A DNA stretch of 43,890 nt. Source: a virus. Below the pieces are notes generated by a model. That model made no database searches, was not told where the DNA came from, and worked only from the letters and a program-made list of their open reading frames with translations. Positions 1 to 43,890 of the stretch are shown piece by piece. The stretch's first letter is position 1. The number at the start of each line of letters is the position of its first letter. The stretch covers positions 1 to 43,890 of IMG/VR virus record IMGVR_UViG_3300047357_000416; one strand, given 5' to 3'. A program made the position numbers and the translations under genes.

Positions 1-1
1 T

Positions 2-682
2 TTTATAAAACAAGGTGGTAATATAGATATAGATTTTAAACCTGCAGCAAAATGGAAAATAGATTTTATAAAGTATAAAGCGTGGACCATTTTAGATAGT
101 AAATATTGGTTAAATTACAGAATAGGTAAAACAATGCTTGAAACATATAATGTAAAATCAATAGATTACTTTACCATGAGTATAGAGGAGAATGGTGAAT
201 TTAGATCATTAAGAGTTGGAGCGGGACTATGCTATGGTTATTTAGATAAGCACGGTGAAGTATATAAAATATATCAACCAAAAAGTAAGTCTCATAAATT
301 CCATAAAGTTAAAAATTATATACAAGGGGTTGATCAGTTAAAATATAATCAACCATATCTGGTAATATGTTCATCTCTTAAAGATGCAATGTGTTTAAAA
401 GGTATGGGTTATAACATAGAAGTTGTAGCGCCTGATTCAGAGAATACAATGATTAAACCGCATATAATATCACTATTAAAAAAGAAGTATAAAAAAGTAA
501 TAACACTCTTTGATAATGATCAAGCTGGTAGACAGGCAATAGAAAGATATGTAAATGCATATAAAATAGAAGGATCTACTCCCACCATATGCAAAGACAT
601 ATCTGATGCAATGAAAACCCACGGATTTAAAGAAACCCATGCTATGATCAAACCAATACTCAAAGAAATATTAAAAAAATAA
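2..682 (+). CDS. DNA primase (Toprim) C-terminal part, 5'-truncated by window edge
   Basis: The reading frame is open from the first bases of the window, so the Met at 134 is internal and the gene begins upstream. The visible part has a short basic region, then a Toprim-like fold: strand LVICSSLKDAM (the segment that often reads EGxxD in primases; here Ser replaces the usual Glu, while the KD is kept), followed by a hydrophobic strand and LFDNDQAGRQA, the DxDxxG metal-binding motif. This is the arrangement of phage DnaG-type primase or primase-helicase Toprim domains, which synthesise RNA primers at the fork. It opens the replication gene block. The upstream zinc-finger/catalytic part and any helicase domain cannot be seen. 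The family is fairly sure; full architecture is unknown. Confidence 0.75.
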   Translation, partial: FIKQGGNIDIDFKPAAKWKIDFIKYKAWTILDSKYWLNYRIGKTMLETYNVKSIDYFTMSIEENGEFRSLRVGAGLCYGYLDKHGEVYKIYQPKSKSHKFHKVKNYIQGVDQLKYNQPYLVICSSLKDAMCLKGMGYNIEVVAPDSENTMIKPHIISLLKKKYKKVITLFDNDQAGRQAIERYVNAYKIEGSTPTICKDISDAMKTHGFKETHAMIKPILKEILKK

Positions 683-700
683 TTAAAATTTAAAAAACAA

Positions 701-1018
701 ATGAAAAAACTTAAAGCAGTACAAGAATATTTTAAATTTATATTGACGGATGAGTGGTCTAATGATTGTGATTTTTACATTTATGAAGAGACAACAGCTG
801 ATGGTTATTCAGTGTATATTGCTACAAGTAATATTAATGAAACTCACGTAAATGAAGATGTATATTATTATGATTCAGATTTAGATCACGCTTTAGTAGA
901 ATTTATAACATATGCTGAAGGAGAGCAAAAAAAAACTATATATGTTGATGACATAGATTCAGATCATGTTGAAAGAGCAATAGAGGAACTTTATGAACAA
1001 ATAAACAAACAATTATGA
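701..1018 (+). CDS. Hypothetical protein, 105 aa, acidic
   Basis: Not recognised. An acidic protein rich in Asp, Glu and Tyr, with probable beta strands in the first two thirds and a helical C-terminus ending in INKQL. It starts 18 nt after the primase stop, behind an A-rich leader with no Shine-Dalgarno sequence. Its TGA stop overlaps the next ATG (ATGA), so the two are translationally linked. Its position between primase and recombination genes suggests an early accessory role, but the sequence shows no catalytic motif. Confidence 0.7.
   Translation: MKKLKAVQEYFKFILTDEWSNDCDFYIYEETTADGYSVYIATSNINETHVNEDVYYYDSDLDHALVEFITYAEGEQKKTIYVDDIDSDHVERAIEELYEQINKQL
1003..1018 (+). repeat. Junction repeat copy 1
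   Basis: AAACAAACAATTATGA occurs here and again, identical over 16 nt, at 1263-1278. Each copy holds the stop of one gene and the start of the next. Confidence 0.8.
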
Positions 1019-1278
1019 GTTTAGAAGCAAAGATATTTTTAGATAATAAACAAGAAGAGCATTTTAAACAATTTGGTGTTTACGCAGATGTAACTAGTAA
1101 GTTAGCTGAATGGATGCAAGAGTATGCTGATAAACAAAATGGATTTAAACAATATCGTGAACTTTTAGTAGAGTATGAAGAATTTACAAGTTATAAAATT
1201 CTAGGTAAAAAAAAGACAAGAACATCAAAAAAAATGGTTAATGACTTTTTAAATGATAACAAAAACAAACAATTATGA
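1015..1278 (+). CDS. Hypothetical protein, 87 aa, basic C-terminus
   Basis: Not recognised. Mostly helical, with a Lys/Arg-rich segment near residues 66-76 (GKKKTRTSKK) that could contact nucleic acid. Start overlaps the previous stop and its own stop overlaps the next start, both inside the same 16-nt sequence, so it also ends in NKQL like the preceding protein. The shared junction suggests a common origin or a conserved translational coupling site rather than chance. No function can be given. Confidence 0.7.
   Translation: MSLEAKIFLDNKQEEHFKQFGVYADVTSKLAEWMQEYADKQNGFKQYRELLVEYEEFTSYKILGKKKTRTSKKMVNDFLNDNKNKQL
1263..1278 (+). repeat. Junction repeat copy 2
   Basis: Second exact copy of the 16-nt stop/start junction found at 1003-1018. 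The A-rich stretch before the ATG resembles Bacteroidota translation start regions. Confidence 0.8.
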
Positions 1279-1493
1279 AATCAAAAGAAGAAGCAAAGGA
1301 ATTAGTTGATAAGTACAAGTACAGAATTGTTAGAGGAGTAGAAATAGAGCAAATGAGTATTAGTCTAGCTAAACAATGTGCATTAATTTGTGTAGATGAG
1401 ATAATGAAATCTTTACGGCATCTAAAACATTCATCTACTTTTGATGAAATAAAATATTATGAAAAAGTTGAACGAGAAATAAATAAATTATAA
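1275..1493 (+). CDS. Hypothetical protein, 72 aa
   Basis: Not recognised. A short, predicted helical protein with two Cys residues (ALICVDEI region) and a charged C-terminus. It is the last member of a three-gene chain joined by ATGA overlaps and is followed by about 85 nt of very AT-rich sequence before the next small reading frames. Confidence 0.65.
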   Translation: MKSKEEAKELVDKYKYRIVRGVEIEQMSISLAKQCALICVDEIMKSLRHLKHSSTFDEIKYYEKVEREINKL

Positions 1494-1578
1494 TATAGCA
1501 AATGTATATAAAAATATACATAAAACAAATAAATGTATAAATTAATGTACAAAATAAATATGACACAAGGAGAAATTT

Positions 1579-1752
1579 ATGAACAAATGGATCAAGAGCT
1601 GTGGTCTCTTAACTAAAATTAAAAAATATATGAGTAAACTAATTAATATTATACCCTATGAGGTACAAAATCAATCTTTTATCTCACATTATACCCCAAT
1701 GGGTATATGTGATAACTTAGAAAAGATATGTAATGCAAAAAAAACTATATAA
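1579..1752 (+). CDS. Possible small protein, 57 aa
   Basis: A 57-residue frame beginning MNKWIKSCGL, preceded by AAGGAG at 1567-1572, seven bases before the ATG. This is a good Shine-Dalgarno-like sequence, unusual in this window. The protein is basic at the N-terminus, with Cys at 8, 44 and 51 and a mildly hydrophobic stretch LINIIPY. It ends 1 nt before the next small gene, which supports it being real. An overlapping 18-codon frame from 1560 is a competing possibility. No function is visible. Confidence 0.4.
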   Translation: MNKWIKSCGLLTKIKKYMSKLINIIPYEVQNQSFISHYTPMGICDNLEKICNAKKTI

Positions 1753-1753
1753 A

Positions 1754-1858
1754 ATGATTGAAGCAATAGGTTGGCTAACAGTAGCCGTAGTAGTAATGAT
1801 AGTTGGTAAAGCAATAGCTAAAAAGCTATGGCCTGAAGACTGGGAAGATGAAATTTAA
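1754..1858 (+). CDS. Small single-pass membrane protein, 34 aa
   Basis: A 34-residue protein: one hydrophobic helix (about residues 4-21, IGWLTVAVVVMIVG...) followed by a charged tail KKLWPEDWEDEI. It is packed tightly between the previous frame (1 nt gap) and the RusA-like gene (5 nt gap), which supports it as a gene. Small early phage membrane proteins often modulate host envelope functions, but nothing here says which. Confidence 0.55.
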   Translation: MIEAIGWLTVAVVVMIVGKAIAKKLWPEDWEDEI

Positions 1859-1863
1859 TAATT

Positions 1864-2241
1864 ATGAAAGATAAAAAATGGTGGATACCAGGCAATGTTC
1901 CTTCAAGCAAAAACGGAAGAAGATGGACTGGTAAATACTTTATAGCAAGCAAAGCTGTAATGAATTATAGAAAAGCTACTAAAGATATATATTTAAGTTA
2001 TACCAAGGAGTTTAAAGAAGCTTTAAAGGATTATGATTTACCAGTTAAGATATCTTTTGAATTTGTCAGAGGCAGCCGCCATAAGTTTGACTACATAAAC
2101 CCTGCACAAACTGTGCAAGATGATATGGTTAAATATGGCTGGATAGAAGATGATAATGCAGAGTTTATAATTCCAGCGTTTGAACAGTATACATATAATA
2201 AAAAGAATCCAGGAGTATGGATAAAAATAATTACAAAATAA
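1864..2241 (+). CDS. rusA: RusA-like Holliday junction resolvase
   Basis: A 125-residue protein, the usual size for RusA endonucleases that cut four-way junctions. N-terminal WWIPGNVPSSKNGRRW matches the family start (iPG..pS.KN). The acidic metal-binding residues are present: D76 with N79 in KFDYINP, D86/D87 in QDDMVK, and D96/D97/N98 in IEDDN. It would resolve recombination intermediates or branched DNA before packaging. The 3' end overlaps the next gene by 25 nt. The family call is strong; activity is inferred from the conserved acidic set. Confidence 0.88.
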   Translation: MKDKKWWIPGNVPSSKNGRRWTGKYFIASKAVMNYRKATKDIYLSYTKEFKEALKDYDLPVKISFEFVRGSRHKFDYINPAQTVQDDMVKYGWIEDDNAEFIIPAFEQYTYNKKNPGVWIKIITK

Positions 2242-2522
2242 TTACATTAAAAGAATTCTTTAGATTAAAACAAATGTTTCAAGGATTGCCTGATGATCAG
2301 GAGGTGGCTTGGGAAATTTATAAAAATATTTTTAAAGATGATGCAATTGATTTGTTAATGCATAAAGCTTTAATGTTTAAACATAGAAAAAAGTTTGCTG
2401 ACGCGGTAAAGTTTACTGATACACCAATAGTGGGTAAACAAGAATTATATGTTTATATAAAAGAAGAAAAAATGCATTCTATTTATAAAAAAATACTAGA
2501 TAAAATTATGAAAAATGATTAA
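2217..2522 (+). CDS. Hypothetical protein, 101 aa
   Basis: Not recognised. Mostly alpha-helical with aromatic and basic patches. It starts inside the RusA-like gene and ends 8 nt into the next gene, so the three are probably translated together. No metal-binding or nucleotide-binding motif is seen. Confidence 0.7.
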   Translation: MDKNNYKIITLKEFFRLKQMFQGLPDDQEVAWEIYKNIFKDDAIDLLMHKALMFKHRKKFADAVKFTDTPIVGKQELYVYIKEEKMHSIYKKILDKIMKND

Positions 2523-3678
2523 TATCCAAGATCAGGTTGCTAAAACAACCAAAACTTTAATATTTACTGAGCCCTTTTACGGGCTCTTTTTAATTGGTAT
2601 CAATAAACAATATAGTGAGCGTATTCCTACAGCAGGAGTAAGTAAGCAAGGTATTGGTATGCAATTGACAATAAACCCTCAGTTCTATAGTGAACTTAGT
2701 GAGGATCATAGATTTGGATTAATTAAACATGAGCTCTTGCATATTGCATTTGGTCATCTTTTATTAAGAGATCTATATTCTAATCACAAGTTATTTAATA
2801 TAGCTGCTGATTTAGAGATCAACCAGTACATACTGGAAAGTAAATTACCAGAAGGTGGTTTATTACTCTCAAGTTTTCCTGAATTAAATCTTCCTGAAAA
2901 AGCAGGTACTAAAAAGTATTATGAGTTATTAGAACAGGCGCAAGAAGATGGGTCTTCCCCATCATTAGATAACTTAATGGACACTATGGATGGTAATAGC
3001 CAACATTGTCATAGTACATGGGAAGAATTTGATGAACTACCTGAAGCTGATAAGAAGTTAATGCAAAAGCAAATTGAGCATCAACTAAAAGAAGCTGCAG
3101 AAACAACAGAGAAAAGATCTGGTAATATTCCTGGTGAGTTAGCAGAATTAATAAACAGGCTATTACATGTTCCTCCTCCTAAGTTTGATTGGAAAGCTTA
3201 TTTAAGAAGATTTATTGGTAACTCTAGTATAGTTTATACTAAAAAGTTAAGGCGCAAATATAATAAACGTTATGCTGCTAACCCAGGTCTTAAGATTAAA
3301 TTCAAGAATCATATATGTGTGGGTGTTGACACAAGTGCATCTGTAAATAATGATGAACTTAAAGAGTTTTTCTCAGAGCTTACTCATATGCATAAAACAG
3401 GTCACAAAATTACAGTTGTTCAGTGTGATACCAAAATAAACAATGTAAGAGAATTTAATCCAAAAAGAGATTGGGAAATACATGGTCGTGGTGGGACAAG
3501 TTTCCAACCAGTTATTGACCATTATAATGAAAAGAAAGGGCGCTATACAGCTCTTATATATTTTACAGATGGTGAGGCTTATACTCCAGATAACTGTCCT
3601 AGCAATACGCTATGGGTACATAGTTCTAATTGTAGTATAAATGAAGAGTTACCAGGAAAGAAAATTCAATTAAATTAA
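2515..3678 (+). CDS. Metallopeptidase-like (DUF2201) plus VWA domain protein
   Basis: 387 residues in two parts. The N-terminal part has the DUF2201-type start (EPFYGLFLIG) and a zinc-site motif HELLHIAFGH (H72, E73, H76, with H81 after it). The C-terminal part is a von Willebrand A domain with a MIDAS motif GVDTSAS (D272, S274, S276), RGGTSFQPV for the Thr, and YFTDGEAY for the distal Asp. Such proteins work with MoxR/CobS-type AAA+ ATPases, and one follows 12 nt downstream. Known relatives include chelatase subunits (CobT-like), MoxR-linked chaperone pairs and conflict-system pairs; the phage role is not established. A terminator-like hairpin lies within codons 19-26. Confidence 0.85.
   Translation: MINIQDQVAKTTKTLIFTEPFYGLFLIGINKQYSERIPTAGVSKQGIGMQLTINPQFYSELSEDHRFGLIKHELLHIAFGHLLLRDLYSNHKLFNIAADLEINQYILESKLPEGGLLLSSFPELNLPEKAGTKKYYELLEQAQEDGSSPSLDNLMDTMDGNSQHCHSTWEEFDELPEADKKLMQKQIEHQLKEAAETTEKRSGNIPGELAELINRLLHVPPPKFDWKAYLRRFIGNSSIVYTKKLRRKYNKRYAANPGLKIKFKNHICVGVDTSASVNNDELKEFFSELTHMHKTGHKITVVQCDTKINNVREFNPKRDWEIHGRGGTSFQPVIDHYNEKKGRYTALIYFTDGEAYTPDNCPSNTLWVHSSNCSINEELPGKKIQLN
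2569..2591 (+). terminator. Terminator-like hairpin inside the VWA gene
   Basis: GAGCCC-TTTTAC-GGGCTC followed by TTTTT: a perfect 6-bp GC-rich stem, 6-nt loop and a T tract. It has the form of an intrinsic terminator but lies 54 nt after the start codon. The encoded residues (EPFYGLF) match the expected conserved start of the domain, so the gene start is probably right. Confidence 0.45.
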
Positions 3679-3690
3679 TAAAATAAAAAA

Positions 3691-4962
3691 ATGGCACAAG
3701 TAAATTTAAATGTAACAGAGTTAAAAGGATTTGTTAATCATATAATTACTAATAATAGACATTTACAGGAAGAAGGTAAGAATTCTGTATCAGTTGAAGT
3801 TGTTGGTGAATCAGGTATTGGTAAAACTTCCACCATAGTAGAACTTGCACAAGACAATAATCTAAAATTTGTAAAACTTAATCTTGCTCAGATAGAAGAG
3901 CTAGGTGACTTAGTTGGTTTTCCTGTACGTCAGTTTCAGATGTATAAAGAAAAAACAGTACAGGCTAAGAAAGTAGATGACTTATCTATGGTTACTGCAG
4001 CCCAAAGAGCAGCAGGATCAAGTTTAGCAAATATGCAAACCACTACAACTAAGAAAGTTGGGATGTGGGTTGATGAACTTGCCGTACAAGAATATTTAAA
4101 GAATGGATACAAAATGACAGGTAAAAACAGAATGTCTTATTGTGCTCCTGAATGGATTGCTGATGCGAAAGCTGGTGGTATTTTATTACTGGATGACTGG
4201 AATCGTGCAGATACAAGATTTATTCAAGCGGTTATGGAATTAATTGACCGTCAAAGCTATATTTCATGGACACTACCAAAAGATTGGCATATTATTTTAA
4301 CTGCAAATCCAGATAATGGTGACTATATGGTTAATAGTATTGACTCTGCACAAAAGACTAGATATGTAACTGCAAACCTAAAGTTTGATGTTAATGTATG
4401 GGCTCAATGGGCGGAATCTGCTAATATTGATTCAAGATGTATCAACTTTTTACTACTACATCCAGAGTTAGTAACTCAAGAAACAAATGCTAGATCCATA
4501 ACAACATTCTTTAATGCAATATCAAGCTTTGATAATTTTGAGAATAATCTCAGTATGATTCAAATGATTGGTGAAGGTAGTGTTGGTGATGCTTTTGCAT
4601 CTATGTTTACCACTTTTATCAATAATAAGCTTGATAAGCTTGTAACACCAAAAGATCTATTACTTCATGACAATGAACAATATATTCTTAATGAATTAAG
4701 ATCTTGTATTGGTAAAGATGATACTTATCGTGCAGATATTGCATCTACATTAGCAACAAGACTTGGAAACTTTTCAGTTGTATATTCTAAAGAAAATACA
4801 ATAACTCAAAAGATAACAGATAGACTTAAATCTCTATGTACAATGGATTATTTTACAAATGATCTTAAGTATTTAGTTGTACGTACAATATTCAACGGTA
4901 ATAAAAAGAAGTTTAATAAATTAATGATGATACCAGAGATCGTCAAAATGACAATGAAATAA
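3691..4962 (+). CDS. MoxR/CobS-type AAA+ ATPase
   Basis: 423 residues. Walker A GESGIGKT at 39-46; Walker B ILLLDDWNRAD with D168/D169; sensor-1-like ILTANPDNGDY shortly after. The layout, with a long insertion between Walker A and B and a helical C-terminal lid, fits the MoxR/CobS clade of AAA+ ATPases. These use ATP to remodel targets, usually with a VWA partner that reads or binds the substrate; the upstream gene supplies one. It is followed 1 nt later by a gene of unknown function, so the four genes 2,515-7,151 probably form one unit. The ATPase call is secure; the target is unknown. Confidence 0.88.
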   Translation: MAQVNLNVTELKGFVNHIITNNRHLQEEGKNSVSVEVVGESGIGKTSTIVELAQDNNLKFVKLNLAQIEELGDLVGFPVRQFQMYKEKTVQAKKVDDLSMVTAAQRAAGSSLANMQTTTTKKVGMWVDELAVQEYLKNGYKMTGKNRMSYCAPEWIADAKAGGILLLDDWNRADTRFIQAVMELIDRQSYISWTLPKDWHIILTANPDNGDYMVNSIDSAQKTRYVTANLKFDVNVWAQWAESANIDSRCINFLLLHPELVTQETNARSITTFFNAISSFDNFENNLSMIQMIGEGSVGDAFASMFTTFINNKLDKLVTPKDLLLHDNEQYILNELRSCIGKDDTYRADIASTLATRLGNFSVVYSKENTITQKITDRLKSLCTMDYFTNDLKYLVVRTIFNGNKKKFNKLMMIPEIVKMTMK

Positions 4963-4963
4963 A

Positions 4964-5998
4964 ATGGCAAATAAATCAGTATATCAAGATTTTGATACTG
5001 ATGCTTTAACTTACTTTGGATTAGAACAGGACACTATTTATGGTGTCCTTTCTGGTTCAAGTGAGGTTAATAAAGTATTATGTACTCAAGATAAAACTAC
5101 ATATCAAAAAATAAACACTATACTAACTGTCCCAACAGAAGATGATCAAACTTTTAGAACTAAAAAGAAAGCTTTTATATTACCAAAGTGTAATGTATCA
5201 CAAGATAGATTAAAAGCTGCTCTTAAAGAGCATGGTATAACTGTTACAAATGATTATGAGCTAGCTGACCTAATTGTAGGACATGAGGATATTACAAGCT
5301 ACCATCTAGAAAACGCTGAGAATATACCTTCTACTATAATGATGAATAAGCTATGGAATTATGAAACAACAAAAGGTAGAGGTTCTGCAACACATCCTAA
5401 TGAAATAGCAATATACAATTCTGGATTAGAAGTTATAATAACTCCTAAGCTTACAGACAAAGTAAGATACTATGATTTAGACATAGAAGATAGTTTATAT
5501 GATGCTTGGATGATTACTGGTATGGCTATTAACTTAGCTCATATTATAGATACTACAAATGTAAGTGTTATTGATACTGAGACAGTGCTTCATGCTTCTT
5601 CTAATAAAATGACTCTTGATGAACAGCTTCTTAGTGATCTTAAAACTCAGTTAAATTCTTATGATGATAAAGCTTTAGCTCTTAAAATTGTTCCTACTAT
5701 AGATTATAAGAAAAACTATCATTTATTATGGCAGTTTGCACAAGACTGTAGTAATATAACATATGCAGACAATAGAGATAAAGATTTACAGTATTGGTTA
5801 AAAGAATCTGGATTTCTTGATTTTGAAAGAAAGAGTGCTCAGGACATGATACTTTGGTTAGAAGAGAGAGAATTGTTATGTAAAACAAGTTTCAGATATT
5901 TAGAACCTATAGTAAGAAAAGAAATAAGCATTCATAACAGGGATCTTTATACTTTTAAAGTAGCTGTAAAAAAAGAATATCAAAAATATTTAAAATAG
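4964..5998 (+). CDS. Hypothetical AAA+/VWA-associated protein, paralogue A, 344 aa
   Basis: Not a family I recognise. Residues 60-110 form a probable alpha/beta unit (FILPKCNVSQDRLKAALKEH, then GITVTNDYELADLIVGH) where a strand ends in ADLIVG; the C-terminal half is helical. The same order of elements is seen in the next gene, with FPNLSLPRQ..LLKE and IKVVRDPNKADIHVIS, which suggests diverged duplicates. It is 1 nt downstream of the AAA+ gene and ends with TAG. It may be the substrate or adaptor of the AAA+/VWA pair. Confidence 0.75.
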   Translation: MANKSVYQDFDTDALTYFGLEQDTIYGVLSGSSEVNKVLCTQDKTTYQKINTILTVPTEDDQTFRTKKKAFILPKCNVSQDRLKAALKEHGITVTNDYELADLIVGHEDITSYHLENAENIPSTIMMNKLWNYETTKGRGSATHPNEIAIYNSGLEVIITPKLTDKVRYYDLDIEDSLYDAWMITGMAINLAHIIDTTNVSVIDTETVLHASSNKMTLDEQLLSDLKTQLNSYDDKALALKIVPTIDYKKNYHLLWQFAQDCSNITYADNRDKDLQYWLKESGFLDFERKSAQDMILWLEERELLCKTSFRYLEPIVRKEISIHNRDLYTFKVAVKKEYQKYLK

Positions 5999-6008
5999 AA
6001 TACTTAGT

Positions 6009-7151
6009 ATGAAAACATTTTATAGAATAAATTTAAACAGAGATCTTATTCAAAATAATGATAAAGGAGATCTAATTGCCAACAAAGGTGTGCTGGAACT
6101 TGATGTTAGAAAAGATGAATACTTTATGGGTTTTACTGACTCATGGGAACTTGGTAAAAAAGATATAGAAAATCTAAATATACCCGATATAAAACCCGGT
6201 AAAACTTTTTCTATTAATGGTAAAAGTATATATAGATTTCCTAATTTAAGTTTACCTAGACAAAAAGTAGATTTACTTAAAGAAAAAGAAAATATAAAAG
6301 TTGTAAGAGATCCAAATAAAGCAGATATACATGTAATATCTTATAAATTTTTAAGAGATATATTTACTTTTAGATGGGAAAGCGCTGTTCCTTTTGTTGA
6401 CTTTTTTAATATCATAAAATTAGGAGTAGAAGAGGGTCTATTTAGTCAAGAGTGTATTGATGATTTAAAATTAATGATTAACAACGCTGATAAAGATTCT
6501 TATGTTTCATTGAATAAAACTTATTACCATAATGGTCATATAAAACAGTGGGATGATAAATTTAATGATATAATAGATAAATATAAAAATGATTATAGTA
6601 AAGTAATAGTTATTGAAGAAAAGAATAAAAAAGCATATGAGGATTTTATAAGCAGCAGTTCGGAGATTGTATATGATACTGATATATTAGATATTATAGA
6701 CTCTGAGTTAGCAGTTTTGGAAGATGACCAATATGATAATATCATGGCTATGATAACAAGCAGTGATATAGATAATAGAACACTGGGTGTTGAGATGCTG
6801 GCTAACTGTAATATAGAAAAATCTTTTAATATCGTGTCAGATTTATACTGGTGGTATTATGATTTCATCAAAGACACAAATAATTGGAATTCTGTAAATG
6901 TAAAGTCTTTACGTAATAGAATGAAAAGCTATGAAGGTGGACACAATACAGCTAATATTTATTCTTTTAACGCGTATTTAAATCAATTAGCTAAAGATGG
7001 AAAATTAACAAGATTTGCAGTAGACAAAACTAGAGAAAAACTATATAAAACTTTAATATCAACTATTTGTGGTAACACAAGTCAAGTTTTTAAAGTTGAT
7101 CTAGAAAATTTGTATATTGCAGATGAATTAGAAAATATGATAAATGAATAA
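6009..7151 (+). CDS. Hypothetical AAA+/VWA-associated protein, paralogue B, 380 aa
   Basis: Not recognised by family, but resembles the upstream protein in layout: an N-terminal beta-rich region, the unit FPNLSLPRQ..LLKE..IKVVRDPNKADIHVIS, and a helical C-terminal half with short repeated helices (ITSSDIDNRTLGVEMLANCN, then FNIVSDLYWWYYDFIK), somewhat like HEAT-type repeats. The match to paralogue A is weak and seen by eye only. The 3' end overlaps the exonuclease gene by 8 nt. Confidence 0.72.
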   Translation: MKTFYRINLNRDLIQNNDKGDLIANKGVLELDVRKDEYFMGFTDSWELGKKDIENLNIPDIKPGKTFSINGKSIYRFPNLSLPRQKVDLLKEKENIKVVRDPNKADIHVISYKFLRDIFTFRWESAVPFVDFFNIIKLGVEEGLFSQECIDDLKLMINNADKDSYVSLNKTYYHNGHIKQWDDKFNDIIDKYKNDYSKVIVIEEKNKKAYEDFISSSSEIVYDTDILDIIDSELAVLEDDQYDNIMAMITSSDIDNRTLGVEMLANCNIEKSFNIVSDLYWWYYDFIKDTNNWNSVNVKSLRNRMKSYEGGHNTANIYSFNAYLNQLAKDGKLTRFAVDKTREKLYKTLISTICGNTSQVFKVDLENLYIADELENMINE

Positions 7152-8130
7152 AGATGTAAATAAAGAAGAGCAGTTCTACGCAAAGAAATTTAATTGGAGT
7201 TACTCTTCTTTAAATAAATTATTATTTTCACCGTCCCTGTTTTACAAGGACTATATATTACAAGACAAAGAGGTTAGAACAGATAAACACCTTATAGAAG
7301 GAAAAGCTATACATTGTTTATTATTTGAACCTGATAATTTTAATACTAAATTTAATGTTGTTCCTGGTAAATCACCATCTGACAGCGTTAGAAAAGTACT
7401 TAAAAATATGTCTTTGCATACAGATGCAGAAAAACTGAATGATGTAGAACATTTTATTGTGCTTGATTCATTAAAAGAGATGAATCTATATCAATCTCTT
7501 AAAGCTGATGATGCAAGAATAGCTAAGATCATAAATGAAAATAATGAACCTTATTGGAAATTCTTATCTAATTCTGCAGTAGATGTAATTGATCAAGATA
7601 CATTACAAAAATGTAAAGACAGTGTTGATCAATTAAAAAGTAATACAAATGTAATGTCTTTATTTGAAAACAATCAAACAGATTTTGATTTAGATCCTAT
7701 AGAAAGTTATGCTGAGCAATATTTGGTATCCGAACTAGAAGGCTATCCTTTTGGTCTTCATGGTTATGTTGATCATTATGTTATAGATCATGAAAATAAA
7801 GTAGTTACAATTTGTGACCTTAAGACAACAGGTAAAACTGTAGCAGATTTTAGAGACACAGTTGACTTTTATAATTATTGGTTGCAGTCTGCTATATATT
7901 GCAAGCTTGTATATGATTCTTTAGGAGAAAACGCGGATGAATATAAAATTGTTTTTAAATTTGTAGTAATAGATACTTATAAACAAGTTTATGTATTTGA
8001 AGTATCAGATGAATCATTGTCTGCTTGGGCATCTGGATTATCAGGAGCACTAAAAACAGCAAAACATCATTATGATACTAGAAATTATACTCTCCCTTAT
8101 GAATTCTTAGTAAATAAGATTAAATTATAG
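7144..8130 (+). CDS. PD-(D/E)XK exonuclease, RecE/Exo VIII-like (DUF3799-type)
   Basis: 328 residues. Starts with WSYSSLNKLLFSPSLFYKDY and IEGKAIHCLLFEPDNF, which is the pattern of DUF3799/RecE C-terminal nucleases (Ser-rich start, G..H.lllEP..F). The catalytic core is GYVDHYVIDHENK (D210) followed by ICDLKTTGK (D225, K227), the D...DxK signature of Cas4/RecB-type nucleases; H58 in the AIHCLL segment would complete the metal site. It likely resects double-stranded DNA for recombination or processes replicated DNA. No single-strand annealing partner was recognised next to it. Confidence 0.83.
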   Translation: MNKDVNKEEQFYAKKFNWSYSSLNKLLFSPSLFYKDYILQDKEVRTDKHLIEGKAIHCLLFEPDNFNTKFNVVPGKSPSDSVRKVLKNMSLHTDAEKLNDVEHFIVLDSLKEMNLYQSLKADDARIAKIINENNEPYWKFLSNSAVDVIDQDTLQKCKDSVDQLKSNTNVMSLFENNQTDFDLDPIESYAEQYLVSELEGYPFGLHGYVDHYVIDHENKVVTICDLKTTGKTVADFRDTVDFYNYWLQSAIYCKLVYDSLGENADEYKIVFKFVVIDTYKQVYVFEVSDESLSAWASGLSGALKTAKHHYDTRNYTLPYEFLVNKIKL

Positions 8131-8131
8131 T

Positions 8132-8707
8132 ATGGGTGTTTATACAGATTATTTTCAAAAGAGTAAAGTTTTTCTATATCCTTTATTAAAGATTAGAAAA
8201 GGTGTTACACATGTTCCCGTGCAAACTTATATTGCATGGGAAAATGTGTTTACTCTTAATGATAATAAATTCTTGTGTGAATACAAAACAAAAATGAATT
8301 CTGGATTTAAAAAGTTTATTGTTGACTATCTTCAAAACCATGAATTATTTGAGGATTATATTAAGTTAGATAATAACAGACATTTATTCATATTTAATTA
8401 TAAATCATTAAGTTTTGATTTTAATAATTTTATTAAAGGTGAATATTCAAACATTTCATTAAGTAGTAAAATTGACATAATTGATTTTTTTCAATCACAA
8501 GAAAAAATTTTATCATATATAAAAGGGTTTTTACAACCCAATACAGTACATGAAAAATATGCTGAGGAATTAAAGGTAGATGTAGAATTAATAAAGAATA
8601 TACATGAAGTATGTGATCCACCAAACTTAGAAAAGGAAACTTTAATTGATAATAGTTACATAATATACCAACTATTAGAAAAAAGTTCCATATCTTTGAC
8701 TAAATAA
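8132..8707 (+). CDS. Hypothetical protein, 191 aa
   Basis: Not recognised. Rich in Phe, Tyr, Lys and Asn; alternating strands in the first 120 residues, then a helical C-terminal third. Starts 1 nt after the exonuclease stop and ends 12 nt before the next gene, so it belongs to the same operon. A role with the exonuclease is possible from position only. Confidence 0.7.
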   Translation: MGVYTDYFQKSKVFLYPLLKIRKGVTHVPVQTYIAWENVFTLNDNKFLCEYKTKMNSGFKKFIVDYLQNHELFEDYIKLDNNRHLFIFNYKSLSFDFNNFIKGEYSNISLSSKIDIIDFFQSQEKILSYIKGFLQPNTVHEKYAEELKVDVELIKNIHEVCDPPNLEKETLIDNSYIIYQLLEKSSISLTK

Positions 8708-8719
8708 AAAAATAAACCA

Positions 8720-9139
8720 ATGGCGCAAATAGGACAAAATATGATGCTGGTAAACTCAGCGTTTAGAAATGCAAAATCATTTACACTTATCCCTGTGAGC
8801 AATGACTCACCATATGTAGAAGCTATGTTTGATCCATCATCAGGCGTATTAGCTGTTATCAGTAAGGTTATGAAGCAATCATACCACATGGTACCAAAAT
8901 TAGATGATACAGGTCAACCTGTAAGATTAAAAACACCAAATCAACAAACAGGTAAAACACATAAAGAAGAAAGAAGACTTGTTGATACATTCTCTGAATT
9001 TTATCTTCAAGATAAAGATGATATTGAACTATTCATTAATATGTTTGCAATAAATGCAGAGCAATTTGATTACAATTCATTTTTAAATGTTGATATAAAT
9101 GAAACTAAAAAATCTAATCTTATATTGCCTGGTCAATAG
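8720..9139 (+). CDS. Hypothetical protein, 139 aa
   Basis: Not recognised. Begins MAQIGQNMMLVNSAFRNAKS, with a beta-rich middle (SFTLIPVSNDSPYVEAMFDP) and an acidic helical end. Stops with TAG, followed by two hairpins, the second a probable terminator, so it looks like the last gene of the upstream operon. It could be a small DNA-binding or virion-related protein, but no motif decides this. Confidence 0.7.
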   Translation: MAQIGQNMMLVNSAFRNAKSFTLIPVSNDSPYVEAMFDPSSGVLAVISKVMKQSYHMVPKLDDTGQPVRLKTPNQQTGKTHKEERRLVDTFSEFYLQDKDDIELFINMFAINAEQFDYNSFLNVDINETKKSNLILPGQ

Positions 9140-9160
9140 ATCTGCTTATTAAATTGACTT

Positions 9161-9179
9161 AGTTGGAGTTTCTCTAACT
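9161..9179 (+). other. Intergenic hairpin
   Basis: AGTTGGAG-TTT-CTCTAACT forms an 8-bp stem (one G-T pair) with a 3-nt loop, 22 nt after a gene end and just before a probable terminator. It may be part of a 3' end structure. Confidence 0.35.
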
Positions 9180-9192
9180 TAATATAGTAAAT

Positions 9193-9222
9193 AAAAAGCT
9201 CATTGATTTGGGCTTTTTTTGG
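9193..9222 (+). terminator. Probable intrinsic terminator
   Basis: AAAAAGC, a 12-nt loop region, then GCTTTTTTT. The stem continues as A-T pairs into a T tract. It lies between the gene ending at 9,139 and the one starting at 9,240, consistent with the end of the 2-9,139 transcription unit. Confidence 0.6.
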
Positions 9223-9239
9223 CACTAATAAATAATAAT

Positions 9240-9572
9240 ATGGCTGAATTGACCGCTGAAGAATCTCTTGAGATAAATATATTATTTGCATTAAATAAAT
9301 GCATGGCGGAAACTGCACATGGATTGCAATTTCTACATAAACACAAAATTAAATATAGAGCTAAACAAGTAATTGATGCAGTAAACAGATATGATAAAGA
9401 AATTAATACTTCTTTAGACACAGATCAATTAAAAGCTGTGGAAAGCATCTATGACTGCATTATGGATCTATTAGTTGAAGCAAAGGTTACTGCAATTAAA
9501 AATTACGAAAATGATAGAAACATTAGATCAAATGAAGAGAAGGATGATATTAAAAGCATTGAAAAAACATAA
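9240..9572 (+). CDS. Hypothetical helical protein, 110 aa
   Basis: Not recognised. Almost entirely helical, with a long charged C-terminal tail. The ATG at 9,240 was chosen because the upstream in-frame codons lie in the terminator hairpin. The 3' end overlaps the Fis-like gene by 62 nt. A dimeric or coiled-coil accessory protein is possible. Confidence 0.65.
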   Translation: MAELTAEESLEINILFALNKCMAETAHGLQFLHKHKIKYRAKQVIDAVNRYDKEINTSLDTDQLKAVESIYDCIMDLLVEAKVTAIKNYENDRNIRSNEEKDDIKSIEKT

Positions 9573-9684
9573 AAATCTTGAAAATGCTGCTAAAGCTTTA
9601 GGTGTTACATCTAAATCTTTATATAATTATAGAATTAATCTTGGTCTACATAGTGTAAAATATAATAAAAAAGAAAAGATATGA
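9511..9684 (+). CDS. Fis-type helix-turn-helix DNA-binding protein
   Basis: 57 residues from the chosen ATG. Residues 12-45 (ILKALKKHKNLENAAKALG, then SKSLYNYRINLGL) match the HTH_8 Fis-type helix-turn-helix: an initial helix, N/AA, alternating A.LG, then S...LY.Y recognition helix. In Fis-family proteins this domain bends or binds DNA or activates promoters. It overlaps the previous gene and the start of the polymerase gene (ATGA), so it may regulate or assist the polymerase operon. The function as an actual regulator is inferred. Confidence 0.7.
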   Translation: MIETLDQMKRRMILKALKKHKNLENAAKALGVTSKSLYNYRINLGLHSVKYNKKEKI

Positions 9685-11672
9685 AACATTGGGTAATGGA
9701 TTATGAAACATTAAAAAATTGTTTTACTGGTGTATTTGAAAATTATAAGACTACTGAGACTAAGGTTTTTGTTATTCATGATATACGTAATGATATAAAT
9801 ACTTTTGTTAATTTTTTACAGGATAACATAGTCAATAGACAATGGCATATATCTTATAATGGATTAGCATTTGATGGTCAAGTTACTCACTTTATACTAG
9901 ATAATCATCAAGATTGGTCAAATTTAAGCGGTTGTGATATTGCAAACATTATTTATGAATATGCCCAGAGTTGTATAAAAAAATCTAATAATAAAGAATT
10001 CAGTGACTATCCGCAATGGAAAATGAAGATTGGTCAAATAGATGTTTTTAAATTACATCATTGGGATAATCCTGCTAAACGTTCCAGCTTAAAATGGATA
10101 CAATACAGTATGGATTGGGAGAACATTATTGATATGCCAATACATCATGAGACTGAAATCACTACACAAGAGCAAATTGATACTATTCTTGAGTATTGCA
10201 TCAATGATGTTAGATCAACAAAAGAAGTATATAACAGATCAAAATCACAAATAGGATTAAGAAAAGAACTTACAGAAACATATGGTATAAACATGTTTAG
10301 TGCTTCTGAACCAAGAATCAGTAAAGAAATATTTGGCTATTATTTATCTCAAAATTTAAATATTCCTAAAAGAGATTTAAAGAAAATGAGAACGCATAGA
10401 GATTCAATTAAAGTATCAGATATAATTTTACCATATGTATCATTTATGTCTGATGAATTTAAGTCTTTACATAATAGGTTTAAGGCACTAGAAATTGATT
10501 CAGCAAAACTTAAAGGTGGTTTTAAATACAGTGTAAACTATAAAGGTGTTAAAACAGATTTTGGACTAGGTGGTGCACATGGTGCTGCAAAAAAAGCAGT
10601 GTATGAAGCAAATGATGATATGATGATTATGTCTTCAGATGTAACATCATTTTATCCAAATTTAGCCATCAAAAATAAATGGTCACCTGGTCACTTTCCA
10701 AAAGAAGAGTTTTGTAACCAGTATGAGTGGTTCTTTGAAGAACGCAAGAAGATTCCTAAGAGCAACCCGATGAACTATGTATATAAGATTATACTTAATT
10801 CAACTTTTGGCCTTAGCAATGATGTAAATAGTTTCTTTTATGATCCTGAATTGTGTATGAGAATAACTATTAATGGTCAACTTTCTCTAATGATGCTTTA
10901 TGAGCAAGTTATGGAAAGGATACCGGGTGCTGTAGCATTACTGCAGAACACAGATGGTATAGAAACTATGATACCAAGAGAGTATTATGATGACTATTTA
11001 GGTATATGTAAACAATGGGAAGAAATAACCAATTTACAATTAGAACATGATGAGTATCAGAAACTTGTTTTAGCTGATGTTAATAATTATATAGGTGTAA
11101 ATAATTTTAAGGAAGTAAACATTACTAAATGGAGAGAAATAAAACAATCTGAGCCACACTATTTATTCAAAGTAGATGGTGATAAGTTTAGTTATGCTCC
11201 TGTAAAATTAAAAGGCCGCTTTGATTTTCATAATTTACAATTACATAAAAACAAATCAAAGTTAGTTATTCCAAAAGCTATTTATTCATACTTTGTTAAA
11301 GATATATTACCTGAAGATTATTTAGAAACAAATAAAAATATTCTTGATTATTGTATAGGTGGTAAATCTAAAGGAGATTGGAAACAAGTAGCAAAATCAA
11401 TAAAAGATGGAGTTTATAGTGAAAAAGATTTGCAAAAGATAAATAGGTATTATATTTCTAAATCTGGCGTAAAAATTATTAAACTTAATAAAAATGATGG
11501 TAGGGAAATACAGCTAGAAGCCGGGAAATGGCTACAAACTGTATATAATGATATGAAAGTAGAACCAAAATGGGAAAACTATGATATCAATAAAGTTTAT
11601 TACCTGGAAGCAATTGAAAAGGAAATAAATAGCATATTAACAGTATCGTCAAATCAATTAAAATTATTTTAA
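9681..11672 (+). CDS. Family B DNA polymerase
   Basis: 663 residues, compact for PolB. The 3'-5' exonuclease domain has DYE (D7, E9) as Exo I, NGLAFDGQ as Exo II and YCINDVRST (D176) as Exo III. The palm has motif A SSDVTSFYPN (D320), motif B K369..NSTFG (N373), and motif C NTDGIE (D425); the latter replaces the more usual DTD with NTD. Only about 50 residues separate motifs A and B, so the fingers are short. It should be the replicative polymerase with the primase upstream. It starts by an ATGA overlap with the Fis-like gene and leads into a MazG-like gene. No TPR insertion for protein priming was recognised. Confidence 0.87.
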   Translation: MKHWVMDYETLKNCFTGVFENYKTTETKVFVIHDIRNDINTFVNFLQDNIVNRQWHISYNGLAFDGQVTHFILDNHQDWSNLSGCDIANIIYEYAQSCIKKSNNKEFSDYPQWKMKIGQIDVFKLHHWDNPAKRSSLKWIQYSMDWENIIDMPIHHETEITTQEQIDTILEYCINDVRSTKEVYNRSKSQIGLRKELTETYGINMFSASEPRISKEIFGYYLSQNLNIPKRDLKKMRTHRDSIKVSDIILPYVSFMSDEFKSLHNRFKALEIDSAKLKGGFKYSVNYKGVKTDFGLGGAHGAAKKAVYEANDDMMIMSSDVTSFYPNLAIKNKWSPGHFPKEEFCNQYEWFFEERKKIPKSNPMNYVYKIILNSTFGLSNDVNSFFYDPELCMRITINGQLSLMMLYEQVMERIPGAVALLQNTDGIETMIPREYYDDYLGICKQWEEITNLQLEHDEYQKLVLADVNNYIGVNNFKEVNITKWREIKQSEPHYLFKVDGDKFSYAPVKLKGRFDFHNLQLHKNKSKLVIPKAIYSYFVKDILPEDYLETNKNILDYCIGGKSKGDWKQVAKSIKDGVYSEKDLQKINRYYISKSGVKIIKLNKNDGREIQLEAGKWLQTVYNDMKVEPKWENYDINKVYYLEAIEKEINSILTVSSNQLKLF

Positions 11673-11676
11673 AAAT

Positions 11677-12102
11677 ATGGATTATTTTGAATTAGAATGC
11701 GCAGTAGAACACTGGGCGGAAGAAAAAGAAATTCTTTCTAAAGCAACACCAATGGCTCAAGCATTAAAAACTTTAGAGGAATGCACCGAACTAGGTGTAG
11801 CAGTCAATAACAATGATAGAGCAGAGATTATAGATGCTATGGGTGATATAATGGTCACCCTGATTATTCAGGCTAAAATGCAAGGACTTAAACTAGAGGA
11901 ATGTCTTGAGTCTGCGTATAATGTAATTGCAAAACGTACAGGTAAGATGATCAATGGTCAATTTGTGAAAGATGATGAAGGCAAATTTTCAGAATGGGAT
12001 AATTTAGAAGACATTGAAGTAAAAGATGCTGAAGAAATAAAAATGAAAGATATAGATATTATATCTGGTACTGAATCTGCATATATTAAAAATGAGTTAT
12101 AG
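11677..12102 (+). CDS. MazG-like nucleotide pyrophosphohydrolase
   Basis: 141 residues. The MazG-type motif is clear: LEECTELG gives EExxE (E34, E35, E38), and AEIIDAMGDIMV gives ExxD with a further Asp (E50, D53, D57). Such enzymes hydrolyse NTPs or dNTPs to monophosphates and pyrophosphate, and phage versions may alter (p)ppGpp or nucleotide pools. About the last 30 residues are an acidic extension. Its position right after the polymerase supports a role in nucleotide supply or sanitation. Ends with TAG, overlapping the next ATG. Confidence 0.83.
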   Translation: MDYFELECAVEHWAEEKEILSKATPMAQALKTLEECTELGVAVNNNDRAEIIDAMGDIMVTLIIQAKMQGLKLEECLESAYNVIAKRTGKMINGQFVKDDEGKFSEWDNLEDIEVKDAEEIKMKDIDIISGTESAYIKNEL

Positions 12103-12388
12103 ACCATTACCTGAAGGTCTTACAATAAAAGATTCTTCAGTGCACGGTTTGGGTTTATTTGCAACACAAGATATTGTCAAAGGTGTTGAACTTGGAATAA
12201 CTCATGTGCATAATGATAAGTTTGAAAATAACTACATAAGAACTCCATTGGGTGGATTCATTAATCATAGTGATAAACCCAATGCTCAGTTAATTTCTGT
12301 TGGTAACATGATGCGTTTAACAACAATAAAATTTATTAAAAAAGGGGATGAACTCTTTACTAAATACGAATTATATGAAATTATATAA
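12092..12388 (+). CDS. SET-domain protein (putative lysine methyltransferase)
   Basis: 98 residues, the length of a minimal SET core. HGLGLFATQDIVKG (residues 18-31) matches the first SET motif, GGFINHSDKPNAQ (54-66) matches the NHS/N motif for S-adenosylmethionine binding, and FIKKGDELFTKY (81-92) matches the final motif with the conserved Tyr92. SET proteins methylate lysines on proteins; phage copies are known in large genomes but targets are unknown. It overlaps the MazG-like gene by 11 nt and the next small gene by 14 nt. Confidence 0.82.
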   Translation: MSYRPLPEGLTIKDSSVHGLGLFATQDIVKGVELGITHVHNDKFENNYIRTPLGGFINHSDKPNAQLISVGNMMRLTTIKFIKKGDELFTKYELYEII

Positions 12389-12575
12389 TACACCTAGAAA
12401 TAGTAGAATTAAAGTAATAGCAGATATTAAAGTACCTCCTTCTTCTCCAATTATTGAAGAAGCAGAGGAACTCAATTTTAGCCATATAGATGGAATGTAT
12501 AGTTACTGCACAAGAGATGATGGTCAAGTAGTACATTTAGCTGCATGGACAGAAGTAGAAATAGTTAATAAATAG
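12375..12575 (+). CDS. Hypothetical small protein, 66 aa
   Basis: Not recognised. The Met at 12,375 (MKLYNTPRNSR) was preferred over the Met at 12,348 because the overlap with the SET gene is smaller and it fits neighbouring overlaps. Beta-rich, with RIKVIADIKVPP and a C-terminal DGQVVHLAAWTEVEIV that could be a small barrel or adaptor. Ends with TAG. Confidence 0.6.
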   Translation: MKLYNTPRNSRIKVIADIKVPPSSPIIEEAEELNFSHIDGMYSYCTRDDGQVVHLAAWTEVEIVNK

Positions 12576-12577
12576 AA

Positions 12578-12793
12578 ATGACAAATAAAGAAAAAAAAGA
12601 AAGGGAGAGATGGGCTAAAGCAGGTGTAAATTTTATGCCTTGTGATGAAGATAGTCAAATATATAGTTGGCAAAGGACAAATAGAAAAGCTTCTTATACA
12701 ACTAAAGAAACAATATCTAAGAAAAACAGAAACCCGAAAAATATGGGTGTTAGACAATCTGATATATGGAATGGTAAAAACACAAAAAACTAA
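12578..12793 (+). CDS. Hypothetical basic protein, 71 aa
   Basis: Not recognised. Starts 2 nt after the previous stop. Very rich in Lys, Arg and Asn, with a Trp/Cys-containing middle; probably binds nucleic acid or is largely disordered. The last 23 nt overlap the radical SAM gene. The extended frame from 12,642 seen in another frame is not needed. Confidence 0.6.
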   Translation: MTNKEKKERERWAKAGVNFMPCDEDSQIYSWQRTNRKASYTTKETISKKNRNPKNMGVRQSDIWNGKNTKN

Positions 12794-13604
12794 AACTCTT
12801 GTTACTAAAGACAATAATAATAGTGCTAACTGCATAGCTCCTAATATAATCTACGGATGTTTTGGGGGCTGTGTAGATACTTATTGTTATATGTCTAGGT
12901 ACAATGGTAATAGAGTTTATGTCAACACAAATGTTGATGAGATATTTCAGTCTGTTGTTGATTGGGAAAAAGGTTACTATAAGGAACCTGATCAACAGGA
13001 CCCTATATATACAATGGTAGATGTTGCATGTAATTCAGATCTTGTATTAATGCAAAAACATATGCCAGAACCTTTGATTAAATATCTTAAACGTTATGAT
13101 AATCACCCACAGTTAAATAGTACAATGGCCACTAAGTATCCGGGATTATTAAAACTAGATGTAAATCATTTTAATAAACCACCACGGGTACGTGTAAGTC
13201 TCATGCCTCAGAAGTATTCTAATATATTAGAACCTAAGATGCAAAAGATAGCCAGCCGCATAGAAGATATCAATCGTCTTAAAGACTTAGGATGGGAAGT
13301 ACATTGTAATTACAGTCCTCTAGTGTTTTATCCAGGGTGGAAAGAAGAGTATAATAATCTTTTCTCTATGGTAAAAGATAATGCGGGTATTAATAAGTGT
13401 GAGGTAATTGCATTAACCAACCATAAAAATCAAATGGCTAAAGCATCTCCAGAAGCTCAAGAACTTATGAGGCGTTCTTATGAAGTTAAGAATCAATCAG
13501 GAGTTATGAGATATCCTTTACAACATAAAGGAAGGTTGCTTAATGAATTCAAAAAAATATACAGTAAATACTTTCCTATGGATACAATACGGTATATATT
13601 TTAA
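12771..13604 (+). CDS. Radical SAM protein, spore photoproduct lyase-like
   Basis: 277 residues from the ATG at 12,771. The cysteine cluster is GCFGGCVDTYCYMSRYNG (C30, C34, C39), followed by R.SLMPQKYSNILEP, RIEDINRLKDLGWEVH and YSPLVFYPGWKEEYNNL, all of which match the layout of the spore photoproduct lyase family that repairs UV thymine dimers with SAM and an Fe-S cluster. The spacing is CX3CX4C instead of the usual CX3CX2C. The start chosen keeps a short 23-nt overlap with the previous gene; a longer frame from 12,642 would cover most of it. A DNA-repair role is likely but not certain because of the changed Cys spacing. Confidence 0.75.
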   Translation: MVKTQKTKTLVTKDNNNSANCIAPNIIYGCFGGCVDTYCYMSRYNGNRVYVNTNVDEIFQSVVDWEKGYYKEPDQQDPIYTMVDVACNSDLVLMQKHMPEPLIKYLKRYDNHPQLNSTMATKYPGLLKLDVNHFNKPPRVRVSLMPQKYSNILEPKMQKIASRIEDINRLKDLGWEVHCNYSPLVFYPGWKEEYNNLFSMVKDNAGINKCEVIALTNHKNQMAKASPEAQELMRRSYEVKNQSGVMRYPLQHKGRLLNEFKKIYSKYFPMDTIRYIF

Positions 13605-13614
13605 TATTAATAAT

Positions 13615-13959
13615 ATGATAACAATTATTGAATGGAATAGTAGACAACAATTTGAATCAAAAAAATTAGCGTCTGAATATTTTAAAATACCCGTCACTTT
13701 AATAGATAAAAGTTTAAAATTAAATAAAGGTGTAACATGTAAAAATAATAAAAGATATAAATTCTCAAAATCTTGGTCCCAGGATGGCCAATCAAGAATA
13801 TTAAAAACACCTCGCAGTACTACAATGCCTTTTGGTAAATATAAAGGTAAAAATCCTAAAGATATACCTTTGAATTACCTTGTATGGATGTATAAACAAG
13901 AAAACTGCCCATGGTGTGTTAAAAAAGCGCTGAAAGATTTAAAAGAATTAATTAAATAA
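13615..13959 (+). CDS. DUF3820-like protein
   Basis: 114 residues. Start placed at 13,615 (MITIIEWNSRQQ), 10 nt after the previous stop; the longer frame would overlap it. The second half has TTMPFGKYKGKNPKDIP and YLVWMYKQENCPWC, matching the DUF3820 pattern (pfGKyKG...lp..Yl.W). The N-terminal half may be a small separate DNA-binding unit with helix and basic tail. Such proteins occur with nucleases and replication proteins in phages. The function is unknown. Confidence 0.7.
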   Translation: MITIIEWNSRQQFESKKLASEYFKIPVTLIDKSLKLNKGVTCKNNKRYKFSKSWSQDGQSRILKTPRSTTMPFGKYKGKNPKDIPLNYLVWMYKQENCPWCVKKALKDLKELIK

Positions 13960-13963
13960 TTTT

Positions 13964-13993
13964 TTGTTGACTCAGCTAAATTAATTATATTTA
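13964..13993 (+). promoter_or_regulatory. Bacteroidota-type promoter candidate
   Basis: TTG at 13,964-13,966, then 19 nt, then TATATTTA at 13,986-13,993. This follows the Bacteroidota form TTG-N19-TAnnTTTG except for the last base. It lies in the gap before the DUF932-like gene, 20 nt before its ATG. Confidence 0.5.
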
Positions 13994-14012
13994 CACTTTA
14001 AAAGTTTATAAT

Positions 14013-14912
14013 ATGGGATATTCAAAATCAACAGAAGTAACTAGATCATATCTGGAGACTGCTACTTTACCTAATCATGGTAAATCTTACACAGTTGTTT
14101 CACATAAAGAGGTGATAGACAACACATTGAATCTGCTTAAAGCAAGCGGGTTCTCCATAACAAATGAAACATATAGATCTAATATGAGAGCTAATGTTGC
14201 ACAGGGTATTTATTATTTAAGACCCGTTAATCCAGTTGATAAAACCATACTTGAAGAAGAAGAGCTTGGGATGATGTTTTCCTGGACAAACTCCTATGAC
14301 AAAAGCACAAGATTTCAATGTGCAATTGGCGCATATGTAAAAGTATGTTCAAATGGAATGATTGCTGGTGATATGATGAACTATTCAAGAAAACATACTG
14401 GTTCGGCAAACATGGATATTAAAAATCAGATTTCAAGTCAAATTAAGAATGCAGAAAAATACTATGCACGCATAATAAAAGATAAAGATGCCTTGAAAAC
14501 TATAGACATGTGTACAAGAACACAATCTGAACTAATCGGACGGTTATTTATTGATGAAGACATGTTAGATAGTCAACAAGTATCTTGCATTAAAAAAGAG
14601 ATGGATAAACCATCATATAATTACGGTGTTGCTAATGATAGTGCTTGGGCCTTTTATAACCATGTTACACATGCATTAAAAAAAGCACACCCGCGGGATT
14701 GGTTAGTTGATCAACAAAATTTTCATGATTTTGTCACGGCCGAATGCTTTAATAACAAAATAAATAATCCCAATAATTTATTTCATTCATATGAATTAAA
14801 CTTTGATAATGCTGAATTAAATATTAATAAAACTGATACTGACTTATCTATAGAAATAGATGAGGATATCACAGAAAAAATGTTAGTTCAGGATATATAT
14901 ATGGGTAGATAA
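14013..14912 (+). CDS. DUF932-like phage/plasmid protein
   Basis: 299 residues. Contains CAIGAYVKVCSNGMIAGD and a following FW-type helical C-terminal region, characteristic of the DUF932 family common in phages and plasmids; its role is not known, though it often sits near replication or recombination genes. It has its own promoter candidate upstream, so it may be expressed separately from the polymerase block. It is followed by a 25-residue membrane peptide. Confidence 0.75.
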   Translation: MGYSKSTEVTRSYLETATLPNHGKSYTVVSHKEVIDNTLNLLKASGFSITNETYRSNMRANVAQGIYYLRPVNPVDKTILEEEELGMMFSWTNSYDKSTRFQCAIGAYVKVCSNGMIAGDMMNYSRKHTGSANMDIKNQISSQIKNAEKYYARIIKDKDALKTIDMCTRTQSELIGRLFIDEDMLDSQQVSCIKKEMDKPSYNYGVANDSAWAFYNHVTHALKKAHPRDWLVDQQNFHDFVTAECFNNKINNPNNLFHSYELNFDNAELNINKTDTDLSIEIDEDITEKMLVQDIYMGR

Positions 14913-14914
14913 AT

Positions 14915-14992
14915 ATGATTTGGTGTCTGGTTATTCTTGGAATAATATTTTGTTTTTACATGACCCACAATAATAATATGGACAACTTTTAG
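14915..14992 (+). CDS. Small membrane peptide, 25 aa
   Basis: Two nucleotides after the DUF932-like gene is a 25-codon frame: MIWCLVILGIIFCFYMTHNN and four to five more residues. It has one hydrophobic helix with a short polar tail, in the style of small phage membrane proteins. The short length makes it uncertain, but the close packing and clean hydrophobic profile favour it. Confidence 0.45.
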   Translation: MIWCLVILGIIFCFYMTHNNNMDNF

Positions 14993-15012
14993 TCCAGGAG
15001 ATGTAAACCAAC

Positions 15013-15044
15013 AGGGGGATAAGTTTTTGCATTCTTATCCCCCT
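15013..15044 (+). terminator. Strong perfect hairpin
   Basis: AGGGGGATAAG pairs with CTTATCCCCCT, an 11-bp perfect stem around a 10-nt loop. It lies between two genes and has unusually high GC for the window. There is no T tract, so it may be a terminator, an mRNA stabiliser or a regulatory element. It ends 21 nt before the next ATG. Confidence 0.6.
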
Positions 15045-15065
15045 TCTCCTATTAAAAAATTAAAT

Positions 15066-15362
15066 ATGAACGCAAAAGATAGAAAAGAAAGACCAGTATT
15101 TACTGGTGTTATAAAATATTTTCCTAAAGCACTTATGGAAATAGCAAGAGTTTCGCTACAAGGTAATAAACAACATCACCCTGATAAACCTTTACATTGG
15201 GATCGTAATAAATCAAAAGATGATTATGATGCACTTACTAGACATCTTATAGATGCAGGCACTATAGATGATGATGGAATTCGTCACACCGCAAAAGTGG
15301 CGTGGCGTGCATTAGCATGTTTAGAAAAAGAATTAGAAAATGAATATAATTTAGACAAATGA
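15066..15362 (+). CDS. DUF5664-like dATP/dGTP pyrophosphohydrolase
   Basis: 98 residues. The ATG at 15,066 was chosen because the in-frame ATG at 15,027 lies in the loop of the 15,013-15,044 hairpin. The sequence has ALMEIARVSLQGNKQHHPDK, LHWDRNKSKDDYDALTRHLID and DGIRHTAKVAWRALACLEKEL, matching the order and conserved residues of DUF5664 (all-alpha NTP pyrophosphatase superfamily; some members hydrolyse dATP/dGTP). It would change the dNTP pool, together with the MazG-like gene. The stop overlaps the next start. Confidence 0.7.
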   Translation: MNAKDRKERPVFTGVIKYFPKALMEIARVSLQGNKQHHPDKPLHWDRNKSKDDYDALTRHLIDAGTIDDDGIRHTAKVAWRALACLEKELENEYNLDK

Positions 15363-15871
15363 CAAAGAAAATAGGATATTTGTTTAGAAGAAAATATAGT
15401 CAGATAAAGAGAGTGTTGGATTTCTTACCTTTAATCTGGAAAGGATATGATTGGGATTATCATTATGCGGTTGAATTATTTCAACATCAGTTGAAACGAA
15501 TGGCTAATTTTTTAGAATCAGATAAAGCAAAGACATTAGAATCAAAAGTTGCCGCTGCTAGAATTAGAACGGCTATTGAGTTAATGAGCAAAGTATATGA
15601 TGAAGAGTATGGAACAGAATATATAGATGATATTGAATTTCTTTATGGTAAAACCAAATATGAGTTTGTTGAGTTAGAAGAGAAAGATGAAAAAGGAGAC
15701 TCATATTATGAAATGGTTCATTCAAATGAATTAGCAGTAGATGAAAAACATCAAAAAGAAATTGATGAAGTAAGACATCAAATGTTTTTAAGAAGCAGAG
15801 ATAAACAAAAACGTGCTCATAAGTTACTTTGGGACTTTATAGAACATAACATTCAAAGATGGTGGGACTGA
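15359..15871 (+). CDS. Conserved phage protein of unknown function, 170 aa
   Basis: Not assigned. IWKGYDWDYHYAVELFQHQL resembles the short pattern W..DWDy.y...ll..kL found in a phage protein family of unknown role; this is from memory and not tested. The protein is highly helical, with a long charged middle and ending in EHNIQRWWD. It starts by an ATGA overlap with the DUF5664-like gene. Confidence 0.65.
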   Translation: MTKKIGYLFRRKYSQIKRVLDFLPLIWKGYDWDYHYAVELFQHQLKRMANFLESDKAKTLESKVAAARIRTAIELMSKVYDEEYGTEYIDDIEFLYGKTKYEFVELEEKDEKGDSYYEMVHSNELAVDEKHQKEIDEVRHQMFLRSRDKQKRAHKLLWDFIEHNIQRWWD

Positions 15872-15872
15872 T

Positions 15873-16010
15873 ATGAAAATTAAAATTGTAAAAATAGTAG
15901 GTCAAGTATATATATATCCTATAGTCAAAGTTACATATGATAGATTCTTAAATGGAAATAAAGAATTTATAATTGCTTGGTTAAAATGGGAATTAATAAT
16001 AGCAACATGA
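15873..16010 (+). CDS. Small hypothetical protein, 45 aa
   Basis: A 45-residue frame, MKIKIVKIVGQVYIYPIVKV to LIIAT, starting 1 nt after the previous stop. Its TGA overlaps the next ATG (ATGA), just like neighbouring genes, which supports it. Alternating hydrophobic strands and some basic residues suggest a small beta protein or a peripheral membrane protein; function unknown. Confidence 0.55.
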   Translation: MKIKIVKIVGQVYIYPIVKVTYDRFLNGNKEFIIAWLKWELIIAT

Positions 16011-16345
16011 GAAAATGTAATAAATGTAAAAAGAAAAGGCCTGATTGGTTTTTTAAAACGGATAAAAAGAAAACCTGCCGTAGATGTGAGTATAGATGGT
16101 GGCGTGATATATTACGTATGATGGTTAGAGATAGAAAACTAACACCATTAGAAAGAATGGCATCCAGACTTGGATATATGGGTGTAGGTTTTCTTATAGC
16201 AGGTCAATGGACAATTAATCCTATATTATATATGATGGGATTCACCTGTGTACTTATACAAGTTGCAACAAGAAAACAATGGAATCTGGTTCTTTTACAA
16301 TTAAACGGACTTATAGCTTGGGCTATACATTTTTTTACAAGCTGA
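16007..16345 (+). CDS. Zinc-ribbon membrane protein, 112 aa
   Basis: The ATG at 16,007 was chosen for its ATGA overlap with the small gene before it. N-terminal CNKC (C4, C7) and CRRC (C24, C27) form a CxxC-x16-CxxC zinc-ribbon pattern. Two hydrophobic segments follow, about residues 50-85 (LGYMGVGFLIAG..., NPILYMMGFTCVLIQV) and 94-111. It looks like a small zinc-binding inner-membrane protein. It is the last gene of the plus-strand block, before the convergent hairpin. Confidence 0.65.
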   Translation: MRKCNKCKKKRPDWFFKTDKKKTCRRCEYRWWRDILRMMVRDRKLTPLERMASRLGYMGVGFLIAGQWTINPILYMMGFTCVLIQVATRKQWNLVLLQLNGLIAWAIHFFTS

Positions 16346-16369
16346 TGTTTAAGTTTTGATTAGTATTAA

Positions 16370-16415
16370 CCACTGAGTCACCAGCCTTTGTTTTAGGACT
16401 ATGTGGACTCAGTGG
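16370..16415. terminator. Bidirectional hairpin at convergent gene junction
   Basis: CCACTGAGTC (16,370-16,379) and GACTCAGTGG (16,406-16,415) form a perfect 10-bp stem with a 26-nt loop, in the 99-nt gap between the converging plus and minus blocks. As the stem is symmetric it could end transcription from both sides. Confidence 0.6.
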
Positions 16416-16444
16416 ATTACTTATTTTCTTTTACATTACTTATA

Positions 16445-19400
16445 TTAAATATTTTGGAATCCTAGATTTTGAAGTTTTGTACGGATTAGATTTTGATAGA
16501 AACCAGAACTAGGTGAGGATTGTGGTATACCGCCTGTTCCAAATGTTGGGTCTCCGTTATAACCAGAAAACTCTATCCTTCTTGGTGTAGGTGGAGTTGG
16601 TTCAATTGGTAATAGTGTAGCTGCAGTACTGTTACTCCAGTTACCTCCGAACGTTTGTCCAGCACCTACATCACCAGATCCTACTCCATTACGTGCTCCC
16701 GCAGAAACACCAATATTACGAATTGTTGCAGCAGTAGCAGCAGCAAACATACATCCAACGGCATTTACAGATGTTGGAACCCCGTCTATACTAGCATTAG
16801 GTCCAAGACTAATCCAAGTACGTGTTGAATTTAAATCAGTAAGTAAGCTGGCCCCACCTGCAGTACCAGTACCACTATATGGACCACCACCCACATCATA
16901 AGAACCAGAAGCTTCATCTCCAAATACTAGTGTACAAATTGTTGTTGCATCTTGAAATATTCCATTAGTAGAAACGGTGGTATCAAATTCTGTTTGAGTA
17001 TCTTGATAACCATAGTTTGCAAGACCATAAAACCAGTTTTCTCCATTTCCTGGACCTTGATTCATGAAACCAAATTTAAAGTGAGAAGTATATCTATCTC
17101 TACCATTGGTTGTTGGGTTCGTATTAAAATCTGGAGCTCCCTCTACTCCACCTGTTGCATAAAAGTCTTGGAATAGAGATCTAAGACTATCTTGATTATT
17201 ATAGTCACTTGATGCAAGCGCATCACTTATAGTTAATAATATATAATCACCAGCTTGAATAGTTCCGGTTGGATTAGCATCACAAAGTAAAGTATTAGAA
17301 CCAGGAGTATTTTGAGTTGTAATATTTATTCCAGTATTAGTTAAGTTACCATTATTTGTGTTAATAATATCAATTGAAAAAGATGTTGTAACACCAGCAG
17401 GAAGAGTGCTTGGAACCATATAATTAGCAGTTCCTCCTACACCTGCAGTACCTGCTACTAGAGCATTAATATCATTTATAAAAACGCTGTCAGTTACTTG
17501 AACTCCACCACTACTTACAGTTATAGTATTAGCAGATATACCTGTAACTTGTGCTATTGCTTGCCCAATACTTACTTGCCTTGCAAGCTCTTGAGCAAGA
17601 GTGCTCATTGATCCTGAATTATCAATCCAAATTGCAAAATATGTATCTTTATCTGGAATAATACCTGATATTGTAAATTCTTGTGTGGCTGATAAACCCC
17701 CCGGATCACTAACTGTAAGTATAACTGTCCATATACCCCCTGTTACTGGATATGTTCCGCTAAGTGTACCTCCACAATCAGCTGGAGTATTTGGTGTAAA
17801 TGTTAACCAAGTTCCCGGAGTGCCGTTAGAATCAACTAGTGTCATGTTATAAGTCAAATCAGAACAAGGATGATCTGGATCAGCTACTGTCCAGTTATAA
17901 GGAACTAAAACATCACCTCCTGTAAGATTAGTCCATGGAGTTCCTGTATATGTTGGGTCTGTGGGATCAATTGATATCCATACAGGTGCATCATTAATTG
18001 AATTAACAGTTATATTAACATTTGCTACATTACTATCACAATAACCATCATTTGCTTGATAAGTAAAGCTGTCAAAACCATTATAATTAGGATTTGGTGT
18101 ATATGTATATGTTCCTGTAGCTGAATCAAAATTAGTTATTGTTCCATTTGTTGGTTGAGATACTATAGTAAAAGTATAACCATATCCTCCATAACCATCA
18201 TCTGAAGTAATAAGTGTACCATTATAAAATGCGTCTTCATCTACTGTAAAGCTAGCATTATTTACTAGAGGACATGTATTTTCTGAGTATATTTTACAAC
18301 ATGCATCCCAATTTAATTGAGCAGTTCCTGTTGTAGGTATTTCGTATAGTTCAGCTTTAAACTTAATCTTTTCACCAAATAAAAGAGTTGAAGTTTGATA
18401 TCCATTATTAATAGCTCCAGTCCATCCAGTACCTATACTTGATTGATTCCAAGATGTGTGGTTAGAAACTGATGTAAAATTTGAGCTATTCCATGTTGGA
18501 AACTGAATAACATTATCAGCTAATAATGAGCCTGTCTTAACATTTGCTGCAATAACAACTACTCTATCACCATCAACAAGCCAATCCATATCTTTGATGC
18601 TCTTAACTGCTGTAGTAGTATCATCAAGAGCTACAACAGCATTAAAATTACCCTGAGCAGAGGCCCAACCATCTGGTAGCATAGCTAATGTATCAAAACC
18701 AACTTGTGGTTTTATTGATGAAGCATCTCTAAATTTAATTAAATTATCATTTGTTGTATCTCTTACAAGAACTTGAATAAGTGTGTCATCTTGGTCAAGT
18801 GTATCTAATTTTGTTGTACCATTAACTTCAACATTTCCTTCAAGAAAAGTATTAGTTTCTACATGTAAATCACCCTCTACTATAGCTTCACCTTCAATTG
18901 TAACTTTAGTAGCTGGAGTAGTAGAGTTACCATCTTGAATTAATATAGAGCATCCCAATGTATTTGAATCTGGTGTCCATAGTGGCAGCCTGTAAACTTC
19001 ACATTGCTCACCTACAATTGCTGCAGGATTATCTTCCCAAGAAAATGTAGTTCCATCAGATATAAGAATCTGATCCGCTGTACCAATTGGTAATTCTACT
19101 TTATAGTTTGTAGGATCTCCTTGCCATAGTGATCCATATGTTAATGCTTCAACAAGATCATCATCTTGCCATTTTACTCTACCATCTGCTAAACCAACAA
19201 GAACTTTATTTAATCCACCAACAGATCCTAGTGAATCATAAACAGGGCCTTCTAATTTAAGATTAGAGTTTATAGTTGTGGTGTGTGTTGGTACACCTGC
19301 TGGTACATCTGTACCATGAATAACATTTACATTAGCCGTAAAAGTTGTACCATCCATTGTAAAGTTTGCATCATCTTCCAGCTCACCATCAACTCCTACT

Positions 19401-20050
19401 ATAACAATTCTATCATTAGTAAGGTCTTCAACATTAGCACTAGCAAGAGTAGCTTGATCATCAACATCCAAAGTTCCAATAATCTGAGTATTACCTGTAT
19501 TTACTTGAACGGTAAAATTACCCTGACCAATATTAAATTCTGTTCCATCAAATGTTAAATTGGCATCATCCTCAAGTTCACCATTAGGCCCTACAATAAC
19601 TATACGATCTTCTGTAAGGTCTAATATATTTGCTGAACCAGCTGTTAGTTGTAAATTTATATTAGCATTTTGGTCTACTTGTAAATCTCCTTCTATAACA
19701 GTGTCTCCAGCAATATTAATAATAGTACCCAGATCATTCTGAGAAATAATTGTTTTAGTAATAGTTGCTGTATTACAATCACCTTGAAAAACAGGATCTG
19801 TCCACATTGTAATGTAACGTTCTTGAGTGCCAGTAGGGTCTTGTCTAACCATTCCCTCTTCTGTAGCACACTTGAAGTCTCCCCATTTAATAACAAATGG
19901 CTCCATAGTTGGATTATATGTAGATCCAGTATTTAAAGAACTATTCCTATACAACTTACCAAACTCAAAATGATCTTTGATCTTATCAAGTTTAATTTTC
20001 TTTTTATTTCTATTTAAAAGTCCTAATACTTCTTGTGTATATACACTCAT
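16445..20050 (-). CDS. Tail fibre/adhesin with VWA and cadherin-like domains, 1,201 aa
   Basis: The N-terminal ~100 residues are a probable virion anchor. Two related units follow, each with DRIVIVG-x-GELEDDAN (residues 148 and 213), in a beta-helix/fibre-like region rich in GD, DD and N. Around 620-690 is a cadherin/Big-like domain (TNGTITNFDSATGTYTYTP then NDAPV at about 686-690), and after it an Ig-like region. Residues 806-815 read IWIDNSGSMS, a VWA MIDAS motif (D810, S812, S814), and the rest is a Gly/Ser/Thr-rich, probably receptor-contacting C-terminus. It is the last gene of the late block and is likely to recognise the host surface. The domain calls come from motifs read by eye; the fibre role is inferred. 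Confidence 0.75.
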   Translation of the reverse strand: MSVYTQEVLGLLNRNKKKIKLDKIKDHFEFGKLYRNSSLNTGSTYNPTMEPFVIKWGDFKCATEEGMVRQDPTGTQERYITMWTDPVFQGDCNTATITKTIISQNDLGTIINIAGDTVIEGDLQVDQNANINLQLTAGSANILDLTEDRIVIVGPNGELEDDANLTFDGTEFNIGQGNFTVQVNTGNTQIIGTLDVDDQATLASANVEDLTNDRIVIVGVDGELEDDANFTMDGTTFTANVNVIHGTDVPAGVPTHTTTINSNLKLEGPVYDSLGSVGGLNKVLVGLADGRVKWQDDDLVEALTYGSLWQGDPTNYKVELPIGTADQILISDGTTFSWEDNPAAIVGEQCEVYRLPLWTPDSNTLGCSILIQDGNSTTPATKVTIEGEAIVEGDLHVETNTFLEGNVEVNGTTKLDTLDQDDTLIQVLVRDTTNDNLIKFRDASSIKPQVGFDTLAMLPDGWASAQGNFNAVVALDDTTTAVKSIKDMDWLVDGDRVVVIAANVKTGSLLADNVIQFPTWNSSNFTSVSNHTSWNQSSIGTGWTGAINNGYQTSTLLFGEKIKFKAELYEIPTTGTAQLNWDACCKIYSENTCPLVNNASFTVDEDAFYNGTLITSDDGYGGYGYTFTIVSQPTNGTITNFDSATGTYTYTPNPNYNGFDSFTYQANDGYCDSNVANVNITVNSINDAPVWISIDPTDPTYTGTPWTNLTGGDVLVPYNWTVADPDHPCSDLTYNMTLVDSNGTPGTWLTFTPNTPADCGGTLSGTYPVTGGIWTVILTVSDPGGLSATQEFTISGIIPDKDTYFAIWIDNSGSMSTLAQELARQVSIGQAIAQVTGISANTITVSSGGVQVTDSVFINDINALVAGTAGVGGTANYMVPSTLPAGVTTSFSIDIINTNNGNLTNTGINITTQNTPGSNTLLCDANPTGTIQAGDYILLTISDALASSDYNNQDSLRSLFQDFYATGGVEGAPDFNTNPTTNGRDRYTSHFKFGFMNQGPGNGENWFYGLANYGYQDTQTEFDTTVSTNGIFQDATTICTLVFGDEASGSYDVGGGPYSGTGTAGGASLLTDLNSTRTWISLGPNASIDGVPTSVNAVGCMFAAATAATIRNIGVSAGARNGVGSGDVGAGQTFGGNWSNSTAATLLPIEPTPPTPRRIEFSGYNGDPTFGTGGIPQSSPSSGFYQNLIRTKLQNLGFQNI

Positions 20051-20061
20051 GATTTAATTAT

Positions 20062-20406
20062 TTATAAATACAAAGCCGCAACCAATATATTTGTTTGAGT
20101 TGAACATGTTATTGTTATATTACCATCAGTACTGCTAAATGCAGCAATTTCAAAAGGTCCCAAAAAACCTTCTTCACCAGCTGCTAAATTTAATACTGCA
20201 TTTTCTTTAACTAATTGACCTAATGAAGGATCATGATATGTAGTAACATAAGGTATTAATGTTGCAGTCATTGCAACTGTACCATTATTTTGCACATGAA
20301 AAAACTCTTTGCCTGTATTGGTCAATTGATCCCCGGTTGCACTTGGAGTAACATATACGGGTTCTAAACCAGCTTGTGATATTTGTTGAGCTGTTAACTG
20401 TGCCAT
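20062..20406 (-). CDS. Probable virion-associated beta protein, 114 aa
   Basis: Not recognised by family. Strongly beta, beginning MAQLTAQQISQAGLEPVYVT, with VQNNGTVAMTATLIPYVTTY and NITITCSTQ near the end, typical of small beta-sandwich virion proteins such as head fibres or decoration proteins. It lies 11 nt upstream (in transcription order) of the adhesin gene, so it may be a fibre-attachment or capsid-surface protein. Confidence 0.6.
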   Translation of the reverse strand: MAQLTAQQISQAGLEPVYVTPSATGDQLTNTGKEFFHVQNNGTVAMTATLIPYVTTYHDPSLGQLVKENAVLNLAAGEEGFLGPFEIAAFSSTDGNITITCSTQTNILVAALYL

Positions 20407-20411
20407 AATTT

Positions 20412-20633
20412 TTAACTATTTCTAAATCCTTTTTTAAAAGCTGCTGATTGAACTGGCTCAGATGCTCTAGTGGAATCCATGTCACACTTAATACCTGCTT
20501 TAGCTATTCTTTGTCTTTTTGCAACTTTTTTTGCATTTCTTTTCATTAGAGTTTTTGAATATACTGATGTAGGATCATAATACCCATTCTCTATTTTTCC
20601 TGTTCCTTCCGGAAATGATATTTTTTTGGCCAT
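20412..20633 (-). CDS. Hypothetical basic protein, 73 aa
   Basis: Not recognised. Highly basic, with NAKKVAKRQRIAKAGIK in the middle, so DNA binding or virion packaging is possible. It lies in a row of small late genes with gaps of 2-6 nt. Confidence 0.6.
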   Translation of the reverse strand: MAKKISFPEGTGKIENGYYDPTSVYSKTLMKRNAKKVAKRQRIAKAGIKCDMDSTRASEPVQSAAFKKGFRNS

Positions 20634-20635
20634 GG

Positions 20636-20845
20636 TTATTTCTTTTTCTTTTTCATTGATCCACCATATCCCATAGTATTTGGGTTAAGTACATCTCCGC
20701 CATTCATGTAGCCCATAAGACCCCCGCCTTTAGACATTTGATCCATTCTTGCTCTGGTTGGTGTAACATCTCCATCACCAGCTCCATTTGTAAATCCACC
20801 GCCATATTGGTAGTTCATTCCTGCTTTTTTCATATTATTTGGCAT
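20636..20845 (-). CDS. Gly/Met-rich small protein, 69 aa
   Basis: Low-complexity composition: GGG, GYMNGGD and GYGG segments and a terminal KKKKK, with several Met residues. Proteins of this type in late blocks may be flexible virion or tail components. No family recognised. Confidence 0.6.
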   Translation of the reverse strand: MPNNMKKAGMNYQYGGGFTNGAGDGDVTPTRARMDQMSKGGGLMGYMNGGDVLNPNTMGYGGSMKKKKK

Positions 20846-20850
20846 AATTT

Positions 20851-21306
20851 CTATTTTTTAATTGTTGTATATTTTTCAAATCCTCTTGAACCAAAATAAG
20901 CTACATAAATTGTAACTAATAAAGTCTTTAATAGTTCTACCCAACTCTCATCTATATCAAATGCAATATCTAATGAGTCAAGCACAATATATAAAGAAGT
21001 GATAATAGTTAAATATACCAGTGTCAATGGTCTTGTATTTTTACTTAACCAAGAATCTGATTTCATATCACTGTCCCAACGCTTTGTTACCTCTTGCATT
21101 TCAATCATATCTAATTCAAGAAGCTTCATTGCTTTTTCTTTATCTTCAGGTGGCAATGTTGGGTCTTTATCAATAAGATTTTTTACTACACCCATAACAC
21201 CTGAGTTAGGTAATAGATCCCCTACTACATCAACAATACTAGATCCTGCACCTAATAAAAATTTTCCAACTTTTGTATCTTTAAACTTTTTCTTTTGCTT
21301 TTTCAT
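20851..21306 (-). CDS. Three-TM holin-like protein
   Basis: 151 residues. A basic start, an amphipathic region LLPNSGVMGVVKNLIDK, then RWDSDMKSDSWLSKNTRPLTLVYLTIITSLYIVLDSL and a second hydrophobic segment WVELLKTLLVTIYVAYFGSR. The WDSD..SD.WLSK.TRPL stretch matches the three-TM holin group (seen also in gene-transfer-agent holins). It could form membrane holes at lysis, or be a virion membrane protein. Stop and next start overlap by one base (TAATG). Confidence 0.65.
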   Translation of the reverse strand: MKKQKKKFKDTKVGKFLLGAGSSIVDVVGDLLPNSGVMGVVKNLIDKDPTLPPEDKEKAMKLLELDMIEMQEVTKRWDSDMKSDSWLSKNTRPLTLVYLTIITSLYIVLDSLDIAFDIDESWVELLKTLLVTIYVAYFGSRGFEKYTTIKK

Positions 21307-21899
21307 TATACTTGTGTTGTTGTTAAGTTACCTGAAGTATCTACACCTAATTGCCACACTTGTCCATTTGCGTCTGTTAACCTTAATGATGTTGCCGGAC
21401 CTATTGTAATATCATTTGCAGTAGAAGTTAATCCTATACCTGATGCACTTAAAGATTTAAACTGAAGTGTTTCACCAACTTTACCACTATAAATAACTTG
21501 GCCTGCACCTAAACTTTGCGCTGCATTTGGCTCACCTGTTGTTTCTAGCTCTACATAATCATTATCTGAAGATATAGCAATAGAAAGATTGCTACTTAAA
21601 GACTTCAAAGATCTAAAGTAAACAGTGCACTCATCTGTTTCAGGATCTACAGTAGTTGTTTGATAAACTTGACCGTTAGTTGTTGGAACAGGAGGTGTGT
21701 TTTCATGATTGCAATGTTCAGAAGCAATTTTAAAGTCTTTAACTTTTATAACTTTAATACTTTTATAAGGAATTGGTGATGCAACACCTGTCATATCAGG
21801 TTGCTCATTAGTACCTAAAATAAGAACATCGTCCAAGTTTGCTTTCTTTGCAAAAACAGATCTTTTAATTAAACTTAATACATCAGTTAAGATATTCAT
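21306..21899 (-). CDS. Probable virion/tail protein, 197 aa
   Basis: Not recognised by family. Beta-rich with a mixed N-terminal helix (MNILTDVLSLIKRSVFAKK), then a region with Cys residues (EHCNHENTPP, DECTVYF) and Ser/Thr/Gly-rich strands ending in TTTQV. It fits a tail-fibre accessory or fibre tip protein. The position next to other late genes supports a virion role. Confidence 0.6.
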   Translation of the reverse strand: MNILTDVLSLIKRSVFAKKANLDDVLILGTNEQPDMTGVASPIPYKSIKVIKVKDFKIASEHCNHENTPPVPTTNGQVYQTTTVDPETDECTVYFRSLKSLSSNLSIAISSDNDYVELETTGEPNAAQSLGAGQVIYSGKVGETLQFKSLSASGIGLTSTANDITIGPATSLRLTDANGQVWQLGVDTSGNLTTTQV

Positions 21900-21912
21900 T
21901 TTTTAAACTTTA

Positions 21913-22125
21913 TTATGAATGTGTCCACCCACCTATTTTATATTCTTGCAATTGTTCTGTCCCATCTGCTTTACTAGCAACTCTTTTTGCATTTCCACCT
22001 TTTTGCATTTTTTCAAGTATTGAACCCATCATCATTTTATCTAATTCACCACCATCTGATGATAGTAAATTAGCACCTTTTTTTGGTGCTTTTTGAGTTG
22101 GTAATGCTGTAATTTTTTTATTCAT
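21913..22125 (-). CDS. Hypothetical small protein, 70 aa
   Basis: Not recognised. Basic and Met/Gly-rich (KKGANLLSSDGGELDKMMMG, KMQKGGNAKRVASK), resembling in composition the products at 20,412-20,845. The C-terminus ends in GGWTHS. Possibly a flexible virion protein. Confidence 0.55.
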   Translation of the reverse strand: MNKKITALPTQKAPKKGANLLSSDGGELDKMMMGSILEKMQKGGNAKRVASKADGTEQLQEYKIGGWTHS

Positions 22126-22135
22126 CTTTTTATAT

Positions 22136-22282
22136 TTATATGTCCAATGTAAAAGTTACAAAAAATAAGTATGCCTTTATAGTGGCGTAATTAAACTCAG
22201 CATCTGGTTGTATAAACTCCCAACCCAATGCAAATCTATTGTGAGGCCAATGGAACGCTATTTCTAATTGCCAGTCACCCAT
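22136..22282 (-). CDS. Small hypothetical protein, 48 aa
   Basis: A 48-residue frame, starting MGDWQLEIAFHWPHNRFALG with an aromatic-rich C-terminus (YLFFVTFTLDI). Start overlaps the previous stop as TAATG and the gene fills a 257-nt gap that would otherwise be empty. The first half is probably a beta hairpin or amphipathic segment; the end is hydrophobic and may associate with a membrane. Confidence 0.6.
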   Translation of the reverse strand: MGDWQLEIAFHWPHNRFALGWEFIQPDAEFNYATIKAYLFFVTFTLDI

Positions 22283-22383
22283 TATATTTTACTATTAGTT
22301 TTTTTACAAAGACCTTGACGGCAATGTCCTAGACAGACTTTACCCTTTGTGATCCATTGTATTAGTAAACATATTTGTCTCAT
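22282..22383 (-). CDS. Very small Cys-rich protein, 33 aa
   Basis: A 33-residue frame with four Cys residues (MRQICLLIQWITKGKVCLGH, then CRQGLC) and many basic residues. Both ends share bases with neighbours through TAATG overlaps, which makes a chance frame unlikely. A metal-binding or membrane-associated peptide is possible. Confidence 0.5.
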   Translation of the reverse strand: MRQICLLIQWITKGKVCLGHCRQGLCKKTNSKI

Positions 22384-22637
22384 TATTTGGTTTTTTTATT
22401 AACTTTTCTTTTTCTGGTTTTGCCTGCAACAGCTTTAGGTACATGACCCAGTTGATTACCAACCTCTTTAATTGCTTTAGCTACATCAGACAATTCTGTT
22501 GATGTAAGCTTATAACGTTTTACAATTTCTACTAGTGTAGCTTCGGCCTTTTCATCAATTGTGGTTTTAGACCAAATAGCTCTCCAATAATCTTGTAAAC
22601 TAAATGTCCAAAGAACATGTATAATTTTTTTAAACAT
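22383..22637 (-). CDS. Hypothetical helical basic protein, 84 aa
   Basis: The ATG at 22,637 (MFKKIIHVLWTFSL) was chosen over an upstream Met because it gives the usual length and a clean start. Amphipathic N-terminus, then helices and a very basic end (GKTRKRKVNKKTK). It may interact with membrane or DNA. It is the first gene of the 22,637-16,445 minus-strand block, with the divergent plus-strand island on its upstream side. Confidence 0.6.
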   Translation of the reverse strand: MFKKIIHVLWTFSLQDYWRAIWSKTTIDEKAEATLVEIVKRYKLTSTELSDVAKAIKEVGNQLGHVPKAVAGKTRKRKVNKKTK

Positions 22638-22717
22638 ATTATGTTTTTTTAAAAGTACTATAGTAATAATATACAAATTTTGTATCAATATAACAACTCA
22701 AACACATAAAGATATAT

Positions 22718-22725
22718 TATCTTTG
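22718..22725 (+). promoter_or_regulatory. Possible -7 element before the RNR island
   Basis: TATCTTTG, an exact fit to TAnnTTTG, 36 nt before the ATG at 22,762. No TTG sits at the expected distance upstream, so it is a partial match only. An alternative TTG (22,728-22,730) with TAAATTTT (22,749-22,756) would give an almost leaderless message. Confidence 0.35.
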
Positions 22726-22726
22726 T

Positions 22727-22744
22727 TTTGTCTTATTTAATAAA
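22727..22744 (+). repeat. Direct repeat, left copy
   Basis: TTTGTCTTATTTAATAAA, 18 nt, identical to 26,515-26,532. CTTTGTTTT at 22,721-22,729 precedes it and overlaps its first three bases. It lies just before the 62-aa gene that leads the RNR island. Confidence 0.75.
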
Positions 22745-22761
22745 CCAATAAATTTTAATTT

Positions 22762-22950
22762 ATGAATGAAGTAAATCCAATACAATTTAAAAATAAATTT
22801 AGTGTTGAATTTTTACCAACAGAAACTCTTTTTGGTATAAAGTCAGTCAACTGTGAAGTATTATGTACAGATAAAAAATACCGTCCTGTAACAGGTGTAG
22901 AAATAGGTCTAATTTTTTTAACATTAAGTTATGTAAATATAACTGATTAG
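22762..22950 (+). CDS. Hypothetical small protein, 62 aa
   Basis: Not recognised. Beta-rich with two Cys residues (NCEVLCTDKKYRPVTG) and a hydrophobic C-terminal third (IGLIFLTLSYVNITD). It is separated from nrdB by a hairpin terminator and might be expressed from the same promoter region. Its place at the head of the nrd island suggests a link with it, but this is only positional. Confidence 0.55.
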   Translation: MNEVNPIQFKNKFSVEFLPTETLFGIKSVNCEVLCTDKKYRPVTGVEIGLIFLTLSYVNITD

Positions 22951-22994
22951 CCTTTTTATTCTGATAAATATTTCATACTTTATAGTTACTGAGC

Positions 22995-23028
22995 AGCTAC
23001 ATTTTCATTCTAGAAGATGTAGCTTTTG
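22995..23028 (+). terminator. Probable terminator after the 62-aa gene
   Basis: AGCTACATTTTC-ATTCTA-GAAGATGTAGCT, a 12-bp stem with one G-T pair, followed by TTTT. It lies between the 62-aa gene and nrdB, so it could limit read-through into nrd or act as an attenuator. Confidence 0.6.
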
Positions 23029-23069
23029 CTTCCTATGAGGAATATCTAAATCTAATAAACATATTATAT

Positions 23070-24050
23070 ATGAACAAAAACATCTTTCAGCCCAGAACAA
23101 ACATTTTACCGTATGAATACCCACAACTGCTAGCATATAAAGATGCTATTAGACATTCCTATTGGATTGATACAGAGTTTAATTTTACAGAAGATATACA
23201 AGATTTTAAAATAACTATCAACTCTCAAGAGCGTGATGTTATTAAAAAGACCATGCTTGCAATCGCGCAAATAGAAGTTAATGTAAAAACTTTCTGGGGT
23301 GATTTATATAAAAGAATGCCTATTACTGAAGTCGGTGATGTGGGATTTACATTTGCTGAATCAGAGGTTAGGCATAAAGATGCATATGCCAGACTACTGA
23401 GAATACTAGGATTAGAAGAAGAGTTTCAATCTGTAGTTGAAGTACCAGCAATAGAGGGAAGGCTTAAGTATTTAAAGAAGTATTTGGATGGCACACGTTC
23501 TAGAGATAACAAAATGTACACTAAGTCTGTGTTATTGTTCTCTTTATTTATTGAGCATGTAAGTTTGTTTAGTCAGTTCTTGATTATGATGAGTTTCAAC
23601 AAAGAGAAAAACGTACTTAAAGGTATTTCTAATGTAGTTGAGGCTACAAGTAAAGAGGAAGAGATACACGGTAACTTTGGAGCTGAAATCATAAACATTA
23701 TTAAAAAGGAGAACCCTGAGTGGTTTGATGCTGAATTTGAAGATCTAATTTATTCAGCATGTAAAAAAGCATATAAAGCAGAGTGCGGTATACTTGATTG
23801 GATCTTTGAGAAAGGAGAACTCAGCTTCTTACCACAGAATACAATACAGCACTTTATAAAAAACAGATTCAATAACTCTTTAGAAAAGATAGGTATGAAA
23901 CCTATTTTTGAAGTAGATAAAGAACTATTAAAATCAGTAGAATGGTTTGACATAGAGATAACAGGCACCAAAGAAGGAGACTTCTTTTACAAGAAGAGTG
24001 TTGACTATAATAAAAAAAGTAAGAGCATCACAGTTGATGATTTATTTTAA
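23070..24050 (+). CDS. nrdB: Class I ribonucleotide reductase, small (radical) subunit
   Basis: 326 residues. All metal and radical residues are visible: E69, then E99-x-x-H102 with Tyr106 four residues later (AESEVRHKDAY), E162 in FIEHVSLF, and E197-x-x-H200 in SKEEEIHGNF. This is the diiron-tyrosyl radical set of class Ia/Ib NrdB. The enzyme makes dNTPs for replication together with nrdA, which begins 13 nt downstream. The C-terminal tail (SKSITVDDLF) fits the subunit-binding peptide. There is no sign of degeneration. The reading is confident. Confidence 0.95.
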   Translation: MNKNIFQPRTNILPYEYPQLLAYKDAIRHSYWIDTEFNFTEDIQDFKITINSQERDVIKKTMLAIAQIEVNVKTFWGDLYKRMPITEVGDVGFTFAESEVRHKDAYARLLRILGLEEEFQSVVEVPAIEGRLKYLKKYLDGTRSRDNKMYTKSVLLFSLFIEHVSLFSQFLIMMSFNKEKNVLKGISNVVEATSKEEEIHGNFGAEIINIIKKENPEWFDAEFEDLIYSACKKAYKAECGILDWIFEKGELSFLPQNTIQHFIKNRFNNSLEKIGMKPIFEVDKELLKSVEWFDIEITGTKEGDFFYKKSVDYNKKSKSITVDDLF

Positions 24051-24063
24051 TAAACCAACAATC

Positions 24064-25689
24064 ATGGAATATAATAAATATTACTGGCTGACAGAAGACA
24101 GCCGCACATTTTTATCAAGAGGGTATATATCAGAAAGCCCTGAACAAAGAATCAAAGACATTGCTATAAAAGCAGAAAAGTATTTGAATATAAAAGGCTT
24201 TGCAGAAAAGTTTGAGGATTATATGGCAAGAGGATTTTACTCTTTGTCTACTCCTGTATGGATTAACTTTGGTAAGCAAAAAGGTTTACCTATTAGCTGC
24301 TATGGATCTAACATAGATGACAATCTAGATAGTATATTAAACGCAGGGCGTGAGATAGGTATGATGTCAAAATATGGAGGTGGAACAAGTGCTTACTTGG
24401 GTAATATTAGACCTAGAGGTAGTGTAATATCAACCGGTGGTTATGCTGACGGACCAATTCATTATGCTAGAATGTATGACACTGTAGTAGATGTATGCAA
24501 ACAATCAGAAGCTAGACGCGGAGCTTGTGCTGTATATTTACCAGTTGAGCATGCTGACATAGATGAGTTTTTAGATATTGGTACTGAGGGTAATCCAATA
24601 CAAAACTTGCAGTATGGTATCACAGTAAGTGATGCCTGGATGCAGGAGATGAAAGATGGGGATAGAAAGAAACGTAAGATATGGGCAAAAATAATTCAAC
24701 GCAGATCTGAGTTTGGGTTTCCTTATATTATGTTTAAAGATAACACCAATAATAACACACCTTACAAAGATTTAGGAATGGAGATCACAGCTTCAAATTT
24801 ATGCTCAGAGATCCAACTTCCTACAGATAGTTATAATTCTTTTGTGTGCTGCCTTGGTTCTATAAATGTATTACACTGGGATGAGATAAAAGAGACAGAT
24901 GCTATACAGACATATGTGTATTTTCTTAATGCTGTAATGGATGAGTTTATTATGAAAGCTGAAACTATGCCCGGTATGAAGAGAGCATATAACTTTGCTA
25001 ATAAACACAGAGCCATTGGTTTAGGAGTTCTTGGATATCATTCTTTATTTCAGTCTAAGTTAATTGAGTTTGACTCAATACAAGCTAAAGGATTGAATAG
25101 TGAAATATTTAGAACTATAAAAGATAGAAGTGAAATAGCATCAAGAAAACTGCACACTGACTATGGATATACGTGTTTAAGAGAAGGATATGCAAACACC
25201 ACACTGATGGCAATTGCTCCTACTAAATCTAGTAGTTTTATTCACGGTGCAGTGTCTATGGGAATAGAGCCTATCAAGTCTAACTACTTTGTAAAAGATC
25301 TTGCTAAGTCTAAGACTGTATATAAAAATCCTTATTTAGAGAGTGAGCTTGAAAAGTATGGGTTAAATACAGATAAAACTTGGAAGTCTATTCTAAGTAA
25401 AGATGGTAGTGTTCAACACTTAGACTTTCCTACTAAAGTGGTGTTTAAATCTTTTGTTGAGATCTCACCTAAAGAGATTGTTTTGCAAGCAGCTCAAAGA
25501 CAAAAATATATTGATCAATCGCAGTCACTTAACTTAATGATTGATCCATCTGTGTCTGCTAAGCAAATTAATCAGTTATATTTATATGCTTGGGAAGAAG
25601 GTGTAAAAACTTTGTATTATCAATTTAGCAAAAGTAGTGCTCAGGATTTTGCAAGAAACATTCTTGAGTGTGCTAGTTGTGAAGGTTAA
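24064..25689 (+). CDS. nrdA: Class I ribonucleotide reductase, large (catalytic) subunit
   Basis: 541 residues from the Met at 24,064; the frame from 23,998 would overlap nrdB. GLPISCYG (C79), ASNLCSEI (N245, C247, E249) and VCCLGSIN (C262/C263) give the active-site cysteines and thiyl radical site; the tyrosine pair TLYYQ (Y518, Y519) and a C-terminal CASC pair (C536, C539) complete the radical path and reduction. There is no room for the N-terminal ATP-cone, so it is a short type, as in many phages. It ends 1 nt before the convergent holin gene. Confidence 0.95.
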   Translation: MEYNKYYWLTEDSRTFLSRGYISESPEQRIKDIAIKAEKYLNIKGFAEKFEDYMARGFYSLSTPVWINFGKQKGLPISCYGSNIDDNLDSILNAGREIGMMSKYGGGTSAYLGNIRPRGSVISTGGYADGPIHYARMYDTVVDVCKQSEARRGACAVYLPVEHADIDEFLDIGTEGNPIQNLQYGITVSDAWMQEMKDGDRKKRKIWAKIIQRRSEFGFPYIMFKDNTNNNTPYKDLGMEITASNLCSEIQLPTDSYNSFVCCLGSINVLHWDEIKETDAIQTYVYFLNAVMDEFIMKAETMPGMKRAYNFANKHRAIGLGVLGYHSLFQSKLIEFDSIQAKGLNSEIFRTIKDRSEIASRKLHTDYGYTCLREGYANTTLMAIAPTKSSSFIHGAVSMGIEPIKSNYFVKDLAKSKTVYKNPYLESELEKYGLNTDKTWKSILSKDGSVQHLDFPTKVVFKSFVEISPKEIVLQAAQRQKYIDQSQSLNLMIDPSVSAKQINQLYLYAWEEGVKTLYYQFSKSSAQDFARNILECASCEG

Positions 25690-25690
25690 A

Positions 25691-26104
25691 TTATTTTCTT
25701 AAACCTTTGTGGTTATCTATAGCGTCTAGGATTTTATTTAGTTCTGCTGTTTTAATTAAACCTGCCATAGATGCATTCTTTAGTGCGCTAATTAATTGTA
25801 GAATCATAAACGGTACAACAACAACCTCGGATAGCCAACCTGTTCCTGAAAATCCTTTTTCAACCATAAGGAGAACGGTTAGGATGGCTATCCACACAAA
25901 GGTGTTTCTTGTTATCCTTAGTGCTTTATAGGTTTTAAAACCTTCTCTTTTTATGCCTGCCCAAATTCCAAATATACCGTCTAACCATAATACAGAACAA
26001 ACAGCTAAGTACTGTTCCATATTTTCCATAGATAAATTAAGAAAGTATGTACATAAATATGTACAAAAAGCTGTTATCCCCACTATAATTATTTTAGTTG
26101 TCAT
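25691..26104 (-). CDS. Phage holin (holin 4/TcdE-like)
   Basis: 137 residues. Hydrophobic segments at about 4-24, 33-48 (CSVLWLDGIFGIWAGIKREG), 68-84 (NTFVWIAILTVLLMV) and 92-108, with LDGIFGIWAG and basic residues between helices, the pattern of the phage holin 4 family. Holins form lesions that free lysis enzymes, but no endolysin was seen nearby. Ends 1 nt from nrdA in convergent orientation. Some related proteins have other membrane roles. Confidence 0.72.
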   Translation of the reverse strand: MTTKIIIVGITAFCTYLCTYFLNLSMENMEQYLAVCSVLWLDGIFGIWAGIKREGFKTYKALRITRNTFVWIAILTVLLMVEKGFSGTGWLSEVVVVPFMILQLISALKNASMAGLIKTAELNKILDAIDNHKGLRK

Positions 26105-26112
26105 GTTAATAC

Positions 26113-26445
26113 TTATTCATTTATACAGCTCTCAATTTCTTTTACTTTTAATTTTAATATATCAATATCATTAACTGCTTTTTCTTGGTACTTTTCTAAA
26201 TATAACAATCTCATATTCTGTTCAGCGTCATCAGGTAAAGAGCCTAGTTCACCTCTTGGCCACTTTACTCTAAACTCAGAGTTCATTTCAAGTTCAGATT
26301 CCATTCTCATTAGATTAATTTCTAACTGTTGAATCTGCGCTACTAGTGTAAAATAAACACCTGCTATAGATAATAAACCAAAACAAATAGCAACAATGGT
26401 TTTTACATTTACATTTAAACGTGTATCTTCAGATAACTCTTTCAT
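26113..26445 (-). CDS. Membrane-anchored coiled-coil protein, spanin-like
   Basis: 110 residues. Short charged N-terminus, one TM helix (about 17-36, IVAICFGLLSIAGVYFTLVA), then a coiled-coil with heptads (IQQLEINLMRMESELEMN and KYQEKAVNDIDILKLKVKEI). This is the shape of inner-membrane spanins (Rz-type), which together with holins disrupt the envelope. It lies 8 nt upstream of the holin gene in transcription order. No outer-membrane spanin partner was found, so the role remains inferred. Confidence 0.5.
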   Translation of the reverse strand: MKELSEDTRLNVNVKTIVAICFGLLSIAGVYFTLVAQIQQLEINLMRMESELEMNSEFRVKWPRGELGSLPDDAEQNMRLLYLEKYQEKAVNDIDILKLKVKEIESCINE

Positions 26446-26514
26446 AGTAGATCATAGGGTTTATACTATAATATACTAAAACTTATTGTCACAACTTTGT
26501 TTTATCTCTGCAAA

Positions 26515-26532
26515 TTTGTCTTATTTAATAAA
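26515..26532 (+). repeat. Direct repeat, right copy
   Basis: TTTGTCTTATTTAATAAA, identical over 18 nt to 22,727-22,744. CTTTGTTTT is at 26,495-26,503, again upstream but 14 nt away instead of adjoining. It spans the stop codon of the 1,890-aa gene. Confidence 0.75.
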
Positions 26533-29500
26533 ATAGTCGTTCATTTTTAAATAAGCATCATACTTTTGTATAGAGTATAGGATAGGAATTACGTCCTTCC
26601 AATTTTTATAAACTTTAAGTTGACCTTTTCTAGGCTTTTGTTGATATACAAAACTAGAGTTAGTTTTAAACTCCTCATCACTGTAGTATAAATACGCCAT
26701 TGGTGTTGTTATACTTAATGATAATGCTTCACCTAATTCACCCATAGTTCGTGTTGCCGCTATTGGTGATTTAAACATTTGATATTGCTGTGTTAAACCA
26801 GCAGGTAATGGTGTAAACATTACAAGTTCTTTATAAGTTCTATCTGCTTGATATCTCAGTATGTTCTTGAACCTTTTAGTTGTTTCACTATCATCATCTT
26901 CACCAGCCAGTAAACTTGATAATACTTGAGATAAAGCAAATGTAGATAACATTATACCTATCTCACCCATAGTTCTATAAAAACCGTATAATTTATTTTT
27001 AGCTCTTTGATCTAAATTACCGCCTTCACCTGTATAGCCATAAGCTTCTAAGAAACCTTTATCATATTTAGAAAATTCTTTATTGCCTTTTACTAACTCA
27101 CCTTTAACATAGTTTAAAAACTTAAATGCAGATATGTATCTTCCTTCCATCCAACCTAAGTTCTGATCAAAGTATTCTCTCTGGTATCTTGCTCTAATTG
27201 CTGGAGCAACCCATTTATGAAACTGAAAAGCTAGTTTACCTATAGTAGTGCTTTGCATGACTACTCTATCTTCCTTAGCATAGTTACCGTGTATTTGTTT
27301 ATTTACTTCTCTGATTTCATTTCTTATTTCATACCTGAACTCATCTGTATAAGGTGTTTCTTGACCATTTCTCTTTATAACAGTGTCAAACCCTTCTTTT
27401 ACTTTATTTGTGTGTGTTTTAGAATCATACACAAAAGCATCATACAAAGATAGTGTTTCCCCTGTATCACTATTTTTAAGTTGAGTATCCATTAAAATTG
27501 CCATACCAACTTTAGTCTGAACATTATATTCTGCAGCATCTTGAAGTACATACCCCCATTCAGTGGCTTTATCAAACCAGCTTTTTCCCGCACTTGTATC
27601 TGATGTTTGTTCACGTAGATCTGACATGCTATCCATCATTCTAAACATATCAACAAATGCTTCATATTTACTATTTGGTTTTTGCGCATCATACGTTGAA
27701 TTCTTTAAACCAGGAACTAAACCAAAAGTTAACACATCGCCTAAATCACCAACAACATATGAAGATCTCTGAACTAAATCGGGAACTGCTCTTTTATTAA
27801 ATTCCCAAGTTGCTCTTCTATATGCTTTTTTGCTAAAAAATCTTGAGCCAAGCATTTCTATATTGTTATTAATCCTACCGATGACATAGTTATTAAAGTT
27901 ACCAAATGGGTTAAATGCTACATAAGATAATGAAGATAACTGAATTAATCCATCTGATATTTTATCTACTGCGCCTTTACTCATGGTGTCTTCTTCATAG
28001 TATGTCATAGACATCCATTTCTTTGCTTTCCTTAATATATTAGAATCAGCACCTTTTATTATACCTCTTTTTTGAAAAGCGCCATCTACTCTTGTACCTG
28101 TTGTTATTGCGGGGTCAGCAGGTTGATATTCTCTTTTTTCAATTACATTTATAAAAGCAAGAAGAGTATCTTCAATAGTACCCATAACTTCATAGTTTTC
28201 CGCCATAGCACTAAACTTCATTAATGATTCACCAAGATCCCTGCTAATTTCATTTGTTGTTGGTTGAGCAAGTAATTTTGACTCTTTACCTCTTAATTCA
28301 GCAAGATCTTTAGAATAAGCTGATGGTCCAATTAAACCTTTCTTTTTCTTATCATTTAAAGTTGTTATTTGCTTTTGTATATCTTCTAGCTCACCTTCAA
28401 GTCTTGGTCTACCAACATAATAAATAGGTAATGAACTTATAAGATTTCCATTTTCATCAGTTACTATACCGCGTTGCTGGGAAGTTGTTTGAAATATTTT
28501 CCAAGCATCATTTCCAATTGTTTTTGCATATGCTCTTGTAAAGAAACTAGGACGTTTCTTAAGATCTTCTATAAAATTGTTCTTGACTAAAGGAGTTCTA
28601 CCCATCATTTGTGTCATGATACCGACTGGTAACTTCTTTAATAGATCATTTTCATATACATCTATGTACATTTCATAAAATTCTTTTTGTGCTTGCCCTA
28701 ACGCATCTGTAGGATCCATTATAGATCTATATTTAGCACTAGCCATATCTCTACCATCAGCGGTTTCTAAAAGTACTTCACGGTACTGTTCTTTTACAGC
28801 TCTAAATGTTTGTCCACGCACAACCACACCAGTTGGGTCACCTAATGAGTTACGTTGTGCTTTAGTATAGTCAATTGTATCATAATATTTTGCTTCATAT
28901 ATTGAATACTCTTTATCTGAAATAGTTCTTGAATTCTTTCTTCTCCAAGTTCCGTATGGATTATTTTCTGAACCTGGTGTCCAATATTCATACTTTTTTC
29001 TTTCTTCTAGAAATTCAGGAGTGTATCTATGAAACATTCCATCAACTAAATTACCACTCTCATCTTTTACTTCTGCTGCAAAAAACTGACTAAACGCTCT
29101 CTTATCATTTGCCAACTTTATATTATAATCAATATCTTCTTGTGATGCTGAATCTAAATCAGTAATATCATTATAAAGATAAGGATGACCTTCATTATCA
29201 TAAAGTACACTGCGCAATTCATCTTGTAGATCATAATATTGTTGCCCAATAGGTTTAACATATCTACCATCAGACTCATGCATAAAATCATAAATCTTCT
29301 GTGTATCATTTGTAGGTGAAAGTTTAAGAAGTTTATTAGATTTTTGTCTTAAAATTTCATTTCTTGCGCCTATGTTATCTAACAATCTTTGTTTTTTAGC
29401 TTTAAACATTTTATCCATCACCGCAAGTAAAACTTTTGGAGATGTTGCCATATCTCTAGTTTGTAAATCAACTGTATCAATATCTTTAACACCAGTGCCT

Positions 29501-32193
29501 TCTATTAAATCTATGAGATCCTGCTCACTAAATGCACTACCCGTCCCGCCATAATCATTATTAGCTTTTAATCTTACGGTCTCAGTAACAAAATTAGAAA
29601 CTGCTTCATTAATAATACCTGCACCATCTGTTTGACTTCCTGCTAGTTTATTCAAAGAAAGTTGCAGTGATAACAATAAAGATCTTTGAGTTGCATTTAA
29701 TTCACCTGATTCTTCAATAGAATATAAGCCTTCAAATGTTTTAATAAATCTGTCAAAGTTATTTACATAAGTAATAAACTCTGGTTTAGCAAAGTTTTCA
29801 GGATTTTCAACATATTCTGTAAATGCTTTAATTTGTTTAAGAGCATCTCTTAATAATGCTGAATAAGCTTGAGATTGAGATACAGGTCCTTCTGCAATAG
29901 CAATACCTATATATGCAAGATGACTTGCAATATCTTCTTTCATGTCTTTTTCACTTCTATCCATAAAAACACTACTTCTTACAGAATCAAGCGCATCCCT
30001 TTTTTTAATTAAACCAATCCTATAAGTTTCTAGTGCACCAAGTATAGTATTATATTCAGGATAATCATTTATATCTATATCATCTGCTACTTCCTCATCT
30101 CTTTTAAATTGATCTTCTGGAACAAATGGTGCGTTATACTGATCTGCAACGGCCTCTTCAAGCTTTTTTGTTTTGTTTGCAGAATCCAATGACTCAGGAA
30201 CAATCATGTTTACCATATCTAAATTCTGGCTAGGTGGATGATCCACAACACCATCTGCTTGAATCTTACCACCAAACTTTTGATCTTTACCTTTACCGGT
30301 TATATCTGCTACAAAGTGTATGGTTGCAGCTGCATAATCACCTTCATATACTTGATACCCCATATTTTCAGCCATTCTTCTATAGATATTAACTTGTAAA
30401 TTATGTTGTTCTCTAGTAGATAATGATTGAACTCCTTTTTGATATAGTAAACTTTCAGGACTTAAATCCCAAGATTTATCATATTTTTTAAGTGTTAATG
30501 ACCCACCTTTGGTTGGTCTAAAGTATTTAGATTGAATTGAATTTTTACTTGTTTTTAAATCTAGTATTCTAATTTTACCATTTTTATCTATAATCATCAA
30601 ATCAACTGTACCTGCTGTTTTAGTGGCATCATCAAAAAGAACTACTTGAGATAATGCTATTGAATCTTCAGGCATCAAAAATTTTAAACTTGATTCTAAT
30701 TGATTATATACTTGATTGGCAATTTCAGGTGTAAGTAAACTTAAACTTACAGTATCCAAAGCTTCTCCGGCAATGATAGCATCTAGTAAAGCATCTACAT
30801 CATTTCCCAAGTCAAGATTTAATTGTACATCTTCTTGATTTTTTAGTTTACCCTTTATAGCCGTGGTAACAGAAGTGTATTGTTCACCAGTATTTATATT
30901 ATAATATGTATGATCTTTTTCATTAAGAATAACAATTGATCCATCAGAAGTATCTTTTAGATTTACTGATAAAAAATCAACATCTGTTTCTGTTGTTTGT
31001 GCAACATGAAACATTTTATCTAATATTATTTTTTGTACACCGTTTGCTGAATTCCTTTGGATATCTAAAGCTTTTTGTTTTTGAGGTGAAAGATTATATC
31101 TAATTTTACCGTTTACTCTTTTTTCAAGTTTAAACTGGATGCCTTCTGTATTTAAAAGTTTAGCAATATCAGTAAAGTTTGTATCTGAATTTATTGCAGA
31201 TACCGGTACTGATCTTCCTGTAAGATACTCATTTAAGTTGTTTATGACATTCATAAACCACTCTAATGCATCTTGTATTAAATTTGAAAATCTACTTGTT
31301 GGTGTAGTTTCAAATTCTTCTCTAAAATGTCTGGCTAGTGCTTGTGTAACTATCTCTAAGTTTCTGTCGGTTTCACTAAAACGTCTTTCCTTATTATATG
31401 AATCAGTAATTTCCTGAACCATCTCTGGAAAATTAATCCTTGCTTCAGCTAATAAATTATCAAATAAAGTTTGATTATCTACTTTAATTGCATCAATAAA
31501 TGGGTGCAACATTTCTTCTATTGCAACTTCATTGGTCACTCTTCCTTTTATTAAATAGGCTACCCCATCTACATAAAAAGATCTAACTTTATCAAAAGGT
31601 ACATTACTTTTTTTCCATGATGGCATTTCATTATACATGGCTTCTGCATCAGAAACAGATAACATTTGAACATTTATTTGAGGGAACATTCTTTTAAGAT
31701 GCATTACTACCGCTCTTGCTCTAGGTGTATCCCAAGCTCTTGATGATTCAATCATATCTTTTGTTGTAAACAGATCTTCATTTACAACTATTCTGTATGA
31801 TTCAGCCGTCCTTTCAATACTTACTCTATTTTCCGGAATATTATTTATAGAAAGGTATCTTTTAAGTCTTTTTAAATTGCTATTCAAATAAAACTCATCA
31901 TATTTTTGAGTATTAGGATTTGAATTATTTAAATAAAATTTATTTTGAAAACTGTGACCTATCTTCTCACGTCTTAAATTATTTAATAAACTTTCTGAAA
32001 AATTTCTTTGTTTTAGAGAAAACAATAATTTTTGATTACTCACAAAATCAGCTGCCTCAATCACAGTAGGAAAAGTATCTACGTTGTTAAGATCTTGCCA
32101 CTGATTAATAACATTGTTTGTAGCAATTTCTGTTTTGTATACATTCTGCAATACTTTATATTCTGCAGTATTTTTATTAGGACATCTAGCCAT
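26521..32193 (-). CDS. Giant virion-type protein with degenerate zincin and PD-(D/E)XK-like domains, 1,890 aa
   Basis: Residues 220-300 resemble a zincin: EVAIEEMLHPFIDAI has EEMLH (226-230) where an active enzyme would have HExxH, and EIVTQALARHFREEF follows, then LIQDALEWFMNVI. About 415-600 is a nuclease-like domain: DHTYYNINTGEQYTSVTT, GTVDLMIIDKNGKIRILDLKTSK (D531, D545, K547), then a helical part with Q-NIYRRM, the D...DxK pattern of the Cas4/RecB-type family. The remainder is long helical and mixed, with a hydrophobic stretch near the C-terminus (GEIGIMLSTFALSQVLSSLL). crAss-like phages carry neighbouring giant proteins packaged with the RNA polymerase, and this fits. It starts 3 nt after the 3,891-aa gene. 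Confidence 0.75.
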   Translation of the reverse strand: MARCPNKNTAEYKVLQNVYKTEIATNNVINQWQDLNNVDTFPTVIEAADFVSNQKLLFSLKQRNFSESLLNNLRREKIGHSFQNKFYLNNSNPNTQKYDEFYLNSNLKRLKRYLSINNIPENRVSIERTAESYRIVVNEDLFTTKDMIESSRAWDTPRARAVVMHLKRMFPQINVQMLSVSDAEAMYNEMPSWKKSNVPFDKVRSFYVDGVAYLIKGRVTNEVAIEEMLHPFIDAIKVDNQTLFDNLLAEARINFPEMVQEITDSYNKERRFSETDRNLEIVTQALARHFREEFETTPTSRFSNLIQDALEWFMNVINNLNEYLTGRSVPVSAINSDTNFTDIAKLLNTEGIQFKLEKRVNGKIRYNLSPQKQKALDIQRNSANGVQKIILDKMFHVAQTTETDVDFLSVNLKDTSDGSIVILNEKDHTYYNINTGEQYTSVTTAIKGKLKNQEDVQLNLDLGNDVDALLDAIIAGEALDTVSLSLLTPEIANQVYNQLESSLKFLMPEDSIALSQVVLFDDATKTAGTVDLMIIDKNGKIRILDLKTSKNSIQSKYFRPTKGGSLTLKKYDKSWDLSPESLLYQKGVQSLSTREQHNLQVNIYRRMAENMGYQVYEGDYAAATIHFVADITGKGKDQKFGGKIQADGVVDHPPSQNLDMVNMIVPESLDSANKTKKLEEAVADQYNAPFVPEDQFKRDEEVADDIDINDYPEYNTILGALETYRIGLIKKRDALDSVRSSVFMDRSEKDMKEDIASHLAYIGIAIAEGPVSQSQAYSALLRDALKQIKAFTEYVENPENFAKPEFITYVNNFDRFIKTFEGLYSIEESGELNATQRSLLLSLQLSLNKLAGSQTDGAGIINEAVSNFVTETVRLKANNDYGGTGSAFSEQDLIDLIEGTGVKDIDTVDLQTRDMATSPKVLLAVMDKMFKAKKQRLLDNIGARNEILRQKSNKLLKLSPTNDTQKIYDFMHESDGRYVKPIGQQYYDLQDELRSVLYDNEGHPYLYNDITDLDSASQEDIDYNIKLANDKRAFSQFFAAEVKDESGNLVDGMFHRYTPEFLEERKKYEYWTPGSENNPYGTWRRKNSRTISDKEYSIYEAKYYDTIDYTKAQRNSLGDPTGVVVRGQTFRAVKEQYREVLLETADGRDMASAKYRSIMDPTDALGQAQKEFYEMYIDVYENDLLKKLPVGIMTQMMGRTPLVKNNFIEDLKKRPSFFTRAYAKTIGNDAWKIFQTTSQQRGIVTDENGNLISSLPIYYVGRPRLEGELEDIQKQITTLNDKKKKGLIGPSAYSKDLAELRGKESKLLAQPTTNEISRDLGESLMKFSAMAENYEVMGTIEDTLLAFINVIEKREYQPADPAITTGTRVDGAFQKRGIIKGADSNILRKAKKWMSMTYYEEDTMSKGAVDKISDGLIQLSSLSYVAFNPFGNFNNYVIGRINNNIEMLGSRFFSKKAYRRATWEFNKRAVPDLVQRSSYVVGDLGDVLTFGLVPGLKNSTYDAQKPNSKYEAFVDMFRMMDSMSDLREQTSDTSAGKSWFDKATEWGYVLQDAAEYNVQTKVGMAILMDTQLKNSDTGETLSLYDAFVYDSKTHTNKVKEGFDTVIKRNGQETPYTDEFRYEIRNEIREVNKQIHGNYAKEDRVVMQSTTIGKLAFQFHKWVAPAIRARYQREYFDQNLGWMEGRYISAFKFLNYVKGELVKGNKEFSKYDKGFLEAYGYTGEGGNLDQRAKNKLYGFYRTMGEIGIMLSTFALSQVLSSLLAGEDDDSETTKRFKNILRYQADRTYKELVMFTPLPAGLTQQYQMFKSPIAATRTMGELGEALSLSITTPMAYLYYSDEEFKTNSSFVYQQKPRKGQLKVYKNWKDVIPILYSIQKYDAYLKMNDYFIK

Positions 32194-32196
32194 GAC

Positions 32197-35100
32197 TTAT
32201 AAGTTACATTTTTTAATTTGATCTATAAAACTCTCCTCGCTTTCATAAATTCCATTGTTGTATTCAGCAATGAAGTCTTCCAAAGATAAGATATTATTTT
32301 CTCTCAAAGATGCCATTGCTTCTTTATTTCCTTGTATGTTAGCATCCCAGAAATTAGTAATAGTTGTGAATTGTTCATCTAGTTCCATTTCAAAATCTAA
32401 AGTTAATTGGCTTTCCAGCTCATCCGCTTCAGGTAATGATGTATCTACATTATCAATAATGTTTGCTTCAAGCTCGCTCTGATCTTGTGCATCTTGGTTT
32501 AACCCAAGTTGCTCTAATAGTAATTCTGTATCAGCAAGATTAGTCATAGCCGCTTCAGGATCAAGTTGTACTTCAATACTATTTTCAGTTGCTTCAATAT
32601 TTACATTATCAGCTTTTAGTATTTCCTGTTGTATTGCAAAAGCATCATCTATTGCTGGTGAAAAATCTGACGGATCTTGTGCTTGTCTACCACTTTTAGC
32701 ATTTACAAAAGCTCTCAGTTCTTTATAAGTAGGTCTAGGTCCAAACATAAAACCAATATGTGTTTGTTGATTGGAACCATACGGATCTATTTCTTTATAT
32801 GTTTTAGATTCTGAATCTAACTTATATGTTTTGATATTACCTAGTACATCAGAAATCCTAACATAATTTGGTGTAACATCTCTGCTCAAGCCAATTGCAT
32901 CCCAATTTACTGTTACTTCATTATCTTTTACTTGAACACCTTTTCGCAAACTTCCCGTTGTTGAAGACCTTTCAAAAGTCCAAAGCTTTGATCCATTAAT
33001 GTTAGATTCAAGAAAGCCTTCTGTAAATTCTTTTGTTAACTGCTCTTGGGATAATCCAAACGCAGATTCAAAAGAAATATCCCCTCTCACTGCTTGTTCA
33101 ACAGTATTAATATGAGATAAAAATTTATTTATTGTAAATGGAGCAATTGCTTCTAATAAACTACCATATCTTAATTGTAGTCCATCTTTAACCATTATAT
33201 AGTTAATTATTGTCTGAGCTTGATTTTTAGTATCAAGAGAACCATATAGTTGTGCAAAACTATTTTGTAAATCTACTTTTTGTGGGGCAGATAAATTCCT
33301 AAATGTATTTGCCATTGCTATATTAAGACCTGAATTATTTCCTACATCAGATGCTGACTCTGGTATAACAAAATTATCAATAAAGAAATTTGATTCATTC
33401 TTTGATTCTAATACTTCTTTTATTTCATTTATCACATCAACAATAGATCTATCCGAATTAGGGTATATTAAATCATTACTTAATACCTTTTCGTTAAGAG
33501 TCCCGTTTTGTAAAAGATTATGCTGATAACCTTTTATATTTAAATAAGATAAAAGATCTAATGCAATATTTTGTACATCTTCTGTTTTTAATGTTGTAGC
33601 TCTTGTGTCTATATTATCAACCACATTATTTAATATATCTTGAAAAACAGGTGAACTACTTAAGAATGTTGCAGGTAATAATTTATCAGTAAGCTCTTTA
33701 AACAACTTTAAATAAGTACTATTCCATGTGTCACTATTATAAATCTTGTTTAAATCTAATAGGGCATCTTCAGAAAGTAATTCTTCTATATCTTTTTTCT
33801 TATCTAATACAGTTGCAATATCTTTACCAAGTCCTTTGGAAAGGCTTGTTGGTGAACTCATTTTATCTGTAAAAGTTTTTAAATTTATTAATTCTTGAAA
33901 CTTTGATAGTATACTTACAGTTTCTTGATCATTTTGTGTAATCGGATTATTAATACTGTTAAGTAATAATTTTTCATTTACATTTAATGATGCTTTAGCA
34001 CCTGCTTCAACTAATTCATCTATTTTGTTTTCTACTAATTTTTCAATACCCGGATCAAACTTTTCTTTTTTATTTAACGCTTGAGAATACAAATCTTGTA
34101 TAACCGGATTGTTTATTAATAAGATAGATGTTCTGATAGGTATACTTAATGAAGTCATCATTGATACTAAACCTAATGCATGTCTATTTAAACCTAGCTT
34201 AGAAAACAAACGCTCCTTGGCATTATCTGTAGCCATGGTAATAAGAGAGGATATAGTATCTTGCTTTCTTTGATCACCCTCGTTTTTTTTCTCTGTAGTA
34301 TATCTAAATGAATCGTATGTTACACCATCTATACTAATTGGAGTTTTCAAGTCAATAGCATATTCAGTTAGTAAACTAAGATATAAATTTGGTAATACAG
34401 CAGCTCCAATAGATGCTCCTTTATTTGCTTTAAAGGCAAGTATCTTACCAACCAAATCATCCACATCATTATTTTCTTCTAACATTCTATTCTTAAAGAC
34501 ATCAGAATTTTCCGCCAGTGTTGCCAATGTACTTTCAAGTATATCTAAAGCAGCAGGAGAATAGGAAATAGGATTTTCACCGGATGCTACACTATCATTT
34601 CCAAGTAATGCATATTTATAATCTAGTATTTTATTATTTAAAGGAGCAGCATAAGGTTCACCAAATTTTTCCACGTAATCACCGTACTGTTTTTCAGTAA
34701 TAGGTAAACCTAATATTTGTAATGCTTTTAAACTTTTTTCAGCCAATCCAGCATCTGTAACAATATTTAAAGTGCTAAGTAATTTATAAAACTTTTCTGC
34801 TTCTAATTCTGTTGCACTATTTTCTAATTTTGCCGCATCTAAGTTTTCATCATATGTTAAAAAAGCTTCAGAATATATTGTTCCAGACTTACTTACATTA
34901 GTATTTACATATCTAATATAATCTGAGTAGTTTTCTTCAACTGTATTTTTATTACCATACTCAAAAAATTCTCCATCTTTTACATAAAAATCCTTAAACT
35001 GCACAAAAAGTTTATCAATATCAAAATCCGCACCAGATACCTCAACCAACTCTCTGGCAAACATTGCTGATGAACCATAATACACTGGCATAAAATCCAC

Positions 35101-38100
35101 CCATTTAATATTCATTGCTGAATGATTATCTTGAGATGGTATTCTTACAGCAAACATTTTTGATATTACTTCAGGCATAGTTGCTGAAGGTGTATTTTCA
35201 ATTAAATCCATTACAGATTTATGATGTGCTGGCATTATCATCTCAGTATATCTTTGACCTGTTGGTTGACCATTAGAGTCATATTCCATTACACCATGTC
35301 TCAATCTATCTAATACAACAACTCCTTCTGACCCTATATCTTCTTGCGTTAATGAATCAATATTAAGTAAATCATTTTCATTTCCTTGCCAAGCAGCTCT
35401 TCTTATAATTTCAGATCTAATTGGTACACCGTCTTTAATTTCAAATACTCTTCTATAAACTTTGTTTCCAAAGTCTGATACTAATGTAAGACCTAAACCA
35501 GGTGTTCTTTCTGAAAATACACCTTTACTGAAGTAACTTAAAAATAATTGCTCAAATTTTCTTACCGTAATTTGATTATTTAAGTTATAATTTGGTACAC
35601 CATCAGTCATAGAAAAGAACTCAAGTATCTGACTACTAGATTGTGATGCTTTAAGACCGCTCAATGCAAATTCTAAAAATGCAGCCAGCTTAGGTGTAAC
35701 TTTACCAGAAGCTTTAGATATAATCAATTCATCCATTGCACCATCAAAGCTAAATATTAAGTTCCTTTTATCTTTAAATTTTAAAGTAACTCTTTGTGAT
35801 ACAGCTTTATTATATTCTTCTCTAATTTTACCAACACTCATATTTAATGCCGGAACAAATTGATCATCATTTTGTTCTGAAGTTAATATCTGTTTTATTT
35901 GCGTAGGGTCAACTTGATCTAATTTGTTAGATGGGTTTAATTGTTGAAGACCCATAAATCTAGCATCTAGTGTAGTGACACCGTTGGTAAATGGTTTTGC
36001 ATCTCCAAGTTCCTCAAGTAAATTAACACGTTGCTTCTTCATTTTAACTGCACTTAATGGAGCAGCAATTGCTATTGTTTCTTTTTCTTTTTCAATAGCT
36101 TCTAACTTTAATCTTAAATTATGAAGTGTTTCTTTTCCTGGTTGAGGTAACCAATTTTTAATATCCTCATTCCATATAGATGTATATTCTGGTGTTAAAG
36201 TAAAAGCAGACATTTTAAGAAATGTGCTACCATCACCGTAAACAAGTTTTTTAGAATTTAATAATGCTTGCATTTTAGCGTAACCTTCAGGTGTAGCTTC
36301 ATTTCCAAATATTGAATCAGAAGTTATTGTTTGACCTGTTTCAATTCTGTTAATTAATTCTGCTTGAGCGGCTGTTAACTTACCAAAGCCAAACCACATA
36401 TATCTAAATGCTTTTGTAGTAATATACATTTGAGCATCCGCAATATCAATCCCACTATCTTCTGGCTCTTCTAATGTAACTAAGCTTATATCATCTACAG
36501 GATGAACAACACCATGAGATGGAGCTGTTATAGCTGAGTAGGCACTATAGTATGCACCATTTTGCATTTTAGCTCTTTTGATCTGATCTACTGAATCTTT
36601 TAAAGAGACTGCTTGATCACCTAAAAGAATCTCATTTATAGAGTATGAGTTTATAGCATCATTAAAAAATATCTGTTTAAGGTTGTGTCTGTAGTTATCA
36701 TTAAGATTTAGTAGTGAAGCAGATTGTACAAGAGCGTTTCTACTTACACCAGCCGCTATAATAGGACCTGATTTTACTTGATTAGATATTTGGTCTTGTA
36801 TTTTTAATTCATCTATTAACTGTTCAAATACTTGAAAACGGTTTTCTAAATTATCAACTACATTATCACGTAATGCTGTCATTCCAGATACCTCTTTAGC
36901 AACCCCACTAGTTTGTTGTGTTGGCGCAGTAGTAGGTTGAGCCATTATATCTCCAAGAGTTTTCTTTATACCATATTTTTTATCTATACTTTCTGTATAT
37001 GCAAAATCTTTAGCATTTAACTTGATGTCTGTTTGAGGTGGTACATTTTTTAAATCTTCTGTAATTGAAGTTATTAAATCTGCAGGTATTGCTGCAGAAA
37101 TATTTTTGTCCATAAAATCTTCAGACATCTTAGAACTACTTATCATAGAAGGTTCAGATTTAGTGCCTTCATTTTTAAACAGTTCTTTCCGAAGAACACC
37201 GTCTTTTAAACTAAGTTTAGCCATCCATTGACCTGTAGGTCTATCAAATAAAATTTTAAAATTACCCTCAGTAGGATTTGGTATAATATGAGTTATTGTA
37301 TTTTCTGCGTTTTGAATAGGTTCTTTTAAAGACCAATCTTTTAACTCAAAGATAGGTACATCTTTCTTTTTAGATTCTTCCCTTAGTTTATCAAAATTAA
37401 CCTCACTAGTTTGTGGTAAAACTGTTACTGTCCCTGCTAATGCATCATCTAGTGTAATAACATTACCTGCATTACCTGCTTTAATTGCTGCATTAATAAG
37501 AAAGGTCTGTTGTTCTTCAGACATTAGTGTCTTAGTATTAAAAAACGTAAGCGCTCTCCCGTCTGTATAACCCAATATATCTTCTTGAGTTTTTGTTGCG
37601 TTATTTGCTTCTCTGTTTATTCTAGCAAATTCAGTTCTAATTTTATCTATATATATATCTACAGTCTCTTCAGTTAAAACGGCTTTTCCATTATCCATTT
37701 CTACAGTCTTAATTACCGGAAGAGAAATCATATCTCCTGTATTAGATGCTTCCATCACTCTTATAAGCACTGGAGCTAATCCTGTAGTAATTTTATTACC
37801 TTCAGCGTCTATGCTTTCTACGTTAGATACTTTATAACTTTTGCTGTTTAATAAGCCTGCATAATTGTTTATTAAGTTAAGAGCAAACTCTTGTGGAGTA
37901 AAATCACCATATGTTGAGGTTTGTTTTACATCTTGTAAAGAGCCATCTAGTTCTTCTTCAGTTGATAGTAAACTACCTATTTTATTTCCTGCTACTCTTA
38001 TTATTTGCAATCTTGATTCTAATGACAACTGATTAAAAGCCGCACTATTTAATAAAAAGTTATTTGCTAAATAAGGATCTGATTTTAATAACTCTTCTAG

Positions 38101-41100
38101 GTTATTTGCATCATTTAATTCTGCTATCTTTTTTAAATGGTATGTTGGTAGTTGATGTGCGTAAACTAAATCACCATTAGGATTTTTAAATACAGATGCT
38201 CCAATTGTTTCATCAAATGGTGCATTACCAACAGCCATCTTCTTTAATCTAGAATCCATACCAGATTCATCAACTGAAAAGATATCATTGTTATCTTGAA
38301 TCAGTTGACTCATTAAAGCTATGGAACTTTCTTTGTAAGGTTTACCATCTAAATCATGAGTTAATGATGGTGTTTCATTTTTATTTAAATCTAAAAAAGC
38401 ACGTTGATCAGATTTTAAATTAGCTCTGTTATACAACATATTATATTGAATATAAAGAGGGCTAATTTTAATACCAGAAAGATTAAATAACTGCTCAGAG
38501 TACTTCTTAGCATCTTTTTTAAGTTTAGCACTACTTATACCTTTACTATTTGGTATTATCTCACTTTGAATTTCAGCAAGTAGAGTTATTAGTTCTGTTT
38601 TTAAATTAGGATTAGATAAAAGCTGTTTCCTTTTACTAATAAACCCCTGACTCCATCTATCCAATTGAGAATTAATATCATCTCTTTCTGAAGCAGAATA
38701 TACTATTGTATTACCCGAATTATCTCTTTCATTAAATAAGTAGTCAACTCTAAAGTTTTCAAAACCTTTTAATATTGACTGAAATAGTAAAGGAGAATTT
38801 ACTTCTAATGGAATAGAATCATCACTTAATAATTGTTCTTCAGATATTCCCACATCATTTAAAATTCTACGTACAACAGCAGATGTTTCTGAATTATCTT
38901 GACCAAAGAAATACATGCTTTGAAGTATCTTTTTAGGGTCGGTTAAATTTTTAACAGCTTTAAGTAAACCATTATATGCTTCTACAAAATCAACAGCTAT
39001 TATTATTGGCTCACCATTTGTTAACTCAGTATTCCCAAAATAATCAGTTGCTTCTACAGAAGTTGTTGCTATGTAAGCTCTAAGTTGACTACTCAAAGAT
39101 CTAAATCCACCAATCATTGATGCATCCTTTTCATACTCAGATGTAGTTCTTAAACCAGTGGAGTCTTCAAACTCCTCTACTTGAAACTCTTCTTCATTAG
39201 CCTTATCACTTATTTGGTTAATATATTTTATACTTTGATTTCTTATTTCATCGCTATAATTATCAAAAGCTGATTGTATTTCAATTAATTTTTCTTTTTG
39301 TAAATTTGTTTTACTTTCATTAATTGGATTCTCCAGACTATATAACCATTCAAAGTCATCTAATATAGAATCCATTTGTTCTTTAGGATTATAAGATTCA
39401 TTTAATTTAGATATACGTTGTAAAAACATAGCTGATATATTCCTAATTAAAGGGTCTGCTATATCACTATCTAAATAAATAAATCCTAAATTACTTTCTT
39501 TACTAATTGAGTCATGAGGTATTAATGCGTTGGCCTCTATAGTAGTTCCAATATCTAATGCCGTAGTAAATTCATTGTTGGCTATTTGCGCACCTTTAAA
39601 CTTACCTGAGTCAATATTTTCAAACAATGTCCGTAATTCATTTTTTGAATATGAATTAAATACACCCTTAATCCATTCTATAATTCTGGTAAATAAAGAT
39701 TTGACACTTGGATCAGTGTTAGTATTTTTAGGGTTTACTTTAAACTTTTCAAATTCATCTGCTAAATATTCCTCATAGTATTCATTCTCTAGTTGTTTTC
39801 TAGTCATGTTACTATATGTATCTGCAGAGTTTTTAAACTTTTCAAGTTCTTTCTCAAAACTTTTTCCTTGAGCTCTGAGTTTAGCTCTGACTTCTTTTCT
39901 AGCTATGCTTCTATATTTATTTATCTCTTCATTACTAAGCAGCATTCTAAATACACCGTGAAAGGCTTCGTGATATTTATATGGAGATGTTGCACCAGTA
40001 TAAATAGTTCCGGATACTTCTTGTCCACCAGCTATGTGATTTAACCCTAATACAAACGCACCAACGCGTACACCACCTGCTTTTAAATTATTACCTAATG
40101 TTGTTATATCAGCTATATTAATAAAACTAGGTAGATTACTTGCAGCCCAATCGGTAAAGATATCTATATCCTCTACATCTGTTAAACTTAAATCAGAAGA
40201 AGACATAATTTTATTAGCTTCCTTTTCAATTGCTTTTCTTTGAGCTAATAATTTTTGATACTCTTCACTTGTTCTAAGAGTCTTACCCCTATCTTTAGGT
40301 GCAACACCCTCTAATAGTTGTGTTTTAAGAGATTCAAGTTTTTGTTTAACTTTATCAAGGGGATTAGTTTGTTTTGTTGATTCTAAATAATCAACACCTC
40401 TTTGAAACCAAGCCTGTATCTTTCCCCCTAACTCAGGTATTACAGCTTTAGCTTGTTCTAGTGATACCCCATTAACACTAAAAGATTCCGCTACCTCTAA
40501 ACCTGAAGCATCTATAGGAAAAAATAAACCTCCTCCAGTATAAATAGATATTAATTGTTTTACACCTGCGCTTCTTTCAGCCTCAGTACTTTGTTGTGCT
40601 GTTGTAAGTTCTGGCCCAGTAGGTATAGGATTACCTTCTGCATCAGTAAAATTTTCTGTTGGTGTAAAAACAGCTTGTGTTGATGTGCCTTCACCACCTT
40701 TCTTAGATACCATAACATTAATAGTAGCAGCTCTCATATTATAAACTTCTACTTCTCTTGTTGTTAGATTATCCACACCTTCTCTGACAATTTTATTCAC
40801 TATATGATTGATGTATTCAGAAGGTAATGTAATAAAATCTTTAGCTGCAAACTCAGCAAATGCTGCATCACTTAAATCTAATAAACCAAACTCAACTTCT
40901 TCAGAAGTAAAATTAGTTTCTTCTACTGCCTCAACAACATCTTCTTTTATATCACCCTTATCAATTTCAGCTTGAATAGCTGAGGAATCACCGGTTGCTC
41001 TAGCTGAGCTATTTAATACTACTTCAGGTCTTACATTAGTAGTTGTAGCATCTATTAAATCTGTAGCAGTTACTTGTGTTGGAAATGATTGTCTAAAGTT

Positions 41101-43872
41101 TTTATTTGATATTTTGTTTCCTGATTTTGCTATTTCTTCGTTATTATTAAAATCATTAATTAATGTTTGTACATAACCATTAATAGATGAATCTGAAACA
41201 AAACTTTTTGCATTTCCAGCTGGTATATCTACAGTAATGGTGTCTCCTATTTGTTTGCCAATATCTGTATTATATAATTGTAGTTGTAGCTTACCCCATG
41301 GAGTAACTTGCAAAGAAATATTATAACCCCCTTTAGCTGATATAAATACAGATTCTCTTATGTCTTCCTCATTAAATTGGGTATTGTACGCTAAGTCCTT
41401 AGCCTTTCCGTCTTTATCTAGATTTTCTTGTTTAGTTTTTTGTGCTCTATTAACAAGTTTAGATGCTAAATCATCTCTTTGAGATTTATTATATGTACGA
41501 GCCTTTAAATTAACTGGTCTGTAAGATCCATCAGGCAATTGTACTATGGCTATATATCTATCAGTACCATTCTTAATATTATCCCACAATAAATCTTTTT
41601 CAAGTCTGGATATTATTTTATTAGATAATTTAACTCCATCGCTTCCTTCCAATGAAGTAATAAATTCTACTGATCTAGCACCGCCCTTTTTTCTTTTTAA
41701 ATCAAAAATAAAGTAATTACCATTTTCATCAGCATGTTCATAGCGTAAATTCTTTAAAGATCTTGTTGTAGAATTATCATATGACATGCCACCTTTTTGA
41801 ATAGCAAATCCTAATCCAAAAGGTAATTCATTTAATGATACAACGTTGGTATCTATATTACTATTTATTACACTGTCAGCATATGACACCAATAATGCAT
41901 TTAAAGCAAAGTTATTTCTTGCTAACTCTAAAGCTTGTTTTTGATCTAATTTATTTTTTAATTCAGGACTTACAAATAAAGTGTTCAATGCTTGTTCTCT
42001 AGATATATTAGACAAAGATTTTATCTCTTTACCTTGAGGATCTTGCATGCTTACATTTGCATTAGGTATATATGCAAACACACCATTTTCATTATCTGTT
42101 AATGGAATATTATTTTCATTTAATATTCTATTAATTTTTGTTTTTGTATTCCCATCTGGAATGGCAAGACCTATGCTGTATTTAGATTGTTTGATGTCAA
42201 CATAAGGATTTTCTTCTTTTCCTGATACAATGTATTTAGATGCTTCATTATTAACAACTTTATTTGATGTAATAACAAGCACAAGATTATTAATTTCTTC
42301 TTGTGTTAAATTATCTAATATAAGATTTAATCTATCATCCGCATAACTATAGTCCCTTTGACCATCAACGGTATTTGCATGAGGGTATAACTTATTTATA
42401 TCAGTTATGTTTACTCTAGAAACATTTGCAGGTAGTAAATTAAATTTAAACTCTTGTATAGAATAAGAGTTTTTAAATTGACCGGCTTGTAATGTAACAG
42501 GTTTGCCTTCAAAATTATTAGGAACCAAACGCAAATTACCACCCTGTATAAATTTAGGAGTGCTAATTACCCTGTACTCTTTTCCATCTTTATCATAAAC
42601 CAATTGACCTTGAAATAACATTTGTCCATCAAAAGGGAATGGTGTACTATCAGGCGCACGTTTATCTAATTCTCTCATTGCTGCAATAGCAGATCCAGAA
42701 TCATTAAAAGCATTAAGTGTAATTCCTATTTGTGCTAATAATTCAGGAGATACGTTATTACCTTTTTTATCAACCAATTTATATAAAGCTTCAGCCTCAC
42801 CCTGTTGATTTATTGTTATTATTTTAAAAACATCTGATGTAACACCAACCTGAAATACACTCGGTCTAGGAGGATTAGCAGGATCAATTTTATCTTCATC
42901 ATCTTCATTACCTACCGCTGGAGTAACATCAGTTGGATCTGACTCAACACGTTCAGTATAGTACATTTCATTTAATGGTATACCAGCTGCTTGAAGTATT
43001 TCTTTTACTAAATCATTTTCTAAAACCTCTCTACTTTTTAACCAGGTTTCAAAACCTTTCTCAGATTTAATATCTTCATCAGTTAATTCTGTAAATACAG
43101 GATTACCTTGAGCATCTAATACTGGAAGTTTACCTGATATCCATAATTTCTTTAATGCATTAAATGTGTTTTGCCAGTTAAGACCTTCTTGATTTCTCCA
43201 CTCTTCAAAGCTTTTAACCTTTTCCTCAAGAACGGTTTGAGTACCGGCATATTTCCTATATTGTCTATCTAATAAAGCTCTTAATAATGGAGTATTATTT
43301 GCTTCTGGTAATACTACATCTATGTTAGCCTCCTCTAAAATTTCTTCTTGATTACTTTTTGTTTCCTGTACCTCAATGTCTTTGCTCTCTTGTTCAGTTG
43401 TTTCTGTAGAATCATCAGTCTTTTCTGACATGTTTTTATAGACATCAAGCAATCTTTGAATTTGATCATACTTTACTTTATCTAATTTAGGATCTATATC
43501 CCCTTGTTCATCATAAAAGTTTTTTAACTCATTTATATTTCCAGTGAGTAAAAATTTCTTAACTTGCTCAGGATCACCAACATAACCTGCTTCAAATAGT
43601 TTATTCATTAAAGTATTTGCTTCTTTTATATTGATATACTTTTCTATTTGTTGCTTATGTATTTTAGTAAGATTTTTGTATATGTCTTTGTTAACTTCTA
43701 TTTGTCTATCAACAATTTCATTAAGCCTTTCGGGATTGTTCAAATACTCAATTGCTTTATCATATACCTTAGCTCTGCCTTTTAGTGCATGATAATCAAC
43801 CATTTGTTTAAGAGCTTCTTCAATTTTAGATCTATCTACAAATGAATTAGATGATTGTGCCATAAATTGCAC
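32197..43872 (-). CDS. Giant crAss-like virion RNA polymerase with zincin domain, 3,891 aa
   Basis: One uninterrupted frame. Residues are counted from the GTG at 43,872; an ATG at 43,863 (MAQSSNS) may be the real start, and the frame stays open to the window edge, so the gene may be longer. HEAFH (1301-1305) with YYEEYLADEF (1365-1374) downstream is a complete zincin site. At 2910, RIPSQD matches the conserved RxPSLH-type element of RNAP largest subunits, and 40 residues later GADFDIDKLFV has the three catalytic Asp (2949, 2951, 2953) of the DFDxD motif. The crAss-like phi14:2 polymerase is 2,180 residues, so here it seems fused to an N-terminal virion region. It should be injected with DNA and transcribe early genes. 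Conservation is by motif reading only. Confidence 0.8.
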   Translation of the reverse strand: MQFMAQSSNSFVDRSKIEEALKQMVDYHALKGRAKVYDKAIEYLNNPERLNEIVDRQIEVNKDIYKNLTKIHKQQIEKYINIKEANTLMNKLFEAGYVGDPEQVKKFLLTGNINELKNFYDEQGDIDPKLDKVKYDQIQRLLDVYKNMSEKTDDSTETTEQESKDIEVQETKSNQEEILEEANIDVVLPEANNTPLLRALLDRQYRKYAGTQTVLEEKVKSFEEWRNQEGLNWQNTFNALKKLWISGKLPVLDAQGNPVFTELTDEDIKSEKGFETWLKSREVLENDLVKEILQAAGIPLNEMYYTERVESDPTDVTPAVGNEDDEDKIDPANPPRPSVFQVGVTSDVFKIITINQQGEAEALYKLVDKKGNNVSPELLAQIGITLNAFNDSGSAIAAMRELDKRAPDSTPFPFDGQMLFQGQLVYDKDGKEYRVISTPKFIQGGNLRLVPNNFEGKPVTLQAGQFKNSYSIQEFKFNLLPANVSRVNITDINKLYPHANTVDGQRDYSYADDRLNLILDNLTQEEINNLVLVITSNKVVNNEASKYIVSGKEENPYVDIKQSKYSIGLAIPDGNTKTKINRILNENNIPLTDNENGVFAYIPNANVSMQDPQGKEIKSLSNISREQALNTLFVSPELKNKLDQKQALELARNNFALNALLVSYADSVINSNIDTNVVSLNELPFGLGFAIQKGGMSYDNSTTRSLKNLRYEHADENGNYFIFDLKRKKGGARSVEFITSLEGSDGVKLSNKIISRLEKDLLWDNIKNGTDRYIAIVQLPDGSYRPVNLKARTYNKSQRDDLASKLVNRAQKTKQENLDKDGKAKDLAYNTQFNEEDIRESVFISAKGGYNISLQVTPWGKLQLQLYNTDIGKQIGDTITVDIPAGNAKSFVSDSSINGYVQTLINDFNNNEEIAKSGNKISNKNFRQSFPTQVTATDLIDATTTNVRPEVVLNSSARATGDSSAIQAEIDKGDIKEDVVEAVEETNFTSEEVEFGLLDLSDAAFAEFAAKDFITLPSEYINHIVNKIVREGVDNLTTREVEVYNMRAATINVMVSKKGGEGTSTQAVFTPTENFTDAEGNPIPTGPELTTAQQSTEAERSAGVKQLISIYTGGGLFFPIDASGLEVAESFSVNGVSLEQAKAVIPELGGKIQAWFQRGVDYLESTKQTNPLDKVKQKLESLKTQLLEGVAPKDRGKTLRTSEEYQKLLAQRKAIEKEANKIMSSSDLSLTDVEDIDIFTDWAASNLPSFINIADITTLGNNLKAGGVRVGAFVLGLNHIAGGQEVSGTIYTGATSPYKYHEAFHGVFRMLLSNEEINKYRSIARKEVRAKLRAQGKSFEKELEKFKNSADTYSNMTRKQLENEYYEEYLADEFEKFKVNPKNTNTDPSVKSLFTRIIEWIKGVFNSYSKNELRTLFENIDSGKFKGAQIANNEFTTALDIGTTIEANALIPHDSISKESNLGFIYLDSDIADPLIRNISAMFLQRISKLNESYNPKEQMDSILDDFEWLYSLENPINESKTNLQKEKLIEIQSAFDNYSDEIRNQSIKYINQISDKANEEEFQVEEFEDSTGLRTTSEYEKDASMIGGFRSLSSQLRAYIATTSVEATDYFGNTELTNGEPIIIAVDFVEAYNGLLKAVKNLTDPKKILQSMYFFGQDNSETSAVVRRILNDVGISEEQLLSDDSIPLEVNSPLLFQSILKGFENFRVDYLFNERDNSGNTIVYSASERDDINSQLDRWSQGFISKRKQLLSNPNLKTELITLLAEIQSEIIPNSKGISSAKLKKDAKKYSEQLFNLSGIKISPLYIQYNMLYNRANLKSDQRAFLDLNKNETPSLTHDLDGKPYKESSIALMSQLIQDNNDIFSVDESGMDSRLKKMAVGNAPFDETIGASVFKNPNGDLVYAHQLPTYHLKKIAELNDANNLEELLKSDPYLANNFLLNSAAFNQLSLESRLQIIRVAGNKIGSLLSTEEELDGSLQDVKQTSTYGDFTPQEFALNLINNYAGLLNSKSYKVSNVESIDAEGNKITTGLAPVLIRVMEASNTGDMISLPVIKTVEMDNGKAVLTEETVDIYIDKIRTEFARINREANNATKTQEDILGYTDGRALTFFNTKTLMSEEQQTFLINAAIKAGNAGNVITLDDALAGTVTVLPQTSEVNFDKLREESKKKDVPIFELKDWSLKEPIQNAENTITHIIPNPTEGNFKILFDRPTGQWMAKLSLKDGVLRKELFKNEGTKSEPSMISSSKMSEDFMDKNISAAIPADLITSITEDLKNVPPQTDIKLNAKDFAYTESIDKKYGIKKTLGDIMAQPTTAPTQQTSGVAKEVSGMTALRDNVVDNLENRFQVFEQLIDELKIQDQISNQVKSGPIIAAGVSRNALVQSASLLNLNDNYRHNLKQIFFNDAINSYSINEILLGDQAVSLKDSVDQIKRAKMQNGAYYSAYSAITAPSHGVVHPVDDISLVTLEEPEDSGIDIADAQMYITTKAFRYMWFGFGKLTAAQAELINRIETGQTITSDSIFGNEATPEGYAKMQALLNSKKLVYGDGSTFLKMSAFTLTPEYTSIWNEDIKNWLPQPGKETLHNLRLKLEAIEKEKETIAIAAPLSAVKMKKQRVNLLEELGDAKPFTNGVTTLDARFMGLQQLNPSNKLDQVDPTQIKQILTSEQNDDQFVPALNMSVGKIREEYNKAVSQRVTLKFKDKRNLIFSFDGAMDELIISKASGKVTPKLAAFLEFALSGLKASQSSSQILEFFSMTDGVPNYNLNNQITVRKFEQLFLSYFSKGVFSERTPGLGLTLVSDFGNKVYRRVFEIKDGVPIRSEIIRRAAWQGNENDLLNIDSLTQEDIGSEGVVVLDRLRHGVMEYDSNGQPTGQRYTEMIMPAHHKSVMDLIENTPSATMPEVISKMFAVRIPSQDNHSAMNIKWVDFMPVYYGSSAMFARELVEVSGADFDIDKLFVQFKDFYVKDGEFFEYGNKNTVEENYSDYIRYVNTNVSKSGTIYSEAFLTYDENLDAAKLENSATELEAEKFYKLLSTLNIVTDAGLAEKSLKALQILGLPITEKQYGDYVEKFGEPYAAPLNNKILDYKYALLGNDSVASGENPISYSPAALDILESTLATLAENSDVFKNRMLEENNDVDDLVGKILAFKANKGASIGAAVLPNLYLSLLTEYAIDLKTPISIDGVTYDSFRYTTEKKNEGDQRKQDTISSLITMATDNAKERLFSKLGLNRHALGLVSMMTSLSIPIRTSILLINNPVIQDLYSQALNKKEKFDPGIEKLVENKIDELVEAGAKASLNVNEKLLLNSINNPITQNDQETVSILSKFQELINLKTFTDKMSSPTSLSKGLGKDIATVLDKKKDIEELLSEDALLDLNKIYNSDTWNSTYLKLFKELTDKLLPATFLSSSPVFQDILNNVVDNIDTRATTLKTEDVQNIALDLLSYLNIKGYQHNLLQNGTLNEKVLSNDLIYPNSDRSIVDVINEIKEVLESKNESNFFIDNFVIPESASDVGNNSGLNIAMANTFRNLSAPQKVDLQNSFAQLYGSLDTKNQAQTIINYIMVKDGLQLRYGSLLEAIAPFTINKFLSHINTVEQAVRGDISFESAFGLSQEQLTKEFTEGFLESNINGSKLWTFERSSTTGSLRKGVQVKDNEVTVNWDAIGLSRDVTPNYVRISDVLGNIKTYKLDSESKTYKEIDPYGSNQQTHIGFMFGPRPTYKELRAFVNAKSGRQAQDPSDFSPAIDDAFAIQQEILKADNVNIEATENSIEVQLDPEAAMTNLADTELLLEQLGLNQDAQDQSELEANIIDNVDTSLPEADELESQLTLDFEMELDEQFTTITNFWDANIQGNKEAMASLRENNILSLEDFIAEYNNGIYESEESFIDQIKKCNL

Positions 43873-43890
43873 ATACTCTTGAAACGCCCC

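Follow-up and report, generated by a model that had tools for sequence, protein, structure and literature searches.

A zincin-virion RNA polymerase fusion protein with linker-bounded cassette slots in an environmental crAss-like phage

The window analyzed here is the whole of IMG/VR record IMGVR_UViG_3300047357_000416, a 43,890-bp viral fragment. One end is occupied by a giant ORF on the minus strand (32197..43890), which comprises 3,897 codons plus a stop and, open throughout, runs past the window end. A GTG-initiated version of this ORF would be 3,891 aa long; we rejected that GTG as the true start because the ORFs of relatives extend about 890 residues further at the N terminus and the contig edge of the fragment removes the N terminus. 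The full-length ORFs of relatives measure 4,428 to 5,368 aa. The next gene (26521..32193, minus strand) encodes a 1,890-aa homologue of phi14:2 g065 and crAss001 gp49 ("RNA polymerase subunit"); it carries EEMLH (31504-31518), a degenerate zincin motif, and, unlike its crAss001 counterpart, a PD-(D/E)XK nuclease domain (about 30355-30996). Stop-codon readthrough from the giant ORF into the next in-frame ORF was rejected since the gap is not conserved (-98 to +134 nt) and an ATG follows. The window also encodes an HNH endonuclease (2515-3678) and an exonuclease VIII-like protein (7144-8130). The TerL, portal, and MCP genes occur in the crAss-type order in relatives (14 of 16 for TerL and portal, 14 of 16 for MCP), a region absent from the window fragment, and judged from sequence the host virus is an environmental crAss-like phage. 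We did not take a bacterial host from two MAG matches (one Pseudomonadales, one Campylobacteraceae), as both look like binned phage contigs.

Scans of the full giant ORF against Pfam and PHROGs returned no informative match, and phmmer and profile sequence searches of the PDB missed 6VR4, the structure of the phi14:2 virion RNA polymerase (RNAP) gp66 (Steigviridae), an enzyme for which rifampicin-resistant transcription has been published. The initial annotation had proposed a crAss-like virion RNAP and a profile comparison with the phi14:2 enzyme; this comparison by hhalign gave a probability of 99.8 and an E-value of 2.3e-30 over 1,185 columns, with the double-psi-barrel motif region aligned to gp66. 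Foldseek, run on a low-confidence model (AlphaFold of residues 2440-3600, mean pLDDT 65), returned 6vr4_A as its only significant PDB match (E 1.9e-7), and tblastn matches of the RNAP half were confined to crAss-like phages, phi14:2 g066 among them. The proposal is thus borne out, and the two-barrel RNAP module lies at residues 2338-3708 (32767..36879, minus strand), colinear over about 1,300 residues with gp66 residues 793-2089. Its DPBB-A catalytic core (35014..35145, minus strand), invariant in the relatives' alignment, runs from RIPSQD (frame residue 2916, 35128-35145) to GADFDID (frame residues 2953-2959, 35014-35034), with the 39-residue spacing correctly given at the outset, and pairs with RIPNQG...GSDFDID of gp66, whose catalytic loop is likewise DFDID. 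Two invariant lysines, Lys 2559 and Lys 2616, lie within the gp66-colinear region, where model quality is insufficient to resolve the DPBB-B barrel. Homology therefore identifies the RNAP half as a predicted polymerase of the gp66 type, not of the T7-like single-subunit fold of phage N4.

Upstream in the same chain lies a zincin-like domain (residues 1274-1415; 39646..40071, minus strand). It contains HEAFH (frame residue 1307, 39958-39972) and a downstream third-ligand helix, EEYLADEF (39751-39774), the HExxH plus Glu-helix arrangement of zincin-like metallopeptidases. The pattern YHE(A/G)FH...EEYxA(D/N)xF is conserved among 32 aligned sequences, with HExFH and EEYxA invariant. By hhalign, the domain matches crAss001-type gp47 at an E-value of 1e-8, and the version in the divergent phage L025 matches crAss001 gp47 at 8e-14; the closest PDB profile match was Pro-Pro endopeptidase (E 0.06). 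AlphaFold modeled residues 1150-1560 poorly (mean pLDDT 57), and Foldseek with this poor model found no match. Motif invariance and gp47 homology agree with the original reading of HEAFH as a zincin mark in the RNAP chain. The residue numbers first given for HEAFH and DFDID, 1301 and 2949, are right when counted from the GTG, but this is not the true start. The "extra" N-terminal part does belong to the same chain, but it is no novel extension: by homology it is the counterpart of a separate cargo protein, crAss001 gp47, in which the zincin is also near the C terminus, here truncated by the contig end. We therefore read the window protein as a gp47-gp50 fusion.

As first noted, HEAFH and RIPSQD...GADFDID share one open minus-strand frame. 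Both motifs also fall in one ORF in nearly all of the approximately 60 environmental relatives that span both regions, so that the fusion is not a sequencing-error joint of two genes; such an artifact, which the separate genes of phi14:2 might suggest, is exceedingly improbable given that Suoliviridae phages cr1_1 and cr50_1 carry the fusion too, and the sole relative with a frame break near the motif junction, L007, has an intact counterpart in L008. In phi14:2, gp66 stands alone as a 2,180-aa protein, the neighboring g067 lacks HExxH, and no cassettes were seen at the loci examined. In crAss001, gp47, gp49, and gp50 are three genes, with gp47 on the opposite strand, whereas gp47 and gp50 form one chain in the window; mass spectrometry places all three in the virion (PMC10172136).

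The zincin-RNAP fusion itself is not new. It is already present, mis-annotated, in the Suoliviridae phages cr1_1 (4,551 aa), cr50_1 (4,774 aa, labeled "DNA helicase"), and cr113_1 (4,328 aa, counted with in-frame stops read through, labeled "DprA-like"), where HEAFH or HEAWH and DFDxD share one ORF that is followed by a gp49-like protein. These named gut phages belong to other genera, and no linker of the kind described below was seen at the loci examined. N4-like RNAPs are zincin-fused as well: the virion RNAP gp50 of N4 (Schitoviridae) is a giant ejected chain with an HExxH domain and flexible linkers (PMC12633501), but its polymerase has the T7-like single-subunit fold, the zincin follows the polymerase, and the pairing is independent. 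That a zincin was joined to the RNAP in crAss-like and in N4-like phages alike, although their polymerases are unrelated, suggests a real protease job in delivery. The window protein and its relatives also resemble the polyvalent proteins of Iyer et al. 2017 (PMC5512222), giant multi-enzyme chains combining zincin, virion RNAP, and ART domains that are predicted to work upon entry, since several unrelated enzymatic domains share one giant chain (the window has zincin and RNAP; relatives also have NADAR and ART-PolyVal); that article does not mention crAss phages, and the part considered here describes no DNA-conserved linker. Our search of the literature on crAss-like phages turned up no mention of the fusion or of the linker; subscription papers were mostly outside its coverage, and an earlier report is possible.

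What we think is the most unusual feature, absent from the initial annotation, is a cassette slot with a linker at each end (36901-37419), located where the zincin block gives way to the polymerase. Relatives more than 90% identical to the window protein on either side hold different inserts there or no insert. Its right linker, CCAACACAACAAACTAGTGGGGTT (PTQQTSGV; 36901..36924, minus strand), lies directly before the RNAP module; its left linker (37399..37419, minus strand) is one codon shorter, of the CTLPQTSEV type, and reads ...CCACAAACTAGTGAGGTT (peptide LPQTSEV). Between them is a cassette of about 158 aa (36925..37398, minus strand) that matched no family in our searches, as did most cassettes of relatives. 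The slot has no insert in L002 and L004 and holds other cassettes in L001 and L008; window and L001 are 94% and 91% identical on the two sides of unrelated inserts. A 90% identical copy of the window's cassette sits in another slot, at the C terminus of the RNAP protein of L025. Slot 2, upstream of the zincin, holds an insert of about 100 aa (40360..40698, minus strand) with an eroded linker-like sequence (40579-40602, minus strand; five mismatches); this insert is absent from L001 and L002 and replaced by a different 262-aa insert in L004. Recognizable domains in relatives' slots include NADAR (9e-11), ART-PolyVal (2e-8), and DUF7831 (1e-12 to 1e-35), with a NADAR cassette in L008 and an ART cassette in L022. 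Comparison of the sequences thus shows one slot on each side of the zincin block and, in relatives, a third close to the C terminus, in which domain cassettes of about 100 to 260 aa are gained, lost, and replaced.

The linker peptide PTQQTS(G/E)V is encoded by near-invariant DNA, CCAACACAACAAACTAGTGRGGTT. Its 18-base core had 45 matches in viral contigs, compared with two for a scrambled and one for a synonymously recoded control, and 49 of 49 linker matches fell within long ORFs, always in the same reading frame; most of these ORFs encode crAss-like virion polymerases or cargo proteins. The linker also occurs in a 6,647-aa RNAP ORF (L160) and in a phage whose portal is 42% identical to that of phi14:2 (L173). 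A 1,202-aa ORF with the linker (L140) has no crAss-like sign and may be a chance match. In peptide-selected contexts, synonymous positions were constrained (AGT 13/13, GAG 8/9, GGG 5/6, GTT 14/15), although these contexts are phylogenetically non-independent and the codon tails overstate significance. Modules re-pair exactly at the linker: among 39 contexts, six left clusters had more than one right partner and three right clusters more than one left. A recognizable linker was found in only 17 of 60 relatives, and several variable slots, for example that of L022, have none; the linker is therefore not needed for all exchange.

The linker might alternatively be a protein cleavage site, with the zincin mainly self-processing the giant chain by cuts at flexible linkers after entry that free the RNAP and the cassette; self-processing was among the functions suggested in the initial annotation. 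Zincin-driven processing of multidomain phage proteins was proposed by Iyer et al. 2017 (PMC5512222). The zincin residues are invariant in the fused proteins, the chain varies at two hinges (1051-1150 and 2151-2330), phi14:2 and crAss001 encode these halves as separate proteins, and the mosaic L005 pairs a different motif, HEYQH, with the same linker. However, zincin motifs also persist where there is no fusion to RNAP, in crAss001 gp47 and in Intestiviridae; a linker present in only 17 of 60 zincin-bearing relatives is not a required cut site; and a peptide site would need no constraint at synonymous positions. We regard self-processing as a tentative and rather unlikely alternative. Less likely still is that a site-specific recombinase or homing-type endonuclease recognizes the linker and so mobilizes cassettes, beyond the linker providing short homology for general recombination. 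Such a target would fit near-invariant DNA of 18-24 bp present singly at an empty site and as a pair around a cassette, the palindrome ACTAGT within it, and the HNH gene of the window; but no recombinase was found inside cassettes or next to them, no inverted-repeat architecture was shown, and general recombination at short homology accounts for the re-pairing with no extra enzyme. As all linker data are metagenomic assemblies and contigs might be misjoined at a shared stretch of 24 bp, cassette differences could be assembly chimeras, but this is highly improbable: a 24-bp repeat is shorter than the usual assembly k-mers, frames are open through every junction with the linker always in frame, contigs of many samples have an insert at the same slot, and slots also vary where there are no linkers (L021 versus L022).

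We favor, with a probability of about 0.7, a reading of the window protein as a giant cargo protein in which a gp47-type zincin module, a two-barrel RNAP, and exchangeable cassettes would be ejected together and shuffled by recombination. From the presence of the crAss001 homologues in virions (PMC10172136), we infer that the window protein is injected into the host. The fusion protein would be packaged in the capsid and leave it together with the genome in a partly unfolded state; the RNAP would refold and transcribe early genes, and the zincin and the cassette would be active in the new host at an early stage of infection. Co-infecting phages would exchange cassettes by homologous recombination across the 18-24-bp linker, plausibly through the phage's own enzymes, such as the exonuclease VIII-like protein. 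The polymerase would then be a delivery chassis for interchangeable domains serving host takeover or counter-defense; the present cassettes are possibly counter-defense cargo. We give even odds to the broader proposal that many crAss-like lineages share this in-frame, DNA-conserved "plug" for cassettes in the virion polymerase or its partner cargo proteins, making the polymerase a programmable injector whose repertoire is horizontally shared between otherwise unrelated members.

Virion RNAPs are necessarily delivered into every infected cell, and anything fused to them goes in first. Domain exchange at such slots would reveal how phages can update what they deploy in the first minute with no need for new genes, and cassette exchange would explain why the same cargo functions are fused in differing combinations across crAss-like families. 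The short conserved linker DNA would also be a simple tag for injected effector domains of unknown function.

The giant frame, on the minus strand at 32197-43890 of the linear 43,890-bp record, is open for 3,897 codons up to the contig end and carries a zincin motif, HEAFH, at residue 1307 and two RNAP motifs, RIPSQD at residue 2916 and GADFDID at residues 2953-2959. A search for related loci yielded 25 at first and 69 after a second round. All complete ORFs of the relatives (4,428-5,368 aa), except those of the mosaic loci L005 and L041, contain both motifs, which bears out the initial annotation of HEAFH and DFDID in a single open frame and argues against two genes joined by a sequencing error. 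As the relatives have about 890 aa more upstream of the window's first residue, the window does not contain the true N-terminus; the frame is one protein, incomplete here. Upstream in the window, plus-strand genes encode a primase, an HNH endonuclease, an ATPase, an exonuclease VIII-like protein, a family A DNA polymerase, MazG, and ribonucleotide reductase, the small- and large-subunit frames of the latter (23070-25689, plus) overlapping by about 50 bases. At 16445-20050 (minus), a 1,201-aa protein combines Big_9 and cadherin-like domains with a vWA-like DNSGSM motif; it is possibly a host-binding virion protein.

A tblastn search with residues 2398-3897 returned matches exclusively in crAss-like phages, including phi14:2 g066, annotated as a catalytic RNAP subunit (E 4e-3, 849 residues). 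A 14-sequence profile aligned residues 2338-3708 colinearly with gp66 793-2089 (probability 99.8, E 2.3e-30) and did not match unrelated cargo proteins used as controls. The AlphaFold model of residues 2440-3600 was of low confidence (mean pLDDT 57), its sole significant PDB match being the phi14:2 enzyme, 6VR4 (E 1.9e-7). The crAss-like virion RNAP identity proposed earlier is thus upheld. Together with TerL, portal, and MCP of the phi14:2 type, each found in 14 of 16 relatives at 23-26% identity, these matches place the window's clade, by sequence, as a deep, environmental branch of crAss-like phages.

Among 32 relatives, HExFH followed by EEYxA(D/N)xF is conserved, matching the zincin layout in which, as outlined in a fold description (PMC5512222), the third ligand sits on the next helix. 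In profile comparisons, the window's zincin resembled the C-terminal domain of crAss001-type gp47 (E 1e-8) and cr1_1 (E 2e-10), and the version in the related locus L025 matched crAss001 gp47 itself (E 8e-14). A structure model, of poor quality, and PDB searches gave no confirmation of the fold. Its targets may be host proteins, the entry complex, or its own chain; the last, the self-processing suggested initially, we consider rather unlikely.

By these homologies, the giant protein joins gp47 and gp50 in a single chain. The zincin, RNAP, and gp49-like parts are encoded by separate genes in phi14:2 and crAss001. In the window's clade, as in Suoliviridae (cr1_1, cr50_1, cr113_1), a zincin-RNAP fusion is accompanied by a separate gp49-like protein, which in the window (1,890 aa; 26521-32193, minus) is encoded directly after the fusion. 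Intestiviridae and Crevaviridae have a free-standing zincin protein and an RNAP joined to the gp49-like one. Such mutually exclusive fusions suggest that the three parts act as one complex. The gp49-like protein includes a PD-(D/E)XK exonuclease-like domain (phrog_298, E 6e-13); in crAss001-type phages this domain is part of gp47 (hhalign E 7e-8), so domains migrate between cargo proteins. Its EEMLHPF (31504-31518, minus) aligns with HEIMH of phi14:2 g065 and HEFMHPF of Leptolyngbya phage Lbo-JY46 and looks like a second zincin whose first His was lost across the window's clade. Lbo-JY46 (PP438436), which infects a cyanobacterium and lies outside Crassvirales classification, encodes a gp49-like protein (hhalign E 7e-15), extending crAss-like cargo beyond Bacteroidota hosts; no DFDxD protein was found in the portion of its genome examined. 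The GenBank names of RNAP-block proteins in cr50_1 ('DNA helicase'), cr113_1 ('DprA-like'), and cr8_1 ('nuclear pore complex-like') look wrong.

Conservation along the giant protein drops sharply at residues 1051-1150 and 2151-2330, two slots flanking the zincin block. The second, just N-terminal of the RNAP, measures 227 aa in the window and 61, 216, and 206 aa in the relatives L002, L001, and L008. On its two sides, identity between the window and L001 is 94% and 91%, yet the cassettes of the window, L001, and L008 do not clearly resemble one another. The first slot varies similarly, and in relatives there is a third slot close to the C-terminus. L008 carries a NADAR domain as its cassette (E 9e-11, exceeding the Pfam cut-off), that of L022 is ART-PolyVal (E 2e-8), and DUF7831 occurs in L126 (1e-12) and L005 (4e-27); domain-family matching gave nothing for the window's cassette or most others. 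The RNAP ORF of cr126_1 is annotated DUF1768 (NADAR), so a NADAR-RNAP fusion may recur. A frame break in L007 (9680-9737) falls within its NADAR cassette, and its linkers lie 35 nt further apart than those of L008.

The peptide PTQQTS(G/E)V, whose coding sequence is CCAACACAACAAACTAGTGRGGTT, bounds the cassettes. The window holds one exact copy (36901-36924) and one lacking a codon (37399-37419), against a chance expectation of 0.11 for the 18-base core at up to 3 mismatches; the empty site of L002 has one copy and filled sites two. Scanning 2.9 million viral contigs with the core gave 45 stretches; its reversed version yielded 2 and a synonymously recoded one 1. All 49 linker matches share one frame, within ORFs of 300-4,607 aa, and proteins recognisable as members of the zincin/RNAP family are encoded by about 31 of the 45 stretches. 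Of 17 linker contigs examined further, 11 had a crAss-like RNAP, TerL, or portal; linker-bearing contigs include a phage with a portal sharing 42% identity with that of phi14:2 and a 90,316-bp contig (L160, G029) in which one uninterrupted 6,647-codon frame holds both the RNAP motif and a linker. In contexts picked by peptide, not DNA, from independently fetched loci, codon choice departed strongly from background: AGT was used in 13/13 cases (26% expected), GAG in 8/9 (23%), GGG in 5/6 (9%), and GTT in 14/15 (39%). Because the contexts share ancestry, the statistical tails are indicative only. The third base was also unchanged across amino-acid changes (GAG/GGG, ACT/GCT, AGT/GGT). The linker is conserved as DNA, beyond the peptide alone.

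Clustering 120 residues on either side of 39 distinct linkers revealed six left modules with more than one right partner and three right modules with more than one left partner; five different left modules were joined to the RNAP start. The window's cassette recurs, 90% identical, at the C-terminus of the L025 RNAP protein, whose polymerase is just ~20% identical to the window's, and the L001 cassette reappears in a different slot of L153. L005 turns from unrelated to 80% identical sequence precisely at the linker. In this mosaic (1683-14734), the 80% identical portion is the RNAP; the N-terminal part resembles the cr11_1 zincin protein, is split across two ORFs, and has a distinct HEYQH motif adjoining the linker.

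The simplest account of cassette exchange, drawn from comparison of metagenomic sequences, would be that co-infecting phages recombine through this shared short in-frame homology, the linker being retained because swaps stay in frame. Domains must also change by other routes, since only 17 of 60 relatives have a recognisable linker. The roles predicted for the cassettes from the three named domain families, early host takeover or counter-defence, fit the place of NADAR and ART domains in ADP-ribose conflicts (PMC9503650, PMC11125620).
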